This document shows, one piece after another, positions 1 to 64,000 of a stretch of 64,000 nt of DNA (positions are counted from its first letter, which is position 1; each line of letters opens with the position of its first letter). This stretch comes from Magnolia sinica (Eukaryota > Streptophyta > Magnoliopsida > Magnoliales > Magnoliaceae). The stretch covers positions 77,682,177 to 77,746,176 of the forward strand of contig NC_080582.1 in NCBI RefSeq assembly GCF_029962835.1. The letters are read 5' to 3'. The notes below the pieces were generated by a model that was not told the DNA's origin, searched no databases, and saw nothing but the letters and a program-made list of their open reading frames with translations. The position numbers were made by a program, and so were the translations under genes.

Positions 1-2
1 GG

Positions 3-80
3 TTTGAGGAGCAAGAGGCTCCTGTTTCCAGGCATGCCCTTGAATCATTTCTACCAAAGAGAGAAGTGGGCTCTCCAACT
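3..80 (+). other. Possible 3' part of an unrecognised exon at the window edge
   Basis: One frame is open for 26 codons from base 3 and ends exactly before a good splice donor (ACT|GTAAG). The peptide includes ALESFLPKREVGSPT, which I cannot assign to a family. The exon would begin outside the window. It could also be chance, because no convincing downstream exon in the same phase was found. Confidence 0.22.
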
Positions 81-1432
81 GTAAGCCATGTTGTTTGATT
101 TTTTAATGTCCTCAGCTGTTTTTCAGTCTCAGAAATTAAGTATTTTTAATGCATGCCTCAGCTTCTGTTTCCAGGCGAGACTAGTGTAAATGTTTTCTAC
201 TTCTTAGAAGGTGTTGTTTCATCTGCTGCACGTGGTGTACATATACGTCAATCCAGACCAGTCAAAACATGGCTCCATTGGTGGTGGTGAGCGTCCTAAA
301 ATTCACTCATCTGATAATCAGAACCAACCAATCGCTGGCCATCAAATGAGTTGTTAAAAGAAGAAGAAGAAAAGAGAGTTCATGAAAAACAAAAAGAAGA
401 AAAAAGTTCATATAAGGTAATGGTGTTAGATTTTAAATTCAAAATTTCTCCCCCTGGGCTGAATCTAGTACTTGGTTCATGGTTTTTTAGCATTTGTCGG
501 TTTGGTTATTCAATTGGGTTTCTCCATATTTATCGGTTTCTCGTCAATCTATGATGGTGCATCTGTTTCTTTCTGATCCGAATTGGATTTTTTTCCAAGT
601 TAAATTGGGTTTTATTTGTTTGGTCTTTGGATGAATTGAAATGTGACTCTTAGATCTACTACTTTTTTCTTTCACTTCACATTTCATTGTTGCTAGAAAA
701 GAATTGACTATCACTCAGATGCACCATAGCCCATCCCAATCGTCATTAGATGATCCTTCACCTGTTTCTGGATGGTCAAGAAAACTATACAGGTATGATC
801 TAGAAAAAAAAGTCTATAGATCAAATGGTTAGAAAATGCTAATTACTATAATTTCTTTCCATTCATCCAGAAAAAAAGTATATAGATCAAAGTTTATTTG
901 ATTTTGCTTACAACAGAAAAGCCATTTTCAGAAGCTGAATTATGTTCATTTAAATTTAGTTTGGCTGAAGTGGAAAACAAATCTCTGATTTCACGAACTT
1001 ACTTATATCTTAAATGTCGTACCAATTTATCTATGAATTTCTACGTCTTATCTAAAATTGTACGTGTCTTAAATTCAAAACCAATTTAATTTACATACAT
1101 CTTCAGTCAATCTGTTTTTTATTTTCCGTTGATTTTTTATTCAGTTGACCTATATGGTGAGTTTTCTTTTTTTTTCCTTTAACAGACCAACAACAATGTC
1201 TCGGGAAACATTTCAAGCTTACTATGCCTGATGTGCATTTTGCATCATAATCCTATATGTCATATCAAGCAGGGTTAATTGGCCTGGGCACTGAGGGGTC
1301 CCGGATGTGTATTTGTGTTTCTAGTCCTTTGTAGCATGCTCCCATTCTTCAATCTTGATCATAGTGGGGAGACTTTTCTTTTTCACTCGATTACCAATTA
1401 ACTTCAATTTCTGTAGTTGTTTATATTCTTAG
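81..1432. other. Non-coding stretch, AT-rich, no supported gene
   Basis: No long reading frame or recognised repeat is seen. A short GA-rich patch lies at 350-410. Near 1199-1225 the bases read CTCGGGAAACATTTCAAG, which could be a compressed remnant of the CPR motif GLGNRQYEHFNK, in keeping with the CPR scrap that follows, but this is too short to trust. Confidence 0.4.
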
Positions 1433-1520
1433 GTGGGAAGCGCCTTGTTCCTGTGGGTCTAGGAGATGATGATCAATGCATTGAGGGAACTTCACACGCC
1501 ATCTCCGCAAAGCTATAATT
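1433..1520 (+). pseudogene. Fragment of NADPH-cytochrome P450 reductase (CPR), internally deleted
   Basis: After an acceptor-like TTCTTAG the sequence encodes [17 protein letters not shown] (about 1435-1485). This is the signature near the end of the FMN-binding flavodoxin-like domain of plant CPR, and an intron falls at this site in plant genes as far as I recall. It then passes, in the +1 frame, directly into RELHTP (1484-1501), which in CPR lies in the linker/FAD domain roughly 75-80 residues later (in CPR: RRELHTPxSDRS). The intervening part is therefore deleted and the frame shifted. In the first frame the peptide ends at a stop soon after, at 1516-1518. CPR is the ER-anchored electron donor for P450s; this scrap cannot encode one. 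The acceptor-like 5' edge argues for a genomic fragment rather than a retrocopy. Confidence 0.7.
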
Positions 1521-2553
1521 TAAAGTGCTAGCCTTTACTGTAGCTTATTTCTGTAAATTTGATTTTGCTATGAAACATCTTCAAGCACATTTATGTTTTT
1601 CTTTGGATTAATCTCTATTTTGATGGAATGTAATAAACTTTTGTTAATTTATTTCCCTTAATCTTAAATTTCATGTGTTTATCTAGGTTTAAAATTGTTC
1701 CTAAAATTCCGTCTTAAAATCTGAACGTTGGCAACGTTAAGTTTTAAAACCGTTTTTAAAATTTCATTCTTAAAACGACCGTTGGCACCGTAAGGGTTTA
1801 AAACTGTTCCTAAAATGATGTTGCATGTTCAACGTAATTTCTTTCTTTCTTTCTTTTTTTCTTTTTTAATCATGGATCGCCAGTTATAGCCATCAGAAGA
1901 TGGACGAATATGAAAATATTTATGAGGCCCACTAGCGTTTGCTAGATGGCATTCCTATAATAATATTTATATGCAATAAGAAATTACGATATCTTAAGCA
2001 GTGCCCTTCATGTGAGTTACACTTCTTCCATCAGGTGCAGCCTCTAATGTTTACCATACATGCCCAAAATCAGCCCAGTCCAAAACCAAGGTGGGCTACA
2101 CCATAAGGTGGAGTAATGTAAAATCAGGCTTGGGGTTTATGTTCCATCGACCTCAATGGTCATCAAGTACATCATTGCAAATTTAGAGTGATTTGAACGG
2201 TAAATGATGAGATTTTATCAAAAATATAATATGCTTAAGAGTAAGATTTGAACCCAACCTGATGTATGTACATCTCCACACTAGGGTGGGCTGACTCACG
2301 CAGAATGGTCACGAGGTGGGTACCACATCAGGACTTGTGAGATTCAGGATAGCCTGCAGGGATATCTCAGTCGTTTGTCAGAAAGGGCATAGATAAAGGG
2401 ATATTCTGGTGCTTCCCAAATAGCTTTGGAGCTTTTGGCACATTCACCGGTACTTGTAAAAATGAATGAATTGCATGTTTCTTATGGTTTTGTCCACTTG
2501 AGCTTTGGATATGATTCACTTTTGAATCATGTCCTAAAATTTTTTATATATAG
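1521..2553. other. Non-coding; decayed GTGGGCT-type repeat at about 2030-2340
   Basis: No supported gene. The part from about 2030 to 2340 has the wording of the small non-autonomous repeats common in this window (AAGGTGGGCTACACCATAAG, then CATCAAGTACATCATT). The short open frame at 2426-2683 runs into the palindromic end of a transposon and has no family resemblance. Confidence 0.4.
1687..1815. repeat. Short tandem repeat, ~54 bp unit, about 2.4 copies
   Basis: Units start near 1687, 1741 and 1796. Each begins GTTTAAAA(C/T)(T/C)GTTCCTAAAAT or a close variant. The first two end in CGTTGGCAACGTTAA and CGTTGGCACCGTAAG; the third is cut short. Confidence 0.65.
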
Positions 2554-2817
2554 GAAATGGTTCTATGCAGTCGAGCTCATGGGAACTTCCCATGAGGTTG
2601 AGCTGTGTGAGCCCCACTGTGATGCATGTCAACATCTACCCCATCAGTCAGATGTGCCCACCATGGACAGGCATAAAAATTAAGTCAATCCATGACTTCG
2701 GTGGGCCACACCACATACAACAATTGAGAGGGATAGTTCCGTATATGACTGGTTTTGGGGATATCCCATATATAATTTCAAGGGGACCCATCAAATGCAT
2801 GCTATTGATGTTAGACA

Positions 2818-3278
2818 TGGTGGGGATTTTCTCCGCATTACTGGGTTCGATGAAATCGAATCAGTTTCGATATCATCGATAATTGCTGGATTTTTCACCA
2901 CTGGTCGCTAGACAGTTTTTTGGTCCTATCGATATCATCGATGGACTTTAGATGATATCGAGGCTGTCATCGAGAGTGGTTCGATGACATCGATAATTGT
3001 TGGATTTTTCACCCCTGGTCGCTGGACAGTTTTTGGTCCTGTTTCAATATCATCGAAGGACCGTCGATGATATCGAAGGCTGTCATCGAGAGACCTTCGA
3101 TATCATCGAAGAGTTCCGCAGATGCGATTGCGGAAATGCAGATTTTACGAATTTTATTTCCTATTTGGATTCTGCCTCTTTCTATTCTTATATAAAGGGG
3201 TGAATGTGGGATTGAGGTGTATTCCAGGGTTTTCTAAGGTTTCCTTGAACCTCTCCCTCATTGGATTTTATGATTTTT

Positions 3279-3338
<60 letters not shown>

Positions 3339-3698
3339 GCTTGTGGAAGGGAAGCTATGCTCGTAGAGGTGATCTACCATATCTCAGCACTTCCATATCC
3401 TCGTAATCGGTGAGATCTCTCCGTTTTCTTTATTTCTCTTATTGTTTATCCACTCCTACGTGAGTAAAGAAGGTTTGATCTAAGCGGTGTGTGCTTGTGA
3501 TCGGTTGTAACGTTCTGCTTTATAGTGGATTGTTAATCTGGACGAGGTCTCGTGGTTTTTACCTCTTTGAGGGTTTTTCATATAAAATTCTCAGTGTCGT
3601 GTGATTTATGCTTTGATTTATTTCATTGCTTTATTATTCCATAATTCTGGTTTGTTTCGGGAGGTTAGATCCTAAGGTTTTGTGCAAGGCCCGCAACA
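2818..3698 (+). repeat. 5' LTR of the Copia element
   Basis: It is 881 bp, starts TGG and ends AACA. It contains a cluster of short palindromes on the theme TCGATATCATCGA (about 2862-3110), a TATA-like TATATAAAGG near 3190, and a (GA)n tract at 3284-3334. The right LTR lacks most of the (GA)n tract. Confidence 0.9.
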
Positions 3699-3701
3699 AA
3701 G

Positions 3702-3713
3702 TGGTATCAGAGC
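3702..3713 (+). other. Primer-binding site of the Copia element
   Basis: TGGTATCAGAGC is the usual complement of the 3' end of initiator methionine tRNA in plant Copia elements. It lies three bases after the 5' LTR. Confidence 0.9.
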
Positions 3714-3859
3714 TAAGTTCATTGAGCGGGTAAGATCGGTTTGGAATTATGGAAGATGGCTCATCAAGGATGATCAGCCTCAATAGTTCTAATTGGACCA
3801 TATAGAAGGCTAAGATGGAGGACTTGCTTTATTGCAAGGACCTATATTCTTCAATTTTA

Positions 3860-6800
3860 GGCATATCAGCAAAATCTAAGATATGTTTGATGATGATTGG
3901 AAGAAGATGGACCGAAAGGCGGTGGGTTTATTAGACAATGACTGGATGATTTTGTGTTCCACCATGTGTCTACGGAAACCTTAAACGCTAACCTCTGGCT
4001 GAAACTAGAAGGGCTGTATGAGAGGAAGACAACTGGTAATAAAATTTTTCTAATAAGGCGACTTGTGAATCTCAAGTTCAAGGATGGTGGTTCTGTGGCC
4101 GAGCACATGAATGAGGTCAGCAATATAGTGAACCAACTCTCCGCCATGAAGATGGTCATGGATGATGAATTGCAGGCTTTACTATTACTTAGTTCATTGC
4201 CTGATAATTAGGAGACATTAGTGGTGTCTCTAAGTAACTCCGCGCTAGACGAAAAGATATCCATGGAACAGGTGACTAGTTGTCTCTTCAATGAAGAGAC
4301 AAGGAGAAAGTCTCAGGGGTCTACTCAGCAAGAGGCCCTTGTGACATAGGAACGGGGGAGAGGAAAGAACAGGAAGGGCGGGAAGGCCCGAGATAAATCA
4401 AGAGGCAAGTCGAGTAATAGAAAAGATGTTGAATGTTGGAATTGTGGCAAGAAGGGCCACTATAAGCATGAATGTCGTAAGGCTAAGAACGACAAGAAAG
4501 GAAATGGAAAAGAGAAGGAAGATGAATCAGATTCCACCACGGTCGCTTGAGATGCCGACGTTGTAGTTATTCTTTCTGCAGATCATGATGTATGTCTCAC
4601 GGCTATGAGTCAGGACACCGACTGGGTGATAGACTCAGGAGCTTCTTTTCACGCGACTCCACGTAGGAACTTCTTCACAAGCTACAAGTCAGGTGACTAT
4701 AGGACCGTGAAGATGGAAAATTCTGGCGTATCAAAGATCGTAGGGGTCGGTGATATTTGTGTGAAGACCGATATGGGCTGCACATTGGTTCTCAGGGATG
4801 TGAGGCATATCCCAGACCTTCGCCTCAACCTGATGTCGACGGAAAGGCTAGATGATGATGGCTATGAAAGCCGGTTTGCTGGTGGGCGCTGGAAACTCAT
4901 TAAGGGTTCGTTGATCATGGTCAGAGGAAGAAGTGTTGCACCCTTTACAAGGCAAGTGTCAGTGTGTCTAAGGGTGGGTTGAACGCAGCGTAAGATTTAA
5001 CTATTGACATGTGGCACAGGCGTCTAGGCCACATGAGTGAAAAAATGGCTTCAGCTACTAGCGAGGAAGCGGCTCCTTCCAGACATGACAGGTACACCTC
5101 TCAAAACCTGTCTTAATTGTTTATCAGGGAAACAACATAGAGTTTCATTCGTTAAAACTGTTTTTCATGTTAATAAAGTGCATACATTAGATTTGGTTTA
5201 TTCTGATGTTTGTGGTCCTATGAGGACAAAAACCTTGGGTGGGGCATTATATTTTGTCACTTTTATAGATGATGCATCTAGGAGGGTTTGGGTGTATGCT
5301 TTGAAATCTAAGGACGAGGTCTTTAGTGTGTTTAAAATGTTTTATGCTATGGTCGAGAGAGAGAGAGAGAGGGGTAGATCATTGAAGTGCATCCGCACTG
5401 ACAATGGTGGTAAATACATTAGCGACTTTTATGAGTACTGCAAGTCTCTGAGTATACAGCATGAACAGGCAGTTCCCAAGACCCCCTAGCATAATGGTGT
5501 AACTGAGCGAATGAATCGCATCATTGTTGAGAGAATCAGATGCATGTTATCCCATGCGAAATTACCTAAGACGTTCTGTGGAGAATCAATGCATACGGTG
5601 GTGTATTTGATAAATAGGTCTCCATCAGCCCCGTTGAATGGAGAAGTGCCTGAGAAGGAGTGGACTGGACAAGATCCATCGTACAATCATCTCAGGGTGT
5701 TTGGATGCAGAGCATCCGTTCATGTAGCAAAGGATAAGAGGTTCAAGCTCGATATGAAGATCAGGCAGTGTGTGTTCTTGGGGTACAATGACAAAAAATT
5801 CGGTTACAGATTATGGGATCCGACCGAGAGGAAGCTTGTCAGGAGCAGAGATGTGGTTTTCTCTAAAGATCAGTGTATAGAAGACATTGGTAAGCCAGAG
5901 AAGAACCAGCCTAGTTCAGGTGAGCTAGAGGATATGAATCCGATTATTCCTCCCATGGTGCCTGATGACAGGGAAGTATAGCAAGGTGCAGAGGACGAGG
6001 GAGTTCCTACAGAAGATGGACCACGGGAGTAGCCCCCACTTGATCCACCTATTGAGCCATAGGTGAGGACGTCATATAGGGACAGACAGTCATCCAAGAT
6101 GTACTCACCGCATGAGTATATTATGCTGACTGATGGGAGAGAGCCAGAAGATTATTCTGAGGCCGTAGCCGACGAGCATAAAGGGAAGTGGTTGAAAGTT
6201 ATGGAAGAGGAGATGAAATCCTTACATAAGAACCACACCTATGACACGGTGAAACTGCCTAAGGGCAAGAAAGATCTGAACAACAAGTGGGTGTTTAGAA
6301 AGAAGATTGAGAAAAAGAATTCACAGACGAGGTTCAAAGCCAGACTTGTAGTAAAAGGGTTCGGTCAGAGAAAATGTATAGACTTCGAGGAGATATTCTC
6401 ACTAGTAGCGAAGATGACATCCATACAGGTGTTGCTTGGGTTGATGGCTAGCATGGATCTAGAGATAGAGCAGTTAGATGTCAAAACTGCGTTTCTCCAT
6501 GGTGACCTGGAAGAAGAGATCTACATGCACCAACCAGAGAGGTTTGAAGTCAAGGGTAAGGAGCATATGGTGTGTAGGCTGAGAAAGAGCTTATATGAGC
6601 TGAAACAAGCTCCATGACAATGGTATAAGAAGTTCGACTTGTTCATGTTATAGCATGGGTATGATAGAACGGAGTTAGACCACCGTGTGTTCACGCGCAA
6701 GTTCTCAGATGGTGATTTCTTAGTTCTGCTGTTATACGTTGATGACATGCTCATCATGAGAAAAGACATCAAGAAAATCGACAGGTTGAAATAGGAGTTG

Positions 6801-7690
6801 GGTAAGTCGTTTACTATGAAAGACTTGGGCCCAGCTAAACAGATCCTAAGAATGGAGATAACTCGTAACAGAAGCAGCAGAAAGCTTTAGTTGCCACAAG
6901 AGCGATATATTGAGAAAGTCCTAAAGTGGTTCAATATGAATGCAATGAAACCGGTCAGTACTCTACTGGATGGTCACTTCAGATTGAGCGACAGGCATGT
7001 CCCAAGACGAAGGCAGAGGTGGATGAGATGTAGAAGATACCCTACGTGTCAGCTGTGGGAAGTTTAATGTATGCTATGGTATGTACACTCCCAGACATAG
7101 CATATACGGTTGGTGCTGTCAGCCGGTATCTTGTCAATCCTGGCAAAGAATATTGGGTAGCGGTGAAGTGGATACTACGGTATCTAAGAGGCTCATCCAC
7201 GTTAAGCCTATGCTATGGTGACGAAAAACCTGTGTTAGAGGGCTACACAGATGCAGATATGATAGGTGACATAGACTCTAGGAAGTCTACATCAGGATTT
7301 ATGTTCACGTTTGCATGGAGAGCGGTTTTTACAGAAGGTCGTAGCATTATCGACGACAGAGGCCGAGTACATTACAGTCACAGAGGCATGTAAAAAGATG
7401 CTTTGGATGAAGAGGTTCCTACAGAAACTTAGCCTGAAGCAGGAGCAACACGTGGTCTATTGCGATAGCCAAAGTGCTATACACTTGAGCAAGAATCCAA
7501 GTCAGCACTCCAAGTCGAAGCACATAGAGATTCGGTATCACTGGATCAGGGATACTTTGGAATAGAAGGTGTTACAGCTTAAGAAGGTCCACACGAACAA
7601 TAATGAGTCAGATATGATGACCAAGGCTTTGCTCAAGGGCAAGTTTGAGGTTTGTAGAAACCAGGATGGCTTGTAGAAGGTGAATTCCTC
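3860..7690 (+). pseudogene. Remains of the Copia gag-pol coding region
   Basis: Recognisable parts in order are: gag with its UBN2-type core (about 3950-4300) and a CCHC zinc knuckle of the form CWNCGKKGHYKHEC (about 4437-4478); aspartic protease around DSGASFHATP (about 4630); a GAG-pre-integrase region (about 4990-5130); the integrase core (about 5190-5560); and reverse transcriptase (about 6060-6900), with LDVKTAFLHGDLEEEIYM and LYVDDMLI as landmarks. RNase H follows at about 7240-7565, with the ALSTTEAEYI motif. The protein is the capsid and replication polyprotein of the element. It is interrupted many times and cannot be made as one product. Wording close to Tnt1-94 polyproteins supports the Tork lineage. 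Confidence 0.9.
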
Positions 7691-7712
7691 CTGAGTCAAA
7701 AAGGAAAAGATT

Positions 7713-8532
7713 TAATGGGAATTTTCTCCTCATTGCTGGGTTCGATGAAATCGAACCAGTTTTGATATCATCGATAATTGCTGAATTTTTCACCGCTGGT
7801 CGCTGGATAGTTTTTTGGTCCTGTCGATATCATCGATGGACTTTAAATGATATCGAGGCTATCATCAAGAGTGGTTCGATGACATCGATAATTGTTGGAT
7901 TTTTCACCCCTAGTCGTTGGACAGTTTTTGGTCCTGTTTTGATATCATCGAAGGACCGTCGATGATTCGATATCATCGAAGAGTTCCGCAGATGCGATTG
8001 TGGAAACGCAGATTTTGCGGATTTTGTTTCATATTTGGATTCTACCTCTTTCTATTCTTATATAAAGGGGTGTATGCAGGATTGGGGTGTATTCCAGGGT
8101 TTTTAAGGTTTCCTAAAGATACTCTAAGAGGATTTAGGGTTATCAAAGGTGTGAGAGAAAGAGAGAGAGGAAGCTTGTGGAAGGGAGGCTATGCTCGTAG
8201 AGGTGATCTACCATATCTCAGCGCTCCACGTCCACGTAATCGGTGAGATCTCTCCGTTTTCTTTGTTTCTCTTATTGTTTATCCACTCCTGCGTGAGTGA
8301 AGAAAGTTTAATCCAAGCAGTGTGTGTTTGTGATCGGTTGTAACATTCTGCTTTATAGTGGATTATTGATCTGGACGAGGTCCCGTGGTTTTTACCTCTT
8401 TGAGAGTTTTCCACGTAAAATTCTTTGGTGTCGTGTGGTTTATACTTTGATTTACTTCATTGCTTTATTATTCCATAATTCTGGTTTATTTTGGGAGGTT
8501 AGATCCTAAGGTTTTGTGCAAGGCCCCCAACA
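7713..8532 (+). repeat. 3' LTR of the Copia element
   Basis: It is 820 bp and aligns to 2818-3698 throughout, ending GCCCCCAACA. It is shorter than the 5' LTR, partly because of a much shorter GA tract near 8156-8169. Confidence 0.9.
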
Positions 8533-8606
8533 AGACACACATCACGATGGGGCCCACAAAGCTCGACCTCATGGGAAGTTCCCATCAGGTCGACTGCATA
8601 GAACCA

Positions 8607-8611
<5 letters not shown>

Positions 8612-8642
<31 letters not shown>
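8612..8642. repeat. (TG)n microsatellite
   Basis: About 15 TG units directly abut the right end of the split palindromic element. Confidence 0.9.
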
Positions 8643-8645
<3 letters not shown>

Positions 8646-8726
8646 ACAGATGAACAATATACTTTTTTTAATAGTAATTATCTTTTTATTTCCACTCTAG
8701 GTAACTAGAAAATTACACTTATGGTT

Positions 8727-10990
8727 TCAATTTTAAATTCTTGAAGTTTTATGAGCCTGATTTAGTAGTATAAGCTAAAAACTGATTGGATTTGAGATGT
8801 ACTATTGATTTACTTTGTTCCAAGTACTTTTGTAATAGAAATGTAATATTTACCATGATCCCTTCATCTAATTTCACGTTTTATTTCACTTTTTTTTTTC
8901 AGCTCTAAGGAAACACAGTTGCATAATCTTGAGTGATCAGTAATATTGAGAAGGATATGCATGGCTGACTGGTCCCAACTTCAAAATGAAGTGTTACGTA
9001 CAATCGCTGAATTACTAACTGCCAACAGGGATTATCTGGCATTTCGTGCCACTTGCAAATCATGGCGATCAGCCGTAGAGGAAATGCCTCTTCATTACCC
9101 TTACCAGCTACCACTGTTAATGCTTCCATATGACAAGAACGTCAAGGCCTACAGTGCCTTTTGTTTATCTGATAACAAGATATTTTACCTCAAGCTATCA
9201 GAGGTTCATGGGCTAAGGTATTGTGGTTCTTCCAATGGTTGGCTGGTTGAGTAGATGAGACCCCTGTCATTCGTTTAATTAATCCATTTACTAAGACCCA
9301 GATGGAACTTCCTCCAATAACAACATTTTCCGAAGTACTAGGGTTTGACAAATCCAGAGTGGGTGCAGAGTACAATGTACGGTCTTTATTCGATGGTGTA
9401 GTAGAAACTCCAAACTCGGAATGGATGAGAACCCGCTTCATAAATAAGGCTCTGTTAACCTCCGACCCTACATCGAACCCCAACTATGTTGTTATGGCCA
9501 TCCATGGTGAGCTTCAAAAATTGGCATTCTGTAGACATGGAGACAATGAGTGGACCGTAATTGAAAAGATATGGTGTCCTTATTGTGACATTGTGTGTTA
9601 TAAAGAACAATTCTATGTGGTAGATGTTAATGGAAGAGTTGCACTTTGCAACATTGATGGTCCTCCCGATGCAGTGGAGGTCATGCCACAAATGACTTTC
9701 CATGTGCTGCGACAAATGAATATCTATAAGCAGATGATTTATTTAGTGGAATCAATGGGGGAGCTATTACAGGTTGTTAGATATTGTAAAGACATTCATA
9801 ATGGTGAGGTTGTTAGATATTATGAAGATAATGATAATTGGATATATTATACAGTTAAATTTAAAGTTTTTAAGATGGATATAAGTAGGGGGGAGAGGTT
9901 TGAGGTGAAAACTCTTGGGGATTGTATGTTGTTCTTAGGCTCAAACTACTCATTACCTCTCTCGGCTCACGATCTTCCCAGCTTCAAAAGAAATTGTATT
10001 TACTTTACTGATGACGAAATATATCCATATAAGGCTGGTGTACGAGGAGGTCATGATTTAGGCATGTTCAACTTGGAGGATAATAGCATCACATCGTTGC
10101 CATGCCAATACCATTCAAGCAATGACTTGGGAATGATTTGGCCTCCACCCATATGGTTGCACACATCTTACCGTTGTAATGAGGCGTTGGAAGAATAATT
10201 GCATTTAATGTTTTTTTTTTAAAAAAATATTTCTCAAATACACATTCGATTAACATTTTTTCTTTCCACGATTTTTGTTAGTTTATATTAATAGATGTTT
10301 AGTAATTTGATGAGAGATTGAAGAAGCAAACTTGGAAGTTTGACCATAATATCTATGTACATTTAGAAATTTAGATTTTTTTCTTACTAAATTCTATGAA
10401 GTTAAACATACAATAGAAACAAGTTTTCAGAGTTAAGTTGCTTCAATTCCAGCCTGAAGTTAGATTGTTTAGCTTTATATTGATTATACAAGGAGACCAG
10501 TGTAACAGTAATCACCTAATTGGAGGACTTATTACCTCCGTCTAATAGTCATTCACATGTCCATGTGGGGTCCACCACGTCCATATTTATCATGCTAATC
10601 CAAATATGTTCATTAGTGCACAATTATCATGCTAATCCAAAATTCAAGCGTGAGTCATAACAGAGCAATTAGGACGAAGACACTGATGATTACAAAGCTT
10701 CCAAAATGTGTGTGGGGTTAGCCATGTCTTTTTATTGTGTGTGAGGCCTAAAAATTATGTGCCGTAGATGCTCTCACCCCATATGAATGGATAGCCCAAA
10801 AATCAGGTCATTCCAAATGATTTTAGAGTTTTTCAAAGTGATTTTACATGAGTTTGGCCACTTCAGATTTGGATTAACAAACATGAAAGGGCATACATTA
10901 TTTGCGAAACTGGAGGAAATAGAAAGCACACAGAAGACGACCCCATGTTTATGTGAAATCCACCCAACCACCAGGTGCATCACCCCATGC
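8727..10990 (+). repeat. Duplicated F-box locus, copy 1
   Basis: From the shared start (TTTAAATTCTTGAAGTTTTA) this block matches 25528-27530 through the gene and its 3' flank. Its 3' flank from about 10080 to 10890 also matches 29537-30415. All three lie in the same orientation. Copy 1 and the third copy share the region beyond 10680 (ATGCTCTCACNCC, CAGGTCATTCCAAATGATTT), which copy 2 lacks. Confidence 0.85.
8961..10198 (+). pseudogene. F-box/DUF295 protein gene, copy 1, frameshifted
   Basis: This is a near-identical paralogue of the intact gene at 25767-27023. The start chosen is ATG (MADWSQL), as in the intact copy. The N-terminal F-box-like part reads through to GSSNGWLV and then meets a stop at 9252-9254. 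Compared with the other copy, one C is missing between 9249 and 9250 (GGTTG-AGTAG against GGTTGCAGTAG). The second part is open from about 9258 to 10198 in the shifted frame and carries the DUF295 signature NCIYFTDD...GGHDLGMFNLED...WPPPIW. A first-part product of ~98 residues would keep only the F-box. Another difference is a shorter acidic stretch (YYEDNDNW against YCEHKDGDEYDDNW). A pyrimidine tract and CAG near 8890-8902 could end a 5'-UTR intron. A sequencing or assembly error could mimic a single-base deletion. Confidence 0.85.
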
Positions 10991-11650
10991 TAGACTAATG
11001 GCTAAAATTTTTGCCCCAACCATGATTTAGGTAGACCACATGATTGAAAATAGTGTACTGCACAATGATGGTTCTCCAAAATGATTTTACTTGGTGCGGC
11101 TGACATTAATTACAAATAGGTCTGATTTTAGCTCTGATTTTTGTCCCCTAGGCCTAAATTTTGGCGTTATATCTAATAATTGGAGTGGATTTCATATAAT
11201 CATCATAGTGGCCTTGTAAAAATAGGGTGGATCTCTCCAAACCATTTCCTTTGCTCTGCCCTTGCCTGAACCATAAGTAAGCCTTATCATTTGCCCTGCA
11301 CTTATTTGGGATTACACTATACATTGCAGGGTGAAAACACAATTAATATCTTAAGATAGGAAATCCCATTCGGTTTACTCATTAGGTTTCGCAAATCATC
11401 CTGTTAAGATTTTTAAATTTTAGAAAATAGACCTAGTTAGATCGGTGAAGGACGGAGTCGTGAATGCTTTATTTAAATTTTCAATTATTATTGTAATAAA
11501 TTAAAATATGAAAGTCAAGCCCTGCTGGCATGAAAAATAAAACACGTAAAGAAACCCCGAACGCAAAACGCTTCTTTCCGTTTTCTCCATGGGAACCCAC
11601 CAAGGATCCCACTAAGATTAAACTTTAAATCAATACGTTTCATCCTACCG
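10991..11650. other. Non-coding; no gene seen
   Basis: Past the end of the duplicated F-box flank the sequence is AT-rich with scattered GGTCCA/GGCCTA words of decayed repeats. No frame shows family resemblance. Confidence 0.4.
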
Positions 11651-12470
11651 AGTAAACTCTTTGGAGACCACCTTGATCGTATTTGGTTTATCCATGCCGT
11701 TCATCAGTTTTTCCAGCTTGTTTCAGTGGTCGAACTCAGCATTGAATCATATCAAAATCTCAATTGGACCACACCACAAGGAAACAGTCGGAATAATGAT
11801 TTCCAACATTGAAATCTTCATAGGGCCTAGAGTGAATTTTATTTGTCATACAATCCGTTCATAAGATAAAAAAGACATGAATGAAGGGAAAAAAACAAAT
11901 ATCAGATTGATCAAAAATTTCTGTGGTGCCTAAAAATTTTAGGTTCAATTCACTTTGTTTATTACGGTGTGGTCCAATTGAGCTAGCTTTGGATTTGTTT
12001 CATTTTCGGGATCAAGACCTAAAAACTCCCCCCTGCCACCATGATGTATGTGTTTCATCGATGCCATCCACCCATTTTTATAGATTATTTTAGGGTATGA
12101 GACCAAAAATGAGTTATATCGCAATCTCAAGTGGACCACATTACACGAAGCAGTGTCATTAAAAACTTTTTGGGCCCATAAAAGTTTTGGATCAAAACAA
12201 TATTTGTTTTTTCCCTTCATCTAGGTCTGTATGACCTAACCAACATATTGGATGTCAAATAAATAGTACAGTGGGCCATAGGAGGATTTTAATGGTGGAT
12301 TTCCAATCATTATTGTTTTCCTTTGGTGTGGTCCACATGAGATTTATATCCTTCTCATTTTTTGTATCAAGCCATAAAATGATATGTAAAAATGGATGAA
12401 CAGCATGGATGAAACATATACATCATCATGGGGCTCAGGTATCACCGACCACCAGCCATGGGGTAGTGGC
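11651..12470. repeat. Two adjoining copies of the GGGCCCACC-type non-autonomous repeat
   Basis: The first lies at about 11651-12050 and the second at about 12035-12470. Each has the shared body: CAATTGGACCACACCACAAG, GTTTTGGATCAAAACAATAT, CCCTTCATCTAGG, then GGTGTGGTCCAC and CATGATGTATGTG or inverted equivalents. No coding sequence. The two halves of each copy are loosely inverted, as in a MITE. Confidence 0.65.
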
Positions 12471-12628
12471 AGGGAAGTAGCCGGAAGCAGATTGCGTAGT
12501 AACTCAATACCCTTAGCCTACTGAGTAAATTGTGTGAGGTCCACCATGGTTTATGTATTTTATCTGCTCCGTCCATCCATTTTATCAGATAATTTTAGGG
12601 CTTGAGCCCAAAAATGAGGCATATCCAA

Positions 12629-13398
12629 TGTTAGGGGGTGAAACTTGAATAAGGACAATCAGGGTAGTCCTAAGCCCTCTGAATCAGTTGATAAGGGCTC
12701 GGAAGTGGAACATTGCAACAAGTACAAACTAACCTCTGAGTCACGATTACAGGATGGGTGGAACAAGCCCTCACCTTTGGTCTCAGGGCGAGTCATCATT
12801 CTCGTACTTAACCCCATCGGAAAGACGACATCCTACGAACTTCGACCCCAAGCATTTCGACAGTAAATTCCGATTGCTATTACTTGATCACAAGCTTAGG
12901 CGAGACGAGGTCGAGCCTGGACTGACACTCCGAATGCTAGAACTTGGCCTCGGAACTAGACAAATCGAGGTCGAGCCCGAGTGAGGACACTCCGAGTGCC
13001 AAGCCTAAAGAATAACCTAAATGCGGACGTGACCAAAGATCTCGCCCGAGGATACGCGCCCTTAAGACACGATACACTACATGATCCAAAGATTGCGGAT
13101 AATATCTCCACGATCGTAATACCCGCATGATTGAGTAAATCGTGCCGAAATTAATGGACGTGATCCTCTTTACCCACTGGTATAAATACCAGGGGACCCC
13201 ATTACAACAGGTACGTAAGATCTCGCACCCTCTCTCTACATCACACAAGTTAGACCCAGATTCCCAGGCCTGACTTAGGCATCGGAGGGTCCCCCAGCTA
13301 AGCCAGGGTCTCCTTTGCTCACCATTTTTGTGCAGGATCAGGGACCGTTTGGAGTAGTCAGCATCGAGAGGAGGGTGATCCAGATTTTGACCTCAACA
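12629..13398 (+). repeat. 5' LTR of the Gypsy element
   Basis: It is 770 bp, TGTTA...CAACA. A TATAAATACCAGGGGACCCC stretch near 13180 is a likely promoter TATA region. The LTR is followed at once by TTTTTTGGCACGATCTGTGG, which sits where a primer-binding site is expected; I do not assign the tRNA. Confidence 0.9.
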
Positions 13399-13453
13399 TT
13401 TTTTGGCACGATCTGTGGAATCGTAGACAAAAAGCTAGGAAGTTTTATCAGAT

Positions 13454-16400
13454 ATGGCGAGAGGAAAGAAAAAGGTGACAACAGTGGAAACCAAACCTAG
13501 TGGACAACATCAGTCTTCTTCGCTGCTACATACTGAATCGGCTCCAATAGGGCCATCCCAATGGACTTGGAGCCGAGGAGGAAAGTATAAGGCGTTACAA
13601 AGTGAAGTTTAGATGCTGAAAGACGAAATCAACCGAATGAAGGCACAGCAAAACTGGCAGCCACATCTTAACATAGTGGAAGCCACCCTGGCACCCGAGG
13701 GGCAACCGCAACAAGTCAGCTCCCGAGCCAGAGGGTCCGAAGCACAGTCTGCGAAAGCTCTCAACCCTACGTATAACGCAGTGTCCCAAAATCAGTCCAC
13801 CCGAGTCCCAGAACCTGCTCGAGATGCGGAACCATCATATGTGTTAGCCACTTCGACTCTTACCTTCGTTGACCTCCGCCATCTACTGGAGAGGAGGAGG
13901 CAGGGTAGAGTGCTTAAGGTGAAGAAGGCCCCTCAAGAGACAGTAGTTGAAAATCAGAATCCTTGGGAAGCTCAGCGTAAGGAACTCCGCGACTAGTTCA
14001 AGACATTTCAGGAAAATTAGTGGTCCACGTCTATCCCAATCGCGGTCCATGCGATGATGGAAGAGACTGAGCCTCCCTTCACCTCAGGAATCATGGATGA
14101 GGTGATGCCACCGAGGTTCAGGATGCCTCCTGTCATCCAATTCTCTAGATCTGGAGACCTGTCGGAGCATGTAGAGTCCTACCGTTCATGGATGTAGATC
14201 CAGTCGACTACAGATGCAATGATGTGCAGAGCCTTCTCAATAACCCTCTCCGGGTCTGGTCGAAGTTGGTATCGACACCTTAAAGCAAAGTCAATCAGCT
14301 CTTTCGCAGAGCTCAGCAAATTATTTCTTACCCAGTTCATCTCTGGTAAGAAGAGTCGGAAGCCGACTACCCATCTGTTTACCCTCAAACAGGGGAACAA
14401 GGAGTCACTAAAGGACTTCATTACCCGCTTCAACGAAGAGGCGTTGCTAGTGGAAGATTACGATGACAAAATGGCACTCTCTACCATGTCTAGTGGGCTC
14501 AGAGAGGGGAAGCTCATCTTCTTGATCGGGAAGAATTCGCCGACCACCTTGGCCGAACTCATCAACAGGGCTCAGAAATATACCAACGCCGAGGAGTTCT
14601 CCAACTCCCGCAGGAATATCCAAGCAGCTGAGCAGTCGTCTAAAGAGAAGAGACCAAGGAATAAAGACCTTCAGTCATCCAGTAAGAGGCCAGATGATCG
14701 GGCCACTCGCGAGCGCTGACCAAGAAAAAACTCAAGAGCAAGTTCTGCTCCTACACTCCCCTCAACACATCTCCGGAGCAAATCTTGCTAGATATCAGGG
14801 GCTAAAAACTCCTAAACTAGTCAGTTTGCATGTAGGACAAAACAGACCAGCGAGACAAGCGCAAGTACTGTCGATTCCATCGTGACCACTGTCACAATAC
14901 GAGCGACCGCATAGATCTCAAAGACGAGATCGAGACTCTCATCCGTAATGGTCATCTGCGACGGTACACTAGGAAAGAGAAGTCGGTTCAGAGAGAAGAG
15001 CAACAGAACAAGACTGCCGAAGAGCCTGCAGAAATCCGTACCATTTATGGCAATTCGTTTGGAGGGGGTGACTCGAATAGAGCTCGCAAAGCCTATTCTC
15101 AAAGCTCAGATCCCGAGCACTACGTCCACTTGGTGGAAAAGTCGAGAAAAGAGCCCCAAGCAAACTCCTGTAGTCTAACCTTTACAGAGGATGACGCACG
15201 CGAAATTCAGCATCCGCATGACGATGCGCTCGTGGTGGCTATGACTATAACTAATCACAAAGTTTACCGTATCTTGGTCGACACCGGGAGCTCGATTGAC
15301 GTCATTTATTCTGAGGCGTTCGAGAGAATGAGAATCGACAGGTCGAGCCTCCGACCCGTGAAGACTCCCTTGCACGGCTTTGTCGGGGATCAGGTGATAT
15401 TCGAAGGAGTCATCTCCCTCCCTATGACAGTAGGAGAAGGACAGCATCAAGTCACACTCCTAATAGACTTTCTTGTTGTGAATGTGCCGTCAGTACACAA
15501 CGTGATTCTGGGCCGACCTTCCCTTAATGCGATGCGGGCGGTTGTGTCCACTTATCACCTTTAATGAAATTTCCTGCTTAGGGAGGGGTCGGATGCCTCC
15601 GAGGGGATCAGCATGAAACTCGGAGATATTACGCAATAGATATTAAAAAAGGGTTTGATAAAGCAAACCCTCACAGTTAACGTCCTCGACTTCAAAGCTC
15701 CTGCAGAAGACTCCTCCATGGAGGAGTTGGTGACCGTTGCACTTGAGGAAGCTGATCCGAGCAGAACGGGTCTACTCGGATCATCGTTAAATTTCGAGCA
15801 GCGGTCTCAAATACTAGCTTTTTCACAGAAGCATAAAGATATTTTTACATGGTCGCATGAAGATATGCCAGGGATTTCCCCCGATGTAATGGTCTACAAG
15901 CTGAATGTGAATCCGGATCATAGACTAGTGAAACAGAAGAGGAGAGCATTCAATGCCGAAAGGTGCTTAGCCATAGAAGATAAAGTGTCGAAACTTCTTA
16001 GCTTCGGATTTATTGAAGAGGTGCATTATCTAAATGGATCGCAAACGTAGTCCTTGTGAAGAAAGCCAACGGGAAGTGACGGGTTTGTATAAACTATTCA
16101 GACCTGAACAAAGCTTGCCCCAAAGATAGCTTTCCTCTACCTCGGATTGATCTGCTGGAGGATAGCACAGCTGGGCATGAACAGCTCTCATTCCTAGATG
16201 CCTACTCCGGGTATAATCAGATCGCCATACATCCTTCAGATAGGCAGAAGGCGACCTTTGTTACGGATAAGGGTCTCTACTATTACCGGGTCATCCCTTT
16301 GACCTGAAGAACGTTGGGGTGACATATCAAAGGTTAGTGAATCAGATGCTTGCCAAGCAGATTGGTCGGACTATGGTAGTCTATGTTGACGATATGCTAG

Positions 16401-18705
16401 TAAAGAGCGTCAAAGCGTCTGATAACATCGCGGACCTCGGAAAGACCTTCTCGATCCTCCGAGAATACCGTATGAAACTGAATTTCACCAAGTGTGCCTT
16501 CGGAGTCGGCTCAGGCAAGTTCCTCGGTTTTCAAGTCAGCCAGAGAGGTATTGAGACGAATCCTGAGAAAATCAAGGCATTACTCGACATGAGCTCACCT
16601 CGAACTACGAAAGAAATCCAATGCCTCACTGGTAAAGTAGCAGCCCTCGGTCGATTTATATCCCGAGTCACCGATAAATGCTTCCCCTTCTTTCAGCAGT
16701 TGAAGGATTACAAGAAGGTTGAATGGACCCCAGAGTGTGAGCAAGCTTTCCAGCAGTTAAAGCAATACTCGGGTTCATCCCCCCTACTATCCAAGTCGGA
16801 AGAAGGTGAACCCCTATTCCTGTATATGGCGGTCTCGGCCTCGACCGTCAGTTCCGCACTCATCAGGGAGGTAGGGGCAAGCAGCGCCCCGTCTATTATG
16901 TAAGCAAAACAATGGTATCCACCGAGACCAGATGGCCGAGTATAGAGAAGCCAACACTTGGTTTAGTCTTCTCAGCGCGGAGACTGCGTCCATACTTTCA
17001 AGCGCATACCATTGTCGTTCTAATTGACTCCCCCCTCAGGCAAGTCCTCCAGAAGCCGGTCGGAGACCTCGGGGAGTTCGACATCCAATATCGTCCGAAG
17101 ACAACAATCAAGGATCAGGCTGTGGCCGACTTCATAGCAGAATTCACTATCCCGGACACAAAAGAAGTGGACACGGGTACGGAGGTAGCTCCCATGACCT
17201 CGCTAGTTCCCCTGCTTACCCAGGAAACAGAATCGGAGCAGAAATGGATACTATATGTGGACGGATCGTCTAACTCTAAGCGCGTCGGGGCGAGGATTGT
17301 CCTGGTAGCACCAAATGCAACCTCCATCCAGTATGTGATCAGGCTCGGCTTCAAAGCCTCTAACAATGAGGCAGAATACGAGACCTTGCTAGCCGGGATC
17401 CAACTGGCGGCCAGTTTGGGAGTCCAGTCTTTCGAGGTGAGGAGTGACTCTCAACTCGTTGTAAACCACATCTCCACCGAGTATGAGGCTAAGGAGGCAA
17501 GGATGGTGTCTTATCTGGCCGAGAAAATGAAGCTGATAGAAAGGTTCTGGAGCTGGGTCATCATTCAGATTCTGAGGATGGAGAACACTTAGGCTGACGC
17601 CCTTGTAAGGTTAGCCTCGGCCACAGAAGGAAAGATCCCTCGGATAATCCTTGTAGAAATTTGGATAGTCCAAGCATCGACCGGACTGATCAAGAGATAG
17701 TCAACCCGGTGGAGATACTTTTGAGTTAGATGGACCCAATCTACAACTATCTCACAACTGGTGAGGTCCCTCAAGACAAGCTAGAAGCCCGAGGCCTGAA
17801 GATCAGAGTTGCACAATTCGTGATCTTGGATGGGGTCCTATATAAGAAGGGGCATTCACAGCCCTACCTCAGGTGCCTCCGACCGATGAAGCAGACTATG
17901 TGATCCGAGAAGTCCACGAGGGAATCTACAGGAATTATTCCCGTGGCCGTACCTTAGCTCTAAAAATACTCCGACAGGGGTACTTTGGGCCAACCTTCGG
18001 GAAGACTCCAAGAATTACGTCCAGAGATGCGATAAATGCTAAAGGTTTGCCGCTGTGCCGAGGTAACCTGTGGAAGAGTTGACCCCCATGAGCGGATTGT
18101 GGCTGTTTGCTCAGTGGAGAATCAACATCATTGGACCCCTGCCCACTGGAAAAGGACAGGTCGAAGCCGTAAACAAGGTCACCAAGTAATATCTCAAGAC
18201 TAAACTGGAAAAGGCAAAAGGCAATTGGGCAGAGGAGTTCCCTTTCGTCCTTTGGACCTACAAGACTGCAGCTCAATCATCTACCGGGGAGACTCCATTT
18301 TCGCTATACTACGGCTTAGAGGCTATCGTCCTAGTCAAGATCGGCCTTCCGACAGTATGCGTTGAAGTAACCAGGAAAATCAGAACAAACAGATCGCAGT
18401 AAATCTCGACCTGCTCGACGAGGCCAGAGATGTCGCTAGACTCCGAGTCGTCGCTCGGCATTAGCAAGTAACGCGGTTCTACAATTCCAGCGTTAAAACG
18501 AGGCATTTCCGATTAGGGGACCTAGTCCTCCACCGCGTCTTCCAGAATACAGAAGAGTCGGGGGTTGGGACACTCAGACCAAACTGGGAAAGGCCTTATC
18601 GCATGGTTAAGTCGACCAAGCCAGACTCCTATCATTTGGAAGACCTCGAAGGGCGTCAACTCTTCCACCCCTAGAATGTCGAGCACTTGAAGATCTACTA
18701 CCCAT
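13454..18705 (+). pseudogene. Remains of the Gypsy gag-pol coding region
   Basis: Gag begins near MARGKKK (13454). Its capsid-like core lies at about 14110-14620 and a short Cys/His region at about 14850-14930. The aspartic protease is at about 15130-15560, with LVDTGSSIDVIYSEAF, a wording typical of Tat and Athila elements. Reverse transcriptase runs from about 15850 to 16700, with VVYVDDMLVKS at 16376-16408. RNase H starts near WILYVDGSSNSKR (17247) and runs to about 17590. Integrase pieces follow to about 18705, ending in a stretch like the usual C-terminal VEHLKIYYP. The polyprotein is broken in many places and the integrase core is incomplete. Kept here as a fossil, not as a gene. Confidence 0.88.
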
Positions 18706-18854
18706 GAGAATCTACTGGCCATTGAAGGCTTTCGACAAATGTGTAGCTCGAAACTACTAGCATTTTAAGGCTCTTAATAAAAGTTTCTTTCTACATGATC
18801 TATCTACAAACGAAAAAGTTACCTCTCATAAGCAGAAGCGAGCTCAACGGACCG

Positions 18855-19050
18855 ATCCCTTAAAGAAGGGGTTGACTTGTTAACCTGCGAAAATCTATAA
18901 AGGGGTCCACTCGTATGCAGAGGAAAAACCCATATGTAAACCGATCCCTTAAAGAAGGGGTCGACTCATTATACGACAAAATCTTGCAAAAACAACTAAG
19001 GATCGCGCACCATTCGTGGGGGGTTGACCCCTCAAGGGGTCGGTCCTTAA
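18855..19050. repeat. Direct and inverted short repeats downstream of pol
   Basis: CCGATCCCTTAAAGAAGGGG occurs at about 18860 and 18942 in direct order, and a diverged inverted version (CCCCTCAAGGGGTCGGTCC) lies at about 19027-19047. The block can fold back on itself. Tat-like elements often have tandem repeats between pol and the 3' region. Confidence 0.65.
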
Positions 19051-19529
19051 CATTAACAAAAAATCACAGCAATCAACACATGTGAAAATGCCCTATACTA
19101 AGGGCCAAAATGTCATCATTCAAAAAGATCAAAATATTATCCATTAAAAAAATAGAGAGAAAAAATAATGTTTCACTCCCTTCGAACAGAGGGACCAGCT
19201 GCAAGGCTGGGAGGTTGGGTGTCGGGGGCAGCTTCGCCGACAGGAGGGGCGCTCTCAGGCTCATCAACTATGGCTAGTTCAGTGTCCTTGGCCTCGTATG
19301 TAACAAGAGCATCGAGGTCGATGGCTGGGTGGAACTTTCAGACTTCAGCAATGTAGGCGTCAAAATCGGTGTTGTATCCGAAGAGATACAGCTTGTCTAG
19401 TTCTTTGGTCCTCTCCGCCGACTCCTTATATGCCGCCACTGCTGTGGCAACTTGCGAGGCCGCTTGAGTCTCGAGTTCCTCTCGCAACTTCTCTTGCTCC
19501 GTGGCAACCACAACCTCGAGAACGATCCG

Positions 19530-20615
19530 CTACTGAGTCAATCCTTTAGCAGCCTCATGCCTCGCCCTTGCAAGGTCTCGCTCCAGCCGTATGACATCAC
19601 CTTCTGCGTCTTTAACAGAGACCTCCAGATGCCTAACCGCCTCCCGCAAGTGCCTAACTTCGAGGTCGGCCACGTCCAAGCGGGCTTGGAGTTGATTAAC
19701 CTCGGCTTGGAGCACTAACTCTCTCATTCGACCCTCTTCAACAACCCTTCTTAACTCCTCCTGCTCTGCAGTCGAGGCCTCTAGATGTTTCTCAAGCTCG
19801 ACCTTCTGTGCCTCATGTTCGGCCTTATCCGGCTCCAGCCGATCCATCGCCTTCAGCCTCTCCTTCACTTCTACCATCATCGACAGTGATTGATAATTAA
19901 CTGCTGCATAATCATTCACGAACTTGACGTAGCTTCGAGAGAGCGTTTTGGCTATTGCCGACTCCGACACGTGCTTGGTTACCCAAGAGTTCAGCAAAGC
20001 CATGTGATAATTGACAGGTAGAGTCTCTAGAGCAGGCTCAGAACCTCCTCTAACCCCACTGGCTGCAGAAGCTTGGGCAACCATCTCAGGCATGGTGGTG
20101 TACCCGACCAAGGCGTCAGTTCGTCCGACCAAGGGCTTAGCCTCAGTAACAGTGCGGTGGGCTGCGGATTGTGTGGAGACATCAGTACTGGAAGTCTCCC
20201 CGACCACCTCTCTCCCCATCTCGGGAGGTCCTATAACCACTAAAGGCGGAACGTCAGGAGTTTGTTCTTCGGGAGTCGGTGTCAAGATGGTGATGGGCTT
20301 AACTCTGGTAGGGGCCTCAGGGGCTCGTGCTTCAGGAGCGGGAGTTGGAGTAGTGGTGGGAATGAAATCGGTTGGAGTTATGGCAGGTACGGCTTCAACT
20401 GCGGCCATGGCGGGCATGGTCTCGGCCGAAAAGGTCATAGTTACAGCCGGAAAAGGTTTAGCCCTGACCACAGAGGTCATGGCTACAGGTGGAATAGGCC
20501 CAACAGTCTTCCTCTTCTTGGGTGTAACCTTCGTCCTTGCCTCAGATGAGAGGACTACGTCCATCCGGGGGCACGGTACCACAGGCCGCCTCCTCTTTGA
20601 ACCGCTTCCCTCCAT
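19530..20615 (-). CDS. Antisense accessory ORF of the Gypsy element, 361 aa, coiled coil
   Basis: It starts MEGSGSKRRRPVVPCPRMD and runs without a stop. Residues 1-60 are basic. About 60-200 is a Pro/Thr/Ala-rich low-complexity linker (PTTTPTPAPEARAPEAPT). About 230-361 is heptad-rich and predicted coiled coil (for example LEKHLEASTAEQEELRRVVE). Antisense ORFs in this position are known in Tat-like elements such as Grande. Related antisense coding wording extends upstream to about 21710, so the gene was probably longer and perhaps spliced. The element as a whole is dead; this part merely has no visible break. The opposite strand also has a long frame over 20011-20667, which is a shadow. Function is unknown. 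Confidence 0.65.
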   Translation of the reverse strand: MEGSGSKRRRPVVPCPRMDVVLSSEARTKVTPKKRKTVGPIPPVAMTSVVRAKPFPAVTMTFSAETMPAMAAVEAVPAITPTDFIPTTTPTPAPEARAPEAPTRVKPITILTPTPEEQTPDVPPLVVIGPPEMGREVVGETSSTDVSTQSAAHRTVTEAKPLVGRTDALVGYTTMPEMVAQASAASGVRGGSEPALETLPVNYHMALLNSWVTKHVSESAIAKTLSRSYVKFVNDYAAVNYQSLSMMVEVKERLKAMDRLEPDKAEHEAQKVELEKHLEASTAEQEELRRVVEEGRMRELVLQAEVNQLQARLDVADLEVRHLREAVRHLEVSVKDAEGDVIRLERDLARARHEAAKGLTQ

Positions 20616-22287
20616 CTCTGCACAAAAAAGGGTGTCAGCCAGAGAGAAATCTATTGAACATTATTGAATAATCACCGAAGACCCTTAACCTGCCAACCCA
20701 AAGTGAAAAGAGTGGGCCGAAATCTACAGAAACCAAACGACACCAGGTTCTCCCTGTTGATGAGCTCGAACCAGATGCGTTGGTTCTCAGGGAGCAATCT
20801 AGCTCGAGCAACCTGCTGCGTTTGGAGATGAGAGAATTCGGGAGCCCCTTTCGGTTGAACTACAAGCAGAGATAGAGCTCAGGTTAAAACATGAAAGAAT
20901 CCAAGTATGCAGTAAGACGAAGAAGAGTGCCCGACCTGGGTTGGCAAACTTGGTGGGAACTCAAAACCGTAGTCTACCCAATTCAGAGGCAGGGGCCTCC
21001 CATTCCCTCGAGGCCCAAAACCACTTCCCTTTCCAATCATTGTTGGAAGAAGGAAGCCAAGTTACCAGACCCGGGATGCATGGAGGCCTAGCCGAGAGGT
21101 AGTACTAGGCTAGCTCCGACCTGTCGTACTTGGCAACGTACAAATATAGGAACTCTTCCAGCGTCAGCCTCTGGCTCCCCACCGGGTCAGATAATAAAAG
21201 TGGAGACAATGGTTCTCCAAGCGTTTGGGACAAACTAACCCGGCGCCACTCCAAGCTGTGCGATCAGTTCGCGTATGAATGATGGATAGGGAATTGAAGC
21301 CCACATTGGAGGGCAACGGTGAAGATGGCAATATCCCCATCGGCAGGAAGGCCAGCTTGGTCCGTGGGAACAGGAGCTCGGATATGCACCGAGTTTGGAA
21401 TCTGATAATCTTTGCGGAGTCGGTCCATCTAAGATTCAACTAGGATTGAACCTCTGGGAACCGTTGGCTTCGGCCTGCCTTCGACTACCTTGTAGGATCT
21501 CTAAAAGCCCTCTTCAGCCTTTTGCCACGGCCTTCGGCTCTCTGACTCACGGCCCTTTGGGCCGAAGTACCAAGTGGAATGGCCTCAAAAGGGCCTTCAG
21601 AGTCTCCGGCCCCGGAGGCGGTGGTTTCTGGTTCGGAGTCAGAACCAACTCGAACCTCTTCCATATCATCAGAGTTGCTCGACATAATGTAAAGAAAAAA
21701 CCTTTTAAGTGATGGAAGACTCACAGCGCTACAAGTGATTCTTTGGCAGAGATTTTTCTAACTCTGTCAGCTTCCTCTGAGCAGATTTCCTTTTCTAACT
21801 GTCAGAAACCCTTTATCCGGTGATGGAAATCCTTTTTCCGACGAATGACGATTTGAAAGGAAGAAGTAAAGGAGAGGGAGAGTGAAAGAGCGAGAAATGC
21901 AAAAGGAGTGTTTGAATGAGAGCGGGACGGGTTTATATACCCTCCTCCATCCCTTAGCTCATCATTGCAGACGGCTGCCCCTAAGGTCGAGGCATCTCAA
22001 CATTAACGTTGAGGGACACGTGGTGAGATACGATACATCCGAGTCCACGTTCCTAAAGCCAAGTCGTGTCGACATTAAATGACATTTATGGTGCAGCCGG
22101 TCCCCCCCCCCCAATGAGCACGTGGCAACGTCTCCTCTATCCTGTCGATCGCGAATCGTAACCGTTAACACATTTTGTCATCTGGAGGGCCAATCGTCAT
22201 CATGAGCCGAGATGCAACGGCGTCATCTCATTTCCTCAGGCATTTACTCTCCAAATCCGAGCTCGGACTAAGAGAGTAAGAGGCTTC

Positions 22288-23019
22288 TGTTATAGGGAAA
22301 ACTTGAATAAGGACAATCAAGGTCGTCCTAAGTCCTCCGAATCAGTTGATAAGGGCTTGGAAGGGGAACATTGCGGCAAGTATAGACTAACCTCTGAGTC
22401 GCGACTACAGGATGGGCGGAACAAGCCCTCGCCTTCGGTCTCGGGGCGAGTCATCATTCTCGTACTTAACCCCATCGGAAAGATGACATCCTACGAACTC
22501 TAACCCTAAGCATTTCGACAGTAAATTTCGATTGCTATTACTCGATCACAGGCTTAGGTCGAGCCTGGACTGACACTCCGAATGTTAGTACTCGGCCTCA
22601 GAACTAGACAGATCGAGGCCAAGCCCGAGTGAGGACACTCCGAGTGCTAAGCCCAGAGAATAACCTAAATGCGGACGTGACTGAAGATCTCCCCCGAGGA
22701 TACGCGCCCTTAAGACACGATAATATCTCCACGATCGTAATACCCACATGATTGAGCAAATCGTGCTGAAATTAACAGACGTGATCCTCTCTACCCACAC
22801 GTATAAATACCAGGGGACCCCATTACAATAGGTACCCAAGATCTCACACCCTCTCTATACATCACACAACTTAGACCTAGATTCCCAGGCCTAACTTAGG
22901 TATCAAATGGTCCCTCGGCTAAGCCAGGGTCTCCTTTGCTCACCATTTTTGTGCAGGATTAGGGACCGTTTGGAGTGGTCAGCATCGAGAGGAGGGTGAT
23001 CCAGATTTTGACCTCAACA
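22288..23019 (+). repeat. 3' LTR of the Gypsy element
   Basis: It is 732 bp and aligns to 12629-13398. It is preceded by the purine-rich AAGAGAGTAAGAGG. It ends GACCTCAACA, followed by TCCAA. Confidence 0.9.
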
Positions 23020-23399
23020 TCCAATGTTCAAATGGACCACACCATAAGAAACAGTTGAATTTAACATTTATCGTTGAAAATTTCTTGGGCCCACAGAAGT
23101 TTTGGATCAATCTTATATTTTTGTTTTCCCTTCATGCATTTACGTATGATCTAATGAACAGGTTGGATGACATATAAACATCACTAAAGGGCTTAGAAAG
23201 GTTTCAACTGTGGAAATCATTACCCCCACTTTCAGTGGTATGATCCACTTGATCTTTGGATATGCTTCAATTTTAGGTTCAACCCTTTAAATTAGATGGA
23301 AAAAAGATGGACCGCGTGGATAGACCACTTACATTCAAGATGGGCCCAACTGAGTTTACTTGCGCAATCTGAATTCGGAGTAGCCAATCCGTTTCCGAG

Positions 23400-23945
23400 A
23401 ACTTCGGACCCAGATTTCCTGCGAAAGCCCTTTTGCAGGAAGTTCCTGCACAAGGATGCCGGGTGGGGCCACCTCGATGTTTTTGAGCTACGTCCAACTG
23501 TTTTTAGAGATCAATTTAGGACGTAAAAAATAAAATTAAGTGTATCCAACGCTCAAATAGGCCACACGAGAAGAAACCGTGGGAATTCAGTAAGAACCAT
23601 TGAAGCATTCTCATGGCCATAAAACTTTTGTATCCAACTATATTTTCTGTGTCTTCACTTCATTCCATTAGGAATGAATTTATAAACGGTTTGGATAGTA
23701 TATAAACATCAAGGTGGAGCCTAGGAAGGTTTCAATGGTAGGAATTTCTTTACCCAATTTTCCCTCTCAGGTGACCTCCTTGAGTTTTGTATCCACCTAA
23801 TTTTCGGTCGAACGTCCTAAATCAAGCTCTTAAAACGGATGGACGGAATGGATTTCTCACATACATTGCAGTGAGCCCCACCCACCATCTTGCGCAGGAA
23901 CTTCCTGCGAAAGGCTTTCTTAGGAAATCCGCGTCCCGTAACTTC
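23400..23945. mobile_element. MITE with GCAGGAA/TTCCTGC ends
   Basis: The left end (about 23403-23470) contains GATTTCCTGCGAAAGCCC and GCAGGAAGTTCCTGCACAAG. The right end (about 23885-23942) is its reverse complement with changes: GCGCAGGAACTTCCTGCGAA, then GGAAATCCGCGTCCCG. The body between is of the GGGCCCACC type. AACTTC flanks both sides and may be part of a target duplication. Confidence 0.65.
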
Positions 23946-23959
23946 CTCCTCCGTTTCTT

Positions 23960-24545
23960 TCGTTTCGGAATTGGATCAATGAAATTACTGTGCTGGAACC
24001 TAGGTGGGCCCACTATCATGTTTGTGAGACATCAACTCCGTCCATCTGTTTTGTGAGCTCATTTTAGGACTTATAGCCAAAACTAAGCAGGATCTAATAC
24101 TCAAGTGGGCCGAAAACTTGAGGATTGAACGTCCACAGTTAAAATATTCGTGGGCCACAGAAGTTTTGAATCAGGATAATATTAGTGTTTTTAGCCATGC
24201 TAGTAGGATTGACGTTATGAACGGTATGGATGGAATGAACGGTATGGATGGAATGTCAATCCCAGGGAGGTTTCAATGGTAGGAATTTCCCTATTCACAT
24301 TTTCCTTTAGTGCAGCCCACTTGAGTCTCGGATCCTGCTAAATTTTGGGATCAATTCCTCAAATGATCTCACAAAACGGATGAACGGGATGGATATCTCA
24401 CAAATATCACAGTGGCCCACCTAAGTTTCCACCGCAGGAACCTCATGCAAAAGGCTTTGCACGAAATCCGGGTACAACCGGGACGCGGATTTCCTGTAAA
24501 AGCCTTTCCCGGGCAGTTCCTGCTCAAGGATGCTGGGTGGGGCTA
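23960..24545. mobile_element. Second MITE of the same family, abutting the end of a third
   Basis: The body runs from about 23990 to 24420. Its right end, GCAGGAACCTCATGCAAAAG to GAAATCCGGGTAC (about 24433-24477), is directly followed by an oppositely facing end, GGACGCGGATTTCCTGTAAA to GCAGTTCCTGCTCAAGGATG (about 24480-24532). Two element ends therefore stand back to back. Inside, GAACGGTATGGATGGAAT is duplicated in tandem at about 24218-24255. Confidence 0.55.
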
Positions 24546-25089
24546 ACGTTAGGTTGGAGAGGAATCCATACCGTCCATCCGTCTTTTGAGCATATTTTAG
24601 CACATGTGACCAAAAGCGAGGTGGATCCAAAATTCAAGAGGGTCACACGATAGGAAAAACCCTGCCTGACGATAGGAACTACAAGAGATGGCTATAAAAA
24701 CACTACCTGACGATAGGAAGAGAGAGATTCCGGAAGGAGAGAGAGAGAGAGAGAGAAAGCAGTGATTACATCTGCTTGGAGGACTGCTGCTTCAGCAATT
24801 CGTAAGAAATCCGATTTGAAACCGAGTCAAGGCTAAGTTGCAACCGAGTCAGCGTTGAGTCGGAGCGAGTTACACCGAGATTAGTCTGATTTAATAATGT
24901 GAGTTGCCGCATATCTTTTCTCGCGTTAGTAATTGCAAGTGAGCATGATTCTCTATTTGATTCAAGACTATTAGATTCATGTAACATTATTGTTGGATTT
25001 GTGACATATTTGGTGGTTTGAATTTATAATTTAGAATCTTGTTATTTTGTTTTCACTGTGGTGACTTATTGAAAATTCATATTGCTATT
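24546..25089. other. Non-coding; GA tract and unassigned sequence
   Basis: CCTGACGATAGGAA occurs twice (about 24666 and 24708). A short (GA)n lies at 24738-24757. From about 24780 to 25020 is unrepeated sequence with repeated GAGTC words (CCGAGTC, GAGTCGGAGCGAGTT) and no convincing frame. Confidence 0.4.
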
Positions 25090-25510
25090 TTCTGTTTTTG
25101 AGGGCATTATCCCAAACATGAAGCAGATCCAATTATCTGGGGGACTGTTTCATAAGAAACAGTGGTGATTTAACCGCCTACCATTAAAAACTTCTTAAGA
25201 CGCACCTTAATGTTTCTGTAGTGTTTATTTGCCATGAAAGCTATTGATAAGGTCATATAGGCATGGATGAAGGGAAAAAAAACAAATATTAGCTTGATCC
25301 AAAACGTCTGTGATCTCTTAAAGGTTAATAATCACTAATTCTTATGAAACGGTCTATCCAATAATTGGATTTACTTCATGTTTAGGATAATACCCTAAAA
25401 TGATCCGGAAAAACAGATGGATGGAGTAGATACATAATACATATATCAAGGTGGGGCCCACAATAAGGGCCTCACCATCTTGGTGAGGCCGAGGTCTCAC
25501 CGAATCCGCT
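25090..25510. repeat. GGGCCCACC-type repeat copy ending in GGTGAGGCC
   Basis: The body matches the copy at 30826-31255: ATGAAGCAGATCCAATT, GGAAAAACAGATGGATGG, then AAGGTGGGGCCCACA and GTGAGGCCGAGGTCTCACC. The left end is missing. It lies directly before the duplicated F-box block. Confidence 0.7.
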
Positions 25511-25527
25511 TGCACTGGTGATTGCTA

Positions 25528-27530
25528 CAATTTTTAAATTCTTGAAGTTTTATGAGCCTGATTTAGTAGTATAAGCTAAAGCCTGTTTGGATTTGAGATG
25601 TATTATTGATTTACTTTGCTCCAAGTATTTTTGTAATAGAAATGTAATATTTACCATGATCCCTTCATCTAATATCATTTTTTATTTCACTTTTTTTTTT
25701 TTTTCCAGCTCCAAGGAAAAACAGTTGCATAATCTTGAGTGATCAGTAATATTGAGAAGGATATACATGGCTGACTGGTCTCAACTTCAAAATGAACTGT
25801 TACGTACAATCGCGGAATTACTATCTGCCAATAGGGATTATCTAGCATTTCGTGCCACTTGCAAGTCATGGCGATCAGCCGTAGAGGAAATGCCTCTTCA
25901 TTACCCTTACCAGCTACCACTGTTAATGCTTCCATATGACAAGAACGTCAAGGCCTACAGTGCCTTTAGTTTATCTGATAACAAGATATTTTACCTCAAG
26001 CTATCAGAGGTTCATGGGCTAAGGTATTGTGGTTCTTCCAATGGTTGGCTGGTTGCAGTAGATGAGACGCCTGTCATTCGTTTATTTAATCCATTTACTA
26101 AGAGCCAGATCGAACTTCCTCCAATAACAACATTTTCTGAAGTACTAGGGTTTGACAAATCCAAAGTGGGTGCAGAGTACAATGTACGGTCTTTATTCGA
26201 TGGTGTAGTAGAAACTCCAAACTCGGAATGGATAAGAACCCGCTTCATAAAAAAGGTTGTGGTATCCTCAGACCCTACATCGAACCCCAACTATGTTGTT
26301 ATGGCCCTCCACGGTGAGCTTCAAAAATTGGCATTCTGTAGACATGGAGACAAGGAGTGGACCGTAATTGAAAAGATATGGTGTCCTTATCGTGACATTG
26401 TGTGTTATAAAGAACAATTCTATGTGGTAGATGCTAATGGAAGAGTTGCAATTTGCAACATTGATGGTACTCCCAATGCAGTGGAGGTCATGCCACATAT
26501 GAATATCTATGTGCCGCCACAAATGAATATCTATCGCCGGATGATGTATTTAGTGGAATCAATGGGGGAGCTGTTACAGGTTGTTAGATATCGTCAAGAC
26601 ATTCGTAACGGTGAGGTTGTTAGATATTGTGAGCATAAAGATGGGGATGAATATGATGATAATTGGATATATTATACAGTTAGATTTAAAGTTTTTAAGA
26701 TGGATATAAGTAGGGGGGAGAGGTTTGAGGTGAAAACTCTTGGTGATTGTATGTTGTTCTTAGGCTCAAACTACTCATTATCTCTCTCAGCTCACGATTT
26801 TCCCAGCTTCAAAAGAAATTGTATTTACTTTACTGATGACGCAGTATATTCGTATAAGGCTGGTGTACGAGGGGGTCATGATTTAGGCGTGTTCAACTTG
26901 GAGGATAATAGCATCACATCGTTGCCATGCCAATACCATTCAAGCAATGACTTGGGAATAATTTGGCCTCCACCCATATGGTTGCACACATCTTATCCTC
27001 GTAATGAGGCATTGGAAGAATAATTGCATTTAATGTTTTTTTTAAAAATTATTTCTCAAATACGCATTGGATTATTTCTTTCCATGATTCTTGTTAGTTT
27101 ATATTATCAGATGTTTAGTAATTTGATTAGAGATTGAAGAAGCAAACTTGGAAGTTTGACCATAATATCTATGTGCATTTAGAAATTTAGATTTTCATTT
27201 TCTTACTAAGTTCTATGAAGTTAAACATACAATAGAAACAAGTTTTCAGAGTTAAATTGCTTCAATTCCAATCTGAAGTTAGATTGTTTTGCTTTATATT
27301 GATTATACAAGAAGGCCAGTGTAACTGTCAGTAATCACCTAATTGGAGGACCTATTACCTCCGTCTAATGGTTATTCACCTGTCCATGTGGGGTCCACCA
27401 TCTGCATACTTATCATGCTAATCCAAATATAATTCAGTAGTGCACAATTATCATGTTAATCCAAAATTAAAGCGTGACCCAGAACAATTAGGACAAAGAC
27501 ACTGATGAATACAAAGGGCTAGCCTTGTCT
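25528..27530 (+). repeat. Duplicated F-box locus, copy 2
   Basis: It is collinear with 8727-10680, including the 5' flank and about 500 bp of 3' flank. Homology stops at AATACAAAGGGCTAGCCTTG, short of where copies 1 and 3 continue, and a tandem-repeat region follows. Confidence 0.85.
25767..27023 (+). CDS. F-box protein with DUF295 domain, 418 aa
   Basis: This is the intact member of the three local copies. Residues 1-45 (MADWSQLQNELLRTIAELLS, then RDYLAFRATCKSWRSA) are a plant F-box, the segment that binds SKP1 in an SCF ubiquitin ligase. The middle is beta-rich and likely a beta-propeller-like substrate-binding part. Residues 351-405 carry the DUF295 signature: NCIYFTDD, GGHDLGVFNLED and WPPPIW. 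Length is normal for the family. The ATG at 25767 was chosen because it starts the F-box directly; a TTG-led extension upstream is not credible. A long pyrimidine run ending CAG about 60 bases before the start suggests a 5'-UTR intron. Substrate unknown. There is no intron in the coding part. The proposed role, ubiquitin-ligase adaptor, is from the family only. Confidence 0.9.
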   Translation: MADWSQLQNELLRTIAELLSANRDYLAFRATCKSWRSAVEEMPLHYPYQLPLLMLPYDKNVKAYSAFSLSDNKIFYLKLSEVHGLRYCGSSNGWLVAVDETPVIRLFNPFTKSQIELPPITTFSEVLGFDKSKVGAEYNVRSLFDGVVETPNSEWIRTRFIKKVVVSSDPTSNPNYVVMALHGELQKLAFCRHGDKEWTVIEKIWCPYRDIVCYKEQFYVVDANGRVAICNIDGTPNAVEVMPHMNIYVPPQMNIYRRMMYLVESMGELLQVVRYRQDIRNGEVVRYCEHKDGDEYDDNWIYYTVRFKVFKMDISRGERFEVKTLGDCMLFLGSNYSLSLSAHDFPSFKRNCIYFTDDAVYSYKAGVRGGHDLGVFNLEDNSITSLPCQYHSSNDLGIIWPPPIWLHTSYPRNEALEE

Positions 27531-27579
27531 TTTTATTCAGGACAGAACTTCCTGTATCCAAATGGTGAGTCGGCCTAGT

Positions 27580-28290
27580 TGAAGTTTTCTACGATAAGCT
27601 TTCAGTTCCCTCGGTTTCTGCAGTGTGGTCCACTTGAGCTTTACACAATCTGCTGCCTGCCTTTTGAGATATTGACCGAAAACCTTGGCTGTTATATGCT
27701 AAAATGACAGCCCTCCACACCTTTGCATGGTCTGTCAAAATGACAGTTATGCTCCGAAGGGCCCGTTTGGATACTATTCAATAAGTAAAAATTTTAAACT
27801 TATGTAATAAGTTACTTCTATTCCTGTAAGTAGTTTTCCATGATAAGCTTTCAGTTCCCTCTGTTTCTGCACTGTGGTCCACTTAAGCTTCACACAATAT
27901 GCTGCCTGCCTTTTTAGATATGGACCCAAAACCTTGGCTATTATAAGCTAAAATGACAACCCATCGCACCTTTGCATGGTCTGTCAAAATGACAGTTATG
28001 ACCCTAATTTGGATACTATTCAATAAGGAAAATTTATAATTAATAAGTTACTTCTATGGCCCGTAAGAAGTTTTCGTGTGGTCCACTTAAGCTTTACACA
28101 ATCTGTTGTCCGCCTTTTGAGATATAGACCTAAAACCTTAGCTGTTATATGCTAAAATGACAGCCCTTCACACCTTTGCATGGTCCGTCAAAATGACAGT
28201 TATGCCCCTAAGGGCCCATTTCGATATTATTTAATAAGTAAACTTTTTAAACTTATATAATTAATAAGTCACTTTTTTAAACTTAAATTA
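27580..28290. repeat. Three tandem units of ~220-250 bp
   Basis: Units start near 27582, 27831 and 28065. Each contains GTGTGGTCCACTT(G/A)AGCTT, ACCTTGGCT, GCTAAAATGACA and CACCTTTGCATGGTC, followed by TGTCAAAATGACAGTTATG and a TTGGATA..ATTCAATAAGTA tail. The third is diverged and lacks the head. The tail wording resembles hAT-type element ends (GGGCCCGTTTGGATAC). Confidence 0.85.
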
Positions 28291-28339
28291 GTTTGGTAAG
28301 CACCGTAGTAAAAGTAACTTATGTGATAAAAGCTACCTC

Positions 28340-28345
<6 letters not shown>

Positions 28346-28428
<83 letters not shown>
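28346..28428. repeat. (TC)n microsatellite, about 41 units
   Basis: An uninterrupted TC run of 83 bases lies between the 250-bp repeat block and the minisatellite. Confidence 0.97.
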
Positions 28429-28429
<1 letters not shown>

Positions 28430-28431
<2 letters not shown>

Positions 28432-29536
28432 TGATGGATGGTCCATATCAAAGGAGACCCCACATGATGGGTAGTACACAAGGGTGGAGCCCACACAATG
28501 GATGGTTGACATCAAAGGTGGACCACACATTATGGATGACCCATATCAAGGTGAGCCCACATAATAGATTCTCCACATCAAAGGTAGGCCCCTAATAATG
28601 AATGACCCACATTCAAAATGAGCCAGTATGATGGACAACCCACCTTGAAGGTACGGACCACATGATGGATGGTCCAATATTAAAGGTGGGCTCCTCATAA
28701 GGGGACATGGATAGTGAAGGTACCCCTACATGATGGACAATAACATTGAAGCCAGCTCCCACATGATGGATGACCCACATCAAGGTGAGCCCCACATAAT
28801 GGGCAGTCCACATCAAAGGTTGGCCCTTAATGATGAATGACCCACATCAAGGTGGGCCCCACATAATGGGCAGTCCACATCAAAGGTTGGCCCTTAATGA
28901 TGAATGACCCACATCAAGGTGGGCCCCACATAATGGGCAGTCCACATCAAAGGTTGGCCCTTAATGATGAATGACCCACATCCAAGGCGGGCCTGACATG
29001 ATGGATCACCCACATCAAAGGTGGGCTCTACATGATGGGTGGTGGATATTAAAGGTAGGCCCCACATGATAATCAATTTATTTTAATGGTGGGCCCCACA
29101 TGATGAATGACCCACGTCAAGGTGGGCCCCAAATACTGGACTATCTACATAAAAGGCACTGATGATGAATGGCCCACATCCAAGGTGGGCCCCACATGAT
29201 GGACAGTCCAGATTTAAGGTTGGGCTCACATGATGGATGGTCCACATCAAATGTGGGTTCTACATGATTGGCGGCGGATATTAAATGTGGGTCCCATATG
29301 ATTGACAATAACATTAATGGTGGGCCCCACATGTTAGATGACCCATATCAAGGTGAGCCTCACATGAGGACAATTTACCTCAAAGGTCTCCTATGATGAA
29401 TGACCCACATCCAAGGCAGGCCCGCTATATGAATGACCCACTTCGAATTTTGGCCTTGCATGACATGATAGACGTCCCACATCTAAGGTGGCCCACATAA
29501 CGGATAGCCCACATCGAAGGCGGGACTTGCAAGGTG
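28430..29536. repeat. Degenerate minisatellite, ~33 bp unit, with a 67-bp higher-order repeat
   Basis: The basic unit is close to GATGGATGACCCACATCAA plus GGTGGGCCCCACAT. It alternates with a variant (AATGGGCAGTCCACATCAAA, then GGTTGGCCC). Three nearly identical 67-bp double units start at 28784, 28851 and 28918. About 30 basic units are seen. The words are the same as those in the scattered GGGCCCACC repeats, so the array may have grown from one of them. Confidence 0.85.
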
Positions 29537-30415
29537 GATGTTCAACTTGGAGGATAATAGCTAGCATCACATCGTTGCCATACCGTTCAAGCAATGATTT
29601 GGGAACCATGAACCATTTGGCCTCCGCCCATATGGTGTGCATCTTATCCTCGTAACGAGGCGTTGGAAGAATACTGCATTTAATGTTTTTTTTTTAAAAA
29701 AGTTATTTCTCAAATGCACATTGGATTAACATTATTTCTTTCCATGATTCTTGTTAGTTTATATTATTATATCTTTGCTAATTTGATGAGAGATTGAAGA
29801 AGCAAACTTGAATTTTAACCATAATGTCTCTGTGCATTTAGAAATTTAGAATTTGATTTTCTTACTAAGTTCTGTAAGTTAAACATACTATAGAAACAAG
29901 TTTTCAGAGTTAAGTTGCTTCAATTCCAGTCTAAAGTTAGATTACTTTGCTTTATATTGATTATACAAGGAGGCCAGTGTAACACTAATCATCTAATTGG
30001 AGAACTTATTACCTCCATCTAATGGTTATTCACTTATCCGTGTGGGGTCCACCATGTGGATAATTAGATCCAAATATAATTCATTAGTGTACAATTATCA
30101 TGCGAATCCAAAATTCAAGCATGACCCATAACAGAGCAATTAGGACAAAGACACTGATGATTAAAAAGCTTCTAAATTGTGTGTGGGGCTAGTCATTTCT
30201 TTTTATTGTGTGTGGGACCTACACTTTCTTCTTCTTTTTTAAAATTACGTGCCGTCAGTAGATGCTCTCACACCGAATGAATGGATAGCCCAAAATTCAG
30301 GTCATTCCAAATGATTTTAGAGGTATTCCGAATGATTTTACATGGGTTTGGCCCACTTCAGATTTGGATTAACCTCACTTTTTAGTTCCAAGGGAAACAT
30401 GAAAGGGCATACATG
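29537..30415 (+). pseudogene. 3' fragment of the F-box/DUF295 locus, third copy
   Basis: It begins abruptly inside the minisatellite with TTCAACTTGGAGGATAATAG, the code for FNLEDN near the DUF295 signature. About 135 bases of coding remnant follow (with small insertions and losses relative to the other two copies), then the 3' flank. The flank matches copy 1 past the point where copy 2 ends, to GAAAGGGCATACAT at about 30415. It carries an extra TTCTTCTTCTTT segment near 30228. It contains no F-box and cannot encode a protein. Confidence 0.85.
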
Positions 30416-30825
30416 TGTGTGGACCACTGAATCTACTTATAGATTTCCATTGATATCAACCAATTGGATTTATAGATTGATCCATCCACACTGTGGCCCC
30501 ATAATTTCGATGGTCTGAATTTCCAGAAATGCATGACACCTGTAAGGAGTATTAGTTACCACCATTTTAGATTACTAGAGTTTGTACTCTATCAGTAACA
30601 AGACAATTTTTATTCAAGGAATATTCCATTTTCATGTCACAAGCTGTCTGAGCCTTTCTAAGCCCACACGCGTGCCAGGTACCCCACCCAGCATGCAAGT
30701 GGGCCTCACCCTGTGAATGACCTGGTCCAAGAAATCAAAATCCAGCAGCTGTGGTAACATTTGTATGCTACATGTCAACAAGGGTGGCAATGGGTTGGGC
30801 CACTAAGTCATTTTTAAATCAACCA
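30416..30825. other. Non-coding; no gene seen
   Basis: Unique-looking sequence with GGTACCCCACCCAGCATGC near 30680. No open frame or family match recognised. Confidence 0.4.
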
Positions 30826-31255
30826 GGGAGAGGATTAGGTCCTGCCCTTACTGTGGGGCCCACCTGGATGTATGTATTCTATATCCATGCCATCCATCCA
30901 TTTTAGGGCATAGGCCCAAAAATGAAGCAGATCCAATTCTCAGGTGGACCATACAATAGGAAACAGTGGTATTTGACCATTAATGGCCCATATACGTTTT
31001 GGATCAAGCTGATATATGTATTTTTTTTTTCCTTCATCCAGGTTTATGTCACCTTATCAAGGGGTTGGATGGCATTGTTTCCTAAGTATGGTCTTCCAGA
31101 GACTTGTATCTTCTTCATTTTTTGGATCATGCCCTCAAATGATCTGGACTAACTGATGGACGGTGTAGATACAGAATACATAAATCAAGGTGGGCCCTAT
31201 GGTGGGGGACCGCAGCGTAATAGGTGAGGCCGGGGTCTCACCTAATCCAATCCCG
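30826..31255. mobile_element. Nearly full-length GGGCCCACC-type MITE
   Basis: It starts GGATTAGGTCCTGCCCTTAC and then GTGGGGCCCACCTGGATGTA. It ends AAGGTGGGCCCTATGGTGGG and GGTCTCACCTAATCC. GGATTAGGT and ACCTAATCC make the outermost inverted repeats. The body includes ATGAAGCAGATCCAATTCTC and GATCAAGCTGATATATGT. Confidence 0.7.
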
Positions 31256-31481
31256 AATTATAAACACATGCAGTCATATACTAAACTATAAAAGAGAAGT
31301 GAGTCTTAAGACTTTAGAAAGGAAAAAAGATAACCGAAGCAAGAACGCATCACTTTCATATCTACACCCTGACTAGTTACTTGTAAACTCATCTTTCAAT
31401 TCTGGCTATTTACAGTTACATTTCACTCCAAAAAACTACCTGAAAACCAGACTTCAAATTGTGAGTTGGACATGTTATCGC
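31256..31481. other. Non-coding; 3' flank of the reverse-strand gene
   Basis: AT-rich sequence between the MITE and the last exon of the gene on the reverse strand. No clear poly(A) signal was singled out. Confidence 0.35.
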
Positions 31482-32797
31482 TCACCCATGGCACAAGCAT
31501 TCATGAAATACGTGGTCGCACGCAAGAACCACAGTAGGAATTGTCCCGCTGGGCTTGGACATTGTGCCTGTTGGCGCGTAATCAACATCCCTTTTGCAAA
31601 TGTAGCACTTCTCTCCAGTCTGGAAGCCGGAAGATTGATCGTCATCAGGTCCTGGAAGCGACATGTTCAAACATTGGATTACTAGCAATACAGAACTAAA
31701 ACACGTCGACCGCTATTAAAAAAGAAAAAATTCAAAACCTCCAGTACTTGCTCACAATGATCAAGAGTGCCTTCAATATACCTGAATAACTTTGTGCAGC
31801 AATGCAAAGCATGGCCCACTAAGCCTATTCGATAGCATTGCATTGGTCGTGACAGTGTTACCAGACATTGCTGTTCCTGCATCACCAGCAAATGGATCTG
31901 CATCAGTTGTGTTAATTCCAAGGCTTAAGATGCTTCCATCAAGTTGTGGCCTTTGGAGGGTATTATGCTGGAGTGAAGGTAAGCGATCAGTACAATATAT
32001 CAGTCTTTGATGATCGTGGGACCAAAATCTGGCATTTCTGCTAACTTCTATACTCCCTAAACTGCTGCCAATCTGTGGTCCTTGGGGTCTACCGGATTGG
32101 ACTGGATTGCTCGTGGCAATACTACTACTGGTTGTATTGCTCGTGGCAATACTACTACTTTGAAGTTAGACTCAAAAGATTGAGATTGCATTGCTTTGAA
32201 GTTAGACTCAAAAGAAGGTAACGACAATTTGAGGGCTGGTCCTCATTATGAATGATAGGAAATGCTCACATGCAGAAATGATTCTAACTTATGCATTTGA
32301 TTACATATCTAAGCAAATGTTGGAATAAAAGAGCAAGAGTGCCTTCAATATACCTGAAAAACCAACATCGCTGTCACCTCCATGCTCTGCAGCAAGAAAA
32401 CTTCTATCAATCAGCGGTCCACTAAGCCTATTCGATATTACTGCATTGGCCATGGCCGTGTTATCAGACATTGACATTCCTGCATGACCATCAATTGGAT
32501 CTCCATCAGTTGTGTTAATTCCAAGGCTTAAGATGCTTCCATCAAGTTGTAAATAAATTTTAAAAAATAAAAAATAAATAAATTAATAACTTACCAACAC
32601 GTATGTAATTGTAGTACAACCTTACTGGAGTACTTGTTTCCACAATTTTCACACTCATGATAAAATATTTCATTGAACCTATGGTGCTTATCCTTGTAAT
32701 GCTGCTTGAGCATCTCAAGATCTTGAAACATTTCTTCACAATAATGGCATTTGAAATTGTTGGCGTCAACATTTGCATTGTTGTTTTCATTTTCCAT
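31482..32797 (-). CDS. C2H2 zinc-finger / RING-like protein, three exons, ~184 aa
   Basis: Exons on the reverse strand are 32797-32595, 32535-32354 and 31651-31482. Splice sites are TG|GTAAGT ... AAG|CATC and CAG|GTATAT ... CCAG|GACC, and the phases join correctly. Exon 1 begins MENENNNANVDANNFKCHYC and holds one C2H2 finger (C-x2-C-x12-H-x4-H) and a second, incomplete Cys pair (ECENCGNKY). Exon 2 is Asp/Gly/Asn-rich linker. Exon 3 carries KCYICKRDV ... CDHVFHECL, the first half of a RING-type finger, then stops. The spacing CxHx2HxC is one short of the usual CxHx2Hx2C, and the last Cys pair of a RING is missing. A complete RING would make it an E3 ubiquitin ligase; here this is doubtful. It may be a truncated or dying gene, or may use a further exon I did not find. 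The exon 1-2 intron is short (59 bp) and very AT-rich. Confidence 0.55.
31782..31932 (-). pseudogene. Duplicated second exon, decayed
   Basis: It matches 32354-32535 from the acceptor (GAAG|CATCTTAAGCCTTGG) through AATAGGCTTAGTGG to the donor CAG|GTATATTGAAGGCAC. It is 151 bp against 182 bp. Because the length differs, it ends in phase 0 and does not join exon 3 in frame; joining exon 2 to it gives a stop at once. Either a dead tandem copy or a rarely used alternative exon. Confidence 0.7.
32109..32216. repeat. Two short tandem duplications in an intron
   Basis: GCTCGTGGCAATACTACTAC occurs twice (about 32109 and 32139), and GAAGTTAGACTCAAAAGA occurs twice (about 32162 and 32199). Both lie between exons 2 and 3 of the reverse-strand zinc-finger gene. 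Confidence 0.8.
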
Positions 32798-32863
32798 AGA
32801 TCTGTGAATCTTAAAAGATGTTAGTCCAAAACCTAGACCTTGGGCCATTGACAGCAGTAACAA

Positions 32864-33707
32864 TAAATGATATATTTAACTCATTAACTATAGTATCTTC
32901 TTCACTTTTAAATGATTCATGCCTTAGTGAATAGGATAGCAGTGCAATTGAACTTTTCTTGAGATCACCAAAGACTAGGAACTGACTTAAGCATTTGCAA
33001 TTTCTACGACCTGGAAGTTCTTCCTTTAAACTTTTTCCAATGTTGAGGTCTGTTCAAGCCAGGCCCAAAAAGTCCCTCAAACGATGTGATGGTCCATCTT
33101 GAATAACAATGGATGGATAGCTTGATCTATAGTTGGGGATCATTTTCAACGGTTCCAAGGGTCCTAAACTAGTCTAGGCACCCCCGAACAGTCAGCATTA
33201 CCAACTAACAGTCGGATTCACACGATTTAGCATTGGATCGTTGGACAAGAGGCCACATACTTGATGAACAATAGATCCTTAGATTTCAAGCTTGCAATCC
33301 ATGATGAACGGTTTAATTGGTCTATCGAAGCAAGAAAGCTAAGATGATCTCTTTTAGAAAAATTAGATATCTAAAGAACGGAAGAGGAGAACTTTCAATG
33401 AGGAAAGACGAAATGATTTTGAAAAAGGAGAGAGGCTACGTTTTATTTATAGGATTCCTTGTGACGTTCACACGAGCGGCCGTTTGCTACGTGGCACATA
33501 TTTAACTAACTTTATAACTAATCAGGGAGAAACCCTGGACACCCCTCCAATAGATAAAACATAAACATAATCTAATTTACTCCTTACCAGGGTGTCGTTG
33601 TCGAGATGTTTGTCAGGTTAAAGCTTCAGCCAGGCATTTCAAAACATCGCAATTTATGATGTCTCCATAAGTATAAATCAAATAGCTGATTCTTAAACTA
33701 GGATACA
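32864..33707. other. Upstream flank of the zinc-finger gene; no other gene
   Basis: An acceptor-like TTCACAG lies just before the chosen ATG (about 32802), so a 5'-UTR intron may start in this stretch. A short open frame at 33317-33505 has no family resemblance. Confidence 0.35.
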
Positions 33708-33918
33708 AGTGTTTGGATGCACTATTGAATTGAATCGCAATTACCACTCTATGAAGTAGAAATAACCAGGTTGCAGTTCCAAATTCCAATATCATTACTT
33801 CTAACTTGGAACTGAAGGAAACTTGCACTTCAATATCGAACATCATTTTCACATTTCCTCTGGATTAAACTGAAAATGTATGCAATTCAATTATATTGTG
33901 CATCCAAACGTGGCCTTA
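33708..33918. mobile_element. hAT-like MITE with GTTTGGATGC ends
   Basis: The left end is GTGTTTGGATGCACTATTGAATTGAAT (split here: GTGTTTGGATGCAC, then ATTGAATTG). The right end is CAATTCAATTATATTGTGCATCCAAAC. The inverted ends enclose about 170 bp without coding sequence. Confidence 0.65.
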
Positions 33919-33989
33919 GAAATTGAAGAAAGGTGGTAAAAATGAGAAATTTGAAGTGGGATTGAAGTTTTCATTTGTAGGCTTCCATA

Positions 33990-34250
33990 TGACATGCCTC
34001 TAGTCCCTTAAAGACCATGATGCATGTGTTATACACACGTCCATTCTTTTTGTTGGATCATTTTAAGGCATAATCCAAAAATAAGGTAGATCCAAAGCCT
34101 TGAGTGGAACACACCACAAAATATAGTGGGGATCGAACACCTATCATTGAAAACTTCTTGTGAGCCGCAAAAGTTTTGGATCAAGTTGATATTTGTGTTT
34201 TCCCTTCATTTAGGTTTATCTATGTAACCTTATGAACAAGTTGGATGGTT
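33990..34250. repeat. Partial GGGCCCACC-type repeat
   Basis: Matches the shared body only: CATGATGCATGTGTTATACA, GGATCATTTTAAGGCATAAT, GTTTTGGATCAAGTTGATAT, GAACAAGTTGGATGG. Confidence 0.65.
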
Positions 34251-36084
34251 GATATTTGCTCATATCAGCCTGTGTCACGGAGTATTGCCATTAATAAGAG
34301 GAAAAAAAAACTAAATGGCCCTTGGTTTCTGATGTGACAGGATCCAATAAACTTGGCAAGTCATAGAGCATATACCAAAGGATTGTTTAAAAAGGCAAAA
34401 GGGTTTGAAAGCACAATGTTAGGAATGATTATAAGTGACAAATAGAAACAATAAATATTCCACATGAAATTACCAATAAATGGAGATGTGAGAGGGGAAA
34501 GAAGAGACTCGACCCTCTTCGTAAAAGAGATGGTCGGATATCTTCAACCTCCACCCTACTCTGCAAGATCAGAACTGTTGAGATAAGTTGTATTAGTTAT
34601 ATGAATCTATGATGGCTTTGAATAGGTTAGATTTAATTGGATATAATGTAGGGTTTGAATGAGTGACTTGGATGGATGGGTAGATGATCTAGGTAGATTA
34701 GGTTGGATTGGATAGGTTGGATGAGTGGCTTGGACTAATTAATTTAGATTAGGTAGCTAAAAGTTAAAGGGGGAGAATGATAAGAATGGGTGTAGAACTC
34801 TCTCTCTCTCTCTCTCTCACTCAGTGTCTATAGAATGAAGGGGGTAGGGGCTTTTATAGATAAGGGTGATGGCAAGAGTGTAATTTGGAGTTAGGTAAGG
34901 GTAGATAATGCCACATAGAGTGTTTTAATTGGTTAAGAGAGATAAGGGCCACATGTCATTCAAATATGCTTTTACTTGATGCACCTCTTTTTCACCTGCC
35001 ATAGCAGGTGGGCCACACTCAATGTATCGCCTACCATGTGGCATAGTTCGGGCCCACATTAGCGGGCTCCATTTAGACTTCAGTCTTTTAAGGCTTCTCT
35101 ATGTTAACTCACCACCCAAGTCAATGGTATGTGCTACACTACACAATCTAAATCAACTTATTGTCTTTGTCAGTCTAGATTAACTAAACCTCCTTTGGCA
35201 ATGCATGCTACTAGGCCTCCGATATTGCCCATGATAGCAAAAAAGATTCACCGCTCCCTTTTTCAAGCAGGTATGTGGGTCCACAATATGTATTGATCAT
35301 ACCATCCAACTGCCTATAAAATGCATTACCACAAAAAAAAATAATAATAATAAAAAATAAATAATAAAAATAAAAATAAATCCTTGGAATCCAAACAATA
35401 GTTCAATACAAAAATTGTGGGCCACATAAAAGGGAACAAAGCTAGAAAGGAATACCCACCCTTGAATTTTACAGGGCCCACTTTAACCACAAAACAACTT
35501 GAACTTTAGCCTGACCATTTATAGGCACCGGTGCCAATTGTAAGCTTGTAGTAGTACTGGGCATATGTGGGCCCAACGTCTATCAAATGCCTCATGCATG
35601 ACCTCATGAAACCTATATGATCCAAAATGCAGTCCAATACAAAACTAAGGTGGGCCAATGAAAAGGGAATGAGCTAGGAAGAACTTCACAAGGGGCCACT
35701 TAAGCCGAAAAAAAAAAAACCCTGAAGTTTAGCCTGACCGTTCGTCTGGACTAGATGAAGGGTCTGAGCAGCCTTCATTTTACATACAATCAACGGTGGG
35801 CGTTCCTTCTCAATGTTCAATATTATATAGCCCATATGAGTTTTGAATGAAGCTGATTTTTAAGCTTGGGGAGTTTTGAGGTATTGCATCTTATTGAGGA
35901 GTTGGATCTTCAACATCACTGGACCCCACGTCTACCGACTAACACTGGAGTATGCCTGGTTGATTGATGCCCAAGAAATTGTATAATCTAGGGTAACTTG
36001 AATTTGAGCAAAGTTGTGTCCTAGTTAATATATAGTCATTATAACGGTACATATCCATGACTCATTTGAACCAGTGGTTGTGGG
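34251..36084. other. Non-coding; two direct repeats and a (CT)n tract
   Basis: A (CT)n run is at 34800-34819. About 34610-34750 is rich in TTGGATGG/TTAGGTTGGAT words. Segments near 35270-35520 and 35560-35750 resemble each other in direct order (GTGGGTCCACAATATG / GTGGGCCCAACGTC; AAAGGGAACAAAGCTAGAAA / AAAGGGAATGAGCTAGGAAG). No gene. Confidence 0.45.
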
Positions 36085-36092
36085 TGCATAAC

Positions 36093-37298
36093 TAGAGCTG
36101 GGCATGTCTAATCCAATCCGGTGGATTTAGCCCGATCCGACCCGATCCGAACCGAACTGACAGCTTGGATCGGTGTAGATCGAGTTGGGCCATTCAGATC
36201 AGAATGTTTTTCGGATCGAGTTCGGATCATGGTTAATCCGGATTGATCCGATCCGATATCCAATCCGAATGGATCCGATCCGATCCAACCCGATCTGAAG
36301 TGGATAAACGAGATGCATTCACGGTGGGCCCCAACAGAGTTTACTCAGTACGATAAAAGAGCCCACTAAGTTACGGAAGTGGATTTGCTAGTGTACCACA
36401 CACCAGCTATATAGCTACTATAGGTACGTGTCGTGCGAAGACGAGTAATGACGCTCCTCAAGCTCTGAGTTGTACGAACAGTTCAAAGGAGATCAAAGTT
36501 ATATGGGCCCCACAGTGATGTATTTATTATATCTACACCATTCATATATTTTTAGAGATCATTATAGAGCATTATCCAAAAAATGAATAATATCCAAAGA
36601 TCATTTGGACCACACCACAAATAGCAGTAGAGATAATGATTTTCACCATTAAACAATTCGTGTGGTCCACTTGATAGTTAGATATGTCTTATTTTTCGTC
36701 TCAAGCCTTAAGACGAGCTCGCCAAATGGATGGATGGTTTGGATATAACACATACCCCATGATCAGACCCACAGAACTTACTAACATCAATACAGCAATG
36801 CACAGCTATACTTTTGTGCACAGCACGTCAACACAGTTGCACTTTCGTGCACAACACATCAACACAGCTGTGTAGATACGTGTCGTGCAAAGGCAAGCGG
36901 AGACGCGCCTCGAGCTCCGAGTTGTACAAATGGCTCAAATGAGATCAAAATTACATGGGCCCCACGATGATGTATTTATTATATATATCAATACCATTTA
37001 TCCATTTTTCGTGATCATTTTAGAGCATTTGAAAAAAAAAAAAAAATTGAATCATATCTAAAGCTCAAATGGACCACACCGAAAATAGCAGCAAGGATAA
37101 TGATTTTCACTGTTAAAAAATTTGATCCGAATCGTACCCAACTCGATTCGGGTCAGGCCGACCGTGCATCGGATCGGTTCGAGTCAAATGTCTCGGACTC
37201 GATCCCGGATCGGATTGAGTTCAGGTCAGCCTATGTAGATTTCGGACCGAATTAAGTTGAACCCAATCCAATCCAACTCGGTCCGATGCCCAGCTCTA
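36093..37298. mobile_element. Non-autonomous hAT transposon, 1.2 kb
   Basis: The ends are TAGAGCTGGGCA and TGCCCAGCTCTA, perfect inverted repeats. The flanks TGCATAAC (36085-36092) and TGCATGAC (37299-37306) are an 8-bp target duplication with one change, as expected for hAT. The subterminal 200 bp on each side are crowded with GATCCGA/TCGGATC words. The centre (about 36320-37110) is two direct GGGCCCACC-type pieces with the leader TAGGTACGTGTCGTGCGAAG. No transposase. Confidence 0.88.
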
Positions 37299-37306
37299 TG
37301 CATGAC

Positions 37307-39728
37307 CCATATAGGTATGGATTGAGGTGGAACTACTTGTCATTGATACTTAGTTTCAGTGCATCAGATTATCATAGTTATCCATACACAAGCATAACAT
37401 ATTTCCATGCTCCACATGTGCGACCCTCCAAATTCAAGCATCGTTATGTGTCACCATCTATCTCTATCTTCAATCCCTAAAAAGTTTAAAGCTACAAATA
37501 GGAACATTCATCATTCTTGAAAAAGACTATATTTTATCACATTTTTTTTCTTTTTCACAAAAAAAAAAAAAAAGAAAAAAGAAAAAGAAAAAACCACATT
37601 ATTCATACAAGCTCATGAGTATTGCACCTCCTGATTTCCGACATTCTTCCTCGAATTAGCTTTGTATACACAACCTTTTAGACCACTAATAAACTACTAT
37701 ACAAACTCTCATGAGTTCTTTCGAATAGCTTGACCACATCAGGATTATGCTGTGGTTGCATCTTTTTTCTTTTCTTTTCTTTTCTTTTCATTTTTATCAA
37801 AATTCACCTTGGGCTAGAGAGATCCATAGCTTGCACATAGCTTGCACTAGTAACGAAGATTCGTTGGTGAGATCGGAGCATCGCTCAGAAGATGAGAATT
37901 CATGGGCTCGACACTTGTGCCCTTCGGCTCTTTGTGATGCTTCCTTCTCTTTGCAAGCCCATCTCCTTCAAGCATTTAAACCATTTTTAATTGATTTATG
38001 TGATTTCTTAGTGTGCGGGCATGTGATTTATGTTAAATCAAATTTTATTTTCTATTTTTTTACTCTTAATTATATAGTGGGTTAGCATCTTTTGTTAATT
38101 AAATTACTTTATGGACTTTCATAATTTCCACATTGCATGCTAGCATTAAATCATGTGTCTTGCATCAAAAGGGACATGTATCATGACTATCTTATATGAA
38201 TTAACCATTCGGGCTCAGTATGCAACAACACAAGGAAGCCATGCAAGTTGCAATTCCATTATAGACGTCTCTAGGTACTCAATACAGTTCTGCTTGCCTG
38301 AGCAAAATCCAAAAGTAACGACTAAACGCTGGATGATAATGTCTCTAGGAATGAAACGATAAATATCATAGATTCAGTTTCTATGAGATTGATAGAACGT
38401 CTTGGGACTTTAGCCTTCTTAGCCTAACCATTCATAGGTAGGCCGGGCCATCTGTCACACTTCCAAGCCCAACCCACCATAGTCCAGTCTAGGGCCTGAT
38501 TTTTTTAGGCCATTTGTTTGGCCTGGGGTCTTAGTTTAAGACCCAATTCAAGAAGTTGGCTGGGCCCAGGATCTGGCACATTTATAACTGTCACAAGTTA
38601 GCCCAATTGATAAATGAGCTTGGTCTGGGCCTGTAGCACCTGCCAAATATTTATAAACCATGAAGTGCAAGGAAAATGGAAGATTTAATAGCAAACACAA
38701 CTTGACCACAGCTTTGCAAACAAGCCAATCATCTTGGAAATAAAACACATCAGGAAGTATGACTGAGCAGAAAACAGTATAATTAGAACAAAGGAATTAT
38801 GGGGTCGTATCATACAGAAAAAGTATAGTTTTGTACCATCCACATGTGGGGTCCATGTTTTTGTGATCCAGCTGAAGGACTGTTGGGAAGAGGTTTGACC
38901 AGTTCCCCAAAAATCCCATAGATAGAAAGATTCTAAGCTTCTAATGCTTCAATCACTGGCCAACAAATTGAAGGTGGTTTAGTTAAATAAAACAAGAATA
39001 AACATTCACGGAAAATAGGCTAACATCGAATGGCTGGAATTTTGCAATCTGGGAGATTTTTGGGGCATCCTAAAGTTATGGTACCACCAATCAGATTAAT
39101 AGTCTGGACAACCTGAAGATGGGTCCCACCTGTGCAGGATACTGGGCAGCAACAAATTGTATAATTGTTGCTTTGTTGCAGGACAGGACCCTAATAAATC
39201 CTCATCAGAAGATTGAGTGATTTCATGAAAAATGAAAATTTACAAAATGAACGAAATTTCAGATTTTGTTATTGTATGTTCCCTATAAATATTGATGAGA
39301 AATTTTTTAAAGCATTTTACCCTCGAGAGCAAAAGGTGGAAATGAAAATTCAGAAGTCAAAAAGCAACAGGTCATAACCCCTCATTGGTTCTCAAAGGTT
39401 CATATCCAAGTCACTTCTATCCAACAAATCATCTTCTGCAAAGCAATAGCGTCAAAAGAAATCAACAGCTAATCAAGTTCTACCTTCATTTTTTATTTTT
39501 ATTTTTTTGTTTAAACAAGTTCTACCTTACTCGCCGACATATCTGACTTATAAATTTGGACCCTGTTCAAGCATCTGAAAGGTGTATCACCTGAAGCAAT
39601 AAATATGAATAAATCTGAAAGGTGTATCATAGGGCTAGATTCCTATGATAGTTCACCAACCACATTGTATATGGTGGTTACTCATCCTCCTCACATGGGT
39701 ACTCATGTTCAGCTACCCCAACAATACA
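37307..39728. other. Non-coding; no gene seen
   Basis: Low-complexity A-rich (37558-37595) and CTTTT-rich (37768-37790) patches. The open frame at 37747-38085 starts in the CTTTT run and shows no domain. Near 38430-38560 there are family words of small elements (GGCCGGGCCATCTGTC). Nothing else can be supported. Confidence 0.35.
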
Positions 39729-39900
39729 CACTACAAGAAAACTGGCCTTTACCGGCGGCTAAAGGCCCAAAAAACTGCCGGTAAAGGCTTTACAGGCGGT
39801 CAGATAACCACCGGTAAAAGTGGCGTCGGTAAAGCCTTTACTGGCAGTCAGGGACCTTTACCCGCGGTTGTGCTGGATGCCCCTAAATCGTAAGCTTTTC
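39729..39900 (+). mobile_element. Terminus of a CACTA (En/Spm) transposon
   Basis: CACTACAAGAAAACTGGCC is the standard CACTA end. It is followed by subterminal repeats of CCGGTAAAGG / CCTTTACCGGCGG in both orientations, at least six within 150 bp. No transposase (TNPA/TNPD) wording is seen downstream, and no matching TTTTCTTGTAGTG end is found in the window. It is a solitary end or a highly deleted element. Confidence 0.8.
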
Positions 39901-41180
39901 AGAAAAATGGTCAAAGGCTACGGGTTAACTTCGTAGCATAGAGCTTAAGGCTTCCAAAAATCCATAGCCATAGAGCAAATCTTTCTCATTAAAAAATTTT
40001 AAAAAAATTAAAAAATTAAAAAAAAGGTGACGTGGACCCATGCCCTGCTAAGTAATCTGCACTCATCTATCACATCTTCAATAGTCATGCTCTTGGAGTT
40101 CCCTTGATCTTGGGATTCTTTGAAATTAGATTCCACTAGTAATATGAGCTTCTCCCATTTTCATAGCCATCTCCCTCTTCTCATAATAGCTTGCACTTCT
40201 ATGTCGATTTCCTTTCTCCTCAGGTTATCTTTTGTGGGCAAAAACCTGCTGTTTGATATTACACACAACATGGAATTTATGATAAATAAATAATTGGATC
40301 TCTAGTTTCCGAATTTATGGTAAATATCATTTGGGTCTCTGATTTCAGTTTGTTTTTATTACTTCCTTCTCGCTTATGAAATGAATCGAGAAAATTATAA
40401 GGCTAAGTTTGAATGCACAGATGAACTGAATTGCAATAATTAGTACTGAAGGAGTGACCAAATCATAGCAATTATTGTCTAGTTGTGGTGTTTTCTTCAC
40501 AGTGGCACGTTTACTGTAGGTCCCAAAGCCAACCTTCATTTCACATATGAATTGTTCAATATCTCCATAAATGCTCCTACACCCAAAGAAAAGAAAAAAA
40601 TCACTCTATAGCTTCATATCGTCTTTATGCAGTTGTCTGCAGACTCTACAATTACAAGCACTGTTGTCACAACCAGCTTGAAAAGCACCTGAAAGTCATA
40701 GAGAAGCAAATCCAAATAACCATTAGGAAACTAGCAACCACAGTAATCAGAAAGAAATCTGGAATAATTGATTATTTCGTAAAATTTTTATTTATTTTCG
40801 TCTAAAGCTAGACCTGTCATGCCACATTAAATGGCAGTGACTCATTGCATGCTTGTATGTTGATCCAGACCAGTTAGATCATTGGGCTTATTGCATATGG
40901 AGCCACCTTGAAATCAGAATGATCCAAAGATTCTGAGTGTTCACATTAGATCCATGGATTATAAGTAATACCAACTTAATAATAATATCTTTGGATAATA
41001 CAGTGTAGTATTAAATAGTGGATTGTAGCCTTTAAATAAAAAAATAAAAAAATAAAAAATAAATAAATAAAACATTTATTTAAATAGTGGATTGTAATTT
41101 ACAGAATTGTGTATGTGTAAAAGAAAACAACAAGGAGAATATATAATCCAAGAAAAAGCTATAGGACTTATGGCAAGTGG
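39901..41180. other. Non-coding; no gene seen
   Basis: AT-rich sequence; about 40405-40450 has a TTTGAATGCACAGATGAACT end like the GTTTGGATGC small elements. An (AAAT)n patch lies at 41035-41075. Confidence 0.35.
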
Positions 41181-41379
41181 TTGGTTAAAGGACCATAGTA
41201 TCATACCCTGCGCTGGTATATAGAGGGTGTGACTTTTGATGAGGGAGCGCCTCATGCAGGGAATGACTAGATGGAGAAGGGCCTAGTGGTTGTGCTATTG
41301 TTGTATTTTCTGTTGCCTTTTTTGGCACTCGTTCAAAAAAATTTCCGTTACCTTTCAAAAAAAAAAAAAAAAAAAGAAG
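41181..41379 (+). mobile_element. Probable LINE 3' tail with poly(A)
   Basis: TTCCGTTACCTTTC is followed by an 18-base A run (41359-41376). This wording before poly(A) is common at the 3' ends of plant L1-type elements. No reverse-transcriptase sequence is recognisable upstream, so only the tail would be present. Confidence 0.4.
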
Positions 41380-41730
41380 TCATGCTGACCCCCATACCCA
41401 CACAAGTTACACTAGTGTTCTCATTTGTTAAGCTAAGGGCATTGGATCAGAGACATTAGATGTTCATGATGCAGGTTTCCTAGTAATCTCAATCAGTTCA
41501 AATAGAATCCATGATTTGTTATCCTTGTTGTTGTTTTGAAGGAACCGTGATGGACAATGGAAGTGTCCTAGTATGCTCTATCTGTTCAAATAGAATCCAA
41601 GTTTCATCATCCAGATTGTTGAATGGATGGAATCCATGATGGATAAGAGAAGCCTAAAGCATCTTTCGGATTGGAAGAACCTAGACCTCCAATATTTTGC
41701 CTTTTTCTCCAAACCATGATGTTAGCTTTA

Positions 41731-41824
41731 TGCTATCTATTTGCAGTCCATTGCTCGTGGGGTAGGATATTTATTTATGCTATCTATTTGCAGTCCATTG
41801 CTCGTGGGGTAGGATATTTAAATC
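41731..41824. repeat. 47-bp tandem duplication
   Basis: TGCTATCTATTTGCAGTCCA starts at 41731 and again at 41778. The two copies are identical through GTAGGATATTTA. Confidence 0.95.
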
Positions 41825-41869
41825 TGGGAGCTCTTTGGGCATTCCCATCCAGTGGAGTCTATTAGATCA

Positions 41870-44456
41870 ATTGTCTGGATTATTGAACCATGGTCCTTAC
41901 TTGCATACAGTGGAGTCTATCAGATCAACACCTTGCATTCCCCATTGGTTGAAGAGCCCTTTTGTGTATGCTTGTAAGAGTCAAATTCTGGATCTTACTC
42001 TCCACATGTGCCAATGTGGTACTTGTGTGCAAGATATACAAATAAATTTTGTTTCTTGCTCAAGACATCTATCTCGATATAAAATCATATATAAATACTT
42101 ACAATAAGCATGATACCATATGCATGGATATTTTGATTTGCAGTATTTGATTTACAAGTAGTCAACTTGAAGCACCCTGCAGGAGATTCATTATGAAGTT
42201 CAGTTGACAGTGGTTAAACAATGTTAGCTGTAAGTGTCCAATTGAGAGCATTCATTATGTCTGAATATGAAATTCGGTGAAGTAAACGAAAATGAAGCAT
42301 CTCTTTATATTTGATGTGAATAGCAGAGAAAAAGTAAACTAGATTAGACTAATGACTTCTGCATATAAGAAGTCATAGGTTCCAGGCTAAGAAACAGATG
42401 TGGCAAGAAACATCCCATTTTACAGTATTTGTCATAGCAATTATGCAAATATGTGAAAATGAACATTGGGGAAACAGGAAGTAAGAAACTCAGGTATGCA
42501 ATTGGAAACGTGTTTGCTATAACTATGTAAGAAGATCTGCTATGAAAACACTATTAATTAGCCATAGGAACATACTATTCGTATTGATCTATCAATTACA
42601 AATCATTTTATAAAAGCTTCCCGATGTGATTCTTTTTTACTTTTTTGCTGTTAAGAATTAAGCATATTGGTTTTATGGCATTGATAGATGAACAGGGTAA
42701 TGTAGGCCTATGAAGCATTATATTCCCCTAGTACCAAAAAAAAAAAACAGAACTTAAAAGCTAAAAACATTCGAACAGGGGTGAGAATTCTGCTTTGAAG
42801 CCAATGTTAAGAATTAAACTCTCCAAGCCTCTAGTACTTGCTAGTTGACTGAGTCAGGCCATGATCCTTAACTATACAGACTGATGCTGCAACATAATAG
42901 ATCAAATAGGTAAAACGCTAACAGCATGTTCCATCAAGCATAAGAAAATAGGCAACAGGGCAACAGAAATGAAAGCAGACAGGCATTAGAGGCGCCACAC
43001 AAAACTCCAAGACAGTTTAGGTACAGCTACACTAGTCACAAAAATCTGAAAGCATACTGCTGTCAGAAAGTCCAGTTCCTGGAAGCAACAAGTAGACAAT
43101 CAACAACTCCTTCAAACACAAAAAATAAAAAGAGAATCGCTTCCACATAGAGGTTAACATGCTTACCAGTGGAACATGTCATCAGCAACAGGACCTATAA
43201 TCATATAAAATATCCAATTCAGAATAGCTGAAAACCAACCATAAAAGACCTTAGAGCTAAATAGGGAGCCAAACACAACCATAAATCAGAAAGAAATAGA
43301 AAATGGACTGTGGAAGTAATTTCCAGCAGTCTGCTAGTCTATTCAACTAGAAAGAGAAGACAGAAACAACTAGTATGTACCTGCATATCATACAATTTGT
43401 AAACAAGTATAGTTCTCACATTGGCAAATAAATAGATGGAGACATGATGGTTAACTTGAGATATAGAATTTTCCTCTGTTCTTTGCCATCCATATACTAC
43501 AAATGCCCGACAGTCACAAAGAACAGAATTTTCCTCTGTTCTTTAAGGAAGAAATACAGAAACAGTTCACATTTAAGGAAAAAAAAAAAAACAAGAAGAA
43601 GAAGAAGAAGAAAGGTCCAAATATTCTATAGCTACAATCTTCACATCTATGTGATATTTGGTGAATGTGTCATTGACAATAGGGTCCATTAAATCCCTTT
43701 TTTTTTGGAAAGGTGACAATAAGTCCCATCAAATCAATGGTATGGATCAATGAACCATGGGCCTTGCTCATACAAACCAGAAACCTGAATGTACATTGCA
43801 AACTCTTAGCCAATCATTCTATGACAACCCTTTCAAGGACAGCCAACAGTTCAGAGAACCCACTGAATTCATACTATGACTGCAACCACTTTTCATGTGC
43901 CAAAAATACAGTGGAGCCATAGAAATCCCAAGGAACCCCAACAGTATTCTCATTCAAAGAAAAGGGAGATTTATGTAGTAGAGCTGGTCAAACCTGAATA
44001 TGGCAGAGCCAACTCACCAAAGCAAACATGGCAGGGTGATTGGATGATTTCAAACTACACTTAGATTGGATACCCATCCGCTCCGTGGCCTTCAGAGCAA
44101 GGTTATAAAGCAAATAAGCAGTCAACATTCGGTGTAGGAAAGTGAAGAAAAATGATGGCTAGGAATGTCTAATGTGTTGGTTGCCCACAAGTGTTTATGT
44201 TGTTTAAACTATATTTTCTGTAGATCTGATTAAGAGTTTTGAAAAGGGTGATCCAATCAGATGATCCAAACTGTCAAGTCAGTGGCATGCAGAAGTGGAT
44301 GGAATATCTAACTGCACCTGGTGCAATGCAGCTGCTGGTTCCTGGCCTGGGTAAAGGAGAAAGTCCCACTGTGACGTTCTAAAAATGTTTCTTGTTTGAA
44401 TCTTCCAATCCTAACTACATCCCACCAAATGTGCTTATGTGCATGAATTAGAAACA
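41870..44456. other. Non-coding; no gene seen
   Basis: AT-rich, with a local duplication of TTTTCCTCTGTTCTTT (about 43469 and 43528) and a GAAGAA run near 43600. Short frames show no family resemblance. Continuation of the GT14 exons below was sought on the reverse strand here and not found. Confidence 0.35.
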
Positions 44457-44470
44457 GTCAGAATTTCTTG

Positions 44471-44610
44471 TTTTTTTTTTTTTTTGGGGTTAGCTTGTTA
44501 GTACACACACTCCATGTTAGCCAACCCCGCTAGGGATCGATACCAAGACCTCAAGTGTTGAAACAAGGTATCTCCACTTAGTCTGCCAGTTGAGCTATGG
44601 ATCTGGGTGT
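44471..44610 (-). mobile_element. tRNA-derived SINE
   Basis: Read on the reverse strand it has an A box (TAGCTCAACTGGCAGAC), a B box (GGTATCGATCCC) and a poly(A) tail, seen as the T run at 44471-44485. The 14-bp target duplication GTCAGAATTTCTTG is at 44457-44470 and 44611-44624. Confidence 0.88.
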
Positions 44611-44841
44611 GTCAGAATTTCTTGTTAGTTAGGACTTAGCAGCTCCAAACCAACAAACAAACTCTGACGAATACAAGAGCGTGGAATTCATTTCAGTTTG
44701 CTCAGTTTGCTTGTTTGTTGCAAATGGGGTAAGCTAGCTGAGTTTTTTTTTTTTTTTTTTTCCCGAGATCGGTAAGCCAGTTGAGTATGGAAAGACCATG
44801 TTTAAGAAAGACTGAAATAACATAAATCGCACACACCAGGC

Positions 44842-45108
44842 TACATTTGGATGTTCAATTGAATTGAAATCATTCAATTCAATGAAATTGAAATGACCGC
44901 CATTGGAATAACCCCTTTCCATCCACAATGAAGATCCAGCCCAAATAGCAATTCAGATTATTTCAAGCCGAACTCAAACCACATGGAATTGCATTCAAGG
45001 GCTGGCCATCACAATGTATTGAAACAGTCCACCTCCATTTTAGTCCTTTCCTCTATGTTTAATTGAATTTTCACAACCAACTGCAACTAAGCATCCAAAT
45101 GAACCCTC
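44842..45108. mobile_element. hAT-like MITE with CATTTGGATG ends
   Basis: The left end is ACATTTGGATGTTCAATTGA and the right end is AGCATCCAAATGAACC. The interior carries ATTCAATTCAATGAAATTGA and no gene. It lies just downstream of the GT14 exons on their strand. Confidence 0.6.
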
Positions 45109-45154
45109 AATATTCAAGAGAAATCCAAATCAATGGCAAGATCGCATTCTACAC

Positions 45155-45633
45155 CTGTAAATAGTTTGAATGCCGTCATGACGCTCCTCTGGGTAATCCA
45201 GAAGACATCTGCTTTCTTTGACATATACAGCCCTGGATCGATGATAATAGGCTTCGCCCTTCGAAATCTACAGGACCCAAAAACAAATCCAATTTCAATG
45301 CCCAACAAATTCAAAAGAAATAAATAAATAATAAGTAAAGATTTGCATACTCCTTCCATCCGATGTCGCTCGTGTGATCAATGAAATTAAGATCCTGCAG
45401 TATAGACGAGAACATATACAACAGATCTGATTCAAAACAAGACACCTATCAAATCAAAATTCAAAATTCAAGATGACAAAGGAACAAATCAAGCCCCATC
45501 TCTAACCATCCTACGTCACGAGGTTCGCCCTCATGATCATCCTGACATTCCCAACCTCGACAAAGACCGGGTGGCCCATGACTTGCTGCCTGTGAATATC
45601 AACACCCTTGTTGATATGTATAGCCTTGACATA
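45155..45633 (-). pseudogene. Three exons of a GT14 glycosyltransferase (GlcAT14-like)
   Basis: Exons on the reverse strand are 45633 to about 45505, 45394-45351 and 45267-45155. The first encodes HPVFVEVGNVRMIMRANLVT, then a stop in place of the expected YRGPTM. The second encodes DLNFIDHTSDIGWKE. The third encodes KPIIIDPGLYMSKKADVFW then TQRSVMTAFKLFTG. These follow one another in order in plant beta-glucuronosyltransferases of the GlcAT14 group (CAZy GT14, Golgi membrane, arabinogalactan side chains). Introns are short, with GT/AG ends and correct phase between exons two and three. The signal anchor and the rest of the catalytic domain are absent, and one residue is missing in TQR(R)SV. 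A partial genomic copy, not a retrocopy. It may be a dead gene or a fragment carried by a transposon. Confidence 0.8.
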
Positions 45634-45639
45634 CTGTAT

Positions 45640-47017
45640 AAATCAAATTATGCATGTCAGGATTAGTATCTTGGCCTGTAGATATGAATGCATGAGAATA
45701 GATTTTCAAAAAATTTAATCCAAGAATGGTGGGGCCAACCTGATAAAGTGTTAAGGCCTACCCAAAGTTGAGCCCCAGAAGTACAGTGCTGGGCCAAACA
45801 AGACAATTCCATTTCTTTCAATCAAGCATCATATAGCAGATCTGAATTCTAAGAAAGGTGCTTTGATGGAAATCCGAGATCTTTGAGTAGGATGCAAAAA
45901 GGTTCACTTACCTTGAAGCATTTAAACCACCAGGTGCAATTGTTCCCAAAATCAGAAGAAAGATTTATTAATCATCCGATTTTAGCTGGACAATTCTCCT
46001 TTTTAGTCATGTACAAAAAGACAAAAGGGATTCACAGAACTTGGGGAAAAAAAAAATGAAACATATGAAGCTTACAAGTGGAGACTCGGAAAGCATGTGC
46101 CTTCCATGCAATCATTCCCCATTTATCAGATACAAATATCATGCACCCATCAAAGACCGAATCATATATAGATGTTTGAACCCCAGTTTTCCCAATATGC
46201 TGCTATAAACTCCAATACAGCTTTCAAATCCAGTCATACTAAGTCCTTAGAACAGGCCAACACAAATCAGTCACCTTCTGCCAATTGCTAACATTTTCTG
46301 GAATCCAAGTTCCCAATGTCCATGCCATAGGTCCTATTGTGGATGACCACAGTTCAAAAATCAAACTGACATGATAGTCCTGGCCATTTGATCGAACAGA
46401 TGGCTGAAAACAAAAAAGGTCAACAGGGGAAAATTCCCTAGTCATTGTGAATTTATGTGTTGGTCCACCAAAGAAGGGTCAACTAGATGGATGATACAAT
46501 GGGTTCATCCAACCATAGAGCGATTTGTGCCCCATTTACAGAGAGTTGAAATGTAGGACCTGTAGCATGATTAACACAAGAACGTTCTTGGTTGAGGCAT
46601 TTCCACCAAAGAAGGGTCAACTAGATGGATGATACAATGGGTTCATCCAACCATAGAGCGATTTGTGCCCCATTTACAGAGAGTTGAAACGTAGGACCTC
46701 TAGCATGATTAACACAAGAACATTCTTGGTTGAGGCATTTCCTCAAACAATTAGCATGCAGATTTTCATATAAAAAATAATAAAATGCTTTAGTGAAATA
46801 AAAATAGAAATTCAAAATATTTTCTTACTTTCTTGATCAGTTACAATACTTCCATATGATTACATTAACTTCATGTAACAATCAACAGTGAAATGAAAAT
46901 GATAAGGGGAAAAAAGTCTCACCAAATTAGTTCACAAGAAGATGAAATGCAAGTTACGAATTCAACATCACCACATCTTAATAATAGCTTCTATCACTGA
47001 AGAAAATATGTCGAATC
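45640..47017. other. Non-coding between GT14 exons and the CT-rich leader
   Basis: No further GT14 exon was recognised. It contains the 138-bp tandem duplication listed separately. Confidence 0.35.
46465..46740. repeat. 138-bp tandem duplication
   Basis: Units at 46465-46602 and 46603-46740 both start CCACCAAAGAAGGGTCAACT. They differ at only about three positions, so the duplication is recent. Confidence 0.95.
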
Positions 47018-47266
47018 TCATCCAAAAGCCCTAAACCTAGGAGGGAGAAAGAGAAGGAAGGGAAGGGAATGCAAAAGCCTTAAACCGCAAAGGGGTTTAG
47101 ATCTGTACCTATTTGCAGTGAGTAAAAGGACTAGATCTAGCCGGACCTGGTGCTCTGCTCGTGCAGGATGGACAAGCAGTACAACAACTGCGGTCTTCGG
47201 TTCATGCCGGAGGATGGAAGACAGAGAGAGAGATGAAGGTCTCGAGCCGAGAGGGCGGGGACGGGC

Positions 47267-47302
<36 letters not shown>

Positions 47303-47338
47303 AGATCGAGTGGAGAGGGAGAGAGGAGGGTTCGAGAG

Positions 47339-47382
<44 letters not shown>

Positions 47383-47450
47383 GAGCGGAGATGGAGAGGT
47401 GCAAAGAGAGAGAGAGAGAGAGTCAGCAACGGGGAGAGGGAAATGGCTGA
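47018..47450 (-). other. CT-rich 5'-leader-like sequence with several (GA)n tracts
   Basis: On the reverse strand this has three or four CT runs (plus-strand GA runs at 47271-47299, 47340-47380, 47405-47421). They are followed by an ATG (47203) opening MNRRPQLLYCLSILHEQSTR and soon a stop, then ACTGCAAATAG|GTACAG. Long CT tracts are common in plant 5' UTRs. It may be the leader of the decayed GT14 gene on the same strand 1.4 kb away, but nothing proves the link. Confidence 0.35.
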
Positions 47451-47489
47451 AAATGAGATTAGGGATTCGCATTCTGAATTAATAGGGAC

Positions 47490-47600
47490 CCTTTGCTGGC
47501 GGCCGGCTTTGGTTCCAGCCGGCAAAGGGTTCCATCAACTGCTGGTTTTGAGTTCTAGTACCTATTATGGTGAAATCCTACTGTGCTAAATGGAATTCAT
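47490..47600. mobile_element. SINE 3' piece next to CACTA-like GC-rich repeats
   Basis: TTGAGTTCTAGTACCTATTATGGTGAAATCC matches the B-box region of the SINEs at 47675 and 53298 (longest exact words here: GAGTTCTAGTACC, TGGTGAAATCC). Just before it, CCCTTTGCTGGCGGCCGG and CAGCCGGCAAAGGG form an inverted pair like CACTA subterminal repeats. Confidence 0.4.
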
Positions 47601-47674
47601 GAGAATCTATCTTTCAATAATACTAATGAATATGATCATTGTGTAGTTATCATTATTATTTGACACTTTTCCTT

Positions 47675-47774
47675 TCGGCCCTTACTCATGGCTTAGTGGT
47701 AGACTCACAAGAGTTTCAACACTAAGGTCATGAGTTCAAGTACCCATTGTGGTGTGTGAGGGTGTGCACATTAA

Positions 47775-47822
<48 letters not shown>
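47675..47822 (+). mobile_element. tRNA-derived SINE with (AAT)n tail
   Basis: A box GGCTTAGTGGTAGAC, B box ATGAGTTCAAGTACCC, then ATTGTGGTGTGTGAGGGTGT and a tail of about 16 AAT units (47775-47823). Closely related to the SINE at 53298. Confidence 0.82.
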
Positions 47823-47825
<3 letters not shown>

Positions 47826-47954
47826 CTCATGTCCTTTAAATTTTGGATTTTCTTCATGAAATAGTTGAAATACTTCAACTTCCTAGTTATCCTAGTATTC
47901 TTTGATGGATATTTGGATGCCTAGATCGTTTGCATGCAATCCTATTTAGCTGTT

Positions 47955-48720
47955 TTGTTTTGTTTTTTAGAATTGATAATTTTATTTAAAGATCCAAAAG
48001 ACCCAGTAGAAAATTGAACATAGAAAAACAAAAGCAAAAAAGATAGAATTGCCCACATGGCATGATAAATAAAACTTCACAAATGTTCAGCAATATTGTC
48101 TATTACATATTGAAAGTAGAGAGGATTTTGTCCCACACTTATGAAGCATAAGGGCAATGGATAAAGAGAAGCACCACTGATACATCATCCTTTATGGACA
48201 AAAGGTAAACATGGGTTTCTGTATTTGATCCATCTACCCAAGCTCGAAATGCTATATTTGCCCACGATGACTTCCTCCAGCTCGAATCTCCAAACTCATT
48301 TTTCCAATAATACAAAGTTCACCCTCTCTAGGTTTTTCTAATCCCAACCCCTATCTCATTAAAAGACCCACAGGCCTTCTCCCAACTCAAAAGGTGGAAC
48401 TTACTTTGCTTGCCTCTCCCTTGCCAGAGAAAGTCCCTATGTAACTTCTCAATCCTTAAGAATGATTTCGGGTAGCGAAAAGCGGAGATAAATTAAAGGG
48501 AAAGGTTCAATAGGGCGGATGTGGGATTTGATAAGAGTAATTCTTCCTCTCAAAGAGATCAATCTTCCCCACTATAGGGACAGTTTCCTCTTCATCCTTT
48601 CAATAACCAAATCTTAGAAATGTCTGACAAGCTTTCCCACCACACACATAGAGAGACCCAGATAAGTAGAAAGAAAAGAACCTGGCTAACATCCCAATCA
48701 CCTTGCTAAAGAAGAGACTT
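47955..48720 (-). mobile_element. L1-type LINE remnant (reverse-transcriptase 3' part)
   Basis: Read on the reverse strand, about 48620-48440 gives VIERMKRKLSL, then WGRLISLRGRITLIKS. These are the hallmark words after the YLGLP motif in plant L1 ORF2 (VIERxxxKLSSWK, LSxGGRLTLIKSVL). Further pieces continue to about 48250 (ERVNFVLLEKWVWRF, like the usual NKALLSKWLWRF). Stops and frame changes are frequent, so it is old. A T-rich patch at 47950-47966 may be the poly(A) end. Confidence 0.75.
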
Positions 48721-48951
48721 CTCCCTCCTCCAAATTAACAATGAAGAGTTCGCTCTCCGCAAGACTAACTTTGAGATTTCTCCCTCCTCCAAATTAACCC
48801 CTAAGAGTTCACTCTTCGCAAGACTTAACTTTGAGACTTTCCCTCCTCCAAATTAACCCCTAAGAGTTCACTCTTCGCGAGACTTAACTTCGAGACTTCT
48901 CCCTCCTCCAAATTAACCCATAAGCGTTCGCTCTTTGCAAGACTAACTTCG
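48714..48951. repeat. 59-60 bp minisatellite, four units, inside the LINE remnant
   Basis: Units begin near 48714, 48773, 48833 and 48892. Each reads GAGACTTCTCCCTCCTCC, CAAATTAACCCCTAAGAG, TTCGCTCTTCGCAAGACT. A partial repeat in GAGAGAGAGAGGGCT(A/G)GACAATTTTAG(A/C)TCAT follows twice (about 48963, 48999). Confidence 0.9.
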
Positions 48952-48959
48952 AGACACTG

Positions 48960-49671
48960 AATGAGAGAGAGAGAGGGCTGGACAATTTTAGATCATGAGA
49001 GAGAGAGAGGGCTAGACAATTTTAGCTCATCACGAGCCCAAGCTAGGCTCGGGGGCTTTAACAATGCAGGCCTGGTTTGAGCAGGGCTTGGCCCCACCCC
49101 AACTCTACCTGTCAATAACTAGCATCCAATCTTTGAATATTTTTGGTACAATGTGTGCCACCCAATTCTTATGGGTTTGATTTTAAGTTTGACCTAGACC
49201 CGACTTGGTTCAGACCTGGACCTGACTGAAACCAAGGACCAGAGAGCCGATGGGTACCTAGACCGGATCTAGGTTTGAGTCTTTTAAAATCCAGACCCAA
49301 CTCAAAAGTATCGGACCCTGGTAGGACATGAACCGAACTCGACCTGCTGAAAGCCTAACTCCAAAACCAAACAACCAATAATTACAATCATGGTTTGATG
49401 ACTCATTCTAGTGAACTCGTTTTTGTTCGGGACCAATACCAGTGAGTCACCCTCAACTCTAGTGAGTTGGACTGATTTACTCCTGATTCGACTAAGCGAC
49501 GAGTCACCGAGTTATTAAAAATAAAAAATAAAACAAAAAAAAAAAAAAACAGGTTTACAATGGACAAAACTAGCCTTTCTTCATCACACTTACAAGATTA
49601 GATATAGTGGTTGCTTGTACATGCTTTCATTCATGGTTGAAGCCAGGGAATTTGTGGAATCCTGATGTAGA
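48960..49671. other. Non-coding; no gene seen
   Basis: Words such as GAGCCCAAGCTAGGCTCGGG and CCAGACCCAACTCAAAAG resemble the subterminal parts of hAT-type elements. An A run lies at 49536-49549. Confidence 0.35.
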
Positions 49672-50907
49672 ATCGTGGTCCGCCAACTCCACTGTGGATG
49701 AGAGTAGGACCCACTTAACCATGGATGGGCCATGTGATCTTTCTGACCATTCAAAATTTTGGCAGTGGAGTAAACTGTCGACTGCTAGCTCCATGATTTT
49801 ATTTGCCGATTGATTTAATGGCTATGATCGTTTGTGGCAACTCCATGCATTTCCCATGACTTCTTTATGGTGGAACTCATATCTTGAACGCTCCGATCAT
49901 CAATATGTCTAGGCCCACTACCGGACTACAATTTCACTTTACTAGTATGCAAACCATAAGACTTGAAACTAATCAATCGCGAGAGAGAGAGAGCATTGCA
50001 AGATCATATAATGGTCAAACTAGAGTGAAAGCAGTAGGGTCAGGTTTCAATTTGTAGACAGGGCCATGGTTCAGTGAACTAAACCGTCAATGCAATGGCC
50101 CCACTCTGGATGACCATGCACCACAAATCACTCAAATGGAAATTTGGGTCTTCAAATTGGTATTCATCCACATTTGACCAACAAAAAGCCAAAGATTCAA
50201 GAGCTAGGATCTCTAATCTTGAAATTTTCGGCCCACATCCATGGCAGAGCCTATCAAATCAACAGTTCATATCACCGAGCCGCGGGACCCGCTTAGAGAA
50301 GCTCGACAAACCCACCACCACATGAACAAATGGTGCTTGCAGTCATGCATTGAGATTCAAAAAGCAACTGAAGCATTGAGAGTTATTGAAATTTCTAGAG
50401 AATTACAACAAGAAAAACCAAGAAATCTGAAGCATACTTTCCAAGAGATGGAATCACCTCAGGTTGCTTTGCGATTTACTTTGAGATATGAAAGCGCATC
50501 GATCACATTGTCATAATCGCTTCGATTGACTTGGATGTGTAGAAAATAAACAGTGGAGCTGTCAAAAAGCATGTTGGCCAAAGATAAAGAAACATGAAAA
50601 AAAAAGAGGCAACATCTCCGGTGTGATGGCAGTCTGGAAAGCTTATTTTCACTACAGTTTTGGTATTGCAGGGAAGATTGAGTCAGTTCGGTACTGACTC
50701 GATCCTTTCCTCCGAGGCTGCAACTGAGCCAAACCGAACTCAATTGATTCAGAATGAGTCGAGTGCACGCCACAGGTCTGGCGTAGCTAGAGGAGCTCCC
50801 TCTCCTCAAACCTTCTTCTTCTAAGCAAGTGAACGGGTCGAAATCAATTCCTAACTCGTTCCACTCAGTGGTCCGAGTCGAGTCGTGACACAATCGCACT
50901 CGGACAC

Positions 50908-50948
<41 letters not shown>

Positions 50949-50972
50949 TACTATTTTTTCTCGAATGTTGCC

Positions 50973-52164
50973 TGATGCAAGACATGAAATTCAAGTATGA
51001 TGTGCAAGAATTCAGGCTTAGATCATACCAATTTAAAAACAATTACACAAATTCTACATCCCACATGATAGTCCAAACATTCAATGAAAGGGGAATCTAT
51101 GCGGGTCCAGGCTGGACCAATAAAAATTATAAGCCAAACGATGTCAAAAGGAAATAGAAATCAACCGCACATGCATAAGAATCAGTCCCTAATCCAAGGG
51201 ATTCCCCAATTTCAATTCAAGGAACCCTAGGGTGAAAAAAATGGGCAAATAAACTAAGGCTAATGCAAACTAAGGCTAGGGTTTAGGAAAGAGGAATGAA
51301 AAGAGGAAAACTTGACCCGGAGAAAGCTCCTACGTGCAGATGGTGACCCGGAGCTGACACACGTGCGCAGGTGGGCTGGCCGCACGTGTGATGGAAGCCC
51401 GCCTCCCCAAAGTGACACCTAGGCCTTGGTCGGCCGAGGGAGACCTCCAATCCCTCCAAGTTTGACGACGATCCGACGTAAGGTCGAGGCGTAGTGCTCC
51501 GCCGAAGTTTCAGCCCTCCTACAAGTCCAAATTATGGAAACTGGCTGTAAGAGGGTGAATAGCTGCAAAGGCTGGGAATTTCAAAGCAATAATGATGATA
51601 AAATATGAGGTATATAAATGGGAGAAGGTAGAGATGGATGGGGATAGATGTGGCTTCACACCACGAAGTTAGCCCTTCGAAAAGGGAGGGCTTCGTACCC
51701 ACTTTTGAATTCTTCCACAACTCACAAAGAGAGCAGAAAAATAAAGTAGGAATTTTTTTATTAAAGTTGAATGAATGAAAAGAACTACAAGTGGTGCATA
51801 TTTATAGGGAAAATCTTATACCCCAAAACTCACACCATGTGCGCAACCTATTACTTGGCGGTGAAGTAAATTAAAATAAAAACCAAACAAAGAAATCCAA
51901 AACATTCACGATGTTCTAAATAATAACAATAAGCAAAACCAAAAATATGACATCAATCCGACGAGTGAGCCACGATCATGAGGTCCCATGATGGGCTTTT
52001 CTTGACTATCAGGCCCACCCTTTTAAACCAAAACTTCGTCTTCTAGCTAGGAGGCCCTCCCTGGATGTCGTCATCAGGCTAGATCGTCGGTGGGGCCATC
52101 CCTCTCCTTCCGTACGTGCGTAGGGGGCGACGTGTGTGCGTGTGTGCACGTGATGTCCCCATCA
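50973..52164. mobile_element. Solo LTR, 1.19 kb
   Basis: It begins TGATGCAAGAC and ends CCCCATCA. The 5-bp target duplication TTGCC is at 50968-50972 and 52165-52169. The sister site at about 57345 (CGAATGTTGCCCTAACATTC) is uninterrupted. No internal retroviral coding sequence is present, as expected after LTR-LTR recombination. Lineage not assigned. Age unknown, but younger than the duplication of the surrounding unit or segregating with one copy. Confidence 0.88.
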
Positions 52165-52245
52165 TTGCCCTAACATTCGGCCTATTTAAGATTCCGACCA
52201 GTTTCGAGAAATTTCTATACTAATTACGGGATTAGTCGCGTTTTT

Positions 52246-52475
52246 AGCGGTGGGTGGATAGAGAATTCTTGCTGTTGCAATTTCTCACCAAAAGCTCGTC
52301 AAATTGTCGAATCGCAATAAGGCTCCTGATAGCCCTAGATCCAGCATTCCAGATTCATCGTGACTCTTCTAGAAGGCAGGGAAGGGTTGAGATTGCACCA
52401 GCGCCTAAAACGGAGAGATTCAGATTCTTTTCGCTTTCAGCCAAGGGCAGAATCATTTCCGTAAGTTTGGTGTGA
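52246..52475 (+). other. Leader-exon-like part of block R
   Basis: The stretch ends in a strong donor (ATTTCC|GTAAGTTTGG) and is open in one frame from about 52254 (RIAIRLLIALDPAFQIHRDS). The other two R copies keep the wording but with deletions, and the matching donor in the minus copy is altered. It looks like the first exon or 5' UTR of a gene that was captured in the repeated unit; I do not recognise the protein. Confidence 0.3.
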
Positions 52476-53297
52476 CTAGGACTCTATTTTCCAGCTGAGT
52501 AAAGGGGACTCAATTTAATACTATCGTAAATAAAGAAAGAAGTACATATTTAGAAATTTCTTTAGGCCAGTATATCAACAGGCCAACCCGAGGATGGAAC
52601 CCAGCATATCAACAGGCCAGCTTACTAAAAGGTGGGGCCAAGAAGTATGATTCCTAGGTTACAAGATCAGCACAGTTTCATGTAGTTGCTCACAAGAAGC
52701 CTGAAAATCAAAATATTGATCTGTTTCAACATCAATGCAGGTAACTATGTGATTGCCATGCTTTGTTAAAAGGTAGTGAGTCAAGTGTGAATCAATCCAG
52801 ACCGTGCAAATCATTTCGAAAGGGATTCAATCGTGGTCCGCCAACTCCACTGTGGATGAGAGTAGGACCCACTTAACCATGGATGGGCCATGTGATCTTC
52901 CTAACCATTTCGAATCAACTGAGTTCGGTTCGGCTCAGTTGCAGCCTCAGAGGAAAGGAACGAGTCAGTACCGCACTGACTCAATCTTTCCTACAATGCC
53001 GAAACTGTAATGAAACTAAGCTTTCCAAACTGCCATGCACAGGAGATGTTGCCTTTTTTTTTTCATGTTTCTTTATCTTTAGCCAACATGCTTTTTGACT
53101 GCTCCACTGTTTATTTTCTACAGAGTCAACCGAAGCAACTATGACAATGTGATCGGTGTGCTTTCATGTCTCAAAGTAAATTGAAAAGCAACCTGAGGTG
53201 ATTCCATCTCTTGGAAAGTATACTTCAGATTTCTTGGTTTTTCTTGTTGTAATTCTCATGAGATTTAAATAACTCTCAATGTTTCAGTTGCTTGCTT

Positions 53298-53456
53298 CTT
53301 CTTTTTTTTTGGATCCTTACCCTTGCTCGGGTGGTAGACTCTCTAGAGTTTCAACACCCGGTCTAGGGTTCGAGTATCCATAGGTGGTGAAATTCCACTA
53401 AGGCGTGAGTGTGTGGGGGTGTTTGTGTGCGTGTAAAAAAACAAAAAAAAAAAAAA
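53298..53456 (+). mobile_element. tRNA-derived SINE inside block Q'
   Basis: A box CTCGGGTGGTAGACTC, B box GGGTTCGAGTATCC, A-rich tail (53436-53456). Target duplication GTTGCTTGCTT at 53287-53297 and 53457-53467. The two other Q copies (about 50360 and 54213) have the empty site AAAAAGCAACTGAAGCAT. Confidence 0.9.
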
Positions 53457-54792
53457 GTTGCTTGCTTTTTGAATCTCAATACATGATTGCAAGCACCATT
53501 TGTTCATGTGGTGGTGGGCTTGTCGAGCTTCTCCAAGTGGGTCCCATGGCTCGGTGATCTGAACTGTTGGTTTGATAGACTCTGCCATGGATGTGGGCCA
53601 AAAATTTCAAGATTAGATCCTGGCTGTTGAATCTTTGGCTTTTTGTTGGTCAAATGTGGACCAATTCCAATTTGGAGACTACAATTTCCATTTGGGTGAT
53701 TTGTGGTGCATGGTCATCCAAAGTGGGGCCCATCACATTGATGGTTTAGTTCACTGAACCATGGCCCTATCTACAAATTGAAACCTAACCCTACTGCTTT
53801 CACTCTAGTTTGACCATTATATGATCTTGCAATGCTCTCTCTCTCTCTCCTGATTGATTAGTTTCGAGTCTTGTGGTCCGCAGACTAGTAAAGTGAAATT
53901 GTAGTCCGGTAGTGGGCCGCCACTGTGGATGAGAGTAGGACCCACTTAACCATGGATGGGCCATGTGATCTTCCTGACCATTCAAAAATTTGGAAGTGGA
54001 GTAAACTATCGACTGCTAGCTCCATGATTTTATTTGCCGAGCCAAAGATTCAACAGCTAGGATCTCCAATCTTGAAATTTTCAATGCACATCCATGGTGG
54101 AGCCTATCAAATAAACAGTTCAGATCACAGAGTCACAAGACCCACTTGGAGAAGCTGGACAAACCCACCACCACATGAACAAATGGTGCTTGCAGTTATG
54201 GATTGAGATTCAAAAAGCAACTGAAGCATTAAGAGTTATTGAAATCTCTTGAGAATTACAACAAGAAAAACCAAGAAATTTGAAGCATACTTTCCAAGAG
54301 ATGGAATCACCTCAGGTTGCTTTTCGATTTACTTTGAGATATGAAAGCTAACCGATCACATTGTCATAGCTGCTTCGGTTGACTTGGATCTGTAGAAAAA
54401 AAACAGTGGAGCTGTCTAAAAGCATCGGCCAATGATAAAGAAACATGACAATATAATCAATGTATGGAGGAAAAAAAAAAAAAAGGCAACAATTCTGGTG
54501 CGATGGCAGTCTGGAAAGCTTGGTTTCACTAGAGTTTTGGTATTGCAGGGAAGATTGAGTTAGTACGGTACTGAATCAATCATTTCTTCCGAGGCTGCAA
54601 CTGAGCCGAACTGAACTCAATTGATTCGGAATGGTCAAGAAGATCACATGGCCCATCCATGGTTAAGTGGGTCCTACTCTCATCCACAGTGGAGTTGGCG
54701 GACCATGATTGAATCCCTTTCGAAATGATTTGCACGGTTTGTATTGATTCACATTTGGTTCACTACCGTTTAACAAAGCATGACAATCACAT

Positions 54793-56674
54793 GTAAGTGG
54801 GTAAGTGGGAAGTGACTTACAGGGAAGTCACTTACAGGTGGTGTTTGGGGGAGAAAAATCACCTGTAAGTCACTTACAGGCAAATCTACCAAAAAACTGC
54901 AGGGGGATGGGGGTGGGAAGTCACTTCCCGACTTACAGGCTCAACAGTCAAATTTTTAAAAAGAGGGGAAGAGGGAGAAACGCACCAACCCACCAACCAC
55001 CATTATAGCTATGAAGCTCCAGCCAATGAAGAAGAAGCACCAGCCATTGAAAACGGCAATCTCTCTCCGTCTCTGCAATCTCTCCCCCTCCCTCTCCACA
55101 ATCTCTCGCTGTAGTTACCGCCTTCCGTCTCTTCTCCTCCTAAAACGGTAGGGTTTCATCTACCCTTTTTTCTCCTTTGAAAACGGAAGGGATCGCGTGC
55201 TGAGTAATCCGTAAAATCTGTGGGATCCACCATGATATATGTATTTGATCCACACTGTCCATCCATTTTAGTACTTAATTTTAAATCATGATCCTAAAAA
55301 TTAGCTATATCCAAAGATCAAGTGGACCACAACATAGGAAATGGTGTGAATTGAGTGTATACCTTTGAAATTTTTTGGGGGGCCACAAAAGTTATGGATC
55401 AAGATGATTTTTTTTCCCTTCTTTCAGGTGTTTGTGATCTCATGAACATGTTGGATGAGAAATAAAGATCTCTATGGGCACTAGAAAGGTTTCAATGATC
55501 CAATCAGTATTTCCACTGTTTCTTGTGAAATGGCCCACTTGAGCTTTGGATATTCTTAAATTTATGGCTCAACATCTACATCTAGATGAAAAAATGGATG
55601 GACGGATTGGATAAACCCCATACATTTACAGTGGGCCCAACTGAATTTACTTAGTATAAAAAAAAGTATAGCAGCAACTCAGTACACAGTCTGATTGCGT
55701 TACTAGTAACACGGTAGTGGGTATTACCCCTGCCGTGGGCCCACCTTGATGATGTGTTATATATCCATTGAGATTTGATTGGTGGGACGTATGCTTACAG
55801 TGTAAGTTTTCATTGGCCAGCAACCACAGTTCCCTTATATGGACCAGTGGCCTGGATCAGAAAACCATGAATCCATCATGTATATGGTACATAAATCCTA
55901 TTTATTCTTATGGCCCTTGCAACCAAGGCCATTTTTCAAATGGACCCACTATGGATGGACCATGACCCAATTCTTCACTTGATCATTAATAACTGTTCAA
56001 CTGCAAATATCCACGGTACATTTGATTCTTGATTTCTATAACTGGAGCCATGGTTCAGCAATCCAAATGAATAGGCCGCAGTAGGGCTGACCATGGATGG
56101 CATTTCTTCAGTTTAATGCGGGCCATTGATGTACACTTTGGAATAAGCCCTATTCAAATGAATAAATGGTTGGACAGGATGATTCCCAAGTGAAAAGTTT
56201 TAAATGTAATTTCTATAATTAAAGAAGACATTGGTAATGTAATTTAATTAGTAGATTTTCTATTAATGTTTTTAACTTTATTCTCAATGCTTAAATTGAG
56301 TTATTACTCCATATTATAGATATTTTGAATTCGTGGGCCACTTTTATAGCCCACTTGATGACTGGTTTAGCTTAATAATTATCTTAAATATTCATCTTGA
56401 TGGGCTTAACAAAATAACATATTTGAACCCACGTTTTTTTTATATGATTATAACATTTTAGAATGATTCCTCAATCTAATCTCTGCTCGATGTAAATATT
56501 CAGCTTTTTACCTGTAAGTAACTTACAGGTCATCCAAACAGAAAAACTAACTTACCTGTAAGTGACTTACAACTTACATTCAAACAGGTTACCTGTAAGT
56601 AACTTTCACCTGTAAGTGACTTACCTGTAAGTCACTTACAACTTAAAAGAATTTACAGGCATCCAAACAGGCCT
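54793..56674. mobile_element. 1.9 kb DNA element with CCTGTAAGTNACTTACAGG palindromes
   Basis: Both ends are crowded with the self-complementary word CCTGTAAGT(C/G/A)ACTTACAGG and partial copies: left 54793-54945, right about 56508-56660. The right end finishes AGGCATCCAAACAGGC. The interior has a GGGCCCACC-type repeat (about 55205-55640) and AT-rich sequence, no transposase. The sister copy at about 52740-52765 (CAGGTAACTATGTGATTGCC) is uninterrupted, which fixes both borders to within a few bases. Confidence 0.8.
55205..55730. repeat. GGGCCCACC-type MITE nested in the 1.9 kb element
   Basis: The left is GTGCTGAGTAATCCGTAAAA and GGGATCCACCATGATATATG. The right is CAGTGGGCCCAACTGAATTT, ACTTAGTATAA, then ACTCAGTACACAGTCTGATT. 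End words agree with the copies at 12485 and 58195. Confidence 0.65.
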
Positions 56675-57455
56675 ATAGTTACCTGCATTGATGTTGAAAC
56701 AGATCAATATTTTGATTTTCAAGCTTCTTACTTGTGAGCAACTACGTGAAACTGTGCTGATCTTGTAATCTAGGAATCATACTTCTTGGTCCCACCTTTT
56801 AGTAAGTTGGCCTGTTGATATGCTGGTTTCCATCCTCGGGTGGGCCTGTTGATTTACTGGCCTAATGAAATTTCTAAATATGTACTTCTTTCTTTATTTG
56901 CGATAGCATTAAGTCGAGTCCCCTTTGCTCAGCTGGAAAATAGAGTCCTAGCCACACCAAACTTACGGGGATGGTTCTGCCCTTGGCTGAAAGCGAAAAG
57001 AATCTGAATCTCTCTGTTTTAAGCGCTGGTGCAATCTCAACCCTTACCTGCGTTCTAGAAGAGTCACGATGAATCTGGAATGCATGCTGGATCTAGGGCT
57101 GCCAGGAGCCTTATAGCGATCCGACAATTTGACGAGCTTTTGGTGAGAAATTGCAACGGCAAGATTCTCTATCCAGGTCTGGCGTAGCTAGAGGAGCTCC
57201 CTCTCCTTCAAACCTTCTTCTTCTCAGCAAGTGAACGGGTCGGAATCAATTCCTGACTCGTTCCACTCAGTGGTCCGGGTCGAGTCGCGACACTGCTCTC
57301 TCTCTCTCTCTTTTCTCTTTCTTTTCTTACTATTTTTTCTCGAATGTTGCCCTAACATTCGGGCTATATAAGACTCCGACCCGTTTCTAGAAATTTCTAC
57401 ACTAATTACGGGATTAGTCGCGTTTTTAGCGGTGGGTGGATAGAAAATTCTTGCT

Positions 57456-57760
57456 CAAGGGCTCCTAAACTAGGTTTAACGGTTACATGCGTTCGAGCGG
57501 CTATTCGTGATCTGTTTTTGATGAGGTGGGCCTTACATTGAACGACTTAGATTGGTGAATGTGGCAGGATTAAAGAAGATGGGTTTTCTCAGCCGGCCGA
57601 GGAGGATGACTCATCTATCATGGCGATTTTTGGTTGATCGGTGGATCTGATGATCCAAGTCTCCTAATTGGTTCGGATGGTGTTCAGTAGGCTTGTTGAG
57701 TCCACCTTTTGGTGAAGGGAGGGCAGTAGATTAGGATGTCTTAAAAAACATCTCGCCCCG
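57456..57760. other. 305-bp insertion of unknown kind in block R
   Basis: The sister copy at about 52270 reads straight through (AATTCTTGCTGTTGCAATTT). Here 305 bp stand between TTCTTGCT and TTGCAATTTC. No inverted ends, tail or target duplication are obvious. It has GGTGGGCCTTACATTGAACG and similar words, and no frame of note. Confidence 0.6.
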
Positions 57761-57952
57761 TTGCAATTTCTCACCAAAAGCTCGTCAAATTGTCGGATCG
57801 CTATGAGGCTCCCGGCAGCCCTAAATCCACCATTCCAGATTCATCGTGAGACTCTTCTAGAAGGCAGGGAAGGGTTGAGATTGCACCAGCGCTTAAATCT
57901 TTCAGCCAAGGGCGGAACCATTTGACTCTATTTTCCAGCTGAGCAAAGGGGA

Positions 57953-58194
57953 CGTGGATTTCTCTATCCGATTGGTGTTTGCAGTTAGGTAGGTTGGGCC
58001 TTGGCTTGTGTTCACAACCAAACCTTACATCGTGAGATCTGACCCTTGTTTTGGTCGTTGATCTCTTTTTCTCGCGATGGACGGTCTGGATTAACCGAAT
58101 AGATCTTCATTAGTGGCCAAAATCATGACAGCGGTTCGTCCTTTTGAATCGTAGCTGGCGGTAAAGAAAAGAGGTGGATAGCATTCCATTTCGG
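57953..58194. other. Non-coding; no gene seen
   Basis: Short unique-looking gap between the inverted array and the next small element. Confidence 0.35.
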
Positions 58195-58765
58195 GGAAGC
58201 GGATTGGCTGGTGAACCATACACCAGCTATAAAAATCGGATTTCGTACCGACGCTCTTATCGTATTTAGTAAACTGAATTTGGTCCACCTTAAATGTATG
58301 TGATTTATCTACGCCGTCCATCCGTTTTTCCATTTAATTTAAGTGGTTGATCCCAAAAATGAAGCATACCCAAAGATCAAGTGGATCATACCACAGGAAA
58401 CAGTGGGGATAATGATTTCCACCGTTGAAACCTTTCTAGGCCCCATAGTGATCTTTATTTATCATCCAAGCTGGTCATAAGATCATAGAGACATGGATGA
58501 AGGGGAAAAAAAATATAAACTTGATCAAAAACTTCCGCGGCCACCAAAAAAAATTCAACGGTAGAAGGTCAATTAATTTTTTTCCTGTGGTGTGGTCCAT
58601 TTGAGAATTTTATATGGTCCATCTTTGAAATAGGAACTAAAATTATCTTTTAAAATTGATGGACGGAGCGGATCAGATACATAGATCATGTTGGACCTCA
58701 CAAAGTTTACTCAGTACGCTAAGTGTAGTGAGTAACTCACTACGCAATCCACTTCCCCTATATAG
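58195..58765. mobile_element. GGGCCCACC-type MITE, nearly complete
   Basis: It starts GGAAGCGGATTGGCTGGTGA with the hairpin wording CACCAGCTATA, and has the full shared body. It ends AAGTTTACTCAGTACGCTAA, GAGTAACTCACTACGCAATC, CACTTCC. Followed at 58767 by TAGGTACGTGTCGTGCGAAG, the leader word of the copies at 36.4 and 59.3 kb. Confidence 0.7.
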
Positions 58766-58839
58766 GTACGTGTCGTGCGAAGAAGAATTAATTCCATGCT
58801 TTGTTGGTAATACGATGGTACATTGAATGGATATACCCA

Positions 58840-59275
58840 CCATCATTTGAAATTACTGAGAATAACACACGTGTTATATCTAAACCGTTCATTTGTTTTG
58901 TAACCTCATTTTATGGCATGGGCCTAAAAATGAGGTAGATCCAAAACTTATATAGCCCCATTGAAGTTTTCAACGGTAAGTATTCAATCCCCGTTGCTTT
59001 CTATGGTGGGGTCCACTTGAGCTTTAGATTAACCTGATTTTTTGGCCCATGCTCTAAAATAATCTCAAAAAATGGGTGGACGGTGTGGATCTAACCTACA
59101 CATCATAGTGGGACCTACACAACTTGCTAACATGGAGTGAAATTGGCATGGGACCCAATGCAATTCCATCGACAGCTTTTCCATCCTCCCCAAACATGGA
59201 GTGGAATTGGCACGGGACCAGATGCAATTCCATCCCACCTAATCCCAGTGCCCAAACACGCCCTTAGGTTGGTGC
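58840..59275. repeat. Partial GGGCCCACC-type repeat and a 66-bp tandem pair
   Basis: The body is at about 58860-59125. At about 59130-59265 the segment AACATGGAGTG(A/G)AATTGGCA ... GATGCAATTCCATC is present twice in tandem. It ends CCCAAACACGCCCTTAG, a wording of hAT-type termini. Confidence 0.6.
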
Positions 59276-59305
59276 GCCGTCTTACATCTTTGTAATGTGC
59301 TTTTT

Positions 59306-59855
59306 AGGTACGTGTCGTGCGAAGAAGAGCGCTACGTTCCTCGAGCTCCGAGTTGTACGAACGGTTCAAAGGAGATCAAAGTTACACGGCCCCACAGTGA
59401 TGTATTTATTATATCCACACCGTTCATCCATTTTTAAAGATCATTTTAGCATATTATCTAAAAATAAATCATATCCAAAGATCAAATGAACCACACCACA
59501 AATAGCAGTAGAGATAATGATTTTCACCGTTAAAAAATTCTTAGGGCCCACCATAACGTTTATTTTCTATCCAGTATGTTCATAAGGTCAGGAAGACCGG
59601 GATTAAGAGGAAAAACCAATTTCATATTGATCCAAGACATCTGTGACCCCTAAAAGGGTTTCAATGGTATACGTTCAATCCCACACTGCTTTTTTTCTGT
59701 GTGGTCCACTTGATAGTTATGCCTGTCTTATTTTTTGTCTCTAACCTTGAGACGAGGTCAAAAATTTTATGGACGGTTTGGATACAATACAATACATACA
59801 TCAATACATCAGCTGTGTAGCTGGTGTGTGGTACACCAGCCAATTTGCTTCCCCA
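59306..59855. mobile_element. GGGCCCACC-type MITE with CTGGTGTGTGGTACACCAGC end
   Basis: The left is TAGGTACGTGTCGTGCGAAG and CGAGCTCCGAGTTGTACGAA; the right is GTGTAGCTGGTGTGTGGTAC and ACCAGCCAATTTGCTTCC. The same right-end hairpin stands at 36383-36400 in inverted form. The body is shared with the pieces nested in the hAT at 36.1-37.3 kb (AAATAGCAGTAGAGATAATG). Confidence 0.72.
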
Positions 59856-60369
59856 TTTCGGGCCGGCTCGGTTCAGTTTCACCCGATATAACATTAGGCA
59901 CCCTGCAGTCGTACGTGTTAATACGTACAAGCAGGTTGGCCGTGGGGTCCACTAACTAAGTTCATGAAAATCTAGACAGTTGGTTAGTTTCTTGATGATT
60001 TCCTAGGGCTTTAATTCAAGGGTTTGATAGATACAACGAATTAGTGGGCCACACTATGAGGTATGGGTGTTTATTTGTCATTTCCTACTGTGTCAATGGT
60101 TGGATTGGCCCAAAATCAGTTTTTAAGCTCCAGTTGTTCTCAAGTAAGCTTATTTTGGGAGTTTATTTAGAAGGTGCTTGAATTTGGTTAGTACTCTTTT
60201 GGCTTATTATGAGCATGGTAAATATTACATGGTCACATGGTCATTGTCTTATAAATCTAATTTAATTTAGTTTTAATATATTGGAAGGTGTAATTAATGG
60301 TGATAATAGAGAAGTATTAATTTCACTTGTAAGTTGAATTGATGGGGCAAGCACCATCGGAAGAAGTGA
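59856..60369. other. Non-coding; no gene seen
   Basis: AT-rich. One patch (CTATGAGGTATGGGTGTTTA) recalls small-element wording. Confidence 0.35.
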
Positions 60370-60469
60370 GGGGTCATGTGGTACAAAGATCCCTGTTCTA
60401 AATCTACTCTCAATAAAAGTGACATGTTTTCCCAACCATTCAAACTTTCACTAAATTGGCCTCTCTTGT

Positions 60470-61087
60470 ATAATTATCTAAATTATCAGCCTTTTGGGTT
60501 TTTTGGTACCAACAATCCTTTATATGTCCGGTTATCCGACAATTCTAATACATTTTACCTTTACACTTAGATTTGGACCTCGATCACGAATTCTCTTTCT
60601 TCCGCTTAAAACTTCTTCTCTTAACAACTAATACATCCGTAGAGATATTGTCACCTCCATTCTTCTCTCTCAACTGATTTGAATGAACTAAAATAATGAT
60701 TTTGACGTCAATGGTCTCCCTGCCATGGTAAAAAGTATTTACGAGGTTCTCGTAAGACTTTATAAGAGAATTCAACGGGATTAAGGAATGATCTTCCTTG
60801 TCAATATTCACCTTCACACTTATCAATTTGCAAAGTATTCTATTGAAATTGCTGATATGTTCATTGAGATTTGTCCCTTCTGTCATCTTCACATTATAAA
60901 ACTGGTTCTTAAAAAACAAATGATTATAGAGCAATCTTATTATGTAGAGGTTCTCCAACTTCGCCCCTAATCTAGCAGTAGTCATCTCGCTAATAACATT
61001 ATATAAGACCTTATTGGCCAAACACCTTATTAACCTTATACTAACCACGTGACCAAATTTGACATCGAACCACGACATACATAGCAC
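60470..61087 (-). pseudogene. Copia gag fossil
   Basis: The reverse strand encodes a 167-residue stretch with the order of Copia gag (UBN2-like): NVISEMTTARLGAKLENLYI, LFFKNQFYNVKMTEGTNLNE and LIPLNSLIKSYENLVNTF. A decayed CCHC-like region follows near 60500-60540. No LTR or pol part was identified beside it. Truncated and broken; old. Confidence 0.82.
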
Positions 61088-61109
61088 AGGAGAACTATAT
61101 CACATTATA

Positions 61110-61740
61110 CAAAATAGTGGTAGAACCATATCACAACATATAAACTAGTGGTGATTGATCATTAAAAACTTCTTATAGGTCACCAAAGATTTGGATGAAG
61201 TTGAGATTCGTGTGGTGACTTCGTTTAGGTCTTTGCTACCTTATAAATAGGTTGGATGGAAAATAAACATTTTGGTGACTGGCAAAAAAAATTTAATGGT
61301 AGGTATTCCCCACCTATCATTGTTTCCCGTGGTGTGGTCCACCTAAGATAAAAATCGACTTCATTTTTCGGATCATGTGCAAAAATGCTTTTTTAAATAT
61401 GATGGACATTGTGGATGTAATCCAAATGCATCAAGCTAGGTCCATAGTCATGAATCCACTGACCTTGGCATGGAAGCGATACCCTACTTAAATGATCTTT
61501 ACTTGGCGGATTGGGAAGCTAGGAGGGGCCCACTGTTATATTTGTGAGAAATCCATTCCGTCCATCTGTTTTTTCTGGATCATTTAAGAAGATGAGACAA
61601 AAAATGTGGCAGATCCAAAACTCAAGTGAGCCTTGGGACAATAAACAATTAGGATTAAATGTCTACCATTGAAAACTTCATGGGGCCACATAAGTTTTGG
61701 ATGAGGCTATCATTTTTGTTTTCATTTATCTCAGTGGGAG
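61110..61740. repeat. Two partial GGGCCCACC-type repeats
   Basis: About 61140-61460 contains GTGGTGTGGTCCACCTAAG, TTCATTTTTCGGATCATG and GGTTGGATGGAAAATAAAC. About 61525-61735 contains TCCATTCCGTCCATCTG, GGCAGATCCAAAACTCAAGT and CCACATAAGTTTTGGATGAG. Neither is complete. Confidence 0.6.
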
Positions 61741-62754
61741 TGACCTTGCGTGACACAAGGGAGGACGTGATAAGGATGATCATCGTCTTCCTCAATGATA
61801 ACTATGAATCCATAGAGTTTCTATGGACTCCTCATCGAGATTCTTTGAATCCACGTGTGATGAAAATAGAAATAATTTATAATAATTTGATTTAAAATGA
61901 TTGATGATAAAAATGAATTTACAATCCTTTAAATAGTGAACTCAAACCTAGGAAGAAGTTTTAGACTCAAACTCCAATCAAACTTCTAAAAAAATGCGAC
62001 TTATTATAAATAGTAAACTTGATATTTATACACCGTCATAATTCGTACTAGACTCCATTGTTTTTTGCTAAAATACTATCCAAATCGGTCATAATTAAAA
62101 CTTACTATTCATAGTAAAAACAAAAACAAAATGGACTTTTGACCATCAATCTGATGGAATCTCATAAATCTAGCATGGGCAACCCATCATATGTAATGCC
62201 CAGGGTTTTTGGAACTCGAGTATATGACTCGTTTTCCAAAAATCAGGTGTTAACCTTTAAAGATGGCGAAATTTCATGTATTTTTTTTTCTTTTATCAGA
62301 GTTAGCAGCTTAGCGGAATATTAACAAATCAATCATAAAAGAATTTTCATATATATTCAAAATGTACGAGCGGCTATCCAAATGACTTATACAAACCCAT
62401 GTCTCATACTAATAAATACAGAAATGAACAATTTAATACATAAAACCAAATAAAATGTAGCTAGTCTTGAGTAGCAAGATCACATAAGTTCTCTTGACAA
62501 ATACAACCATGCATCCTTGATAATTGTACCCTGCTTCTCATGAATATCACTTAAGCCATCTGCACTAACTGTACGGTTATATATTCGATGAATGAGTGGC
62601 TAGATCAGTGTGAATTTCCCTCAAGATTACACATCGTCGCATTAGTTAAGCATAGTTTTAAATAATAAAACATATAAAATAATCCATGATGCGATCTTAT
62701 TTGAATGCATGGATGCGTAAATGCACATCAACTGGAGATGCACATCCAGTTGGC
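61741..62754. other. Non-coding; possible LTR-like start near 62190
   Basis: TGTAATGCCCAGGGTTTTTG at about 62191 has the style of a Gypsy chromovirus LTR start (TGTAA(T/C)G(C/A)CC). With no partner LTR, PBS or target duplication this stays a guess. No gene. Confidence 0.25.
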
Positions 62755-63262
62755 CAAGTGAATGAATCTTTCAAACAATCAGTCCATTCATGCAAGAGAG
62801 TGAACCTTTCAAACAGTCAGCTCATTCAACTTGCAAGGTAGTGGGCCTTTCAAACAATCAGCTCACTTTGACATGAATGGGCCTTTTAAACAATTAGCTC
62901 ATTCATGCTTGGGGATGGGCTTTTCAAACAATCAGCTCATCCCTAATAGGGGAATAGACCTTTTAAACAGTTAGTCCATTTAGGCAAGAGAATGGGTATT
63001 TCAAACAGTTGACTTATTTAACTTGCAAAAGAACGAGTCTTTCAAATAGTCGACTCGCTCAAGTAAGATAGTGTGCCTTTCAAACAGTCGACTCACCTAA
63101 GTAAGAATAGGCCTTTCAAATAGTCGGCTCATTCAAGCAATACGACGGGTCTTTCAAACAGTCGGTTCATTAGGCAAGAGAATAATGGGCCTTTCAAACG
63201 GTCGGTCCATTAGGCAAGAGAATAATGGGCCTTTCAAACAGTCGGCTCATTCAAGTTATTAG
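62755..63262. repeat. ~40 bp minisatellite, 13 units
   Basis: The core GGGCCTTTCAAACAGTCGGC (with TCATTCAAGCAAGAGAAT between cores) recurs 13 times with variation. Units on the left have AATCAGCTC, those on the right have AGTCGGCTC or AGTCGACTC. Two right-hand units are almost identical (AGGCAAGAGAATAATGGGCC at about 63172 and 63211). Confidence 0.9.
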
Positions 63263-64000
63263 TTGTAAGACCCATATCCTAGTCCATACTATTCCATCGA
63301 GTCCCGCGATCCTTCCTGTCGAATTTCGACGACCTGTGACGTATAATCGACGTTGCGATCGACCCTAAGTCGTATGTTGTAGATTTGAGTCGGTTTAATT
63401 CGAGACTTGTACCTTTGCGACCGCACCGTCGTCGTGGTTCTAACGCCGCGTCTCTTGTACCGATCCGATACCCTGGCAGGAAGATGTGAGCCGGCGTTTA
63501 TTTCGAAGAAAACGCCGCGCGTTTGCAATCCCAAGAGAATCTCTTCAATGTGTCAAATCAATCCCATCAATCAATCCCATCCATCACCTCATGTCAAGTA
63601 CACATCACCTTTCTCCACAAGTAAAGCAACCCATGCTTTTTCTCACCAAAGTCAAACCACCTCTCACTTCACCCATCCCTCACCTCACATCACTCACCCA
63701 TCACACCCATCACCTCTCCTTATCTCTCTCTCTCTCTCTTTCTCTTTTCTCACACCAATTCCAAGCAACCCATAAGCCTCACACGTCCACATTTTTCCAA
63801 GGAGAGAAAAAGAGAAGTGAGTAGTGTGGCCCACTTTCCATCCCAAAATCTTCCATCTTAACCCTTGAATCTTCATCTCCCACCATCAAAGTGAAGCACA
63901 AGGAGGTCGGCTTTCCATCGGACCAAGAAGATCGGACGGTGGGTGCCTTATAGGATAGGTTTTTCATGTTTTGATGATGGACCAAGTGAGGCCTACCGAT
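63263..64000. other. LTR-like sequence running off the window
   Basis: TGTAAGACCCATATCCTAGT at about 63265 resembles LTR starts of plant Gypsy elements. It is followed by CG-rich sequence unlike the surroundings (about 63300-63530), then CA/TC-rich sequence with a short (CT)n at 63724-63739. The other end is outside the window, so this cannot be confirmed. Confidence 0.3.

Follow-up and report, generated by a model that had tools for sequence, protein, structure and literature searches.

An alternating inverted array in Magnolia sinica as a candidate old inverted triplication

The array at positions 49671-57953 of the window (the whole 64,000-nt stretch of Magnolia sinica DNA that was analysed) is built of arms that alternate in orientation around a repeated spacer. 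We consider it, with a probability of about 0.5, to be an old interstitial inverted triplication (+ - +) of a segment somewhat under 2 kb that arose by template switching, with a short outer arm at its right end. The inverted repeats are far beyond chance in a self-comparison of the window, and the arms form the series + - + -, i.e., L1, R1, L2 and a short R2. The parts are listed below (lower-case letters are block names).

49671..50760, strand +: arm L1, beginning at the left array edge, with block a (49671-49829), a linker, and b-c (49912-50760)
50773..52254, strand +: spacer S1, with e (50773-50972) and f (52165-52254), split by the putative solo LTR
52255..53918, strand -: arm R1, the inverted copy, with d, 82 bp, a, c' and b'
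53919, no strand: junction J2 between R1 and L2, where GTAGTGGGCC meets GCCACTGTGG
53920..57175, strand +: arm L2, with a (53920-54040), b-inner and c (54040-54639), a' (54624-54710), 82 bp, and d' up to 57175
57176..57434, strand +: spacer S2, e-f, unbroken
57435..57953, strand -: arm R2, partial, with inner d only, ending at the right array edge between GGGGAC and GTGG

Inverted matches pair 49897-50367 with 53932-53462 (90.7%, E 1e-155), 50362-50756 with 53293-52906 (89.9%, E 5e-126), 52255-52748 with 57175-56675 (92.8%, E 2e-175) and 52747-53293 with 54792-54215 (85.3%, E 5e-166). Direct matches pair 50187-50763 with 54040-54639 (86.1%), 50773-50972 with 57174-57351 (83.6%), 52165-52273 with 57347-57455 (93.6%) and 52274-52409 with 57760-57897 (92.0%). 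The same ~260 bp spacer e-f lies within L1/R1 (50773-50972 plus 52165-52254) and within L2/R2 (57176-57434), in + orientation both times; around S2, the arms L2 and R2 make up an interrupted inverted repeat. Nothing in the array matches the immediate flanks (49031-49670 and 57954-58192), while the sequence further right (58193-60000) matches the array only at a MITE-like repeat inside the 1.9 kb insertion of L2, and self-comparison found no further copy elsewhere in the 64 kb window. Three copies in + - + order therefore lie between flanks that are not repeated in the array, which is the arrangement that defines an inverted triplication.

The original prediction of an alternating inverted array is borne out by these inverted and direct matches. 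The repeated sequence runs from 49671 to 57953, so that each end given in the prediction is off by at most one base, and the predicted junctions near 53917 and 57175 agree with 53918/53920 and about 57175. The size of its "~3 kb unit" was inflated by later insertions: from the coordinates, R1 is ~1.5 kb without its SINE-like piece and the L1+L2 composite is ~1.7 kb. Yeast SUL1 amplicons are reportedly larger than this. The count of "at least three times" holds for the b-c arms, which are present in three copies; of the fourth arm only a short part is present. The alternating orientation rules out plain tandem duplication, as had been argued. The c/a' and 82/d joints inside the arms are common to R1 and L2 and would not result from separate insertions of simple elements; together with the spacer shared by S1 and S2, they rule out that one simple element inserted three times independently.

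Later damage to the array, in the form of inserts plus deletions in L1 and L2, accounts for much of its seeming complexity. The insertions are as follows.

50973..52164, no strand: solo-LTR-like element in S1, 1192 bp, TGATG...CATCA, ends read by eye
53298..53455, no strand: SINE-like insertion in R1 with an A-rich tail, ends read by eye
54792..56674, no strand: 1.9 kb insertion in L2, with many GTAAGT/ACTTAC motifs at its ends, which are partly inverted
57456-57757: 302 bp insertion in R2

The 1192 bp element is bordered by a 5-bp target duplication, TTGCC (50968-50972 and 52165-52169), and S2 lacks the element and keeps the empty site; its ends and target duplication suggest a solo LTR. The SINE-like insertion is bordered by AGTTGCTTGCTT at 53286-53297 and 53456-53467 and has a 73% match at 47666-47754; it may be a SINE with a tRNA-like B box. 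The ends of the 1.9 kb insertion match each other in inverted orientation (54792-54883 and 56640-56552, 71%), and the MITE-like dispersed repeat occupies 55204-55656 inside it. No target duplication was recognised at this insertion, and R1 retains unbroken sequence at the corresponding site. R2 carries two short deletions of 21 and 23 alignment columns.

The larger missing parts are the a'-82-d' portion, present in L2 and absent from L1, and the counterpart of L1 49830-50186, absent from L2. The L1-spacer join is a 17 bp stretch (50757-50773) with two other matches in the window at up to 4 mismatches, each with 4. We also considered that the c-to-spacer joint of L1 is ancestral and that a' was added later; c and a' have GAATG in common at their joint, but this order seems to require more events.

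For an inverted triplication, a nascent strand or fork would have crossed to the opposite strand at interrupted inverted repeats left and right of the segment, which was thereby copied in reverse and then once more forward, with the flanks retained. To the right, the switch would have used the inner d arms that enclose the 260 bp spacer, and to the left a weak repeat of 7 bp that encloses block a. Later deletions in L1 and L2 beside the junctions would have left the palindromes asymmetric, and single copies would subsequently have been entered by the SINE-like piece, an LTR element (now solo), a 1.9 kb DNA-transposon-like element and the 302 bp piece. The order L1(+) R1(-) L2(+) R2(- partial), the + orientation of both spacers and the unmatched flanks argue for this reading. 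On the right side the d'-spacer-d inverted repeat is present, although R2 could alternatively be a truncated copy. On the left, the parent inverted repeat at the J2 switch points is weak (6/7, GTGGTCC at 49675-49681 and GTGGGCC at 49912-49918 on the reverse strand); it was chosen after the joint had been seen, and a match as good, within ±3 bases, occurs at 5.7% of 20,000 random position pairs. We infer that a template switch took place, that there was a single event, and that R2 was already there as a repeat and is not a fourth copy cut short.

The inverted triplications described for yeast (ODIRA, PMC4689423) and those of a small class (PMC13334657) arose recently, in yeast and human cells. 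The array resembles them in its + - + order with flanks kept and in the secondary loss of part of one palindrome arm, and its junctions may likewise lie at interrupted inverted repeats (the left one being weak); the parts that L1 and L2 lack beside the junctions are similar to the one-arm deletions at yeast palindromic junctions (PMC4689423). It is unlike them in being old (about 6-11% diverged), in a plant, and somewhat under 2 kb, the small class averaging 148/160/148 bp (PMC13334657). Among the papers listed by a literature search that covered few subscription journals, one concerns chloroplast genomes and none, judged by title or abstract opening, reports an inverted triplication from a plant nuclear genome. 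If the reading is true, an old, decayed plant triplication with readable junction deletions would show how such structures age.

Pairwise divergence of the arms is about 6-11%, with an excess of CG/CHG change, and other repeat pairs in the window have diverged to a similar extent. The private differences of the three b-c arms (17, 27 and 32) are compatible with similar ages. R1 and L2 differ at 63/557 sites in b-c (11.3%) and at 35/645 (or 37/654) in a'-82-d (~5.4%), and the step between these values falls at 54639, the c/a' joint (permutation p 0.006). This argues against one event with one clock: the triplication would have to be supplemented by gene conversion or by rates that differ locally. 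Block a also counts against a single-event triplication: among L1, R1 and the inner L2 copy only 2-3 of 81 sites differ, below the neighbouring blocks. The outer L2 copy of block a has 1/62 differences from each other copy, as counted by eye. In inner d, R2 differs from L2 at 12/210 sites and from R1 at 14/202, while L2 and R1 differ at 14/245. R2 is thus about as near to either arm as the two are mutually, which argues against a pre-existing R2, expected to be older or equal.

The age of R2, and R2 as a truncated copy, would be accounted for by a two-step origin, in which a palindrome formed around e-f first and was then duplicated in direct tandem, with the second copy losing its outer right arm. 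The common orientation of the spacers, the recurring L-spacer-R order, and the similar divergences of the spacers (16/262 gap-free sites) and of a'-82-d (37/654) are consistent with it. L1 and L2 would then be expected to be closer than L1 and R1, but the values seen are 54/567 vs 47/554, although gene conversion could mask the difference, and a further large deletion would be needed at the right edge. We regard this origin as unlikely, but as the alternative that survives best.

Somewhat more doubtful is a reading of the palindrome as a non-autonomous DNA transposon (foldback or Mutator-like) whose terminal inverted repeats are very long and of which two copies inserted next to each other. 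The array starts exactly at the start of block a, a and a' are mutually inverted (64-87 bp at 94-98%) as transposon ends might be, and the divergence is like that of the other repeat pairs. Long inverted arms, a short spacer and a modular, rearranged structure also recall foldback/long-TIR transposons such as Tetris of Drosophila (PMC4079207). The array differs from Tetris-type elements in having no target duplication and incomplete outer ends, in arms without tandem subrepeats and in being a single locus within the window. Between the 20-base stretches beyond the two edges, no common word exceeds 5 bp (GTGGA), and this one does not adjoin the left edge, although the right end may be truncated, and right ends are incomplete in both copies. 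Of 47 stop-to-stop frames of at least 60 aa listed for 48500-60500, ten were scanned against Pfam (nine touching the array, of which two lie in the solo LTR and one within the 1.9 kb insertion, and a tenth to the right of the array); these ten contained no transposase or other protein domain, the sole match up to E 1 being TraK_N (E 0.19, below the cut-off). Solved structures gave no match up to E 1 for an exon-like frame (52248-52472), and the array DNA looks non-coding.

Junction J2 also bears on the earlier proposal of a kilobase hairpin RNA. An RNA of 769 nt across it (53462-54230) is predicted to fold at -403.3 kcal/mol, vs -215.0 ± 8.9 in shuffles (z -21.2), with 0/20 shuffles as stable; 1001 nt were also folded, without shuffles. 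R1 and L2 can pair without mismatch in 15 duplexes of at least 20 bp, the longest of 67. The fold is thus very stable in principle, and by sequence has the long hairpin of endogenous inverted-repeat siRNA loci, but the hairpin would be imperfect because the arms are diverged and interrupted by inserts of up to 1.9 kb. By this folding, small RNAs from an RNA across 53918 would be physically sound. Arabidopsis IR71 and IR2039 (PMC4687873) and VIM4-VIM2 in Cvi-0 (PMC13213937) likewise have inverted arms able to form hairpin RNA; those loci have RNA or small-RNA evidence, and in the arms of the Magnolia array no gene was recognised.

Most likely the array has no function. Both spacers contain, by eye, what we take to be TATA-like motifs (52182-52190 and 57364-57372). 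It is improbable that the fossil triplication is a self-silencing locus, in which imperfect hairpin RNA started at the spacer TATA would yield siRNAs and the array would be kept methylated. Still less probable is a small-RNA inverted-repeat locus under selection, whose transcripts, from a spacer or from outside, would cross 53918 and feed Dicer-like enzymes. The hairpin stability, the perfect duplexes and the TATA-like motifs point towards such a locus, but its arms are diverged, with excess CG/CHG change, and broken by inserts, no Rfam family reaches the gathering score in the whole window, and the frames tried contain no recognisable gene fragment as a target. If the triplication is true, it would show how a potential hairpin-RNA locus can arise from one replication error; if the array yields no small RNAs, it is plant DNA of the ordinary, repeat-rich kind.

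Misassembly is a known risk at palindromes, but an assembly artefact (a palindromic chimera) is very improbable, since chimeras would yield near-identical arms and these arms are about 6-11% diverged and individually contain insertions absent from the others, two of which are flanked by target duplications.

The original prediction described this region as an alternating inverted array, and self-comparison of the window together with alignment of the four arms bears this out for 49671-57953. The components are as follows, where a, b, c and d are the repeat blocks of the arms, 82 is an 82-bp block, a prime marks an inverted counterpart, and the block orders are those with later insertions removed.

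49671-50760, plus strand: arm L1, a-b-c
50773-52254, plus strand: spacer copy S1 (e-f), between L1 and R1, split by a solo-LTR-like element
52255-53918, minus strand: arm R1, d-82-a-c'-b'
53920-57175, plus strand: arm L2, a-b-c-a'-82'-d'
57176-57434, plus strand: spacer copy S2 (e-f), between L2 and R2
57435-57953, minus strand: partial arm R2, with only the inner d present

The arm order and the plus orientation of both spacers allow two equivalent descriptions of the array: a + - + series followed by one more, short inverted arm, or a direct tandem of two palindromes of which the second is truncated. Sequence comparison found no matches to the array in its immediate flanks (49031-49670 and 57954-58192), and the sole match in 58193-60000 is a MITE-like repeat that lies within the 1.9 kb insert of L2.

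Retained flanks around copies in + - + order, together with junctions that fall on interrupted inverted repeats, are characteristic of an inverted triplication produced by template switching; we read the array as such a triplication, with a probability of about one half. The arrangement is described in a paper on ODIRA (PMC4689423); small inverted triplications are the subject of PMC13334657. The right-hand interrupted inverted repeat is plain, and consists of d', the 260-bp spacer and d, although the arm that carries this d, R2, could itself be a truncated copy. In the candidate left-hand one, only six of seven bases match (GTGGTCC, 49675-49681; GTGGGCC, 49912-49918); it was picked after the joint had been seen, and a match as good is reached by 5.7% of 20,000 random position pairs. 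The arms are incomplete in that L1 is without a'-82-d' and L2 is without the counterpart of 49830-50186. These missing parts resemble the deletion of one arm that, according to PMC4689423, a palindromic junction can later undergo.

The tandem-palindrome description is also what would be left if a palindrome formed first and was then copied in direct tandem, with loss of the outer right arm, an origin that we regard as rather unlikely. It is improbable that the array represents a non-autonomous DNA transposon with very long terminal inverted repeats, inserted twice side by side; elements of the foldback/long-TIR kind are available for comparison (Tetris, in Drosophila; PMC4079207), and a target duplication of the array was looked for at its edges and not found, which argues against this origin. 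In maize, aberrant Ac transposition can also generate duplications, of which some are inverted (PMC3744419). An assembly artefact as the source of the array is very unlikely, given the divergence between arms and the insertions private to single arms.

These insertions postdate the inverted triplication, if that is how the array formed. S1 is interrupted by a 1192-bp solo-LTR-like element (TGATG...CATCA) with a 5-bp duplication, TTGCC, and the empty site of this element is kept in S2. R1 carries a SINE-like piece with the flanks AGTTGCTTGCTT, and a 302 bp piece is inserted in R2. The 1.9 kb insert in L2 corresponds to uninterrupted sequence in R1, and no target duplication was recognised at its ends.

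Divergence was counted at gap-free sites only. In b-c, the differences are 47/554 for L1 and R1, 54/567 for L1 and L2, and 62/551 for R1 and L2, while the outer b of L1 and R1 differs at 20/275 sites. The corresponding counts are 37/654 for a'-82-d (R1 and L2), 14/245 (R1-L2), 14/202 (R1-R2) and 12/210 (L2-R2) for the inner d, and 16/262 for the two spacer copies. Divergence between R1 and L2 changes stepwise at 54639, the c|a' joint, from 63/557 (11.3%) to 35/645 (5.4%; permutation p 0.006), and the core of block a has just 2-3 differences in 81 sites when L1, R1 and the inner copy of L2 are compared, a lower divergence than that of its neighbours. Candidate causes of both features are gene conversion between the arms and uneven mutation rates.

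Transitions away from the majority base in b-c affect 12 of 29 CG sites, 11 of 49 CHG, 15 of 155 CHH and 16 of 317 A/T sites, a bias that would be expected of methylated repeats. The CG excess is not peculiar to the array, since a comparable one is seen in three repeat pairs elsewhere in the window (20/92, 13/80 and 20/94). For the spacer, 1 of 34 CG-context sites is changed, a small number.

The predicted RNA fold of 53462-54230 has an energy of -403.3 kcal/mol, compared with -215.0 +/- 8.9 for 20 shuffles, and a fold of 56900-57900, run without shuffles, gives a long predicted stem that encloses the spacer. Perfect duplexes of at least 20 bp number 11 for L1 with R1, 15 for R1 with L2, and 3 for L2 with R2. 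If transcribed, such hairpins might yield small RNAs, as the original prediction proposed. Known loci of the hairpin-RNA sort include the inverted repeats IR71 of Arabidopsis (PMC4687873) and VIM4-VIM2 (PMC13213937). No gene was recognised in the array region among 10 of 47 frames compared with Pfam and one frame compared with solved structures, and the whole window has no Rfam match at gathering score. For these reasons we treat the array, judged from its sequence, as presumably non-functional, barring small-RNA data to the contrary. By eye, the stretch from the spacer to d (52165-52480 and 57347-57925) has the look of a gene start, with a TATA-like motif, an open frame and a GTAAGT site. None of its frames gave a match in Pfam, and the one compared with solved structures matched none of them.

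The window as a whole has the appearance of nuclear DNA from a plant, with a G+C content of 41.3%. Pfam comparison of 10 of its 53 longer frames identified a KIB1-4 beta-propeller/F-box gene pair and pieces of retrotransposon polyprotein. Other repeats in the window include:

8728-10697 and 25528-27516: KIB1-4 beta-propeller/F-box gene, direct duplicate (109/1956 gap-free sites differ)
12641-13399 and 22299-23020: direct repeat pair (61/722 gap-free sites differ)
28432-29423: degenerate tandem array with periods of 34/67/231 bp, rich in CCACATCAAAGGTGGGCCCCACA
55204-55656, 58262-58717, 58926-59119, 59388-59797, 11651-11940 and 23019-23361: dispersed MITE-like family

The left KIB1-4 copy is split over two frames (8937-9251 and 9251-10195), whereas the right copy is a single frame, and a third, partial copy lies at 29538-30373. 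The halves of the MITE-like family are partly self-complementary, and several of its copies are clustered immediately to the right of the array.
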